Below, in pieces: positions 1 through 64,000 of a DNA stretch of 64,000 nucleotides. The stretch comes from Ianthella basta (taxonomy: Eukaryota > Porifera > Demospongiae > Verongiida > Ianthellidae): positions 1 to 64,000 of the forward strand of contig OZ025882.1 of the NCBI GenBank assembly GCA_964019415.1. The letters are read 5' to 3'. Below the pieces are notes generated by a model. The model did not search any database, was not told where the DNA came from, and saw only the letters and a program-made list of their open reading frames with translations. Position 1 is the first letter of the stretch, and every line of letters starts with the position of its first letter. The translations under genes and the position numbers were made by a program.

Positions 1-600
1 CTGCAGACAGGAAGTCGTTTGCTGCAGACAGAATGTCGTTTGCTGCAGACAAAAAGTCGTTTGCTGCAGACAGGATGTCGTTTGCTGCAGACAGGATGTC
101 GTTTGCTGCAGACAGGATGTCGTTTGCTGCAGACAGGATGTCGTTTGCTGCAGACAGGAAGTCGTTTGCTGCCGACAGGAAGTCGTTTGCTGCAGACAGG
201 ATGTCGTTTGCTGCAGACAGGATGTCGTTTGCTGCAGACAGGATGTCGTTTGCTGCAGACAGGATGTCGTTTGCTGCAGACAGGATGTCGTTTGCTGCAG
301 ACAGGATGTCGTTTGCTGCAAACAGGATGTCGTTTGCTGCAAACAGGATGTCGTTTGCTGCAAACAGGATGTCGTTTGCTGCAAACAGGATGTCGTTTGC
401 TGCAAACAGGATGCCGTTTGCTGCAAACAGGATGCCGTTTGCTGCAAACAGGATGCCGTTTGCTGCAAACAGGATGCCGTTTGCTGCAAACAGGATGCCG
501 TTTGCTGCAAACAGGATGTCGTTTGCTGCAAACAGGATGTCGTTTGCTGCAAGCAGGATGTCGTTTGCTGCAAGCAGGAAGTCGTTTGCAGCAAACAGTA
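1..600. repeat. 21-bp minisatellite, homogeneous block
   Basis: A tandem array of a 21-bp unit built from GTTTGCTGCAGACAGG followed by ATGTC, about 28 copies with very little divergence. Most early units contain a PstI site (CTGCAG). Because 21 is a multiple of three and the unit has no stop codon, two overlapping frames stay open for about 200 codons and give 7-residue repeats of the MSFAADR and LLQTGCR type. I regard these as shadows, because all frames are equally open and there is no non-repeat domain or gene context. Variant units are clustered: GCAGAC up to about 303, GCAAAC from about 318, and ATGCCG in five consecutive units at 411-500. The array reaches the window edge, so its real length is unknown. 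Confidence 0.95.
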
Positions 601-2510
601 AGTTGTTGGCATAAACAGTAAGTTGTTGGCATAGAGCAGGAAGACTTTTGCTGCAAACAAGAAGTCGTCTGCAGCAAAGATTTTTGCAAAAAATACAGGA
701 AGTTATTGCAGCGAACAAGAAGTTGTTTGCAACAAACAGAATGGCGTTTACAGCAAACAGAAAGATGCTTGCATCTAACAATGAGTCAGTTGCAGCAAAA
801 CAGAAAGTAGTTTGCAGCATTTCTAGAAGTTGTTTGCAGCCAATAGTGAGTCCTTTGCAACAGACCAAAAGTTGTTTGCAGCAATACAGGAAGCTGTATG
901 GAGCAAATAGGAAAGCGTTGACAGCAGAAGGAAGTCATTTGCTGCCAAAGAAAGCCATTTGCAACCATAGGGGAAGTCGCTTGCAGCCAACAGAAAGTCC
1001 TTTGCAGCCAACAGAAAATTGTTTGCAGCAAACAAGAAGTCGTTTGCAGCAAACATGTTATTTGCATCAAAAAGAAAGTGTTTTGTAGCATTACAGGAAG
1101 TCGTTTGCAGCCAACAGAAAATCGTTTGCAGCAAACAAGAAGTCGTTTGCAGCAAACATGTTATTTGCATCAAAAAGAAAGTGGTTTGTAGCATTACAGG
1201 AAGTCGTTTGCAGCCAACAGGAAGTCGTTTGCAGCAAACAGAATGTCGTTTACAGCAAACAAGTATTTATTAGCAGTAAAAAGAATGTAGCTTGAAGCAT
1301 TACAGGAAATCATTTGCAGCCGACAGGAAGTAGTTTGCAGCCAACGGAAAGTTGTTTGCAGCAAACAGAAAGTCGTTTACAGCAAACTAAAATTTATTAG
1401 CAGTAAAAAGAAAGTGGCTTGCAGCATTACAGGTAGTCGTTAACAGCCAACAGGAAGTCGTTTGCAGCAAACAGGAAGTCGTTTGCAGCAAACAGAAAGT
1501 TTTTTGCAGCAAACAAGAATTTATTTGCAGCAAAAAGAAAGTGGTTTGCAGCAATACAGAAAATCGTTCGCATCCAACAGTGAGTGCTTTACAACAAACA
1601 AGAAGTTGTTTTAAGCAAAAAGAAAGTCAGTTGCAGCAATACAGGAAGCCGTCTGCAGCAAACAAAGTTTTTTGCAGCCAACGGGAAGTCGTTTGCAGCC
1701 AACAGAAAGTTATTTTGCAGCCAACAGGAAGTTGTTTGCAGCAAACAGGAAGTCGTTTGCAGCAAACAGAAAGTCGTTTGCTACAAACTGAAAGTTGTTT
1801 GCTGAAAACAGAAAGTCGTTTGCAGCAAACAGGAAGTCGTTTGCAGCCAACAGAAAGTTATTTGCAGCAAACAGAAAGTCGTTTGCAGCAAACAAGAAGT
1901 CGTTTGCAGCAAACAGGAAGTCGTTTGCAGCAAACAGGAAGTCATTTGCAGCAAACAGAAAGGTATTTGCAGCCAACAGGAAGTCCTTTGCAACAAACAA
2001 GAAGTTGTTTTAAGCAAAAAGAAAGTTGGTTGCAGCAATACAGGAAGTTGTCTGCAGCAAACAAAGTTTTTTGCAGCCAACAGGAAGTCGTTTGCAGCCA
2101 ACAGAAAGTCGTTTGCAGCAAACAGGAAGTCGTTTGCAGCCAACAGAAAGTTATTTGCAGCAAACAGGAAGTCGTTTGCCGCAAACAGGAAGTCTTTTGC
2201 AGCAAAGCAGGAGTTAATTGCATCAAAAAGAAAGTGGCTTGCAGCAATACAAGAATTCGTTTGCAGCAAACAAGAAGTTATTTGCATCAACAAGAAAGTG
2301 GTTTGCAGCAATACAGGAATTTGTTTGCAGCAAACAAGAAGTTATTTTCAGCAATAGGAAAGTGGCTTGCAGCAATACAGAAAGTCGTTTGCAGCTAACA
2401 GGAAGTTGTTTGTAGCAAACAAGAAGTCGTTTGCAAAAAACAGGAAGCTGTTTACAGCGAGCAGGAAGTTGTTTGCAGCAAACAAGAAGTTATTTGCATC
2501 AAAAAGGAAT
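601..2510. repeat. 21-bp minisatellite, degenerate with higher-order structure
   Basis: This continues the same 21-bp family, now mostly as GTTTGCAGCAAACAGGAAGTC-like units with many substitutions and occasional length changes. Distinct variants recur, for example units carrying GCATCAAAAAGAAAGTGG followed by GCAGCAATACAGG. Nearly identical stretches around 1030 and 1135 are about 105 bp (5 units) apart. The segment containing TTTTAAGCAAAAAGAAAG near 1610 recurs near 2010, 399 bp (19 units) later. Both strands are rich in stop-free frames, which are not evidence of coding. The repeat fades out by about 2510, where A+T-rich non-repeat sequence begins. Confidence 0.9.
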
Positions 2511-2929
2511 CCTAAAAATGCAGAAAGTGAGCTAAAATGAGATTTGGTTCTTCACATGAATGAGGATAAAATGCGATTATATTTTGCTAAGTGGCCCAAA
2601 AATGAAGGTGGTGGCCCAAAATGAGGTCTAGTTCATCACATGGATGAGGTTAAAATGAGACCACATTTTGTCAGATGGCCTCAAAATAAAAAAATGGCTC
2701 AAAAATGATGCATTTTTTGCTAGGTGGCCCAAAATTACCGGAAGTGGCCTAATATGAGGTTTGGTTCTTCACATGGATTAAGTTAAAATAAGGTCACAAT
2801 TTATTTTATTTCAAAATTTTGTATCTGTAAAAAATGTCTCTAATTTTTGCATGTCAATTTTTAGGTCCAATTTTTATGTATTTCCATGTTCGAGTATGCT
2901 TTTTGGCATTTTCAATTTTTTCTTTTTAG
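2511..2929. repeat. Three diverged copies of a GGCCC-bearing A+T-rich repeat
   Basis: Three related segments start near 2533, 2619 and 2750. Each contains a version of GAGGTTTGGTTCTTCACATG followed by GATGAGGTTAAAATGAG and then CACATTTTG. Between them are GTGGCCCAAAA-type blocks that resemble the GGGCC/GGCCC blocks of the repeat at 4245-4727. Copies are clearly diverged and unevenly spaced (about 86 and 131 bp), so this is an old repeat. From 2800 to 2929 the DNA is A+T-rich without recognisable features, apart from the pyrimidine tract before position 2930. Confidence 0.6.
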
Positions 2930-2930
2930 T

Positions 2931-3068
2931 CAACATGTTCTGCCCCAGTCACATTTCTACCTGCAACAGAGAGTTGCTGTAGCCGTGCAAAGGGGGAACA
3001 CAGCTGCCGTGATGGGGACGAGCATGAGAACCAATAATGACAATGTCTATGACTTCTCATATTATTGA
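2931..3068 (+). CDS. Possible terminal coding exon, unidentified gene
   Basis: A pyrimidine-rich tract ending in AG (2911-2929, ending CTTTTTAG) looks like a splice acceptor. It is followed by an open frame of 45 codons ending at TGA 3066-3068. The peptide (starting QHVLPQSHFYLQQRV, ending NVYDFSYY) has normal composition, unlike the repeat-derived frames around it, and base composition is locally less A+T-rich. I do not recognise the family. A donor match (AAG, then GTATGT at 3199-3204) lies downstream, but no frame stays open from acceptor to donor, so a last exon or a decayed exon fits better than an internal one. I found no AATAAA just downstream. It could equally be chance or a fragment of a mobile element. 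Confidence 0.25.
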   Translation, partial: QHVLPQSHFYLQQRVAVAVQRGNTAAVMGTSMRTNNDNVYDFSYY

Positions 3069-3086
3069 CTGTTTTCCTTGCATGAT

Positions 3087-3106
3087 GCACACGCAGATGC
3101 GTGTGC
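3087..3106. other. Near-perfect 9-bp-stem hairpin
   Basis: The sequence gcacacgcagatgcgtgtgc can fold into a 9-bp stem with a 2-base centre (in practice 8 bp with a 4-base loop). It lies just downstream of the possible exon stop. It is G+C-rich within A+T-rich DNA. No T-run follows, so it is not terminator-like. Function unknown. Confidence 0.5.
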
Positions 3107-3898
3107 CAGTATATACCTATATTGATCAACATGATGTAATATTCACTTCTGTTATTGTAAAAAATTCTCAACAACACACTTGTGAATATTTATTTAAGGT
3201 ATGTACTCTCGCCATCAACTTATATAGAATGCAATGCTAACTCAGTCAACTTTTAAATTTTTGATATGCCAAAGTTATTTTAAGGTAAACATTTTTGTAT
3301 GCCCAAAAGTTTTAATTTTAATTTTTTAGTTTCTTATGTATAAATCAAATTTTTAATTTTGCCATAAAGTGTTAAATTATGATACATTGGGATAAATAAT
3401 TGGTCCAATGATCATAATTAGAATGATGGCAGAAAATATCAATTAATGAACTGGTGTTTGAATGAATGTTTCTTATATATTTTATATCTCCAAACATATT
3501 CTTCTACCTTAATTCTGTATCTTTGAAAACTTCTAGCATGTCCATTTTTGTATGTCTAAAATATTTTGTATTTCTAAAATATATGTATCTCTTATTTGTA
3601 TTTAAAACATTTCCTACGCCTAAATTTTTTGTATCTTTAGAACATTTTGATATTCAAATATGTTTTTGTCTTCTAAATTCATTATATTCTCAAAAACATT
3701 TTTGTTAAATTTTTTACTTTTCCAAATTTATTATATCTTTAAATATGTTTTACTGTCCCTAAATTTGCTTATTTAATGTTCTTTTTGTATTTATAAAACA
3801 TTTTATTTCTTAGATTTTTTCTGTTTTGCATTTTCAAACATTCAATTTCTACTTTTAATTTTTGTCTCTAATTTTGGGCCACTCGCTGGTGGAATTTT
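3107..3898. other. A+T-rich DNA with no recognisable gene
   Basis: This stretch is strongly A+T-rich. From about 3460 to 3830 the top strand is T-rich, with loosely repeated TTTTGTAT and CTAAAACAT-like words about 20-40 bases apart, suggesting an old decayed simple repeat. A frame of 80 codons at 3466-3708 is rich in Phe, Leu, Ile and Tyr, simply because of the T-rich composition. I see no RNA gene, no domain and no convincing promoter or polyadenylation signal. Confidence 0.6.
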
Positions 3899-3973
3899 GG
3901 GCCGCAACGGCCCATTTTGTCCACTTTGGACTAGGGATCCCCATCTTTTGGGAATTGCTTCGTCAAGGTAAGT
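3899..3973 (+). other. Hairpin cluster followed by a splice-donor consensus
   Basis: Three short self-complementary elements occur in a row: GGGCCGCAACGGCCC (3899-3913, 6-bp stem), GTCCACTTTGGAC (3919-3931, 5-bp stem) and the palindrome GGGATCCC (3935-3942). They are followed by AAG then GTAAGT at 3965-3973, a full match to a metazoan 5-prime splice site. About 35-40 bases further on is a T-run (TATTTTTCTTG) faintly like an Sm-binding site. The arrangement could be a chance exon end or a decayed small RNA or spliced-leader-like gene. The GGGCC...GGCCC hairpin also links it to the 115-bp repeats downstream. No function is established. Confidence 0.3.
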
Positions 3974-4244
3974 TGATGTCCCTTTAAAAAAATTGCAATT
4001 CCGCGCAGTATTTTTCTTGTGGGGCAAGATTTTCTCAAAAATGGGCCACCATTCAAAAAGTGTTCAGAAGTGCCATTTGAATACACTTTTACAATTTTCA
4101 GACAGATTTAAAATTTTGGGGTTAAATTTTGTCCAAAAGTAGCCCATTTTTTCTTTTACCAAACGCATCCAGACTGGTTCCTTGATGCTTTGCAAGTGTT
4201 TTGACAAGGGTTAGGATTATTATTAAAGAATTTCGCCTCTTTTT
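3974..4244. other. Unassigned A+T-rich spacer
   Basis: No gene, RNA or clear repeat was recognised. It contains one isolated GGGTTAGG (4208-4215), a single telomere-like word in the orientation opposite to the tract at 4728-4752, and isolated GGGCC/GGCCC blocks related to the neighbouring repeats. Confidence 0.5.
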
Positions 4245-4357
4245 GGGCCACAGTGGCCCATTTTTTATTTTTGCTCCAGGGTTGTCCCAATATCACATCT
4301 GATGCATTTTTACCGTTTTGGGTAGAAATCAGGGTTTTTAAAAAATGGGCCATTTTT
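4245..4357 (-). repeat. 115-bp repeat unit, inverted first copy
   Basis: This segment matches the reverse complement of the downstream 115-bp units with moderate divergence. The sequence order here (CAGGGTTGTCCC, then CATCTGATGCA, then TTTTACCGTTTTGGG, then CAGGGTTTTTA) reads as the reverse complement of the unit's AAACCCTGCAATTTTACC to GGGAGACCCTTGGGG stretch. It therefore forms an inverted repeat of about 110-bp arms with the next copy, centred near 4365 on the hairpin GGGCCAAAGTGGCCC. Similar frames on both strands arise from this symmetry and are not evidence of coding. Confidence 0.75.
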
Positions 4358-4727
4358 GGGCCAAAGTGGCCCAAAAGGGTGGCCCATTTTTGGAAACCCT
4401 GCAATTTTACCCCAAATGGTAAATCTGCATCAGACATGTTGTTGGGAGACCCTTGGGGTAAAAAAGGAAAATGGGCCACTTTAGCCCAAAAGGGTGGCCC
4501 ATTTTTGGAAACCCTGCAATTTTACCCCAAATGGTAAATCTGCATCAGACATGTTGTTGGGAGACCCTTGGGGTAAAAAAAGAAAATGGGCCACTTTGGC
4601 CCAAAAGGGTGGCCCATTTTTGGAAACCCAGCAATTTAACCCCAAATGGTAATTCTGCATCAGACATGATGTTGGGAGGCCCTTGGGGTAAAAAAGGAAA
4701 ATGGGCCACTTTGGCCCAAAAGGGTGG
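4358..4727 (+). repeat. 115-bp tandem repeat, three copies plus a partial fourth
   Basis: Direct copies start at 4358, 4473, 4588 and 4703, an exact 115-bp period. Each begins with a hairpin of the form GGGCCA-CTT-TGGCCC (the second has one mismatch), followed by AAAAGGGTGGCCCATTTTTG and a unit body ending in GAGACCCTTGGGGTAAAAAA. The last copy is cut after 25 bp by the telomeric tract. Frames across the array are open because 115-bp units happen to lack stops in places. Family unknown. The inverted partner at 4245-4357 suggests derivation from a foldback or MITE-like element. Confidence 0.9.
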
Positions 4728-4752
4728 CCCTAACCCTAACCCCTAACCCTAA
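4728..4752. repeat. Interstitial telomeric tract (CCCTAA)4
   Basis: Four CCCTAA hexamers with one extra C between the second and third, 25 bp in all. The leftmost CCC is shared with the GGCCC of the truncated 115-bp unit, and the final AA is shared with the LINE sequence that follows. The tract thus sits exactly at the junction between two unrelated sequences. That is the pattern expected when telomeric repeats are captured or added at a repaired break, as opposed to an old fused chromosome end, which would show TTAGGG arrays facing CCCTAA arrays. Confidence 0.9.
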
Positions 4753-4935
4753 GACAGATACCATCCAGTGGCAGACCTAGTATTCTGGCAGGGCTCAGGT
4801 CCTATGCGAAGGGGGCAGGGAAACAGAAGGACATTCCTCAAATCAATCATTAGTGATCTGGGAGGACATATGACTGCTGCAGAAATCTCAAGATGTGCTG
4901 CTGACAGAGACGAATGGAGGGAGCGAATCAACTAG
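4753..4935 (+). pseudogene. LINE ORF fragment, last 60 codons
   Basis: An in-frame stretch of 60 codons ending at TAG 4933-4935 matches the C-terminal 60 residues of the complete LINE ORF on the minus strand at 20321-20503. I found two coding differences: His for Gln four residues in, and Glu for Lys near the end. The 5-prime part of the element is missing. The cut lies at the telomeric tract, not at a usual variable 5-prime truncation next to target DNA. This piece is part of the inverted duplication, so it probably arose by copying the right-hand LINE and not by an independent insertion. Confidence 0.9.
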
Positions 4936-5060
4936 CTACATAGGCCATGCAACTACCAACTTACTGATATTGCACAACTTTCATTGGACATGTGTACACT
5001 ATAGCTTCTTGTATGTAGCCCCGGTGCAATAATAGGCCGACGTATGTATGTATGTATGTA
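4753..5060 (+). mobile_element. 5-prime-truncated LINE end with tetranucleotide tail
   Basis: Coding remnant (4753-4935), a 3-prime untranslated region of about 105 bp, and a (GTAT)n tail of about 19 bp (5042-5060) that runs directly into satellite. It matches the 3-prime end of the complete element at 20196-20508 with two substitutions that I could find. The tail-to-satellite junction is the same as on the right-hand side, confirming that this is a duplicate of one insertion event. Confidence 0.9.
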
Positions 5061-5479
5061 AGATTTGGCAAGATTTGGCAAGGAATGACAAGGTAATATT
5101 TGGCAAGATTAGGCAAGATATGAAAAAGTAAGATTAAGCAAGATTTGGCAAGATATGACAAGGTAAGATTAGTCAAGATTTGGCAAGATATGACAAGGAA
5201 AGATTAAGCAAGATTTGGTAAGAAATGACAAGTTAAGATTTGGCAAGATTTGGCAAGATATGACAAGGTAAGATTCGGCAAGATTTGGCAAGATATGACA
5301 AGGTAAGATTAGTCAAGATTTGGCAAGATCTGAAAAAGTAAGATTAGGTAAGATTTGGCAAGATATGACAATGTAAGATTTGGCAAGATTTGGCAAGATA
5401 TGACAAGGTAAGATTAAGCAAGATTTGGTAAGATATGACAAGGCAAGATTTGGCAAGATTTGGCAAGATATGCAAAAGG

Positions 5480-7459
5480 TAAGATTTGGCAAGATTAGGC
5501 AAGATATGACAAGGTAAGATTAGTCAAGATTTGGCAAGATATGACAAGGTAAGATTTAACAAGATTAGGCAACATTAGACAAGGTAAGATTTGGCAAGAT
5601 TTGGCAAGATATGACAAGGTAAGATAAAGTAAGATTTGGCAAATTATGAAAAAGTAAGATTAGGCAAGATTTGGCAAGATATGACAAGGTAAGATTTAGC
5701 AAGATTTGGCAAGATATGACAAGGTAAGATTTGACAAGATTAGGCAAGATATGACAACTGAAGGTAAGATTAGGCAAGATTAGGCAAGATATGGCAAGGT
5801 AAGATTTGGCAAGATTTGGCTAGATATAACAAGGTAATATTTGGCAAGATTTGGCAAGATATGACAAGGTGAGATTTGGAACGATTTGGCAAGATATGAC
5901 AAGGTAAGATTAGCCAAGATTAGGCAAGATATGACAAGGTAAGATTGGGCAAGATTTGGCAAGATATGACAAGGTAAGAGCAGGCAAGATTTGGTAAGAT
6001 ATGACAAGGTAAGATTCGGCAAGATTTGGCAAGATATGACAAGGTAAGATTTGGCAAGATTTGGCAATATATGACAATGTAAAATTTAGTAAGATTAAGC
6101 AAGATATGACAAGGTAAGATTAGTCATGATTTGGCAAGATATGACAAGGTAAGATTTGGCAAGATTTGGCAAGATATGACAAAGTACGATTTGGCAAGAT
6201 ATGACAAGGTATGATTTGGCAAGATACGACAAGGTATGATCTGGCAAGATATGGCGAGGTAAGATCTGGCAAGATATGACAAGGTAAGATTTGGTAAGGT
6301 TTGGCAAGATATGACAAGGTAAGATTTGGCAAGATTTGGCAAAATATGACAAAGTAAGATTTGGCAAGATTTGGCTAGATATGACAAAGTTGGATTTGGC
6401 AAGATTTAGCAAGATATGACAAGGTAAGATTTTGCAAGATTAGGCAAGATTTGGCAAGATATGACAAGGTAAGATTTGGCAAGATTAGGCAAGATATGAC
6501 AAGGTAAGATTAGTCAAGATTTGGCAAGATATGACAAGGTAAGATTTAACAAGATTAGGCAACATTAGACAAGGTAAGATTTGGCAAGATTTGGCAAGAT
6601 ATGACAAGGTAAGATAAAGTAAGATTTGGCAAATTATGAAAAAGTAAGATTAGGCAAGATTTGGCAAGATATGACAAGGTAAGATTTAGCAAGATTTGGC
6701 AAGATATGACAAGGTAAGATTTGACAAGATTAGGCAAGATATGACAACTGAAGGTAAGATTAGGCAAGATTAGGCAAGATATGGCAAGGTAAGATTTGGC
6801 AAGATTTGGCTAGATATGACAAGGTAATATTTGGCAAGATTTGGCAAGATATGACAAGGTGAGATTTGGAACGATTTGGCAAGATATGACAAGGTAAGAT
6901 TAGCCAAGATTAGGCAAGATATGACAAGGTAAGATTGGGCAAGATTTGGCAAGATATGACAAGGTAAGAGCAGGCAAGATTTGGTAAGATATGACAAGGT
7001 AAGATTCGGCAAGATTTGGCAAGATATGACAAGGTAAGATTTGGCAAGATTTGGCAATATATGACAATGTAAAATTTAGTAAGATTAAGCAAGATATGAC
7101 AAGGTAAGATTAGTCATGATTTGGCAAGATATGACAAGGTAAGATTTGGCAAGATTTGGCAAGATATGACAAAGTACGATTTGGCAAGATATGACAAGGT
7201 ATGATTTGGCAAGATACGACAAGGTATGATCTGGCAAGATATGGCGAGGTAAGATCTGGCAAGATATGACAAGGTAAGATTTGGTAAGGTTTGGCAAGAT
7301 ATGACAAGGTAAGATTTGGCAAGATTTGGCAAAATATGACAAAGTAAGATTTGGCAAGATTTGGCTAGATATGACAAAGTTGGATTTGGCAAGATTTAGC
7401 AAGATATGACAAGGTAAGATTTTGCAAGATTAGGCAAGATTTGGCAAGATATGACAAGG
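5480..7459 (+). repeat. 990-bp tandem duplication in left arm
   Basis: Segments of about 5480-6469 and 6470-7459 are almost identical; one difference is ATATAAC against ATATGAC near 5825 and 6815. The offset is exactly 990 bp, that is 28 units plus one 10-bp subunit, so the join shifted the phase by one subunit. The right arm has one copy (roughly 18790-19776), so the event is a gain on the left or a loss on the right after the inverted duplication. Edges approximate. Confidence 0.85.
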
Positions 7460-7689
7460 TAAGATTTGGCAAGATTTGGCAAGATATGACAAGGTAAGAT
7501 TTGGTAAGGTTTGGCAAGATATGACAAGGTAAGATTTGGCAAGATTTGGCAAAATATGACAAAGTAAGATTTGGCAAGATTTGGCAAGTTATGACAAAGT
7601 TGGATTTGGCAAGATTTAGCAAGATTTGGCAAGATATGACAAAGTAAGATTTGGCAAGATTTAGCAAGATATGACCACGTAAGATTTGG

Positions 7690-9025
7690 CAAGATATGAC
7701 AAGGTAAGATCTGGCAAGATACGACAAGGTAAGATCTGGCGAGATATGACAAGGTAAGATTTGGCAAGATTTGGCAAGATATGACAAGGTAAGATTTGGC
7801 AAGATACGACAAGGTATGATCTGGAAAGATGTGACAAAGTTGGATTTGGCAAGATTTAGCAAGATTTGGCAAGATATGACAAGGTACGATTTGTCAAGAT
7901 TTAACAAGATATGACCACGTAAGATTTGGCAAGATATGACAAGGTAAGATCTGGCAAGATACGACAAGGTAAGATCTGGCAAGATATGACGAGGTAAGAT
8001 TTTGCAAGATTTTGCAAGATCTGGCAAGGTAAGATAAGGCAATATTTGGCAGGATATGACAGGAAATATTTGGCAAGATTTGGCAATATATGAAAAGGTA
8101 AGATTTGGCAAGATTTGGCAGGATATGACAAAGTAAGATTTGGCAAGATTTGGCACGATATGACAAAGTAAGATTAGGCATGATTTGGCAAAATATGGCA
8201 AGGTAAGATTTGGCAAGATTTGGCGAGATATGACAAGGTAAGATTTGGCAAGATTTGGCAAGATATGACAAGGTAAGATTTGGCAAGATACGACAAGGTA
8301 TGATCTGGAAAGATGTGACAAAGTTGGATTTGGCAAGATTTAGCAAGATTTGGCAAGATATGACAAGGTACGATTTGTCAAGATTTAACAAGATATGACC
8401 ACGTAAGATTTGGCAAGATATGACAAGGTAAGATCTGGCAAGATTTAACAAGATATGACCACGTAAGATTTGGCAAGATATGACAAAGTAAGATTAGGCA
8501 TGATTTGGCAAGATATGACAAGGTAAGATTTGGAAAGATTTGGCGAGATATGACAAGGTAAGATTTGGCAAGATTTGGCAAGATATGACAAGGTAAGATT
8601 TGGCAAGATACGACAAGGTATGATCTGGAAAGATGTGACAAAGTTGGATTTGGCAAGATTTAGCAAGATTTGGCAAGATATGACAAGGTACGATTTGTCA
8701 AGATTTAACAAGATATGACCACGTAAGATTTGGCAAGATATGACAAGGTAAGATCTGGCAAGATACGACAAGGTAAGATCTGGCAAGATATGACGAGGTA
8801 AGATTTTGCAAGATTTTGCAAGATCTGGCAAGGTAAGATAAGGCAATATTTGGCAGGATATGACAGGAAATATTTGGCAAGATTTGGCAATATATGAAAA
8901 GGTAAGATTTGGCAAGATTTGGCAGGATATGACAAAGTAAGATTTGGCAAGATTTGGCACGATATGACAAAGTAAGATTAGGCATGATTTGGCAAAATAT
9001 GGCAAGGTAAGATTTGGCAAGATTT
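7690..9025 (+). repeat. 804-bp offset duplication with a nested third copy, left arm
   Basis: The variant-rich segment beginning with GATACGACAAGGTATGATC occurs at 7801, 8285 and 8605. The first and third are 804 bp apart and their homology continues to about 8220 and 9025. The middle copy is partial. In the right arm the corresponding block (around 18030-18560) has a single copy of the longer segment. 804 is 23 units minus one base. Edges approximate. Confidence 0.75.
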
Positions 9026-12000
9026 GGCAAGATATGACAAGGTAAGATTTGGCAAGACTTGGCAAGATATGACAAGGTAAGATTTGGAAAGATTTGGCGA
9101 GATATGACAAGGTAAGATTTGGCAAGATTTGGCAAGATATGACAAGGTAAGATTAAGCAAGATTTGGCAAGATATGAAAAAGTAAGAATAGGCAAGATTT
9201 GGCAAGATATGACAACTTAAAGGTAAGACTTGGCAAGATTTGGCAAGATAGGATAAGGTAAGATAAAGCAAGATTTGGCAAGATATGACAAGGTAAGATT
9301 AAGCAAGATTAGGCAGGATATGACAAGGTAAGATTTGGCAAGATTTGGCAAGATTTGGTAAGATATGACAAGGTAAGATGCGGCAAGATTTGGCAGGATA
9401 GGACAAGGTAAGTTTTGGCAGGATTGGGCAAGATATGACAAGGTAATATTAGGCAAGATTTGGCAAAATATGACAAGATAAGATTTGGCAAGATTTGGCA
9501 AGATATGACAAGGTAAGATTAAGCAAGATTTGGTAAGACATGTCAAGGTAAGAATTGGCAAGATATGGCAAGATATGACAAGGTAAGATTCGGCAATATT
9601 TGGCAAGATATGACAAGGTAAGATTAGTCAAGATTTGGCAAGATATGACAAGGTAAGATTTGGCAAGATTAGGCAAGATTTGGCGAGCTATGACAAGGTA
9701 AGATTTGGCAAGATTTTGCAAGATATGACAAGGTAAGATTTGGCAAGATTTGGCAAGATATGACAAGGTAAGATTAAGCAAGATTTTGTAAGATATGACA
9801 AGGTAAGATTTGGCAAGATTTGGCAAGATATGACAAGATAAGATTTGGCAAGATTTGGCAAGATATGACAAAGTAAGATTAGTCAAGATTAGGCAAGATA
9901 TGACAAGGTAAGATTTGGCAAGATTAGGCAAGATTTGGCGAGATATGACAAGGTAAGATTTGGTAAGATTTGGCAAGATTTGACAAGGTAAGATTAAGCA
10001 AGATTTGGCAAGATATGAAAAGTAAGATAAGGCAAGATTAGGCAAGATATGACAACAGAAGGTAAGATTTGGCAAGATTTGGCAAGATATGACATGGTAA
10101 GATTAAGCAAAATTTGGCTAGATATGAAAAAGTAAGATTAGGCAAGATTTGGCAAGATATGACAAGTTAAGATTTGGCAAGATTAAGCAAGATATGAAGG
10201 TAAGATTAGGCAAGATTTGGCAAGATATGACAAGATAAGATATGGCAAGACTTGGCAAGAGATGACAAGAGAATATTTGGCAAGATTTGGCAAGATATGA
10301 TAAGGTAAGATTCGGCAAGAATTGATAAGATATGACAAGGTAATATTTGGCCAGATTTGGCAAGATATGACAAGATAAGATTTGGCAAGATTTGGCAAGA
10401 TATGACAAGGTAAAATTAAGCAAGATTTGGCAAGATATGACAAGGTAATGTTTGGCAAAATTTGGCAAGATATGACAAGGTGAGATTAAGCAAGATTTGG
10501 CAAGATATGAAAAAGTAAGATTAGGCAAGATTTGGTAAAATATGACAAGGTAAGCTTTGGCAAGATATGACAAGGTAAGATTAGGCAAGATTTGGCAAGA
10601 TATGACAAGGTAAGATTTGGCAAGATTTGGCAAAATATGACAATGCAATATTTGGCAAGATCTGGCAATATATGATAAGGTAAGATTTGGCAAGATTTGG
10701 CAAGATATGATAAGGTAATATTTGGCATGATTTGGCAAGATATGAGGAGATAAGATTTGGCAAGATTAGGCAAGATATGACAAGGTAATATTTGGCAAGA
10801 TCTGGCAATATATGACAAGGTAAGATTTGGCAAGATTTGGCAAGATATGATAAGGTAATATTTGGCAAGATTTGGCAAGATATGAGAAGATGAGATTTGG
10901 CAAGATTTGGCAAGATATGACAAGGTAAGATTTGGCAAGATCTGGCAATATATGACACGATAAGATTTGGCTAGATTTGGCAAGATATGATAAGGTAATA
11001 TTTGGCAAGATTTGGCAAGATATGAGAAGATAAGATTTGGCAAGATTTGGCAAGATATGGCAAGGTAATATTTGGCAAGATCTGGCAAGATATGACAAGA
11101 TAAGATTTGGCAAGATTTGGCAAGATATGATAAGGTAATATTTGGCAAGATTTGGCAAGATATGAGAAGATAAGATTTGGCAAGATATGGCAAGATATGA
11201 CAAGGTAAGATTAAGCAAGATTTGGCAATATATGAAAAAGTAAGATTAGGCAAGATTTGGCAAGATATGACATGGTAAGATTTGGCAAGATTTAGCAAGA
11301 TATGACAGGGTAAGATTTGGCAAGATTTGGAAAGATATGAGAAGATAAGATTTGGCAAGATTTGGCAAGATATGACAAGGTGAGATTAAGCAAGATTTGG
11401 CAAGATATAAAAAGTAAGATTAGGCAAGATTTGATAAAATATGACAATGTAAGCTTTGGCAAGATATGACAAGGTAAGATTAGTCAAGATTTGGCAAGAT
11501 ATGACAAGGTAAGATTTGGCAAGATTTGGCAAGATATGACAAGGTCATATTTGGCAAGATCTGGCAATATATGACAAGGTAAGATTTGGCAAGATTTGGC
11601 AAGATATGAGAAGGCAAGATTAAGCAAGACTTGGCAAGATACGAAAAGGAAGAATACGCAAGATTTGGCAAGAAATGACAACTTAAAGGTAAGACTTGAC
11701 AAGATTTGGCAAGATATGACAAGGTAAGATCAGGCAAGATTTGGCAAGATATCACAAGGTAAGATTTGGCAAGATTAGGCAAGGTATGACAAGGTAAGAT
11801 TCGGCAAGATTTTGTATGATATGATAAGGTAAGATTAGGCAAGATTAGGAAAGATATGACAAGGTAAGATTTGGTAAGATTTGGCAAGATATGACAAGGT
11901 AATATTTGGCAAGATTTGGCAAGATATGACAAGATAAGATTTGGTGAGATTTGGCAAGATATGAAGGTAAGATTAAGCAAGATTTGGTAATTTATGACAA

Positions 12001-12838
12001 GGTAAGAATTGGAAAGATTTGGCAAGATATGACAAGGTAAGATTAAGCAAGATTTGATAAGATATGACAAGGTAAGATTTGGCAAGATTTGGCAAGATAT
12101 AACAAGGTAAGATTTGGCAAGATATGGCAAGGTAAGATTAGTCAAGATTTGTCAAGATATGACAAGGTAAGATTTAGCAAGATTAGGCAAGATTTGGCGA
12201 GTTATAACAAGGTAAGAATATGTAAGATTTGGTAAGATATGACAAGGTAAGATGAAGCAAGATTTGGCAAGATATGAAAAGTAAGATAAGGCAAGATTTT
12301 GCAAAATATGACAACTGAAGATAAGATTTGGCAAGATTTTGCAAGATATGACATGGTAAGATTAAGCAAGATTTGGCTAGATATGAAAAAGTAAGATTAG
12401 GCAAGATTTGGCAAGATATGACAAGTTAAGATTTGGCAAGATTAAGCAAGATATGAAGGTAAGATTAGGCAAGATTTGGCAAGATATAACAAGATAAGAT
12501 TTGGCAAGAATCTGCAAAATATGACAAGGGAATATTTGGCAAGATTTGGCAAGATATGACAAGGTAAGATTCGGCAAGAATTGGCAAGATATAACAAGGT
12601 AATATTTGGGAAGATTTGGCAAGATATGACAAGGTAAGATTAGTCAAGATTTGGCAAGATATGACAAGGTAAGATTTGGCAAGATATGGCAAGATATGAT
12701 AAGGTAATATTTGGCAAGATTTGGCAAGATATGAGAAGATAAAATTAGGCAAGATTTGGCAAGATATGACAAGGTAATGTTTGGCAAGATTTGGCAAGAT
12801 ATGACAAGGTGAGATTAAGCAAGATTTGGCAAGATATG

Positions 12839-14321
12839 AATAAGTAAGATAAAGGAAGATTTCGGAAGATATGACAAGGTAAGCTTTTGCAAGATTTGAG
12901 TCAAGATTTGGCAAGTTATGACAAGATAAGATTTGGCAAGATTTGGCAAGATATGAAGGTAAGATTTGGCAGGATTTGGCAATATATGACAAGGTGAGAT
13001 TAAGCAAGATTTGGCAAGATATGAAAAAGTAAGATTAGGCAAGATTTGGCAAGATATGACAAGGTAAGATTAGGCAAGATTTGGCAAGATATGACAAGGT
13101 AAGAATTGGCAAGATTTGGCAAGATATGACAAGGTAAGATTTGGCAAGATTTGGCAAGATATGAGAAGGTAAGATTAAGCAAGATTTGGCTAAATATGAA
13201 AAGGAAGAATAGGCAAGATTTGGCAAGATATGACAACTTAAAGGTAAGACTTGGCTAGATTTTGGCAAGATATGACAAGGTAAGATCAGGCAAGATTTGG
13301 CAAGATATGACAAGGTAAGATTTGGCAAGATTAGGCAAGATATGACAAGGTAAGATTTGGCAAGATTTGGCAAGATTTGGTAAGATATGACAAGGTAAGA
13401 TTCGGCAAGATTTGGCAAGATATGTCAAGGTAAGATTAGGCAAGATTTGGAAAGATATGACAAGGTAAGATTTGGCAAGATTTGGCAAGATATGACAAGG
13501 TAATATTTGGCAAGATTTGGCAAGATATGACAAGATAAGATTTGGCAAGATTTGGCAAGATATGAAGGTAAGATTAAGCAAGATTTGGTAAGATATGACA
13601 AAGTAAGAATTGGAAAGATTTGGCAAGATATGACAAGGTAAGATTTGTCAAGATTTGGCAAGATATGAGAAGGCAAGATTAAGCAAGATTTGGCAAGATA
13701 TGAAAAAGTAAGATTAGGCAAGATTTTGCAAGATATGACATGGTAAGATTTCGCAAGATATGACAGGGTAAGATTTGACAAGATTTGGCAAGATATGACA
13801 AGGTAAGATTAGGCAAGATTTGGCAAGATATGACAAGGTAAGATTAGGCAAGATTTGGCGAGATGTGACAAGGTAAGATTAGTCAAGATTTGGCAAGATT
13901 TAAAAAAGTAAGAATAAGCAAGATTTGGCAAAATAAGACAACGTAAGATCAGGCAAGATTTGGCAAGATATGACAAGGTAAGATTTGGCAAGATTAGGCA
14001 AGATATGACAAGGTAAGATTTGGCAAGATTTGGCCAGATTTGGCAAGATATGACAAGGTAAGATTCGGCAAAATTAGGCAAGAAATGACAAATCTTGCCA
14101 AACATTACCTTATCATATCTTGCCAAATCTTGCCAAATCTTACCTTGGCATATCTTACCAAATCTAGCCTAATCTTACCTTGTCATATCTTGCCAAATCT
14201 TGCAAAATCTTACCTTGTCATATCTTGCCAAATCTTGCCGAATCTTACCTTGTCATATCTTACTAAATTTTGCCAAATCTTGCCAAATCTTACCTTGTCA
14301 TATCTTGCCAAATCTTACCTT
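12839..14321. repeat. Palindrome spacer containing the orientation switch
   Basis: Satellite DNA between the two arms. The part up to 14090 is in forward orientation. Its reverse complement is collinear with 47050-48000; for example, the variants at 13809-14080 correspond to about 47100-47300, and those at 13255-13626 to about 47380-47800. At 14089-14091 the last forward unit (ATGACAA) and the first reversed unit (CCAAATCTTG) share CAA, so the join has about 3 bp of microhomology. Confidence 0.7.
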
Positions 14322-17300
14322 CATATCTTGCCAAATCTTGCTTAATCTCACCTTGTCATATCTTGCCAAATCTTGCCAAACATTACCTTGTCATATCTTG
14401 CCAAATCTTGCCAAATTTTATCTTCTCATATCTTGCCAAATCTTGCCAAATATTACCTTATCATATCTTGCCATATCTTGCCAAATCTTACCTTGTCATA
14501 TCTTGCCAAATCTTGACTAATCTTACCTTGTCATATCTTGCCAAATCTTCCCAAATATTACCTTGTTATATCTTGCCAATTCTTGCCGAATCTTACCTTG
14601 TCATATCTTGCCAAATCTTGCCAAATATTCCCTTGTCATATCTTGCAGATTCTTGCCAAATCTTATCTTGTTATATCTTGCCAAATCTTGCCTAATCTTA
14701 CCTTCATATCTTGCTTAATCTTGCCAAATCTTAACTTGTCATATCTTGCCAAATCTTGCCTAATCTTAAGTTTTCATATCTAGCCAAATCTTGCTTAATC
14801 TTACCATGTCATATCTTGCAAAATCTTGCCAAATCTTATCTTCAGTTGTCATATTTTGCAAAATCTTGCCTTATCTTACTTTTCATATCTTGCCAAATCT
14901 TGCTTCATCTTACCTTGTCATATCTTACCAAATCTTACATATTCTTACCTTGTTATAACTCGCCAAATCTTGCCTAATCTTGCTAAATCTTACCTTGTCA
15001 TATCTTGACAAATCTTGACTAATCTTACCTTGCCATATCTTGCCAAATCTTGCCAAATCTTACCTTGTTATATCTTGCCAAATCTTGCCAAATCTTACCT
15101 TGTCATATCTTATCAAATCTTGCTTAATCTTACCTTGTCATATCTTGCCAAATCTTTCCAATTCTTACCTTGTCATAAATTACCAAATCTTGCTTAATCT
15201 TACCTTCATATCTTGCCAAATCTTACCAAATCTTATCTTGTCATATCTTGCCAAATCTTGCCAAATATTACCTTGTCATATCTTGCCAAATCTTACCAAA
15301 TCTTACCTTGTCATATTTTTCCTAATCTTGCCTAATCTTACCTTATCATATTATACAAAATTTTGCCGAATCTTACCTTGTCATATCTTGCCTAATCGTG
15401 CCAAATCTTACCTTGTGATATCTTGCCAAATCTTGCCAAATATGACCTTGTCATATCTTGCCAAATCTTGCCAAATCTTACCTTGTCATATCTTGCCAAA
15501 TCTTGACTAATCTTACCTTGTCATATCTTGCCAAAGCTTACATTGTCATATTTTATCAAATCTTGCCTAATCTTACTTTTTATATCTTGCCAAATCTTGC
15601 TTAATCTCACCTTGTCATATCTTGCCAAATCTTGCCAAATCTTATCTTCTCATATCTTTCCAAATCTTGCCAAATCTTACCCTGTCATATCTTGCCAGAT
15701 CTTGCCAAATCTTACCATGTCATATCTTGCCAAATCTTGCCTAATCTTACTTTTTCATATATTGCCAAATCTTGCTTAATCTTACCTTGTCATATCTTGC
15801 CATATCTTGCCAAATCTTATCTTCTCATATCTTGCCAAATCTTGCCAAATATTACCTTATCATATCTTGCCAAATCTTGCCAAATCTTATCTTGTCATAT
15901 CTTGCCAGATCTTGCCAAATATTACCTTGCCATATCTTGCCAAATCTTGCCAAATCTTATCTTCTCATATCTTGCCAAATCTTGCCAAATATTACCTTAT
16001 CATATCTTGCCAAATCTTGCCAAATCTTATCTTGTCATATATTGCCAGATCTTGCCAAATATTACCTTGTCATATCTTGCCAAATCTTGCCAAATCTCAT
16101 CTTCTCATATCTTGCCAAATCTTGCCAAATATTACCTTATCATATCTTGCCAAATCTTGCCAAATCTTACCTTGTCATATATTGCCAGATCTTGCCAAAT
16201 ATTACCTTGTCATATCTTGCCTAATCTTGCCAAATCTTATCTCCTCATATCTTGCCAAATCATGCCAAATATTACCTTATCATATCTTGCCAAATCTTGC
16301 CAAATCTTACCTTATCATATATTGCCAGATCTTGCCAAATATTGCATTGTCATATTTTGCCAAATCTTGCCAAATCTTACCTTGTCATATCTTGCCTAAT
16401 CTTACCTGGTCATATCTTGCCAAAGCTTGCCTTGTCTTATTTTACCAAATCTTGCCTAATCTTACTTTTTCATATCTTGCCAAATCTTGCTTAATCTCAC
16501 CTTGTCATATCTTGCCAAATTTTGCCAAACATTACCTTGTCATATCTTGCCAAATCTTGCTTAATTTTACCTTGTCATATCTTGCCAAATCTTGCCAAAT
16601 CTAATCTACTCATATTTTGCCAAATCTTGCCAAAAATTACCTTATCATATCTTGCCAAATCTTGCCAAATCTTATCTTGTCATATCTTGCCAAATCTGGC
16701 CAAATATTACCTTGTCATATCTTATCAATTCTTGCCGAATCTTACCTTATCATATCTTGCCAAATCTTGCCAAATATTCTCTTGTCATATCTTGCCAAGT
16801 CTTGCCAAATCTTATCTTGTCATATCTTGCCAAATCTTGCCTAATCTTACCTTCATATCTTGCTTAATCTTGCCAAATCTTAACTTGTCATATCTTGCCA
16901 AATCTTGCCTAATCTTACTTTTTTATATCTAGCCAAATTTTGCTTAATCTTACCATGTCATATCTTGCCAAATCTTGCCAAATCTTACCTTCAGTTGTCA
17001 TATCTTGCCTAATCTTGCCTTATCTTACTTTTCATATCTTGCCAAATCTTGCTTAATCTTACCTTGTCAAATCTTGCCAAATCTTACCAAATCTTACCTT
17101 GTCATATCTCGCCAAATCTTGCCTAATCTTGCCAAATCTTACCTTGTCATATCTTGCCTAATCTTGACTAATCTTACCTTGTCATATCTTGCCAAATCTT
17201 GCCAAATCTTATCTTGTCATATCTTGCCAAATCTTGCCAAATCTTACCTTGTCATATCTTACAAAATCTTGCTTAATCTTACCTTGTCATATCTTGCCAA

Positions 17301-20198
17301 ATCTTGCCAAATCTTACCTTGTCATATCTTGCAAAATCTTGCCAAATCTTACCTTGTCATAGCTCGCCAAATCTTGCCTAATCTTGCCAAATCTTACCTT
17401 GTCATATCTTGCCAAATCTTGACTAATCTTACCTTGTCATATCTTGCCAAATATTGCCGAATCTTACCTTGTCATATCTTGCCATATCTTGCCAATTCTT
17501 ACCTTGACATGTCTTACCAAATCTTGCTTAATCTTACCTTGTCATATCTTGCCAAATCGTGCCAAATCTTATCTTGTCATATTTTGCCAAATCTTGCCAA
17601 ATATTACCTTGTCATATCTTGCCTAATCTTGCCAAAACTTACCTTGTCCTATCCTGCCAAATCTTGCCGCATCTTACCTTGTCATATCTTACCAAATCTT
17701 GCCAAATCTTGCCAAATCTTACCTTGTCATATCTTGCCCAATCTAACTTAATCTTACCTTGTCATATCTTGCCAAATCTTGCTTTATCTTACCTTATCCT
17801 ATCTTGCCAAATCTTGCCAAGTCTTACCTTTAAGTTGTCATATCTTGCCAAATCTTGCCTATTCTTACTTTTTCATATCTTGCCAAATCTTGCTTAATCT
17901 TACCTTGTCATATCTTGCCAAATCTTGCCAAATCTTACCTTGTCATATCTTGCCAAATCTTTCCAAATCTTACCTTGTCATATCTTGCCAAGTCTTGCCA
18001 AATCTTACCTTGTCATATCTTGCCAAATCTTGCCAAATCTTACCTTGCCATATTTTGCCAAATCATGCCTAATCTTACTTTGTCATATCGTGCCAAATCT
18101 TGCCAAATCTTACTTTGTCATATCCTGCCAAATCTTGCCAAATCTTACCTTTTCATATATTGCCAAATCTTGCCAAATATTTCCTGTCATATCCTGCCAA
18201 ATATTGCCTTATCTTACCTTGCCAGATCTTGCAAAATCTTGCAAAATCTTACCTCGTCATATCTTGCCAGATCTTACCTTGTCGTATCTTGCCAGATCTT
18301 ACCTTGTCATATCTTGCCAAATCTTACGTGGTCATATCTTGTTAAATCTTGACAAATCGTACCTTGTCATATCTTGCCAAATCTTGCTAAATCTTGCCAA
18401 ATCCAACTTTGTCACATCTTTCCAGATCATACCTTGTCGTATCTTGCCAAATCTTACCTTGTCATATCTTGCCAAATCTTGCCAAATCTTACCTTGTCAT
18501 ATCTCGCCAGATCTTACCTTGTCGTATCTTGCCAGATCTTACCTTGTCATATCTTGCCAAATCTTACGTGGTCATATCTTGCTAAATCTTGCCAAATCTT
18601 ACTTTGTCATATCTTGCCAAATCTTGCTAAATCTTGCCAAATCCAACTTTGTCATAACTTGCCAAATCTTGCCAAATCTTACTTTGTCATATTTTGCCAA
18701 ATCTTGCCAAATCTTACCTTGTCATATCTTGCCAAACCTTACCAAATCTTACCTTGTCATATCTTGCCAAATCTTGCCAAATCTTACCTTGTCATATCTT
18801 GCCAAATCTTGCCAAATCTTACCTTGTCATATCTTGCCAAATCTTGCCTAATCTTGCAAAATCTTACCTTGTCATATCTTGCTAAATCTTGCCAAATCCA
18901 ACTTTGTCATATCTAGCCAAATCTTGCCAAATCTTACTTTGTCATATTTTGCCAAATCTTGCCAAATCTTACCTTGTCATATCTTGCCAAACCTTACCAA
19001 ATCTTACCTTGTCATATCTTGCCAGATCTTACCTCGCCATATCTTGCCAGATCATACCTTGTCGTATCTTGCCAAATCATACCTTGTCATATCTTGCCAA
19101 ATCGTACTTTGTCATATCTTGCCAAATCTTGCCAAATCTTACCTTGTCATATCTTGCCAAATCATGACTAATCTTACCTTGTCATATCTTGCTTAATCTT
19201 ACTAAATTTTACATTGTCATATATTGCCAAATCTTGCCAAATCTTACCTTGTCATATCTTGCCAAATCTTGCCGAATCTTACCTTGTCATATCTTACCAA
19301 ATCTTGCCTGCTCTTACCTTGTCATATCTTGCCAAATCTTGCCCAATCTTACCTTGTCATATCTTGCCTAATCTTGCCTAATCTTACCTTGTCATATCTT
19401 GCCAAATCTTGCCAAATATTACCTTGTCATATCTAGCCAAATCTTGCCAAATCTTACCTTGCCATATCTTGCCTAATCTTGCCTAATCTTACCTTCAGTT
19501 GTCATATCTTGCCTAATCTTGCCAAATCTTACCTTGTCATATCTTGCCAAATCTTGCTAAATCTTACCTTGTCATATCTTGCCAAATCTTGCCTAATCTT
19601 ACTTTTTCATAATTTGCCAAATCTTACTTTATCTTACCTTGTCATATCTTGCCAAATCTTGCCAAATCTTACCTTGTCTAATGTTGCCTAATCTTGTTAA
19701 ATCTTACCTTGTCATATCTTGCCAAATCTTGACTAATCTTACCTTGTCATATCTTGCCTAATTTTGCCAAATCTTACCTTTTGCATATCTTGCCAAATCT
19801 TGCCAAATCTTACCTTGTCATATCTTACCAAATCTTGCTTAATCTTACCTTGTCATATCTTGCCAAATCTTGCCAAATCTTACATTGTCATATCTTGCCA
19901 AATCTTACCTAATCTTACTTATTCAGATCTTGCCAAATCTTGACTAATCTTACCTTGTCATATCTTGCCAAATCTTGCCGAATCTTACCTTGTCATATCT
20001 TGCCAAATCTTGCCAAATCTTAACTTGTCATTTCTTACCAAATCTTGCTTAATCTTTCCTTGTCATATCTTGCCAAATCTTGACTAATCTTACCTTGTCA
20101 TATCTTGCCAAATCTTGCTTAATCTTACTTTTTCATATCTTGCCTAATCTTGCCAAATATTACCTTGTCATTCCTTGCCAAATCTTGCCAAATCTTAC
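14091..20198 (-). repeat. 35-bp satellite, reversed block up to the LINE
   Basis: The same satellite, now reading as ATCTTGCCAA, ATCTTGCCAA and ATCTTACCTTGTCAT on the top strand. It runs from the orientation switch at 14090/14091 to the tail of the complete LINE. From about 14322 it mirrors the left arm. Top-strand frames are all open here for the reason given for the forward block and are not genes. Confidence 0.97.
20183..20198. other. LINE target-site duplication, 3-prime-end side
   Basis: tcttgccaaatcttac next to the LINE tail is repeated at 23567-23582 next to the LINE 5-prime end. Such words are common in this satellite, but the paralogous empty site at 51059-51074 has the word once, between the same flanks. 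A duplication of up to 16 bp is therefore supported. Confidence 0.7.
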
Positions 20199-20215
20199 AT
20201 ACATACATACATACG
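20196..20215 (-). repeat. LINE 3-prime tail, TGTA tetranucleotide repeat
   Basis: Four to five TGTA/TACA repeats at the 3-prime end of the element, directly abutting satellite. Short microsatellite tails in place of poly(A) are known for RTE-type elements. The same tail is kept in the duplicate at 5042-5060. Confidence 0.85.
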
Positions 20216-20320
20216 TCGGCCTATTATTGCACCGGGGCTACATACAAGAAGCTATAGTGTACACATGTCCAATGAAAGTTGTGCAATATCAGTAAGTTGG
20301 TAGTTGCATGGCCTATGTAG

Positions 20321-23300
20321 CTAGTTGATTCGCTTCCTCCATTCGTCTCTGTCAGCAGCACATCTTGAGATTTCTGCAGCAGTCATATGTCCTCCCAGAT
20401 CACTAATGATTGATTTGAGGAATGTCCTTCTGTTTCCCTGCCCCCTTCGCATAGGACCTGAGCCCTGCCAGAATACTAGGTCTGCCACTGGTTGGTATCT
20501 GTCTTTGATGCAGCGAGCAGCATGCCCAACAAAATGTAGGCGCCGGTCTCGTATGATGTCATCTGCTCGTGGTAGGTCTCCGTACAGCTCTGCATTAGTG
20601 ATGCGATCTCTCCAGTGCACATTCAGGGCTTTGCGCAGCAAGTTAGAGTAGGTGCCACAGATTCTTGATGTCAGCTGCTCAGTCAAGGTCCAGGTTTCTG
20701 CTCCATAAAGCAGAACACTCTCTACTGTGGCTTTGAACACTCTGATCTTAGTGTTACAGCTGCACCCAGACTTCCACCCCCTCCACAATTTGTTTGCTGC
20801 TTCGTATGCACATGCACGGCGTACCACAAAGTCCTTGTTTGATGACATAATCCAGCTGCCAAGGTACCTGAAATCAGCTACCTCAGCAATTTCCCCATCA
20901 CTCACTCTCAGTGTAGGGTGAGTGTCGCCAGAAAAGTCACCTATTCTGATGTACTCAGTCTTCTTCATGTTGATGTGCAAGCCAACAGCAGCCGCATTCT
21001 CCTCAACTGCTGTGAGTAGGGTCTGTGCGTTGGCCATGGTGCCAGACAGGAGGGCGATGTCATCTGCGAAGTCCAAATCTGTCACATATTTGGCTGGGTG
21101 TCGTCGCGATAGGCGCTTTTGGATCATGAATCCAACACTGTCATCTGGAATAGCAGCTCTGAGGACATAGTCCACAACAATGACAAACAGGTAGGGGGCC
21201 AGTGTATCACCTTGTAGGACACCTGCTTCCACCTGAAAGTCTGCACTGCAACCATCTGCAGTCACCACTCGTGCGGCTGTTCCTGAGTACATCGACATTA
21301 CTGCAGTTACTATCTTGGTGGGGAGACCGTAGTTGTACAGGACTTCTTCCATTCTGGTTCTCGAGATGGAGTCAAATGCTTTTGAAAAGTCAATGAATGT
21401 AACCACACACTGGCATTCCTGCCTCACCGTACACTCTTCAATGATTCGCCGTAGGGCTAGGATATGTTGGACGGTAGATCTGCCTACACGAAACCCATTC
21501 TGATTGGGTCGCAGCAAGGGTTCAACATGTGGTTGGATACGGTTGAGCAATATCCTGTTGTACAGTTTAGCAGCAAGTGACATGAGTGCAATACCCCGAT
21601 AGTTTGCACACACTGAGGCATCCCCCTTCTTGAAGATGGGAATGATGCCAGACACCTTCCATTCATCAGGCACCACTCCAGTCTCAAATGCTTGATTCAG
21701 TACTGGCAACAGGATCTCGTGTATGCCAGTGAGCTTAAGCAGCTCAGGTGGAATAGAGTCCATGCCACAGGCCTTTCCTGTCTTCAACTGTGAGGCGGCA
21801 GTCGCTATTTCATTTAGTGAGATGGAACCCTCATCAATAGGCAGCATACCCTCATGCACTTGCAGCACTGGCAGAGCAACATCTGGTGGTTTAGATGCTA
21901 AAAGCTGCATGAAGTGGTCACACCACAGAGTCAATCTGTCCTGCTGAGAGTCTGCTGCAATGCTACAAACTTGTCTACACTTCCTCCCTGTCATTCGATC
22001 AATCACTTTCCATGCAGCACTATGCTTTCCATCCTTGCTAGCCTGCTCCACCTCACTGGCCATACTTGCGTAGAACACCTCCTCTTTGTCTACATACAGT
22101 TGTGCTAGAGATTTTGTTGCATCAGCCATCTTTTGCATTGAGTCATCACTTCTCACCTCCTTGTATGTTCTTTGAGCCTCCGCTACCAGATCACGCGCTG
22201 TGATGATGTCAGTGTCTAACCAAGGCTTGGAGCGTACAAATTGTGGTTTGACTGGAAGATGAGTTTCACATGCAGTTTTGGCAGCAGCAACAAATAGCTC
22301 ATAAGATGGTGTATCCCCAGTGGCAGCACAAACATCGGACTCCACTAACTCAGCAATGGGGGCCTCCTTCAACCTTGCATAATCTAAGGAGGGCACCCTG
22401 TTGGTCTTCTTTGGAGTAGCTAACTTCATGGTCACTCTAATTTTCATTAGTCGATGGTCTGATGCTGGAGCAACCACACGGTATAGTTGGCAGTCAAGTA
22501 CAGAGCTAGCAAACTTATGTCTTGTGAGGCAATGGTCGATTCTGGATTGAAATCCTTGTGGTCCACAATGGGTGTACCACTGTCTGCGAGGTTTATCCTT
22601 GGCACACTGGGCAGAGAATAGACCCTGCTCCTCCATAAACTCAGCCATTCGTTCTCCATTGTCGGAGGCACTTGAGTGTATTGGGAACTTACAGAAACGG
22701 GAGTCTAGTCGTGCATTCATATCACCAAGAACAAAGAGACGGTCTCTCTTAGGTAAGGGATCTAGGGTCTGATGTAGCTGTGAGTAGAAGAGATCTTTAG
22801 TAGCCGAGTCAGCTACATTGGTAGGGGCATAGGCACAAACCAGATGAGTCCTAGGAGCTCCTTTAGTGTGGCCAGAAAACTGGAGTCGCATGACTCTATC
22901 TGACTTGTAATCTACTCTATCAAGACATTTGAAGGCTATTGGAGACACCAGAAACCCTATACCTCCTGAACCACTATCATCCGCAGTGTGAGTAACTAAC
23001 CTCCATCCGTCTGGTAAATGCAAAACTCTAGTGTAGGAGCTTGGACTACTGCTGTTAGAATGACAAATCCTGTGTTCTTGGATAGCACACACATCAATTC
23101 TCTTCTTCTCTAGAAATCCAACTAGCTCTTGCTGTCTCCACTTGGCCTTTAGAGTGCGAACGTTGTAAGTCGCGATGCGGGTGACGATTCTTGGACAAAA
23201 CACTTTAGGCTTTCTTCCATAACCACTCTCGACCGGCACTGTAGGAATTGTGCGACGCTCAGGGACGTCACCAACCTGAGCCAGGATCTCCTTCGCTGTG

Positions 23301-23476
23301 GTACACGTTTGAAGGTGTGCACGCTTCTCGCTCCAGGACCGCGGCCTATTCCAGCTACCAGCTGCCGCCCTCCAGGCTGCCCGGCTGGCCTTTCTTCGTA
23401 CAACTGCGTCCATCGAGCGCTTCCCTCTGCCACAGTGTCTCCGCTGCCTATACGTAGCCTCCGCAGCTGGTGCCAT
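20321..23476 (-). CDS. LINE ORF: endonuclease/reverse transcriptase
   Basis: A protein of 1,051 aa if started at the first ATG (23474-23476). A TTG precedes it and the frame stays open upstream only to a TAA at 23528-23530, with no earlier ATG. Residues 1-95 form a basic, Ala/Arg-rich leader. Residues about 98-345 are an APE-like endonuclease with YNVRTL (Asn105), QEH (Glu134), GDMNA (Asp252, Asn254), SRID (Asp314) and SDH (339-341), all expected catalytic positions. The reverse transcriptase spans about 570-840, with NQNGFR (658-663), FIDFSKAFD (first Asp 696), GVLQGD (752-757) and FADD (Asp805, Asp806). A thumb-like C-terminal part includes RRLHFVGHAAR (978-988). Such a protein nicks target DNA and primes reverse transcription there. 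No internal stop or frameshift is seen. Database entries for such proteins are often mislabelled craniofacial development protein 2-like. Confidence 0.95.
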   Translation of the reverse strand: MAPAAEATYRQRRHCGRGKRSMDAVVRRKASRAAWRAAAGSWNRPRSWSEKRAHLQTCTTAKEILAQVGDVPERRTIPTVPVESGYGRKPKVFCPRIVTRIATYNVRTLKAKWRQQELVGFLEKKRIDVCAIQEHRICHSNSSSPSSYTRVLHLPDGWRLVTHTADDSGSGGIGFLVSPIAFKCLDRVDYKSDRVMRLQFSGHTKGAPRTHLVCAYAPTNVADSATKDLFYSQLHQTLDPLPKRDRLFVLGDMNARLDSRFCKFPIHSSASDNGERMAEFMEEQGLFSAQCAKDKPRRQWYTHCGPQGFQSRIDHCLTRHKFASSVLDCQLYRVVAPASDHRLMKIRVTMKLATPKKTNRVPSLDYARLKEAPIAELVESDVCAATGDTPSYELFVAAAKTACETHLPVKPQFVRSKPWLDTDIITARDLVAEAQRTYKEVRSDDSMQKMADATKSLAQLYVDKEEVFYASMASEVEQASKDGKHSAAWKVIDRMTGRKCRQVCSIAADSQQDRLTLWCDHFMQLLASKPPDVALPVLQVHEGMLPIDEGSISLNEIATAASQLKTGKACGMDSIPPELLKLTGIHEILLPVLNQAFETGVVPDEWKVSGIIPIFKKGDASVCANYRGIALMSLAAKLYNRILLNRIQPHVEPLLRPNQNGFRVGRSTVQHILALRRIIEECTVRQECQCVVTFIDFSKAFDSISRTRMEEVLYNYGLPTKIVTAVMSMYSGTAARVVTADGCSADFQVEAGVLQGDTLAPYLFVIVVDYVLRAAIPDDSVGFMIQKRLSRRHPAKYVTDLDFADDIALLSGTMANAQTLLTAVEENAAAVGLHINMKKTEYIRIGDFSGDTHPTLRVSDGEIAEVADFRYLGSWIMSSNKDFVVRRACAYEAANKLWRGWKSGCSCNTKIRVFKATVESVLLYGAETWTLTEQLTSRICGTYSNLLRKALNVHWRDRITNAELYGDLPRADDIIRDRRLHFVGHAARCIKDRYQPVADLVFWQGSGPMRRGQGNRRTFLKSIISDLGGHMTAAEISRCAADRDEWRKRIN

Positions 23477-23566
23477 CAAGGTTGCACCGCGCGGTTCGCC
23501 AATAGCCAGGGGAAATTCAGGAGATACTTACTTGGGGAGGGCAGCCATTTTTCCGCCCCGCCCCCC
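23477..23566 (-). promoter_or_regulatory. LINE 5-prime leader with GC-box-like start
   Basis: About 90 bp upstream of the ORF on the minus strand. It begins with a G-rich block containing GGGGCGG (top-strand CCGCCCCGCCCCCC at 23553-23566), which matches the Sp1/GC-box core and stands out strongly from the A+T-rich satellite. Autonomous LINEs need an internal promoter, and this is the only candidate visible. The match is suggestive only. Confidence 0.4.
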
Positions 23567-23582
23567 TCTTGCCAAATCTTAC
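23567..23582. other. LINE target-site duplication, 5-prime-end side
   Basis: Second copy of tcttgccaaatcttac flanking the element. See the evidence for the copy at 20183-20198. Confidence 0.7.
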
Positions 23583-24056
23583 CTTGTCATATTTTGCCAA
23601 ATCTTGCTTAATCTTACCTTGTCATATCTTGCCTAATCTTGCCAAATCTTGCCGAATCTTACCTTGCCATATCTTTCCAAATCTTGCCAAATCTTATCTT
23701 GTCATATCTTGCCTAATCTTGCCAAATCTTACCTTGTCATATCTTGCCAAATCTTGCCAAATATTACCTTGTCATATGTTGCCATATCTTGCCAAATATT
23801 ACCTTGTCATATCTTGCAAAATCTTGCCAATCTTGTCATATCTTAACAAATCTTGTCAAATCTTACCTTGTCATATCTTGCCAAATCTTGCTTAATCTTG
23901 CTTAATCTTACCTCGTCATATCTTGCCAAATCTTGCCAAATCTTACCTTGTCATATCTCGCTAAATCTTGCCTAATCTTGCCAAATCTTACCTTGTCATA
24001 TCTTGCCAAATCTAGCCTACTCTTACATTTTCATATCTTGCCAAATCTTGCCAAAT

Positions 24057-25690
24057 CTTACCTTGTCATATCTTGCCAAATCGTACTTTGTCATATCTTG
24101 CCAAATCTTGCCAAATCTTACCTTGTCATACCTTGCCAAATCATGACTAATCTTACCTTGTCATATCTTGCTTAATCTTACTAAATCTTACATTGTCATA
24201 TCTTGCCAAATCTTGCCAAATCTTACCTTGTCATATCTTGACAAATCTTGCCGAATCTTACCTTGTCATATCTTACCTAATCTTGCCAAAACTTACCTTG
24301 TCATATCTTGCCAAATCTTGCCCAATCTTACCTTGTCATATCTTGCCTAATCTTGGCTAATCTTACCTTGTCATATCTTGCCAAATCTTGCCTGATCTCA
24401 CCTTGCCATATCTTGCCTAATCTTGCCTCATCTTACCTTCAGTTGGCATATCTTGCCTAATCTTGCATAATCTTACCTTGTCATATCTCGCCAAATCTTG
24501 CTAAATCTTACCTTGTCATATCTTGCCAAATCTTGCCAGATCTTACTTTTCATATCTTGCTAAATCTTGCTTAATCTTACCTTGTCACATCTAACCAAAT
24601 CTTGCCAAATCTTACCTTGCCATATCTTGCCAAATCTTACCTAATCTTACTTTTTCATATTTTGCCAAATCTTACTTTATCTTACCTTGTAATATCTTGC
24701 CAAATCTTGCCAAATCTTACCTTGTCATATGTTGCCTAATCTTGTTAAATCTTACCTTGTCATATCTTGCCAAATCTTGACTAATCTTACCTTGTTATAT
24801 CTTGCCAATTCTTGCCGAATCTTACCTTTTGCATATCTTGCCAAATCTTCCCAAATCTTACCTTGTCATATCTTACCAAATCTTGCTTAATCTTACCTTG
24901 TCATATCTTGCCAAGTCTTGCCAAATCTTACCCTGTCATATCTTGCCAAATCTTACCTAATCTTACTTTTTCATATCTTGCCAAATCTTGACTAATCTTA
25001 CCTTGTCATATCTTGCCAAATCTTGCCGAATCTTACCTTGTCATATCTTGCCAAGTCTTGCCAAATCCTAACTTGTCATTTCTTACCAAATCTTGCTTAA
25101 TCTTTCCTTGTCATATCTTGCCAAATCTTGACTAATCTTACCTTGTCATATCTTGCCAAATCTTGCTTAATCTTACTTTTTCATATCTTGCCTAATCTTG
25201 CCAAATATTACCTTGTCATTCCTTGCCAAATCTTGCCAAATCTTACCTTGTCATATCTTGCCTAATCTTGCCAAATCTTGCCGAATCTTACCTTGCCATC
25301 TCTTTCCAAATCTTGCCAAATCTTGCCAAATCTTATCTTGTCATATCTTGCCTAATCTTGCCAAATCTTACCTTGTCATATCTTGCCAAATCTTGCCAAA
25401 TATTACCTTGTCATATCTTGCCATATCTTGCCAAATATTACCTTGTCATATCTTGCGAAATCTTGCCAAATATTACCTTGTCATATCTTAACAAATCTTG
25501 CCAAATCTTACCTTGTCATATCTTGCCAAATCTTGCTTAATCTTGCTTAATCTTACCTCGTCATATCTTGCCGAATCTTGCCAAATCTTACCTTGTCATA
25601 TCTCGCTAAATCTTGCCTAATCTTGCCAAATCTTACCTTGTCATATCTTGCCAAATCTAGCCTAATCTTACTTTTTTATATCTTACCAAA
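24057..25690 (-). repeat. Higher-order copy of the LINE-flanking satellite segment
   Basis: This block repeats, in direct orientation, the satellite on both sides of the LINE. Around 24080-25214 it matches 19100-20198, and from 25214 on it matches the sequence after the LINE (23583 on). Removing the LINE gives a tandem period of about 1.6 kb. At 25214-25245 the LINE is absent, and one 35-bp unit next to the site is also missing. Edges approximate. Confidence 0.75.
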
Positions 25691-28600
25691 TCTTGCCAAA
25701 TCTTACCTTGTCATATCTTGCCAAATCTTGCTTAATCTTGCTTAATCTTACCTCGTCATATCTTGCCGAATCTTGCCAAATCTTACCTTGTCATATCTCG
25801 CTAAATCTTGCCTAATCTTGCCAAATCTTACCTTGTCATATCTTGCCAAATCTAGCCTAATCTTACTTTTTTATATCTTACCAAATCTTGCCAAATCTTA
25901 CCTTGTCTTATTTTGCCAAATCTTGACAAATCTTACCTTGCCATATCTTGCCAAATCTTGCTTAATCTTACCTTGCCATATCTTGCCAATTCTTGCCAAA
26001 TCTAACTTTTTCATATCTTTCCAAATCTTGCTTAACCTTACCTTGTCATATCTTGCCAAATCTTGCCAAATCTTACCTTGTCATATCTTGCCAAATCTTG
26101 CCTAATCTTACTTTTTAAATCTTGCAAAATCTTGCTTAATCTTACCTTGTCATATCTTGCCAAATCTTGCCAAATCTTACCTTGTCATATCTTGCCAAAT
26201 CTTGCCAAATCTTACCTTGTCATATCTTACCAAATCTAGCTTAATCTTACCTTGTCATACCTTGCCAAATCTTGCCAAATATTACCTTGTCATATCTTGC
26301 CAAATCTTGTCAAATATTACCTTGTCATATCTTAAGAAATTTTGCCAAATCTTACCGTGTCATATCTTGCCAAATCTTGCTTAATCTTGCTTAATCTTAC
26401 CTCGTCATATCTTGCCAAATCTTGCCAAATCTTACCTTGTCATATCTCACGAAATCTTGCCTAATCTTGCCAAATCTTAGCTTTTCATATCTTGCCAAAT
26501 CTAGCCTAATATTACTTTTTCATATCTTGCCAAATCTTGCCAAATCTTACCTTGTCATATCTTGCCAAATCTTGCCAAATCTTACCTTGCCATATCTTGC
26601 CAAATCTTGCCAAATCTTACCTTGTCATATCTTGCCAAATCTTGCCAAATCTTACTCTTTCATATCTTGCCAAATCTTGCCAAATCTTACCTTGTCATAT
26701 CTTGCCAAATCTTGCCAAATCTTACCTTGTCACATCTTGCCAAATCTTACCTAATCTTACTTTTTCATATCTTGCCAAATCCTGCTTAATCTTACCTTGT
26801 CGTATCTTGCCAAAACTTGCCAAATCTTACCTTGTCAGATCTCGCCAAATCTTGCCTAATCTTGCCAAATCTTACCTTGTAAGATCTTGCCAAATCTTAA
26901 CTAATCTTACCTTGTCATATCTTGCCAAATCTTGCCGAATGTTACCTTGTCGCATCTTGCAAAATCTTAACTTGTCATATATTACCAAATCTTGCTTAAT
27001 CTTATCTTGTCATATCTTGCCAAATCTTATCTTGTCATATCTTGCCAAATCTTGCCAAATATTACCTTATCATATCTTGCCAAATCTTGCCAAATCTTAC
27101 CTTGTCATATCATGCCTAATCTTGCCTAATCTTACCTTGTCATATCTTGCCTAATCTTGCCAAATCTTACCTTGTCATATCTTGCCAAATCTTGCCGAAT
27201 CTTACCTTGTCATATCTTGCCAAATCTTGCCAAATTTTACCTTGTCATATCTTGCCAAATCTTGCCAAATCTTATCTTGTCATATCTTGCCAAATCTTAC
27301 CTAATATTACCTTGTCATATCATGCCAAATTTTGCCTAATCTAACTTTTTCATATCTTTCCAAATCTTGCTTAACCTTAAATTGTCATATAATGCCAAAT
27401 CTTACCAAATCTTACCTTGTCATATCTTGCCAAATCTTGCCTAATCTTACTTTTTCAAATCTTGCCAAATCTTGCTTAATCTTACCTTGTCATATCTTGC
27501 CAAATCTTGCCAAATCTTACCTTGTCATATCTTGCCAAATCTTGTTAAATCTTACCTTGTCATATCTTTCCAAATCTAGCTTAATCTTACCTTGTCATAT
27601 ATTGCCAAATCTTGCCAAATCTTACCATGTCATATCTTGCCTAATCTTGCCTAATATTACTTTTTCATATCTTGCCAAATCTTGCTTAGTCCTACCTTGT
27701 CATATCTTGCCAAATCTTGCCAAATCTTACCTTGTCGTATCTTGCCAAATCTTGCCTCATCTTGCCAAATCTTACTTTGTCATATCTTGACAAATCTTGA
27801 CTAATCTTACCTTGTCATATCTTGCCAAATCTTGCCAAATCTTACCTTGTCATATCTTACCAAATCTTGCTTAATCTTACCTTCTCATATCTTGCCAAAT
27901 CTTGCCTAATCTTACCTTGTCATATCTTGCCTAATCTTGCCAAATTCTACCTTGTCATATCTTGCCAAATCTTTCCGAATCTTACTTTGCCATATGTTTC
28001 CAAATCTTGCCTAATCTTGCCAAATCTTACCTTGGCATATCTTGCCAAATCTTGCCAAATCTTACCTTGTCATATCTCGCCAAAACTTGCCAAATCTTAT
28101 CTTGTCATATCTCGCCAAATCTTGTCAAATCTTGCCAAATCTTACCTTGTCATATCTTGCCAAATCTTGCCAAATCTTACTCTTTCATATCTTGCCAAAT
28201 CTTGCCAAATCATACCTTGTCATATCTTGCCAAAGCTTGCCAAATCTCACCTTGTCATATCTTGCCAAATCTTACCTAATCTTACTTTATCATATCTTGC
28301 CAAATCCTGCTTAATCTTACCTTGTCATATCTTTCCAAATCTTGCCAAATCTTACCTTGTCAGATCTCGCTAAATCTTGCCTAATCTTTCCAAATCTTAC
28401 CCTGTCATATCTTGCCAAATCTTGACTAATCTTACCTTGTCATATCTTGCCAAATCTTGCCGAATCTTATCTTGTGATATCTTGCCAAATCTTGCCAAAT
28501 ATTACCTTATCATATCTTGCCAAATCTTGCTTAATCTTACCTTGTCATATCTTGCCAAATCTTAAAATGACATATATTACCAAGTCTTGCTTACTCTTAC

Positions 28601-28759
28601 CTTGTCATATCTTGCCAAATCTTGCCAAATCTTATCTTGTGATATCTTGCCAAATCTTGCCAAATATTACCTTATCATATCTTGCCAAATCTTGCTTAAT
28701 CTTACCTTGTCATATCTTGCCAAATCATGCCTAATCTTACCTTTTCATATCTTGCCTAA

Positions 28760-30367
28760 TCTTACCAAATCTTACCTTGTCATATCTTGCCAAATCTTGC
28801 CAAATCTTACCTTGTCGTATCTTGCCAAATCTTGCCAAATATTACCTTGTCATATCTTGCCAAATCTTGCCAAATCTTATCTTGTCATATCTTGCCTAAT
28901 CTTACTTTTTCATATCTAGCCAAATCTTGCTTAATCTTACCATGTCATATCTTGCCAAATCTTGCCAAATCTTACCTTCAGTTGTATATTCTTGCCAAAT
29001 CTTGCCTTATCTTACTTTTCATATCTTGCCAAATCTTGCTTAATCTTACCTTGTCATATCTTGCCAAATCTTACCAAATCTTAACTTGTCATATCTCGCC
29101 AAATCTTGCCTAATCATGCCAAATCTTACCTTGTCATATCTTGCCAAATCTTGACTAATCTTACCTTGCCATATCTTACCAAATCTTCCCAAATCTTACC
29201 TTGTCATATCTTGCCAAATCTTGCCAAATCTTACCTTGTCATATCTTACCAAATCTTGCTTAAACTTAACATGTCATATCTTGCCAAATCTTGCCAAATC
29301 TTACCTTGTCATATCTTGCCAAATCCAACAAAGTCTTACCTTGTCATATCTCGCAAAATCTTGCCTAATCTTGCCAAATCTTACCTTGTCATATCTTGCC
29401 AAATCTTGACTAATCTTACCTTGTCATATCTTGCCAAATATTGCCGAATCTTACCTTGTCATATCTTGCCAAATCTTGCCTAATCTTGCCAAATCTTACC
29501 TTGTCATATCTTGACAAATCTTGACTAATATTACCTTGTCATATCTTGCCACATCTTGCTAAATCTTACCTTGTCATATCTTACCAAATCTTGCCAAATC
29601 TTACCTTGTCATATCTTGCCAAATCTTGCCAAATATTACTTTGTCATATCTTGCCAAATCTTGCCAAATCTTATCTTGTCATATCTTGCCAAATCTTGCC
29701 TAATCTTACTTTTTCATATCTAGCCAAATCTTGCTTAATCTTACCATGTCATATCTTGCCAAATCTTGCCAAATCTTACCTTCAGTTGTCAATTCTTGCC
29801 AAATCTTGCCTTATCTTACTTTTCATATCTTGCCAAATCTTGCTTAATCTTACCTTGTCATATCTTGCCAAATCTTACCAAATCTTAACTTGTCATATCT
29901 CGCCAAATCTTGCCTAATCATGCCAAATCTTACCTTGTCATATCTTGCCAAATCTTGACTAATCTTACCTTGCCATATCTTGCCAAATCTTCCCAAATCT
30001 TACCTTGTCATATCTTGCCAAATCTTGCCAAATCTTACCTTGTCATATCTTACCAAATCTTGCTTAAACTTAACATGTCATATCTTGCCAAATCATGCCA
30101 AATCTTACCTTGTCATATCTTGCCAAATCCAACAAAGTCTTACCTTGTCATATCTCGCAAAATCTTGCCTAATCTTGCCAAATCTTACCTTGTCATATCT
30201 TGCCCAATCTTGACTAATCTTACCTTGTCATATCTTGCCAAATATTGCCGAATCTTACCTTGTCATATGTTGCCAAATCTTGCCTAATCTTGCCAAATCT
30301 TACCTTGTCATATCTTGACAAATCTTGACTAATATTACCTTGTCATATCTTGCCACATCTTGCTAAA
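28760..30367 (-). repeat. 804-bp tandem duplication
   Basis: Copies of about 28760-29563 and 29564-30367 with few differences. Matching markers are CATATCTAGC at 28911 and 29715. An extra 10-bp subunit lies in the second copy just before this marker, so upstream of it the offset is 794. Both include the CTTCAGTTGT variant (28977 and 29780) and the unusual AATCCAACAAAGTC unit. Edges approximate. Confidence 0.8.
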
Positions 30368-32869
30368 TCTTACCTTCTCATATCTTGCCAAATCTTGCCT
30401 AATCGTACCTTGTCATATCTTGCCTAATCTTGCCAAATTCTACCTTGTAATATCTTGCCAAATCTTGCCGAATCTTACTTTGTCATATGTTTCCAAATCT
30501 TGCCAAATCTTGCCAAATCTTACCTTCTCATATCTTGCCAAATCTTGCCAAATCTTACCTTGTCATATCTCGCCAAACCTTGCCAAATCTTGCCAAATCT
30601 TATCTTGCCATATCTCGCCAAATCTTGCCAAATCTTACTTTTTCATATCTTGCCAAATCTTGCCAAATCTTACCTCTTGCCAAATCTTGCCAAATCTTAC
30701 CTTGTCATATCTTGCCAAATCTTGCCTAATCTTACTTTTTCATATCTTGCCAAATCTTGCTTAATCTTACCTTGTCATATCTTGCCAAATCTTACCAAAT
30801 ATTACCTTGTCATATCTTGCCAAATCTTGCCTAATATTGCCTTGTCATATCTTGCCAAATCTTGCCTAATCTTACCTTGTCATATCTTGCCAAATCTTGC
30901 CAAATCTTACCTTCTCATATCTTGCCAAATCTTGCCAAATCTTACCTTGTCATATCTTATCAAATCTTGCTTAATCTTACCTTGTCATATCTTGCCAAAT
31001 CTTTCCAATTCTTACCTTGTCATAAATTACCAAATCTTGCTTAATCTTACCTTCATATCTTGCCAAATCTTGCTTAATCTTACCTTGTCATATCTTGCCA
31101 AATCTTGCCAAATCTTACCATGTCATATCTTGCCAAATCTTGCCTAATCTTACCTTGTCATTTCTTACCAAATCTTGGTTAATCTTACCTTGTCATATCT
31201 TGCTCAATCTTGCCAAATCTAATCTTGTCATATCTTGCCGAATCTTGCCAAATATTACCTTGTCATATCATGCCAAATCTTGCCAACTCTTACCTTGGAA
31301 TATCTTCCCAAATCTTGCCTAATCATACTTTTTCATATCTTGCCAAATCTTGCTTAATCTTACCTTGTCATATCTTGTCAAATCTTGTCAAATCTTACCA
31401 TGTCATATCTTGCCAAATCTTGCCTAATCTTACCTTGTCATATCTTACCAAATCTTGCTTAATCTTACCTTGTCATATCTTGCTCAATCTTGCCAAATCT
31501 AATCTTGTCATATCTTGCCGAAACTTGCCAAATATTACCTTGTCATATCATGCCAAATCTTGCCAACTCTTACCTTGGCATATCTTACCAAATCTTGCCT
31601 AATCTTACCTTGTCATATCTTGCCTAATCTTGCAAATCTTACTATCGATTTGTCATACCTTGCCAAATCTTGCCGAATCTTACCTTGTCATATCTTGCCA
31701 AATCTTGCCAAATCTTACCTTGTCATGTCTTGCCAAATCTTGCCTAATCTTATCATTTCATATTTTGCCAAATCTTGCCAAATCTTGCTTAATCTTACCT
31801 TGTCATATCTTGCCAAATCTTGCCAAATCTTACTTTGTCATATCTCGCCAAATCTTGCCAAATCTTGCCAAATCTTACCTTGTCATATCTTGCCTACTCT
31901 TGCCAAATCTTACCTTCATATCTTGCCAAATTTTGACTAAACTTACCTTGTCATATCTTGCCTAAACTTGCTTAATCTTACCTTGTCATATCTTGCCAAA
32001 TATTACCAAATATTACCTTGTCATATCTTGCCAAATCTTGCCTAATCTTACTTTGTCATATCTTGCCAAATCTTGCCAAATCTTACCCTGTCATATCTTG
32101 CCTAATCTTGCCTAATCTTACTTTTTCATATCTTGCCAAATCTTGCTTAATCTTACCTTGTCATATCTTGCCAAATCTTGCCAAATCTTACCTTGTCATA
32201 TCTTGCCTAATCTTGCCAAATCTTACCTTGTCATTTCTTACCAAATCTTGCCTGATCTTACCTTGTCATATCTTGCCAAATCTTTCCAAGCCTTACCTTT
32301 AAGTTGTCATATCTGGCCAAATCTTGCCTATTCTTACTTTTTCATATCTTGCCAAATCTTGACTAATCTTACCTTGTCATATCTTGCCAAATCTTGCCTA
32401 ATCTTACCTTGTCATATCTTGCCAAATCTTGCCAAATCTTACCTTGTCATATCTCGCCAAATCTTGCCTAATCTTACATTGGCATATCTTACCAAATCTT
32501 GCCTAATCTTGCCAAATCTTACCTTCATATCTTACCAAATTTTGCCTAAACTTACCTTGTCATATCTTGCCTAAACTTGCTTAATCTTACCTTGTCATAT
32601 CTCGCCAAATCTTGCCAAATCATACATTGGCATATCTTACCATATCTTGCCTACTCTTGCCAAATCTTACCTTCATATCTTACCAAATTTTGCCTAAACT
32701 TACCTTGTCATATCTTGCCTAAACTTGCTTAATCTTACCTTGTCATATCTTGCCAAATCTTACCAAATATTACCTTGTCATATCTTGCCAAATCTTGCCT
32801 AATCTTACCTTGTCATATCTTGCCAAATCTTGCCAAATCTTACCTTGTCATATCTTGCCTAATCTTGCC

Positions 32870-35800
32870 TAATCTTACCTTGTCATATCTTACCAAATCT
32901 TGCCTGATCTTACCTTGTCATATCTTGCCAAATCTTGCCAAGCCTTACCTTTAAGTTGTCATATCTGGCCAAATCTTGCCTATTCTTACTTTTTCATATC
33001 TTGCCAAATCTTGACTAATCTTACCTTGTCATGTCTGGCCAAATCTTGCCAAATCTTACCTTGTATATCTTGCCAAATCTTGCCAAATCTTACCTTGTCA
33101 TATCTCGCCAAATCTTGCCAAATCTTACATTGTCATATCTTGCCAAATCTTGACTAATCTTACCTTGTCGTATCTTGCCAAATCTTGCCAAATCTTACCT
33201 TGTCATATCTTGCCAAATCTTGCTAAATCTTTCCATGTCATATTTTACCAAATCTTGCCTAATCTTACTTTTTCATATCTTGCCAAATCTTGCCTAATCT
33301 TACCTTGTCATATCTAGCCAAATCTTGCCAAATCATACCTTGTCATATCTTACCAAATCTTTCCAATTCTTACCTTGTCATATCTTACCAAATCTTACTT
33401 ATAATCTTACCTTCATATCTTTCCAAATCTTGCCAATTCTTCTCTTGTCATATCTTGCCAAATCTTGCCTGATCTTACCTTGTCATATCTTACCTAATCT
33501 TGCCAAATCTTACCTTGTCATATCTTGCCAAATCTTGCCTGATCTTACCTTGTCATATGTTGCTAAATCTTGCCAAATCTTATCTTGTCATATCTTGCCA
33601 AATCTTGCTTAATCTTACCTTGTCATATCTTGCCAAATCTTGCCAAATCTTACTTTGTCATATCTCGCCAAATCTTGCCAAATCTTGCCAAATCTTACCT
33701 TGTCATATCTTGCCTACTCTTGCCAAATCTTACCTTCATATCTTACCAAATTTTGCCTAAACTTACCTTGTCATAGCTTGCCTAATCTTGCTTAATCTTA
33801 CCTTGTCATATCTTGCCAAATCTAACCAAATATTACCTTGTCATATCTTGCCAAATCTTGCCTAATCTTACCTTGTCATATCTTGCCAAATCTTGCCAAA
33901 TCTTATCTTGTCATATCTTGCCAAATCTTGCCAAATCTTACCATGTAATATCTTGCCAAATCTTGCCTAATCTTACTTTTTCATATCTTGCTTAATCTTG
34001 CATATTCTTACCATGTCATATCTTGCCAAATCTTGCCTAATCTTACATTGTCATATCTTACCAAATCTTGCTTAATCTTACCTTGTCATATCTTGCCAAA
34101 TCTTGACTAATTTTATCTTGTCATATCTTGCCAAATCTTGCCTAATCTTACCTTGTCATATCTTGTCAAATCTTGCCAAATCTTACCTTGGCATATCTTA
34201 CCAAATCTTGCCTAATCTTACCTTGTCACATCTTGCCAAATCTTGCCGAATCTTACCTTGTCATATCTTGCCAAATCTTACCAAATCTTACCTTGTCATA
34301 TCTTGCCTAATCATGTCAAATCTTACCTTGTCATATCTTGCCAAATCTTGCCTGATCTTACCTTGTCATATCTTGCCAAATCTTGCCAAGCCTTACCTTT
34401 AAGTTGTCATATCTTGCCAAATCTTCACTAATCTTACCTTGTCATATCTTGCCAAATTTTGCCAAATCTTACCTTGTCATATCTCGCCAAATCTTGCAAA
34501 ATCTTACATTGTCATATCTTGCCAAATCTTGCCAAATCTTGCCAAATCTTACCTTGTCATATCTTGCCAAATCTTGCCAAATCTTACCATGTCATACTTT
34601 GCCAAATCTTGCCTAATCTTACCTTGTCGTATCTTGCCTAATCTTGCCAAATCTTACCTTGTCATATCTTACCAAATCTTGCCTGATCTTACCTTGTCAT
34701 ATCTTGCCAAATCTGTCCAAGCCTTACCTTTAAGTTGTCATATCTGGCCAATTCTTGCCTATTCTTACTTTTTCATATCTTGCCAAATCTTGCCTAATCT
34801 TACCTTGTCATATCTTGCCAAATCTTGCCAAATCTTACCTTGTCATATCTGGCCAAATCTTGCCAAATCTTACCTTGTCATATCTCGCCAAATCTTTCTA
34901 AATCTTACATTGTCATATCTTGCCAAATCTTGCCTAATCTTACCTTGTCGTATCTTGCCAAATCTTGCCATATCTTACCTTGTCATATCTTGCCAAATCT
35001 TGCCTAATCTTTCCATGTCATATTTTACCAAATCTTGCCTAATCTTACTTTTTCATATCTTGCCAAATCTTGCTAAATCTTACCTTGTCATATCTAGCCA
35101 AATCTTGCCAAATCTTACCTTGTCATATCTTACCAAATCATTCCAATTCTTACCTTGTCATATCTTACCAAATCTTACTTATAATCTTACCTTCATATCT
35201 TGCCCGATCTTGCCAATTCTTATCTTGTCATATCTTGCCAAATCTTGCCTGATCTTACCTTGTCATATCTTACCTAATCTTGCCAAATCTTACCTTGTCA
35301 TATCTTGCCAAATCTTGCATGATCTTACCTTGTCATATCTTGCCAAATCTTGCCAAATCTTATTTTTCATATCTTGCCAAATCTTGCTTAATCTTACCTT
35401 ATCATATCTTGCCAAATCTTGCCAAATCTTACTTTGTCATATCTCGCCAAATCTTGCCAAATCTTGCCAAATCTTACCTTGTCTTATCTTGCCTACTCTT
35501 GCCAAATCTTACCTTCATATCTTACCAAATTTTGCCTAAACTTACCTTGTCATAGCCTGCCTAATCTTGCTTAATCTTACCTTGTCATATCTTGCCAAAT
35601 CTTACCAAATATTACCTTGTCATATCTTGCTAAATCTTGCCTAATCTTACCTTGTCATATCTTGCCAAATCTTGCCACATCTTATCTTGTCATATCTTGC
35701 CAAATCTTGCCAAATCTTACCATGTAATATCTTGCCAAATCTTGCCTAATCTTACTTTTTCATATCTTGCCAAATCTTGCATAATCTTAAAATGTCATAT

Positions 35801-36430
35801 CTTGCCAAATCTTGCATAATCTTACCATGTCATATCTTGCCAAATCTTGCCTAATCTTACCTTGTCATATCTTACCAATCTTGCTAAATCTTACCTTGTC
35901 ATATCTTGCCAAATCTTGCCAAATCTTATCATGTCATATCTTGCCAAATCTTTCCTAATCTTACTTTTTCATATCTTGCCTAATCTTGCCAAATCTTACC
36001 TTGTCATATCTTGCCAAATCTTGCCTAATCTTACCTTGGCATATCTTACCAAAACTTGCCTAATCTTACCTTGTCAAATCTTGCCAAATCTTGCCAAATC
36101 TTACCTTGTCATATCTTGCCAAATCTTACCTTGTCATATCTTGCTTAATCTTGTCAAATCTTACTTTGTCATATCTTGCCAAATCTTGCCTGATCTTACC
36201 TTGTCATATCTTGCCAAATCTTGCCAAGCCTTACCTTTAAGTTGTCATATCTTGCCAAATCTTCACTAATCTAACCTTGTCATATCTTGCCAAATTTTGC
36301 CAAATCTTACCTTGTCATATCTCGCCAAATCTTGCCAAATCTTACATTGTCATATCTTGCCAAATCTTGCCTAATCTTACCTTGTCATATCTTGCCTAAT
36401 CTTACCTTGTCATATCTTGCCAAATCTTGC
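32870..36430 (-). repeat. Two copies of an approximately 1,780-bp module
   Basis: Markers recur at this offset: ATAATCTTACCTTCATATC at 33401 and 35181, the CTTTAAGTTGTC variant near 32950 and 34730, and TACCTTCATATCTTACC at 33731 and 35510. The same markers occur in less regular spacing from 31.9 to 38.9 kb, so this is part of a longer series. Edges approximate. Confidence 0.7.
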
Positions 36431-36869
36431 CAAATCTTACCTTGTCATATACTGCCAAATCTTGCCAAATCTTACCATGTCATACTTTGCCAAATCTTGC
36501 TTAATCTTACTTTTTCATATCTTGCCAAATCTTGCTTAATCTTACCTTGTCATATCTTGCCAAATCTTGCCAAATCTTACTTTGTCATATCTCGCCAAAT
36601 CTTGCAAAATCTTGCCAAATCTTGCCAAATCTTACCTTGTCATATCTTCCCTACTCTTGCCAAATCTTACCTTCATATCCTACCAAGTTTTTCCTAAACT
36701 TACCTTAAGTTGTCATATCTTGCCTAAACTTGCTTAATCTTACCTTGTCATATCTTACCAAATCTTACCAAATATTACCTTGTCATATCTTGCCAAATCT
36801 TGCGTAATCTTACCTTGTCATATCTTGCCAAATCTTGCTTAATCTTACCTTGTCATATCTTGCCAAATC

Positions 36870-37570
36870 TTACCATGTAATTTCTTACCAAATCTTGCCT
36901 AATCTTACTTTTTCATATCTTGCCAAATCTTGCTTAATCTTACCTTCTCATATCAAGCCAAATCTTGCCAAATCTTATCTTGTCATATCTTGCCAAATCT
37001 TGCCTGATCTTACCTTGTCATATCTTACCAAATCTTGCTTAATCTTACCTTGTCATATTTGCCAAATCTTTCCAAATCTTATTTTATCATATCTTGTCAA
37101 ATCTTGCCAAATATTACCTTGTCATATCTTGCCAAATCTTGCCAAATCTTATCTTGGCATATCTTACCAAATCTTGCCTAATCTTACCTTGTCATATCTT
37201 GCCTAATCTTGCCAAATCTTACCTTGTCATATCTTGCCAAATCTTGCCAAATCTTACCATGTAATATCTTGCCAAATCTTGCCTAATCTTACTTTTTCAA
37301 ATCTTCCCAAATCTTGCTTAATCTTACCTTGTCATATCTTGCCTAATCTTGCCAAATCTTACCATGTCATATCTTGCCAAATCTTGCTTAATCTTACCTT
37401 GTCATATTTGCCAAATCTTTCCAAATCTTATTTTATCATATCTTGCCAAATCTTGCCAAATATTACCTTGTCATATCTTGCCAAATCTTGCCAAATCTTA
37501 TCTTGGCATATCTTACCAAATCTTGCCTAATCTTACCTTGTCATATCTTGCCTAATCTTGCCAAATCTTA
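36870..37570 (-). repeat. 349-bp tandem duplication
   Basis: Segments ending near 37206 and 37555 match at a 349-bp offset. Both contain the rare variant TCATATTTGCCAAATC, which is missing bases from the usual unit. 349 is ten units minus one base. Edges approximate. Confidence 0.7.
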
Positions 37571-39499
37571 CCTTGTCATATCTTGCCAAATCTTGCCAAA
37601 TCTTACCATGTAATATCTTGTCAAATCTTGCCTAATCTTACTTTTTCATATCTTCCCAAATCTTGCTTAATCTTACCTTGTCATATCTTGCCTAATCTTG
37701 CCAAATCTTACCATGTCATATCTTGCCAAATCTTGCCAAATCTTACCTTGTCATATCTTACCAAACCTTGCTTAATCTTACCTTGTCATATGTTGCCAAA
37801 TCTTGCCAAATCTTATCTTGTCATATCTTGCCAAATCTTGCCAAATATTACCTGTTCATATCTTGCCAAATCTTGCCTAATCTTACCTTGGCATATCTTA
37901 CCAAATCTTGCCTAATCTTACCTTGTCATATCTTGCCTAATCTTGCCAAATCTTACCTTGTCATATCTTGCCAGATCTTGCCGTATCTTACCTTGTCATA
38001 TCTGGCCAAATCTTCCCAAATCTTACCTTGTCATATCTTGCCTAAACTTGTCAAATCTTACCTTGTCGTATCTTGCCTAATTTTGCCTGATCTTACCATG
38101 TCATATCTTGCCAAATCTAGCCAAGCCTTACCTTTAAGTTGTCATATTTTGCCAAATCTTGCCTATTCTTACTTTTTCATATCTTGCCAAATCTTGACTA
38201 ATCTTACCTTGTCATATCTTGCCAAATCTTGCCAAATCTTACCTTGTCATATCTCGTCAAATCTTGCCAAATCTTACGTTGTCATATCTTGCCAAATCTT
38301 GCCTAATCTTACCTTGTCATATCTCACCAAATCTTGCCAAATCTTACCTTGTCATATCTTACCAAATCTTGCCAATTCTTACCATGTCATATTTTGCCAA
38401 ATCTTGCCTAATCTTACTTTTTCATATCTTGCCAAATCTTGCTTAATCTTACTTTGTCACATCTTGCCAAATCTTGCCAAATCTTACCTTGTCATATCTT
38501 GCCTAAACTTGTCAAATGTTACCTTGTCGTATCTTGCCAAATCTTGCTTTTAATCTTTCCTTCATATCTTGCCAAATCTTGCCAAATCTTACCAAAAATT
38601 ACCTTCTCATATCTTGCCTACTCTTGCCAAATCTTACCTTGTCATATCTTGCCAAATCTTGCCTGATCTTAACTTGTCTTATGTTGCCAAATCTTGCCAA
38701 GTCTTACATTTAACTTATCATATCTTGCCAAATCTTGCCTAAACTTACTTTTTCATATCTTGCCAAATCTTGCTTAATCTTACCTTTGTCATATCTTGCC
38801 AAATCTTACCAGATCTTACTTTGTCATATCTCGCAAAATCTTGCAAAATCTTGCCAAATCTTATCTTGCCATATCTTGCCTACTCTTGCCAAATCTTACA
38901 TTCATATCTTACCAAATCTTGCCTAAACCTACCTTGTCATATCTTGCCAAATCTTGCCAAATCTTACCTTGTCATATCTTGCCAAATCATTCCAATTCTT
39001 ACCTTGGCATATCTTACCAAATCTTGCTTAATCTTACCTTCATATCTTGCCAAATCTTGCCAAATATTACCTTGTCATATATTGCCAAATCTTGCCAAAT
39101 CTTACCTTGTCATACCTTTCCAAATCTTGCCTAATCTTACCTCATCATATCTTGCCAAATCTTGCCAAATCTTACCTTGTCATATCTTGCCAAATCTTGC
39201 TAAATGTTGCCAAATCTTACCTTGTCATATCTTGCCTAATCTTGCCAAATCTTACCTTGTCATATCTTGCCAAAATCTTGCCTGATCTTACCTTGTCATA
39301 TATTGCCAAATCTTGACTTATCTTTTTTTGTCATATCTTGCGAAAGCTTACCTTGTCATATCTTACCAAATCTTCCTTAATCTTACTTTTTCATATCTTG
39401 CCAAATCTTGCTTAATCTCACCTTGTCATATCTTGCCAAATCTTGCCAAACATTACCTTGTCATATCTTGCCAAATCTTGCTTAATCTTACCTTTTCAT

Positions 39500-41150
39500 A
39501 TCTTGCCAAATCTTGCCAAACTTTATCTTCTCATATCTTGCCAAATCTTGCCAAATATTACCTTATCATATCTTGCCAAATCATGCCAAATCTTACCTTC
39601 TCATATCTTGCCAAATCTTGACTAATCTTACCTTGTCATATCTTGCCAAATCTTGCCAAATATTACCTTGTCATATCTTGCCAATTCTTGCCGAATCTTA
39701 CCTTGTCATATCTTGCCAAATCTTGCCAAATATTCCCTTGTCACATCTTGCCAAATCTTGCCAAAACTTATCTTGTCATATCTTGCCAAATCTTGCCTAA
39801 TCTTACCTTCATATCTTGCTTAATCTTATCAAATCTTAACTTGTCATATCTTGCCAAATCTTACCTAATCTTACTTTTTCATATCTAGCCAAATCTTGCT
39901 TAATCTTACCATGTCATATCTTGCCAAATCTTGCCAAAATCTTACCTTCAGTTGTCATATCTTGCAAAATCTTGCCTTATCTTGCCAAATTTTTCTTAAT
40001 CTTACCTTGTCATATCTTGCTAAATCTTACGAAATCTTACCTTGTCATATCTCGCCAAATCTTGCCTAATCTTGCCAAATCTTACCTTGTCATAACTTGC
40101 CAAATCTTGCCTAATCTTACCTTGTCATATCTTGCCAAACCTTGACTAATCTTACCTTGTCATATCTTGCCAAATCTTGCCAAATATTACCTTGTCATAT
40201 CTTGCCAAATCTTGCCATATCTTACCTTGTCATATCTTGCCATATCTTGACTAATTTTACCTTGTCATATCTTGCCAAATCTTGCCAAATCTTACCTTGT
40301 CATATCTTGCCAAATCTTGCCAAATCTTACCTTGTCATATCTTACCAAATCTTGCTTAATCTTACCTTGTCATATCTTGCCAAGTCTTGCCTAATCTTAC
40401 CTTGTCATATCTTGCCAAATCTTGCCAAATCTTACCTTCTCATATCTTGCCAAATCTTGACTAATCTTACCTTGTCATATCTTGCCAAATCTTGCCAAAT
40501 ACTACCTTGTCATATCTTGCCAATTCTTGCCGATTCTTACCTTGTCATATCTTGCCAAATCTTGCCAAATATTCCTTTGTCATATCTTGCCAAATCTTGC
40601 CAAAGCTTATCTTGTCATATCTTGCCAAATCTTGCCTAATCTTACCTTCATATCTTGCTTAATCTTGCCAAATCTTAACTTGTCATATATTGCCAAATCT
40701 TGCCTAATCTTACTTTTTCATATCTAGCCAAATCTTGCTTAATCTTACCATGTCCTATCTTGCCAAATCTTGCCAAATCTTACCTTCAGTTGTCATATCT
40801 TGCAAAATCTTGCCTTATCTTACTTTTCATATCTTGCCAAATCTTGCTTAATCTTACCTTGTCATATCTTGCCAAATCTTACCAAATTTTACCTTGTCAT
40901 ATATCACCAAATCTTGCCTAATCTTGCCAAATCTTGACTAATCTTACCTTGCCATATCTTGCCAAATCTTGCCAAATCTTACCTTGTCATATCTTGCCAA
41001 ATCTTGCCAATTCTTACCTTGTCATATCTTACCAAATCTTGCTTAATCTTACCTTGTCATATCTTGCTAAATCTTTCCAATTCTTACCTTGTCATATCTT
41101 AAAATATCTTGCTTAATCTTATCTTCATATCTTGCCAAATCTTGCCCAAT
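39500..41150 (-). repeat. 839-bp tandem module
   Basis: Variant order at 39643-39888 recurs at 40482-40727 (offset 839, 24 units minus one base), followed in both copies by the CTTCAGTTGTCATATC variant. Homologous modules also occur in the palindrome arms and near 44.1-44.6 and 48.2-49.9 kb. Edges approximate. Confidence 0.7.
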
Positions 41151-41839
41151 CTTATCTTGCCATATCTTGCCAAAGCTTGCCAAATATTACCTTGTCATAT
41201 CTTGCCAAATCTTGCCAAATCTTACCTTGTCATATCTTTCCAAATCTTGCCTTATCTTACCTTATTATATCTTGCAAAATCTTACCAAATCTTAATTTGT
41301 TATATGTTACCAAATCTTGCCAAATCTTACCTTGTCATATCTTGCCTAATCTTGCCAAATTTTACCTTGTCATATCTTGCCAAATCTTGCCTGATCTTAC
41401 CTTATCATATCTTGCCAAATCTTGTCAACTCTTACCTTTAAGTTGTCATATCTTGCAAAATCTTGCCTATTCTTCCTTTTCGTATCTTGCCAAATCTTGC
41501 TTAATCATACCTTCTCATATCTTGCCAAATCTTGACTAATCTTACCATGTCATATCTTGCCAAATCTTGCCGAATCAAACCTTGTCATATCTTACCAAAT
41601 CATGCTTAATCTTACCTTGTCATATCTTGCCAAATCTTGCCAAATCTTATCTTGTCATATCTTGCCAAATCTTGCCAAATATTACCTTGTCATATCTTGC
41701 CAAATCTTGCCAAATCTTACCTTGGCATATTTTGCCAAATCTTGCCTAATCTTACTTTTTCATATCTTGCCAAATCTTGCCAAATCTTATCTTGTCATAT
41801 CTTGCCAAATCTTGCGAAATCTTACCTTGTCATATCTTG

Positions 41840-43551
41840 CCAAATCTTGCCGAATCTTACCTTGTCATATCTTACTAAATCTTGCCAAATCTTGCCAAAT
41901 CTTACCTTGTCATATCTTGCCTAATCTTGCCAAATCTTACCTTCTCATATCTTGCCAAATGTTGCCTGATCTTACCTTGTCATATCTTGCCAAATCTTGC
42001 TTAATCTTACTTTTTCATAATTTGCCAAATCTTGACTAATCATACCTTGTCATATCTCGCCAAATCTTGCCAAATCTTACCTTATTATATCTTGCCAAAT
42101 CTTGCCTAATCTTACCTTGTCATATCTTGCCAAATCTTGCCAAATCTTATTCTGTCAAATCTTGCCAAATCTTGCCAAATCTTATCATGTCATATCTTGC
42201 CAAATCTTTCCTAATCTTACTTTTTCATATCTTGCCAAATCTTACTTAATCTTACCTTGTTATATCTTGCCAAATCTTGCCAAATCTTACCTTGTCATAT
42301 CTTGCCAAATCTTACCTTGTCATATCTTGCCAAATCTTTCCAATTCTTACCTTCTCATATCTTACCAAATCTTGCTTAATTTTACCTTCATATCTTGCCA
42401 AATCTTGCCAAATCTTATCCTGTCATATCTTGCCAAATCTTGCCAAATCTTACCTTATCATATCTTGCCAAATCTTGCCTAATCTTACCTTGTCATATCT
42501 TACCTAATCTTGCCAAATCTTATTCTGTCAAATCTTGCCAAATCTTGCCAAATCTTACCATGTCATATCTTGCCAAATCTTTCCTAATCTTACTTTTTCC
42601 TATCTTGCCAAATCTTACTTAATCTTACCTTGTTATATCTTGCCAAATCTTGCCAAATCTTACCTTGTCATATCTTGCCAAATCTTACCTTGTCATATCT
42701 TGCCAAATCTTTCCAATTCTTACCTTCTCATATCTTACCAAATCTTACTTAATTTTACCTTCATATCTTGCCAAATCTTGCCAAATCTTATCCTGTCATA
42801 TCTTGCCAAATCTGGCTAAATATTACCTTTTCATATCTTGCCAAATCTTGCTTAATCTTATCTTGTCATATCTTGCCAAATCTTGCGAAATATTACTTTA
42901 TCATATCTTTCCAAATCTTGCCGAATCTTACCTTGTCATATCTTACTAAATCTTGCCAAATCTTGCCAAATCTTACCTTGTCATATCTTGCCTAATCTTG
43001 CCAAATCTTACCTTCTCATATCTTGCCAAATGTTGCCTGATCTTACCTTGTCATATCTTGCCAAATCTTGCTTAATCTTACTTTTTCATAATTTGCCAAA
43101 TCTTGACTAATCATACCTTGTCATATCTCGCCAAATCTTGCCAAATCTTACCTTATCATATCTTGCCAAATCTTGCCTAATCTTACCTTGTCATATCTTG
43201 CCAAATCTTGCCAAATCTTATTCTGTCAAATCTTGCCAAATCTTGCCAAATCTTACCATGTCATATCTTGCCAAATCTTTCCTAATCTTACTTTTTCATA
43301 TCTTGCCAAATCTTACTTAATCTTACCTTGTTATATCTTGCCAAATCTTGCCAAATCTTACCTTGTCATATCTTGCCAAATCTTACCTTGTCATATCTTG
43401 CCAAATCTTTCCAATTCTTACCTTCTCATATCTTACCAAATCTTGCTTAATTTTACCTTCATATCTTGCCAAATCTTGCCTAATCTTATCCTGTCATATC
43501 TTGCCAAATCTTGCCAAATATTACCTTATCATATCTTGCCAAATCTTGCCA
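41840..43551 (-). repeat. 1,071-bp offset duplication with partial copy between
   Basis: Segments of about 41840-42480 and 42911-43551 match closely at an offset of 1071 bp, and a partial copy lies between them (around 42535-42819). All include the rare variants TATTCTGTCAAATC and CTTACCTTCTCATATC in the same order. Edges approximate. Confidence 0.75.
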
Positions 43552-44669
43552 AATCTTACTTTGTCATATCTTGCTAAATCTTGCCTAATCTTACCTTGTC
43601 ATATCTTGCCAAATCTTGCCGAATCTTGCCTTGTCATATCTTACCAAATCTTGCCAAATCTTGCCAAATCTTACCTACTCATGTCTTGCCTAATCTTGCC
43701 ATATCTTACCTTCTCATATCTTGCCAAATCTTGCCTGATCTAACCTTGTCATATCTTGCCAAATCTTGCCAAGTCTTACCTTTAATTTGTCATATCTTGC
43801 CAAATCTTGCCTATTCTTCCTTTTCATATCTTGCCAAATCTTGCTTAATCCTACGTTTTCATATCTTGCCAAATCTTGCCAAATCTTACCTTGTCATATC
43901 TTGCCAAATCTTGCCAAATTTTACCTTGTCATAACTTGCCAAATCTTGCCTAATGTTACCTTGTCATATCTTGCCAAATCTTGCCTAATCTTACTTTTTC
44001 ATATCTTGCCAAATCTTGCTTAATCTTACCTTGTCATATATTGCCAAATCTTGCCAAATATTACCTTGTCATATCTTGCCAAATCTTGCCTGATCTTACC
44101 TTGTCATATATTGCCAAATCTTGACTTATCTTTCCTTGTCATATCTAGCGAAAGCTTACCTTGTCATATCTTACCAAATCTTCCTTAATCTTACTTTTTC
44201 ATATCTTGCCAAATCTTGCTTAATCTCACCTTGTCATATCTTGCCAAATCTTGCCAAACATTACCTTGTCATATCTTGCCAAATCTTGCTTAATCTTACC
44301 TTGTCATATCTTGCCAAATCTTGCCAAACTTTATCTTCTCATATCTTGCCAAATCTTGCCAATTATTACCTTATCATATCTTGCCAAATCATGCCAAATC
44401 TTACCTTCTCATATCTTGCCAAATCTTGCCAAATATTACCTTGTCATATCTTGCCAATTCTTGCCGAATCTTACCTTGTCATATCTTGCCAAATCTTTCC
44501 AAATATTCCCTTGTCACATCTTGCCAAATCTTGCCAAAACTTATCTTGCCTTATCTTGCCAAATTTTGCTTAATCTTCCCTTGTCATATCTTGCCAAATC
44601 TTACCAAATCTTACCTTGTCATATCTCGCCAAAACTTGCCTAATCTTGCCAAATCTTACCTTGTCATAT

Positions 44670-47600
44670 CTTGCCAAATCTTGCCTAATCTTACCTTGTC
44701 ATATCTTGCCAAACCTTGACTAATCTTACCTTGTCATATCTTGCCAAATCTTGCCAAATATTACCTTGTCATATCTTGCCAAATCTTGCCAAATCTTACC
44801 TTATCATATCTTGCCATATCTTGACTAATCTTACCTTGTCATATCTTGCCAAATCTTGCCAAATCTTACCTTGTCATATCTTGCCAAATCTTGCCAAATC
44901 TTACCTTGTCATATCTTACCAAATCTTTCTTAATCTTACCTTGTCATATCTTGCCAAGTCTTGCCTAATCTTACCTTGTCATATCTTGCCAAATCTTGCC
45001 AAGTCTTACCTTTAAGTTGTCATATCTTGCCAAATCTTGCCTATTCTTCCTTTTCATATCTTGCCAAATCTTGCTTAATCCTACCTTTTCATATCTTGCC
45101 AAATCTTGCCAAATCTTACCTTGTCATATCTTGCCAAATCTTGCCAAATCTTACCTTGTCATAACTTGCCAAATCTTGCCTAATGTTACCTTGTCATATC
45201 TTGCCAAATCTTGCCTAATCTTACTTTATCATATCTTGCCAAATCTTGCTTAATCTCACCTTGTCATATATTGCCAAATCTTGCCAAATAATACCTTGTC
45301 ATATCTTGCCAAATCTTGCCAACTTTTATCTTGTCATATCTTGCCAAATCTTGACTAATCTAACCTTGTCAAATCTTGCCAAAGCTTACCTTGTCTTATC
45401 TTACCAAATCTTACCTAATCTTACCTTGTCATATCTTGCCTAATCTTACCAAATCTTACCTTGTCATATCTTGCCTAATCTTTACTAATCTTACCTTGGC
45501 ATATCTTACCAAATCTTGCCTAATCTTACCTTGTCATATCTTGCCTAATCTTGCCGAATCTTACCTTGTCATATCTTGCCAAATCTTGCCAAATCTTACC
45601 CTTTCATATCTTGCCAAATCTTACCATGTAATATCTTACAAAATCTTTCTTAATCTTACCTTCATATCTTGCCAAATCTTGCCAAATCTTATCTTGTCAT
45701 ATCTTGCCAAATCTTGCCAAATATTACCTTGTCATATCTTGCCAAATCTTGCCAAATCTTACCTTGTCATATCTTTCCAAATCTTGCCTAATCTTACCTT
45801 GACATATCTTGCCAAATCTGGCCGAATCTTACCTTGTCATATCTTACCAAATCATGCCAAATCTTGCCAAATCTTAACTTGTCATATCTTGCCTAATCTT
45901 GCCAAATTCTACCTTGTCATATCTTGCCAAATCTTGCCTGATCTTACCTTGTCATATCTTGCCAAATCTTGCCAAGTCTTACCTATAAGTTGTCATATCT
46001 TGCCAAATCTTGCCTATTCTTCCTTTTCATATCTAGCCAAATCTTGCTTAATCTTACCTTCTCATATCTTGCCAAATCTTGCCAAATCTTACCTTGTCAT
46101 ATCTTGCCAAATCTTGCCTAATCTTACCTTCATATCTTGTCATATCTTGCCAAATCTTGCCTAATCTTACCTTGTCATATCTTGCCAAACCTTGACTAAT
46201 CTTACCTTGTCATATCTTGCCAAATCTTGCCAAATATTACCTTGTCATATCTTGCCAAATCTTGCCAAATCTTACCTTATCATATCTTGCCATATCTTGA
46301 CTAATCTTACCTTGTCATATCTTGCCAAATCTTGCCAAATCTTACCTTGTCATATCTTGCCAAATCTTGCCAAATCTTACCTTGTCATATCTTACCAAAT
46401 CTTTCTTAATCTTACCTTGTCATATCTTGCCAAGTCTTGCCTAATCTTACCTTGTCATATCTTGCCAAATCTTGCCAAGTCTTACCTTTAAGTTGTCATA
46501 TCTTGCCAAATCTTGCCTATTCTTCCTTTTCATATCTTGCCAAATCTTGCTTAATCCTACCTTTTCATATCTTGCCAAATCTTGCCAAATCTTACCTTGT
46601 CATATCTTGCCAAATCTTGCCAAATCTTACCTTGTCATAACTTGCCAAATCTTGCCTAATGTTACCTTGTCATATCTTGCCAAATCTTGCCTAATCTTAC
46701 TTTATCATATCTTGCCAAATCTTGCTTAATCTCACCTTGTCATATATTGCCAAATCTTGCCAAATAATACCTTGTCATATCTTGCCAAATCTTGCCAACT
46801 TTTATCTTGTCATATCTTGCCAAATCTTGACTAATCTAACCTTGTCAAATCTTGCCAAAGCTTACCTTGTCTTATCTTACCAAATCTTACCTAATCTTAC
46901 CTTGTCATATCTTGCCTAATCTTACCAAATCTTACCTTGTCATATCTTGCCTAATCTTGACTAATCTTACCTTGGCATATCTTACCAAATCTTGCCTAAT
47001 CTTACCTTGTCATATCTTGCCTAATCCGGCAAAATCTTACCTTGTCATTTCTTGCCTAATCTTGCCGAATCTTACCTTGTCATATCTTGCCAAATCTTGC
47101 CAAATCTTGCCACATCTTACCGTGTCATATCTTGCCTAATCTTGCCAAATCTTACCTTGTCATATCTTGCCAAATCTTGCCTGATCTTACGTTGTCTTAT
47201 CTTGCCAAATCTTGCTTATTCTTACTTTTTCATATCTTGCCAAATCTTGACTAATCTTACCTTGTCACATCTCGCCAAATCTTGCCAAATCTTACCATGT
47301 CATATCTTGCAAAATCTTGCCGAATCTTACCTTGTCATATCTTGCCAAATCTTGCCAAATCTTACCCTTTCATATCTTGCCAAATCTTACCATGTAATAT
47401 CTTACAAAATCTTTCTTAATCTTACCTTCATATCTTGCCAAATCTTGCCAAATCTTATCTTGTCATATCTTGCCAAATCTTGCCAAATATTACCTTGTCA
47501 TATCTTGCCAAATCTTGCCAAATCTTACCTTGTCATATCTTTCCAAATCTTGCCTAATCTTACCTTGACATATCTTGCCAAATCTGGCCGAATCTTACCT

Positions 47601-47900
47601 TGTCATATCTTACCAAATCATGCCAAATCTTGCCAAATCTTAACTTGTCATATCTTGCCTAATCTTGCCAAATTTTACCTTGTCATATCTTGCCAAATCT
47701 TGCCTGATCTTACCTTGTCATATCTTGCCAAATCTTGCCAAGTCTTACCTATAAGTTGTCATATCTTGCCAAATCTTGCCTATTCTTCCTTTTCATATCT
47801 AGCCAAATCTTGCTTAATCTTACCTTCTCATATCTTGCCAAATCTTGCCAAATCTTACCTTGTCATATCTTGCCAAATCTTGCCTAATCTTACCTTGTCA
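44670..47900 (-). repeat. 1,476-bp tandem duplication, second copy interrupted by 290 bp
   Basis: About 44670-46145 matches 46146-47900. From 44716/46192 to about 45540/47020 the offset is exactly 1476. Beyond that it becomes 1766, because about 290 bp of other satellite (roughly 47024-47314) lies inside the second copy. That extra piece is homologous to the reverse complement of the palindrome spacer near 13809-14080. Very few substitutions separate the copies. Edges approximate. Confidence 0.8.
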
Positions 47901-50068
47901 TATCTTGCCAAATCTTGCCTAATCTTACTTTTTCATATCTTGCCAAATCTTGCCTAATCTTACTTTTTCATATCTTGCCAAATCTTGCTTAATCTCACCT
48001 TGTCATATATTGCCAAATCTTGCCAAATCTTACCTTCATATCTTGTCAAATCTTGCCAAATCTTATCTTGTCATAACTTGCCAAATCTTGACTAATCTTT
48101 CCTTGTCATATCTTGCAAAAGCTTACCTTGTCATATCTTACGAAATCTTCCTTAATCTTACTTATTCATATCTTGCCAAATCTTGCTTAATCTCACCTTG
48201 TCATATCTTGCCAAATCTTGCCAAACATTACCTTGTCATATCTTGCCAAATCTTGCTCAATCTTACCTTGTCATATCTTGCTAAATCTTGCCAAATTTTA
48301 TCTTCTCATATCTTGTCAAATCTTGCTTAATATTAGCTTATCATATCTTGCCAAATCTTACCAAATCTTACCTTGTCATATCTTGCCAAATCTTGACTAA
48401 TCTTACCTTGTCATATCTTGCCAAATCTTGCCAAAAATTACCTTGTTATATCTTGCCAATTCTTGCCGAATCTTACCTTGCCATATCTTGCCAAATCTTG
48501 CCAAATATTCCCTTGTCATATCTTGCCAAATCTTGCCAAATCTTATCTTGTTATATCTTGCCAAATCTTGCCTAATCTTACTTTCATATCTTGCTTAATC
48601 TTGCCAAATCTTAACTTGTCATATCTTGCCAAATCTTGCCTAATCTAACTTTTTCATATCTAGCCAAATCTTGCTTAATCTTACCATGTCATATCTTGCC
48701 AAATCTTGCCAAATCTTACCTTCAGTTGTCATATTTTGCAAAATCTTGCCTTATCTTACTTTTCATATCTTGCCAAATCTTGCTTAATCTTACCTTGTCA
48801 TATCTTGCCAAATCTTACCAAATCTTACCTTGTCATAACTCGCCAAATCTTGCCTAATCTTGCTAAATCTTACCTTGTCATATCTTGCCAAATCTTGACT
48901 AATCTTACCTTGCCATATCTTGCCAAATCTTGCCAAATCTTACCTTGTCATATCTTGCCAAATCTTGCCAAATCTTACCTTGTCATATCTTGCCAAATCT
49001 TGCCTAATCTTACCTTGTCATATCTTGCCAAATCTTGCCTAATCTTACTTTTTCATATCTTGCCAAATCTTGCCTAATCTTACTTTTTCATATCTTGCCA
49101 AATCTTGCTTAATCTCACCTTGTCATATATTGCCAAATCTTGCCAAATCTTACCTTCATATCTTGTCAAATCTTGCCAAATCTTATCTTGTCATAACTTG
49201 CCAAATCTTGACTAATCTTTCCTTGTCATATCTTGCAAAAGCTTACCTTGTCATATCTTACGAAATCTTCCTTAATCTTACTTATTCATATCTTCCAAAT
49301 CTTGCTTAATCTCACCTTGTCATATCTTGCCAAATCTTGCCAAACATTGCCTTGTCATATCTTGCCAAATCTTGCTCAATCTTACCTTGTCATATCTTGC
49401 TAAATCTTGCCAAATTTTATCTTCTCATATCTTGTCAAATCTTGCTTAATATTAGCTTATCATATCTTGCCAAATCTTACCAAATCTTACCTTGTCATAT
49501 CTTGCCAAATCTTGACTAATCTTACCTTGTCATATCTTGCCAAATCTTGCCAAATATTACCTTGTTATATCTTGCCAATTCTTGCCGAATCTTACCTTGC
49601 CATATCTTGCCAAATCTTGCCAAATATTCCCTTGTCATATCTTGCCAAATCTTGCCAAATCTTATCTTGTTATATCTTGCCAAATCTTGCCTAATCTTAC
49701 CTTCATATCTTGCTTAATCTTGCCAAATCTTAACTTGTCATATCTTGCCAAATCTTGCCTAATCTAACTTTTTCATATCTAGCCAAATCTTGCTTAATCT
49801 TACCATGTCATATCTTGCCAAATCTTGCCAAATCTTACCTTCAGTTGTCATATTTTGCAAAATCTTGCCTTATCTTACTTTTCATATCTTGCCAAATCTT
49901 GCTTAATCTTACCTTGTCATATCTTGCCAAATCTTACCAAATCTTACCTTGTCATAACTCGCCAAATCTTGCCTAATCTTGCTAAATCTTACCTTGTCAT
50001 ATCTTGACAAATCTTGACTAATCTTACCTTGCCATATCTTGCCAAATCTTGCCAAATCTTACCTTGTC
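47830..50068 (-). repeat. 1,120-bp tandem duplication
   Basis: About 47830-48949 and 48950-50068 are nearly identical. The offset is 1120 (exactly 32 units) and becomes 1119 after a single missing G in the second copy near 49293 (TCTTCCAAATC for TCTTGCCAAATC). This is one of the youngest duplications in the window. Edges approximate. Confidence 0.85.
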
Positions 50069-50349
50069 ATATCTTGCCAAATCTTGCCAAATCTTATTTT
50101 GTCATATCTTGCCAAATCTTGCCAAATCTTACCTTGTCATATCTTATCAAATCTTGCTTAATCTTACCTTGTCATATCTTGCCAAATCTTTCCAATTCTT
50201 ACCTTGTCATATCTTACCAAATCTTGCTTAATCTTACCTTCATATATATCTTGCCAAATCTTGCCAAATCTTATCTTGTCATATCTTGCCAAATCTTGCC
50301 TAATCTTACCTTTAGTTTTCATATCTTGCCTAATCTTGCCAAATCTTAC

Positions 50350-51560
50350 CTTGTCATATCTTGCCAAATCTTGCAAAATCTTACCTTGTCATACTTTGCC
50401 AAATCTTGCCAGATCTTACTTTTCATATCTTGCTAAATCTTGCTTAATCTTACCTTGTCATATCTAACCAAATCTTGCCAAATCTTACCTTGTCATATCT
50501 TGCCTAATCTTACTTTTTCATAATTTGCCAAATCTTACTTTATCTTACCTTGTCATATCTTGCCAAATCTTGCCAAATCTTACCTTGTCATATGTTGCCT
50601 AATCTTGTTAAATCTTACCTTGTCGTATCTTGCCAAATCTTGACTAATCTTACCTTGTCATATCTTGCCTAATCTTGCCAAATCTTACTTTTTGCATATC
50701 TTGCCAAATCTTGCCAAATCTTACCTTGTCATATCTTGCCAAGTCTTGCCAAATCTTACCTTATCATATCTTGCCAAATCTTACCTAATGTTACTTTTTC
50801 ATATCTTGCCTAATCTTGACTAATCTTACCTTGTCATATCTTGCCAAATCTTGCCGAATCTTACCTTGTCATATCTTGCCAAATCTTGCCAAATCTTAAC
50901 TTGTCATTTCTTACCAAATCTTGCTTAATCTTTCCTTGTCATATCTTGCCAAATCTTGACTAATCTTCCCTTGTCATATCTTACCAAATCTTGCTTAATC
51001 TTACTTTTTCATATCTTGCCTAATCTTGCCAAATATTACCTTGTCATTCCTTGCCAAATCTTGCCAAATCTTACCTTTTCATATCTTGCCAAATCTTGCT
51101 TAATCTTATCTTGTCATATCTTGCCTAATCTTGCCAAATCTTGCCGAATCTTACCTTGTCATATCTTTCCAAATCTTGCCAAATCTTGCCAAATCTTATC
51201 TTGTCATATCTTGACTAATCTTGCCAAATCTTACCTTGTCATATCTTGCAAAATCTTGCCAAACATTACCTTGTCATATCTTGCCATATCTTGCCAAATA
51301 TTACCTTGTCATATCTTGCAAAATCTTGCCGCATAATACTTGTCATATCTTAACAAATCTTACCAAATCTTACCTTGTCATATCTTGCTAAAATCTTGCT
51401 TAATCTTGCTTAATCTTACCTCGTCATATCTTGCCAAATCTTGCCAAATCTTACCTTGTCATATCTCGCTAAATCTAGCCTAATCTTGCCAAATCTTACC
51501 TTGTCATATCTTGCCAATTCTTGCCTAATCTAACTTTTCATATCTTTCCAAATCTTGCTT
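50350..51560 (-). repeat. Paralogous segment with an empty LINE site
   Basis: This block is collinear with the LINE-bearing segment (about 19480-20198 plus 23583-24050) but has no LINE. At 51059-51074 the word tcttgccaaatcttac occurs once. To its left is the rare ACCTTGTCATTCC unit that also precedes the LINE tail at 20163-20174. To its right is the same series of units that follows the LINE 5-prime end, including TTGCCGAATC. Confidence 0.75.
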
Positions 51561-53650
51561 AACCTTACCTTGTCATATCTTGCCAAATCTTGCCTAATCT
51601 TACTTTTTCAAATCTTGCCAAATCTTGCTTAATCTTACCTTGTCATATCTTGCCAAATCTTGCCTAATCTTACTTTTTCAAATCTTGCCAAATCTTTCTT
51701 AATCTTACCTTGTCATATCTTGCCAAATCTTGCCAAATCTTACCTTGTCATATCTTACCAAATCTAGCTTAATCTTACCTTGTCATATCTTGCCAAATCT
51801 TGCCAAATATTATCTTGTCATATCTTGCGAAATCTATCCAAATATTACCTTGTCATATCTTAACAAATCTTGCCAAATCTTACCGTGTCATACCTTGCCA
51901 AATCTTGCTTAATCTTGCTTAATCTTACCTCGTCATATCTTGCCAAATCTTGCCAAATCTTACCTTGTCATATCTCGCTAAATCTTGCCTAATCTTGCCA
52001 AATCTTAGCTTTTCATATCTGGCCAAATCTAGCCTAATATTACTTTTTCATATCTTGCCATATCTTGCTTAATCTTACCTTGTCATATCTTGCCAAATCT
52101 TGCCTAATCTTACCTTGTCATATCTTGCCAAATCTAGCCTAATCTTACTTTTTCATATCATGCCAAATCTTGCCAAATCTTACCTTGTCATATCTTGCTA
52201 AATCTTGCCAAATCTTACCTTGCCATATCTTGCCAAATCTTGCCAAATCTTACCTTGTCATATCTTGCCAATTCTTGCCTAATCTAACTTTTTCATATCT
52301 TTCCAAATCTTGCTTAACCTTACCTTGTCATATCTTGCCAAATCTTGCCAAATCTTGCCTAATCTTACTTTTTCAAATCTTGCCAAATCTTGCTTAATCT
52401 TACCTCGTCATATCTTGCATAATCTTGCCAAATCTTACCTTGTCATATCTTGCCAAATCTTGCCAAATCTTACCTTGTCATATCTGACCAAATCTAGCTT
52501 AATCTTACCTTGTCATATCTTGCCAAATCTTGCCAAATATTACCTTGTCATATCTTGCAAAATCTTGCCAAATATTACCTTGTCATATCTTAACAAATCT
52601 TGCCAAATCTTACCGTGTCATACCTTGCCAAATCTTGCTTAATCTTGCTTAATCTTACCTCGTCATATCTTGCCAAATCTTGCCAAATCTTACCTTGTCA
52701 TATCTCGCTAAATCTTGCCTAATCTTGCCAAATCTTAGCTTTACATATCTGGCCAAATCTAGCCTAATATTACTTTTTCATATCTTGCCATATCTTGCTT
52801 TATCTTACCTATTCATATCTTGCCAAATCTTGCCTAATCTTACCTTGTCATATCTTGCCAAATCTAGCCTAATCTTACTTTTTCATATCTTGCCAAATCT
52901 TGCCAAATCTTACCTTGTCATATCTTGCTAAATCTTGCCAAATCTTACCTTGCCATATCTTGCCAAATCTTGCCAAATCTTACCTTGTCATATCTTGCCA
53001 ATTCTTGCCTAATCTAACTTTTTCATATCTTTTCAAATCTTGCTTAACCTTACCTTGTCATATCTTGCCAAATCTTGCCAAATCTTGCCTAATCTTACTT
53101 TTTCAAATCTTGCCAAATCTTGCTTAATCTTACCTTTTCATATCTTGCCAAATCTTGCCAAATCTTACCTTGTAATATCTTGCCAAATCTTGCCAAATCT
53201 TACCTTGTCATATCTTACCAGTCTAGCTTAATCTTACCTTGTCATATCTTGCAAAATCTTGCCAAATATTACCTTGTCATATCTTGCGAAATCTTGCCAA
53301 ATATTACCTTGTCATATCTTAACAAATCTTGCCAGATCTTACCGTGTCATACCTTGCCAAATCTTGCTTAATCTTGCTTAATCTTACCTCGTCATATCTT
53401 GCCAAATCTTGCCAAATCTTACCTTGTCATATCTCGCTAAATCTTGCCTAATCTTGCCAAATCTTAGCTTTTCATATCTGGCCAAATCTAGCCTAATATT
53501 ACTTTTTCATATCCTTCCAAATCTTGCTTAATCTTACCTTGTCATATCTTGCCAATTCTTGCCAAATCTTACCATGCCATATCTTGCCAAATCTTGCCAA
53601 ATCTTACCTTGTCATATCTTGCCAATTCTTGCCTAATCTAACTTTTTCAT
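51530..53650 (-). repeat. About three tandem copies of a 730-bp module
   Basis: The rare word TACCGTGTCATACC occurs at 51881, 52611 and 53340, giving offsets of 730 and 729. The words TTAGCTTTTCATATCTGGCC (TTAGCTTTACATATC in the second copy) and TTGCTTAACCTTACC follow the same spacing. A diverged relative lies near 25.9-26.5 kb. Edges approximate. Confidence 0.8.
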
Positions 53651-54559
53651 ATCTTTCCAAATCTTGCTTAACCTTACCTTGTCATATCTTGCCAAATCTT
53701 GCCAAATCTTACCTTGTCATATCTTGCCAAATCTTGCCTAATCTTACTTTTTCAAATCTTGCCAAATATTGCTTAATCTTACCTTGTCATATCTTGCCAA
53801 ATCTTGCCAAATCTTACCTTGTCATATCTTGCCAAATCTTGCCAAATCTTACCTTGTCATATCTTGCCAAATCTTGCCAAATCTTACCTTGTCATATCTT
53901 ACCAAATCTAACTTAATCATACCTTGTCATATCTTGCCAAATCTTACCATGTCATATCTTGCCTAATCTTGCCTAATATTACTTTTTCATATCTTGCCAA
54001 ATCTTGCTTAGTCTTACCTTGTCATATCTTGCCAAATCTTGCCAAATCGTACCTTGTCGTATCTCGCCAAATCTTGCCTAATCTTGCCAAATCTTACCTT
54101 GTCATATCTTGACAAATCTTGACTAATCTTACCTTGTCATATCTTACCAAATCTTGCCAAATCTTACATTGTCATATCTTGCCAAATCTTGCCAAATCTT
54201 ACCTTGTCATATCTTGCCAAATCTTGCCAAATCTTACCATGTCATACTTTGCCAAATCTTGCCTAATCTTACTTTTTCATATCTTGCCAAATCTTGCTTA
54301 ATCTTACCTTGTCATATCTTGCCAAATCTTGCCTAATCTTACCTTGTTATATCTTGCCAAATCTTGCCAAATCTTACTTTGTCATATCTTGCCAAATCTT
54401 GCTTAGTCTTACCTTGTCATATCTTGCCAAATCTTGCCAAATCGTACCTTGTCGTATCTCGCCAAATCTTGCCTAATCTTGCCAAATCTTACCTTGTCAT
54501 ATCTTGACAAATCTTGACTAATCTTACCTTGTCATATCTTACCAAATCTTGCCAAATCT

Positions 54560-57500
54560 TACCTTGTCATATCTTACCAAATCTTGCTTAATCTTACCTT
54601 CTCATATCTTGCCAAATCTTGCTTAATCTTACCTTGTCATATCTTGCCAAATCGTGCCTAATCTAACCTTGTCATATCTTGCCTAATCTTGCCAAATTCT
54701 ACCTTGTCATATCTTGCCAAATCTTTCTGAATCTTACTTTGTCATATGTTTCCAAATCTTGCCTAATCTTGCCAAATCTTACCTTGTCATATCTTGCCAA
54801 ATCTTTCCAAATCTTACCTTGTCATATCTCGCCAAATCTTGCCAAATCTTGTCAAATCTTATCTTGTCATATCTCGCCAAATCTTGCCAAATCTTGCAAA
54901 ATCTTACCTTGTCATATCTTGCCAAATCTTGCCAAATCTTACTCTTTCATATCTTGTCAAATCTTGCCAAAACTTGCCTTGTCATATCTTGACAAATCTT
55001 GCCAAATCTTACCTTGTCACATCTTGCCAAATCTTACTTTTTCATATCTTGCCAAATCCTGCTTAATCTTACCTTGTCGTATATTGCCAAATCTTGCCAA
55101 ATCTTACCTTGTCTGATCTCGCCAAAATTTGCCTAATCTTGCCAAATCTTACATTATCAGATTTTACCAAATCTTAACTAATCTTACGTTGTCATATCTT
55201 GTCAAATCTTGCCGAATCTTACCTTGTCACATCTTGCAAAATCTTCACTTGTCATATATTACCAAATCTTTCTTAATCTTAACTTGTCATATCTTGCCAA
55301 ATCTTGTCAAATCTTAGCTTGTCATATCTCGCCAAATGTTGCCAAATCTTGCCAAATCTTACCTTGTCATATCTTGCCAAATCTTGCCAAATCTTACTCT
55401 TTCATATCTTGCCAAATCTTGCCAAATCTTACATTGTCACATCTTGCCAAATCTTACTTTTTCATATCTTGCCAAATCCTGCTTAATCTTACCTTGTCGT
55501 ATCTTGCCAAATCTTGTCAAATCTTACCTTGTCAGATCTCGCCAAATCTTACCTAATCTTGCCAAATCTTACTTTGTCAGATCTTGCCAAATCTAAACTA
55601 ATCTTACCTTGTCATATCTTGCCAAATCTTGGCGAATCTTACCTTGTCACATCTTGCAAAATCTTAACTTGTCATGTATTACCAAATCTTGCTTAATCTT
55701 ACCTTGTCATATCTTGCCAAATCTTGCCAAATCTTATCTTGTCATATCTTGCCAAATCTTGCCAAATATTACCTTATCATATCTTGCCAAATCTTGATAA
55801 ATCTTACCTTGTCATATGTTGCCAAATCTTGCCTAATCTTAGCTTGTCATATCTTGCCTAATCTTACCAAATCTTACCTTGTCATATCTTGCCAAATCTT
55901 GCCGAATCTTACCTTTTCATATCTTGCCAAATCTTGCCAAATTTTACCTTGTCATATCTTGCCAATACTTGCCAATTTTTATCTTGTCATATCTTGCCAA
56001 ATCTTACCTAATTTTACCTTGTCATATCTTGCCAAATTTTGCCTAATCTAACTTTTTCATATCCTTCCAAATCTTGCTTAACCTTACCTTGTCATATCAT
56101 GCCAAATCTTGTCAAATCTTACCTTGTCATATCTTGCCAAATCTTGCCTAATCTTACTTTTTCAAATCATGCCAAATCTTGACTAATCTTACCTTGTCAT
56201 ATCTTGCCAAATCTTGCCAAATCTTACCTTGTCATATCTTACCAAATCTTGCTTAATCTTACCTTGTCATATCTTGCCAAATCTTGCCTAATCTAACCTT
56301 GTCATATCTTGCCTAATCTTGCCAAATTCTACCTTGTCATATCTTGCCAAATCTTTCCGAATCTTACTTTGTCATATGTTTCCAAATTTTGCCTAATCTT
56401 GCCAAATCTTACCTTGTCATATCTTGCCAAATCTTTCCAATTCTTACCTTGTCATATCTCGCCAAATCTTGCCAAATCTTGTCAAATCTTATCTTGTCAT
56501 ATCTCGCCAAATCTTGCCAAATCTTGCCAAATCTTACCTTGTCATATCATGCCAAATCTTGCCAAATCTTACTCTTTCATATCTTGTCAAATCTTGCCAA
56601 ATCTTACCTTGTCATATCTTGCCAAATCTTGCCAAATCTTACCTTGTCACATCTTGCCAAATCTTACTTTTTCATATCTTGCCAAATCCTGCTTAATCTT
56701 GCCTTGTCGTATATTGCCAAATCTTGCCAAATCTTACCTTGTCAGATCTCGCCAAAATTTGCCTAATCTTGCCAAATCTTACGTTATCAGATCTTGCCAA
56801 ATCTTAACTAATCTTACGTTGTCATATCTTGCCAAATCTTGCCGAATCTTACCTTGTCACATCTTGCAAAATCTTAACTTGTCATATATTACCTAATCTT
56901 TCTTATTCTTAACTTGTCATATCTTGCCAAATCTTGCCAAATGTTATCTTGTCATATCTTGCCAAATCTTGCCAAATTTTACCTTATCATATCTTGCCAA
57001 ATCTTGCTAAATCTTACCTTGTCATATCTTGCCAAATCTTGCCTAATCTTACCTTGTCATATCTTGCCTAATCTTACCAAATCTTACCTTGTCATATCTT
57101 GCCAAATCTTGCCGAATCTTACCTTGTCATATCTTGCCAAATCTTGCCAAATTTTACCTTGTCATATCTTGCCAAATCTTGGCAAATCTTATCTTGTCAT
57201 ATCTTGCCAAATCTTACCTAATTTTACCTTGTCATATCTTGCCAAATTTTGCCTAATCTAACTTTTTCATATCTTTCCAAATCTTGCTTATCCTTACCTT
57301 GTCATATCATGCCAAATCTTGCCAAATCTTACCTTGTCATATCTTGCCAAATCTTGCCTAATCTTACTTTTTCAAATCTTGCCAAATCTTGCTTAATCTT
57401 AGATTGTCATATCTTGCCAAATCTTGCCAAATCTTACCTTGTCATATCTTACCAAGTCTAGCTTAATCTTACCTTGTCATATCTTGCCAAATCTTGCCAA

Positions 57501-57830
57501 ATCTTACCATGTCATATCTTGCCTAATCTTGCCTAATATTACTTTTTCATATCTTGCCAAATCTTGCTTAGTCCTACCTTGTCATATCTTGCCAAATCTT
57601 GCCAAATCTTACCTTGTCGTATCTCGCCAAATCTTGCCTAATCTTGCCAAATCTTACCTTGTCATATCTCGCCAAAACTTGCCAAATCTTATCTTGTCAT
57701 ATCTCGCCAAATCTTGCCAAATCTTGCCAAATCTTGCCAAATCTTACTATTTCATATCTTGCCAAATCTTGCCAAATCTTACCTTGTCATATCTTGCCAA
57801 AGCTTGCCAAATCTTACCTTGTCATATCTT
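54560..57830 (-). repeat. 1,630-bp offset duplication
   Basis: Segments starting near 54679 and 56309 match at 1630 bp. Further on the offset falls to about 1210, because the first copy contains an internal repeat of about 420 bp (around 54940 and 55390, marked by TTACTCTTTCATATC). Related modules occur at 27.3-28.4 kb. Edges approximate. Confidence 0.7.
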
Positions 57831-58569
57831 GCCAAATCTTACCTAATCTTACTTTATCATATTTTGCCAAATCCTGCTTAATCTTACCTTGTCATATCTT
57901 GCAAAATCTTGCCAAATCTTACCTTGTCAGATCTCGCGAAATCTTGCCTAATCTTTCCAAATCTTACCTTGTCATATCTTGCCAAATCTTGACTAAACTT
58001 ACCTTGTCATATCTTGCCAAATCTTGCCGAATCTTACCTTATCACATCTTGCAAAATCTTAACTTGTCATATATTACCAAATCTTACTTAATCTTACCTT
58101 GTCATATCTTGCCAAATCTTGCCAAATCTTATCTTGTGATATCTTGCCAAATCTTGCCAAATATTACCTTATCATATCTTGCCAAATCTTGCCAAATCTT
58201 ACCTTGTCATATCTTGCCAAATCTTGCCTAATCTTACCTTTTCATATCTTGCCTAATCTTACCAAATATTACCTTGTCATATCTTGCCAAATCTTGCCGA
58301 ATCTTACCTTGTCATATCTTGCAAAATCTTGCCAAATAGTACCTTGTCATATCTTGCCAAATCTTGCCAAATCTTATCTTGTCATATCTTGCCAAATCTT
58401 GCCTAATGTTACCTTGTCATATCTTGCTTAATCTTGCCAAATCTTAACTTGTCATATCTTGCCAAATCTTGCCAAATCTTACCTTGTCATATCTTGCCAA
58501 ATCTTGCCTAATCTTATATATTCATATTTAGCCAAATCTTGCTTAATCTTACCATGTCATATCTTGCCA

Positions 58570-61500
58570 AATCTTGCCAAATCTTACCTTCAGTTGTCAT
58601 ATCTTGCCAAATCTTGCCTTATCTTACGTTTCATATCTTGCCAAATCTTGCTTAATCTTACCTTGCCATATCTTGCCAAATCTTCCCAAATCTTACATTG
58701 TCATATCTTGCCGAATCTTGCCAAATCTTACCTTGTCATATCTTACCAAATCTTGCTTAAACTTAACTTGTCATATCTTGGCAAATCATGTCAAATCTTA
58801 CCTTGTCATATCTTGCCAAATCTAACAAAGTCTTACCTTGTCATATCTCGCAAAATCTTGCCTAATCTTGCCAAATCTTACATTGTCATATCTTGACAAA
58901 TCTTGACTAATCTTACCTTGTCATATCTTGCCAAATATTACCGAATCTCACCTTGTCATATGTTGCCAAATCTTGCCTAATCTTGCCAAATCTTACCTTG
59001 TCATATCTTGACAAATCTTGACTAATATTACCTTGTCATATCTTGTCACATCTTGCTAAATCTTACCTTGTCATATTTTACCAAATCTTACTTAATCTAA
59101 CCTTCTCATATCTTGCCAAATCTTGCCTAATCTTACCTTGTCATATCTTGCCTAATCTTGCCAAATTCTACCTTGTCATATCTTGCCAAATCTTGCCGAA
59201 TCTTACTTTGTCATATGTTTCCAAATCTTGCCAAATCTTGCCAAATCTTGCCAAATCTTACCTTGTCATATCTCGCCAAATCTTGCCAAATCTTGCCAAA
59301 TCTTATCTTGTCATATCTCGCAAAATCTTGCCAAACCTTGCCTAATCTTACCTTGTCATATCTTGCCAAATCTTGCCAAATCTTACTTTTTCATATCTTG
59401 CCAAATCTTGCCAAATCTTACCTCTTGCCAAATCTTGCCAAATCTTACCTTGTCATATATTGCCAAATCTTGCCTAATATTACTTTTTCATATCTTGCCA
59501 AATCTTGCTTAATCTTACCTTGTCATATCTTGCCAAATCTTGCCAAATCTTACCTTGTCAGATCTCGCCAAATCTTGCCTAATCTTGCCAAATCTTACCT
59601 TGTCATATCTTGCCAAATCTTGACTAATCTTAACTTGTCATATGTTGTCAAATCTTGTCGAATCTTACCTTGTCATATCTTGCAAAATCTTAACTTGTCA
59701 TATATTACCAAATCTTGCTTAATCTTGCCTTGTCATATCTTGCCTAATCTTGCCAAATCTTACTTTGTCATATCTTGCCAAATCTTGCCGAATCTTACCT
59801 TGTCATATCTTGCCAAGTCTTGCCGAATCTTACCTTGTCATATCTTGCCAAATCTTGCCAAATCTTATCTTGTCATATCTTGCCAAATCTTGCCTAATCT
59901 TACCTTGTCATATCTTGCTTAATCTTGCCAAATCTTAACTTGTCATATCTCGCCAAATCTTGCCAAAACTTACCTTGTCATATGTTGCAAAAACTGGCCA
60001 AATCTTGCTTTTTCATATCTAGCCAAATCTTGCTTAATCTTGCCATGTCATATCTTGGCAAATCTTGCCAAATCTTACCTTCAGTTGTCATATCTTGCCA
60101 AATCTTGCCTTATCTTACTTTTCATATCTTGCCAAATCTTGCTTAATCTTACCTTGTCATATCTTGCCAAATCTTACCAAATTTAACTTGTCATATCTCG
60201 CCGAATCTTGACTAATCATGCCAAATCTTACCTTGTCATATGTTGCCAAATCTTGACTAATCTTACCTTGCCATATCTTGCCAAATCTTGCTTAATCTTA
60301 CCTTGTCATATCTTGCCAAATCTTGCCAAATCTTACCTTGTCATATCTTACAAAATCTTACTTAATCTTAACTTGTCATATATTACCAAATCTTGCTTAA
60401 TCTTACCTTGTCATATCTTGCCAAATCTTGCTTAAACTTAACTTGTCATATCTTCCTAATCTTGCCAAATCTTACCTTGTCATATCTTGCCTAATCTTGC
60501 CGAATCTTACCTTGTCATATCTTGCCAAATCTTGCCTAATCTTACCTTCAGTTGTCATATCTTGCCAAATCTTGCCTTATCTTACTTTTCATATCTTGCC
60601 AAATCTTGCTTAATCTTACCTCTTCATATCTTGCCAAATCTTACTAAATCTTAACTTGTCATATCTCGCCAAATCTTGCCTAATCATGCCAAATCTTACC
60701 TTGTCATATCTTGCCAAATCTTGACTAATCTTACCTTGCCATATCTTGCCAAATCTTCCCAAATCTTACTTTGTCATATCTTGCCAAATCTTGCCAAATC
60801 TTACCTTGTCATATCTTACCAAATCTTGCTTAAACTTAACTTGTCATATCTTGGCAAATCTTGTCAAATCTTACCTTGTCATATCTTGCCAAATCTAACA
60901 AAGTCTTACCTTGTCATATCTCGCAAAATCTTGCCTAATCTTGCCAAATCTTACATTGTCATATCTTGACAAATCTTGACTAATCTTACCTTGTCATATC
61001 TTGCCAAATATTACCGAATCTCACCTTGTCATATGTTGCCAAATCTTGCCTAATCTTGCCAAATCTTACCTTGTCATATCTTGACAAATCTTGACTAATA
61101 TTACCTTGTCATATCTTGTCACATCTTGCCTAATCTTACCTTGTCATATCTTGCCTAATCTTGCCAAATTCTACCTTGTCATATCTTGCCAAATCTTGCC
61201 GAATCTTACTTTGTCATATGTTTCCAAATCTTGCCAAATCTTGCCAAATCTTGCCAAATCTTATCTTGTCATTTCTCGCCAAATCTTGCCAAATCTTGCC
61301 AAATCTTATCTTGTCATATCTCGCAAAATCTTGCCAAACCTTGCCTAATCTTACCTTGTCATATCTTGCCAAATCTTGCCAAATCTTACTTTTTCATATC
61401 TTGCCAAATCTTGCCAAATCTTACCTCTTGCCAAATCTTACCAAATCTTACCTTGTCATATATTGCCAAATCTTGCCTAATATTACTTTTTCATATCTTG

Positions 61501-62700
61501 CCAAATCTTGCTTAATCTTACCTTGTCATATCTTGCCAAATCTTGCCAAATCTTACCTTGTCAGATCTCGCCAAATCTTGCCTAATCTTGCCAAATCTTA
61601 CCTTGTCATATCTTGCCAAATCTTGACTAATCTTAACTTGTCATATGTTGTCAAATCTTGTCGAATCTTACCTTGTCATATCTTGCAAAATCTTAACTTG
61701 TCATATATTACCAAATCTTGCTTAATCTTGCCTTGTCATATCTTGCCAAATTTTGCTTAAACTTAACTTGTCATATCTTCCTAATCTTGCCAAATCTTAC
61801 CTTGTCATATCTTGCCTAATCTTGCCAAATCTTACTTTGTCATATCTTGCCAAATCTTGCTGAATCTTACCTTGTCATATCTTGCCAAATCTTGCCGAAT
61901 CTTACCTTGTCATATCTTGCCAAATCTTGCCAAATCTTATCTTGTCATATCTTGCCAAATCTTGCCTAATCTTACCTTGTCATATCTTGCTTAATCTTGC
62001 CAAATCTTAACTTGTCATATCTCGCCAAATCTTGCCAAAACTTACCTTGTCATATGTTGCAAAAACTTGCCAAATCTTGCTTTTTCATATCTAGCCAAAT
62101 CTTGCTTAATCTTGCCATGTCATATCTTGGCAAATCTTGCCAAATCTTACCTTCAGTTGTCATATCTTGCCAAATCTTGCCTTATCTTACTTTTCATATC
62201 TTGCCAAATCTTGCTTAATCTTACCTTGTCATATCTTGCCAAATCTTACCAAATTTGACTTGTCATATCTCGCCGAATCTTGACTAATCTTGCCAAATCT
62301 TACCTTGTTATATCTTGCCAAATCTTGACTAATCTTACCTTGCCATATCTTGCCAAATCTTGCTTAATCTTACCTTGTCATATCTTGCCAAATCTTGCCT
62401 GATCTTACCTTGTCATATCTTACCAAATCTTACTTAATCTTAACTTGTCATATATTACCAAATCTTGCTTAATCTTACCTTGTCATATCTTGCCAAATCT
62501 TGCTTAAACTTAACTTGTCATATCTTCCTAATCTTGCCAAATCTTACCTTGTCATATCTTGCCTAATCTTGCCAAATCTTACCTTGTCATATCTTGCCAA
62601 ATCTTGCCGAATCTTACCTTGTCATATCTTGCCAAATCTTGCCGAATCTTACCTTGTCAAATCTTGCCCAATCTTGCCAAATCTTACCTTTTCATATCTT
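58570..62700 (-). repeat. About 2,073-bp tandem duplication
   Basis: The rare TCTAACAAAGTC unit lies at 58821 and 60894 (offset 2073). Further on the offset is 2003, because the second copy lacks 70 bp (two units) near 61125, and then 2072 at 59925/61997. A partial third copy starts at about 62920. The copies are nearly identical, indicating a recent event. Edges approximate. Confidence 0.8.
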
Positions 62701-64000
62701 GCCAAATCTTGCTTAATCTTACCTTGTCATATCTTGTCAAATCTTGCCAAATCTTATCTTGTCATATCTTGCCAAAATCTTGCCAAATATTACCTTGTCA
62801 TATCTTGCCAAATCTTGCCAAATCTTACCTTGGCATATCTTGCCAAATCTTGCCTAATCTTACCTTGTCATATCTTGCTTAATCTTGCCAAATCTTAACT
62901 TGTCATATCTCGCCAAATCTTGCCAAAACTTACCCTGTCATATGTTGCAAAATCTTGCCTAATCTTGCTTTTTCATATCTAGCCAAATCTTGCTTAATCT
63001 TACCATGTCATATCTTGCCAAATCTTGGCAAATCTTACCTTCAGTTGTCATATCTTGCCAAATCTTGCCTTATCTTACTTTTCATATCTTGCCAAATCTT
63101 ACTTAATCTTACCTTGTCATATCTTGCCAAATCTTACCAAATTTAAATTGTCATATCTCGCCAAATCTTGACTAATCTTGCCAAATATTACCTTGTCATA
63201 TGTTGCCAAATCTTGACTAATCTTACCTTGCCATATCTTGCCAAATCTTGCCAAATCTTACCTTGTCATATCTTGCCAAATCTTGCCAAATCTTACCTTC
63301 TCATATCTTACCAAATCTTACTTAAACTTAAATTGTCATATCTTGCCATATCTTGCCAAATCTTACCTAGTCATATCTTGGCAAATCCAACAAAGTCTTA
63401 CCTTGTCATATCTCGCCAAATCTTGCCTAATCTTGCCAAATCTTACTTTGTCATATCTTGACAAATCTTGACTAATCTTACCTTGTCATATCTTACCAAA
63501 TATTGCCGAATCCTACCTTGTCATATGTTGTCAAATCTTTCCAATTCTTACCTTGTCATATCTTACCAAATCTTGCTTAATCTTACCTTGTCATATCTTG
63601 CCAAATCTTGCCAAATCTTTTCTTGTCATATTATGCCAAATCTTGCCAAATATTACCTTATCATATCTTGCCAAATTTAGCCAACTCTTACCTTGTCATA
63701 TCTTGCCAAATCTTGCCTAATTTTACCTTGTCATAACTTGCCTAATCTTGCCAAAACTTACCTTGTCATATCTTGCCAAATCCTGCCGAATCTTACCTTG
63801 TCATATCTTGCCAAATCTTGCCAAATCTTACCAAATCTTACCTTGTCATATCTTGCCTAATCTTGCCAAATCTTACCTTGTCATATCTTGCCAAATCTTG
63901 CCTGATCTTACCTTGTCATATCTTTCCAAATCTTTCCAAGTCTTACCTTTAAGTTGTCCTATCTTGGCAAATCTTGCCTATTCTTACTTTATCATATCTT

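Follow-up and report, generated by a model that had tools for sequence, protein, structure and literature searches.

Repeats, satellite and retrotransposon at the start of contig C15

The window, which is the whole stretch of DNA that was analyzed (64,000 bp), corresponds to positions 1-64000 of C15, a contig of 7,398,520 bp in an assembly of 209 Mb and 96 contigs. Its outer edge consists of a plus-strand array of a 21-bp repeat (1..2509, detected with TRF), followed by an AT-rich stretch without strand (2534..4366) that lies between this array and a second one, 3.2 plus-strand copies of a 115-bp repeat (4367..4730, TRF). In the open reading frame listing of the window, no frame of 90 aa or more was found in 2510-4155. 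With up to three mismatches allowed, part of the 115-bp unit matches the genome at 180 places and, among the 100 matches listed, those on large contigs lie at most 0.3 Mb from a contig end. The array runs into an interstitial telomere tract of 25 bp (4728..4752, plus strand), which is of the CCCTAA type with an extra C in one unit and has the orientation of a left chromosome end. The tract overlaps the 115-bp unit by CCC and the retrotransposon sequence on its other side by AA. Allowing one mismatch, the border between the 115-bp repeat and the tract was detected at two places in the assembly, the two ends of C15.

For comparison, 42 other contig ends were inspected (22 left and 20 right), two of the left ones over 10 kb and all others over 1.5 kb. 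Of these, six carry at least 35 telomere hexamers (C2, C3 and C8 on the left; C2, C9 and C11 on the right), and the 21-bp array was present at the left end of C3 only. There, the order is telomere repeat, inverted telomere-like block and an array of the 21-bp type, which suggests that C15 probably starts slightly inside a telomere and that, judged by its repeats, the contig end corresponds to a chromosome end. The telomere repeat and the inverted telomere-like block of C3 stand face to face. The left end of C10 is all N, as is C15:300001-301000, sequence that is either withheld or a gap.

Inward of the tract, the plus strand carries the last 308 bp or so of a retrotransposon including its ATGT tail (4751..5059), cut off at the telomere tract. 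It is followed by a 35-bp satellite with its G-rich strand on the plus strand, which forms the rest of a left, inverted arm (5060..12840, from TRF and alignment) and a left centre of 1248 bp that has no near copy in the right arm (12841..14088, plus strand). At 14088..14089 the satellite flips strand; as read at the junction, there may be a 3-bp overlap (CAA). On the minus strand follow a right centre of 231 bp, which has the orientation of the array and is not a near copy of the left side (14089..14319), the right arm, presumed to be the original (14320..20196, from alignment), a complete non-LTR retrotransposon (20197..23566, from reading the sequence) and a 35-bp satellite array that runs inward in one orientation to the end of the window (23567..64000, TRF). 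In 124 kb read from the left end of C15, the G-rich word was on the plus strand in the 4-14 kb bins only. The array keeps a single orientation to 124 kb, and three probes of 500 bp, placed as far in as 152.5 kb, agree with it. The C15 satellite has the opposite orientation at 160 and 180 kb, which places a second strand change between 152.5 and 160 kb. The 35-bp satellite was also found in the middle of C1 (16.6 Mb), at about 8.27 Mb, and a single 24-base word of this satellite has 17,746 occurrences across the genome.

The complete element holds an uninterrupted frame of 1052 aa (20321..23479, minus strand, listed from a TTG) in which an AP-type endonuclease (PF03372) and a reverse transcriptase domain (PF00078) are joined, and it is flanked by a 14-bp target-site duplication that was read by eye (20183-20196 and 23567-23580). 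By its two domains in one frame and its target-site duplication the element can be classed as a non-LTR retrotransposon (LINE); its RTE-like size and simple tail may hint at the RTE clade of LINEs. As the frame is uninterrupted, the element may have been active recently.

The inverted arms and their centre

According to the initial annotation, 4751-12838 and 14322-20508 were inverted copies. Affine local alignment in eight blocks recovered this pair within a few bases, aligning 4751-12840 with 20505-14320. The arms differ by 40 mismatches in 6106 aligned bases (0.66%) in addition to satellite indels, which supports the proposed recent inverted duplication anchored in one LINE, and the two differences that had been counted in the LINE part were found exactly, at 4764/20492 and 4921/20335. 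The longest exact inverted match between the arms is 792 bp, and a chain alignment that includes the centre gave 65 mismatches in 6299 bases. Gaps between the arms range from 10 to 955 bp, the largest being extra pieces of 955 and 804 bp in the left arm; these satellite gaps account for the difference in arm size (8.1 and 6.2 kb).

Since the full element is present in the right copy and its last 308 bp only in the left, with flanking satellite identical in kind, the left arm is judged to be the derived copy. Independent insertion into the two arms was rejected, the flanking satellite being the same. The same insertion block also occurs at 113 kb of C15 (the insertion at C15:113246-113555), once on C7 and twice on C22 at a distance of 42 kb, each time with the same flanking satellite. 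The 3'-side flank is shared by all six copies compared (two in the window, C15:113 kb, two on C22, one on C7). The 5'-side flank was compared in three copies, the right one of the window and the two of C22, and agrees in all of them; for the C15:113-kb copy the search word gave no 5' side. One insertion has thus apparently spread between chromosomes by block duplication.

Two arms are found at each end of C15 (see below), and these four differ from each other by 0.32-0.87%. The four other blocks differ from them by 1.2-6.8%, the C22 blocks being compared over 3.4 kb only. Near the 3' end of the element all four C15 arms read AATAAT and the four other copies TGTAAT. From the lower divergence between the arms and this shared marker, the inverted arm is best read as copied from a local source. 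The possibility that the left arm was taken from one of the four other blocks compared was rejected, as these are more distant. Fixed-length cuts of at least 3.2 kb gave 0.23-2.25% between the C15 arms; the figure of 0.32-0.87% is preferred because cuts through duplicated satellite force bad ends.

Further towards the centre, alignment is limited to 231 bp in three blocks, which contain 13 mismatches and are broken by large gaps; this is close to the background of the array. The two central pieces are matched best by other parts of the array, at about 93-96%, and the nearest match of the left one is C15:104613-105803 (95.9%). At up to three mismatches the flip junction occurs at exactly two places in the assembly, the two C15 ends. 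The possible CAA overlap at the flip is suggested by comparison with related units, made by eye. The left spacer is collinear with the block at C15:104.6-113 kb; its last part shows 16 differences in 1028 positions, and several earlier 500-bp bins differ by 5-14%. The C7 block fits the left and the right central piece alike (scores 820 and 821). After these mixed fits, the idea that the left spacer is clearly an older continuation of the arm was withdrawn; the origin favoured below does not depend on it.

Fold-back priming predicts a spacer of a single orientation with homology beginning at the flip, and U-type sister fusion predicts arms without a spacer between them. Neither was seen: the present structure, which may have been altered since, lacks such a single-orientation spacer, and 1248 and 231 bp without match lie between the arms. 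As it stands, the centre agrees with no one-step model, and simple fold-back and simple sister fusion each need an extra change.

A second copy at the opposite end of C15

A search with the telomere tract and the element fragment as query gave 51 candidates, of which 40 were scored. Two of the 40, one in the window and one at the opposite end of C15, include the telomere tract. The two ends align over 60,928 bases with 342 mismatches (0.56%), and when 18 kb more of the right end was included the alignment continued over at least 86.5 kb. A 500-bp probe 98 kb from the right end is not the 35-bp satellite. Two pieces further in, one at 220 kb from the left end and one at 160 kb from the right, had no near-identical partner among the candidates scored; their other matches, partial or full-length, are 71-90% identical. 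A palindrome of the whole contig was rejected, as C15:500001-501000 has one full-length match, which is itself.

The flip junction lies inside an exact match of 1140 bp between the two ends, and in the centre 26 of 207 columns are arm-specific with the same separation at both ends. Since the junction is identical and the central columns are common to both, the palindrome is judged to have formed before the two ends split. In the outer part of the arms 56 of 5962 columns vary. Seven of them group the sequences by arm, three by end and none crosswise; private sites number 19 in the right and 12 in the left arm of the window, and nine in the right and five in the left arm at the other end, with one further site in three states. 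Five of the seven arm-grouping sites fall within about 350 bp, so that they may represent few events. The three end-grouping sites are confined to 241 bp (probability 0.008 by resampling), a clustering that one arm-to-arm conversion would give. Over whole arms the distances are 0.44% between the left and 0.53% between the right arms, and 0.66% and 0.32% within the ends; these values favour neither grouping and do not order the events. The palindrome and the split of the ends would be close in time, a point on which site counts alone are weak.

The longer of the two extra pieces in the left arm of the window (955 bp; 1025 bp in the end-to-end alignment) is absent from the other end and was probably gained later. 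The 804-bp piece is mostly present there, with only about 250 bp missing.

The second copy may reflect an exchange between the ends or a second haplotype that was misplaced, and the steady 0.56% with indels fits both. That both ends of C15 truly carry a palindrome-capped block of about 86-98 kb, unrelated further in, so that an end mended through fold-back and a telomere seal replaced the opposite end of its chromosome, is a tentative proposal that we regard as less likely than not. If true, the scar of a broken end would have become a spreading chromosome cap, a natural case of this kind.

Origin of the palindrome and relation to known systems

As in terminal inverted duplications, a near-identical, inverted and adjacent copy lies at what the repeats indicate to be a chromosome end, and this copy ends at telomere repeats, the 25-bp tract. 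Fold-back priming, sister-chromatid fusion and break-induced replication had been named in the initial annotation as possible routes, and the palindrome is of a kind that these can make. That account was right about the duplication; the telomere repeats at the end of the left arm, the subtelomeric setting at the contig end and the asymmetric centre were absent from it.

The reading that we favour, and hold to be fairly probable, is a broken chromosome end that was healed. The terminal 35-bp satellite array would have broken and been repaired by fold-back or sister-chromatid fusion near 14088, whereby the adjacent array and part of the embedded retrotransposon were copied in inverted orientation; the copy itself is observed and the route is the conjectural part. 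The inverted copy would then have ended or broken 308 bp into the retrotransposon, as the truncation against the tract suggests, and have been sealed by a short telomere tract, presumably through telomere addition or capture. The 115-bp and 21-bp subtelomere would have been gained afterwards, probably by joining or recombination at the telomere tract. Because 1248 and 231 bp are unmatched beside the flip, an extra step is assumed for the centre: satellite may have been lost or gained later, or the fused ends may already have been different. Finally, the whole end, at least 86 kb, would have come to stand also at the opposite end of C15, by exchange or as a second haplotype placed there. The length of the telomere tract, only 25 bp, counts against a healed end.

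An asymmetric centre is easier to accept if the retrotransposon-satellite block was duplicated directly and the distal copy then inverted, without any fold-back. Such blocks do repeat in the arrays, twice on C22 42 kb apart, on C7 and at C15:113 kb, and the orientation of the array switches again by 160 kb on C15, so that strand changes occur elsewhere. This course, however, requires two events and leaves the truncation exactly at telomere repeats as a coincidence; moreover, no neighbour in the same orientation was found to be as close as the inverted arm, the 113-kb copy being 5.5-6.8% from the arms of the window. We consider it unlikely.

Under break-induced replication with template switching, one complex event would have produced the inverted block, the tract and the subtelomere, with the sister or another chromosome end as template, as in recombination-based end maintenance. 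At two contig ends the block does adjoin a telomere tract, and the unmatched pieces of 231 and 1248 bp could be extra switches. The border of the tract and the flip junction are, however, found nowhere else in the assembly, the possible overlaps, read by eye, amount to only 2-3 bp, and on sequence alone template switching makes few predictions apart from those of a healed broken end. We consider such an event quite unlikely. What is read directly from the assembly is the inverted copy with its truncation, the tract and the second copy, whereas the break, the route of copying, the sealing and the gain of the subtelomere are conjectural. These observations do not separate fold-back from sister fusion or template switching.

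An assembly or chimeric-read error had also been raised at the outset. A chimeric read is expected to give arms that are identical up to read error. Although a palindrome in satellite DNA at a contig end invites this explanation, and the likeness of both C15 ends over at least 86 kb is itself suspicious, an assembly or fold-back chimeric-read artefact is highly improbable, as the arms are 0.66% apart with indels of 10-955 bp and the junction appears at two places of the assembly, each of the four arms having changes of its own. Assembled twice and with independent differences in its four arms, the palindrome is very probably real. The case is a caution against taking every strand flip in a satellite contig for an error of assembly.

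Returning to the healed broken end, its closest counterparts are human inverted duplications with terminal deletions, for which a fold-back model exists. PMC3907307 describes inverted duplications that stop at a telomere or at a translocated end, some of the telomere junctions having 1-4 bp of microhomology. The C15 structure resembles these cases in its position at an end, its spacer, its telomere or translocated end and, possibly, its little microhomology. Unlike the large gene-bearing segments described there, kilobases of satellite are involved; the spacer is not of a single orientation, and the structure occupies both ends of one contig instead of being a patient variant. Breakage-fusion-bridge with healing by a new telomere was proposed for two mosaic cases of terminal inverted duplication with possible neo-telomeres (PMC2292745), which are cytogenetic and FISH cases whose abstract does not give junctions at base level. 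Yeast palindromes after telomere loss also lie near chromosome ends and were proposed to arise by synthesis from short inverted repeats (PMC4981268), yet in experimental strains without telomere maintenance. The inverted-triplication model resembles the present case as a source of inverted copy-number variants and in the later rearrangement of unstable palindromic junctions; here there is an inverted duplication only.

Joints with a few telomere units are also known from short interstitial telomere tracts inserted during break repair (PMC7215372 and PMC8537989). Those lie at internal vertebrate sites, whereas the C15 tract borders an inverted duplication and adjoins subtelomeric repeats. Literature searches for subtelomeres of sponge or similar satellite type, and for palindromes in satellite subtelomeres, yielded no matching structure that we recognized, which is not proof of absence. 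In the TALT system of elegans, a block with telomere-like sequence is copied to chromosome ends, and in survivors without telomerase to all of them (PMC4595603, PMC9071541). The C15 block was found at two places, the two ends of one contig, and not at many ends; with a long telomere tract at only six of the 42 other contig ends, ends are missing from this comparison.

In the papers cited here, terminal inverted duplications come from patients, cancers and laboratory yeast, and here one is found in nature, in satellite DNA. The break point, the telomere tract and the centre are readable to the base and exist in two diverged copies, which would allow duplication, sealing, subtelomere gain, conversion between arms and transfer to another end to be put in order. 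The type of event is already known; on C15 it is readable base by base in two copies.
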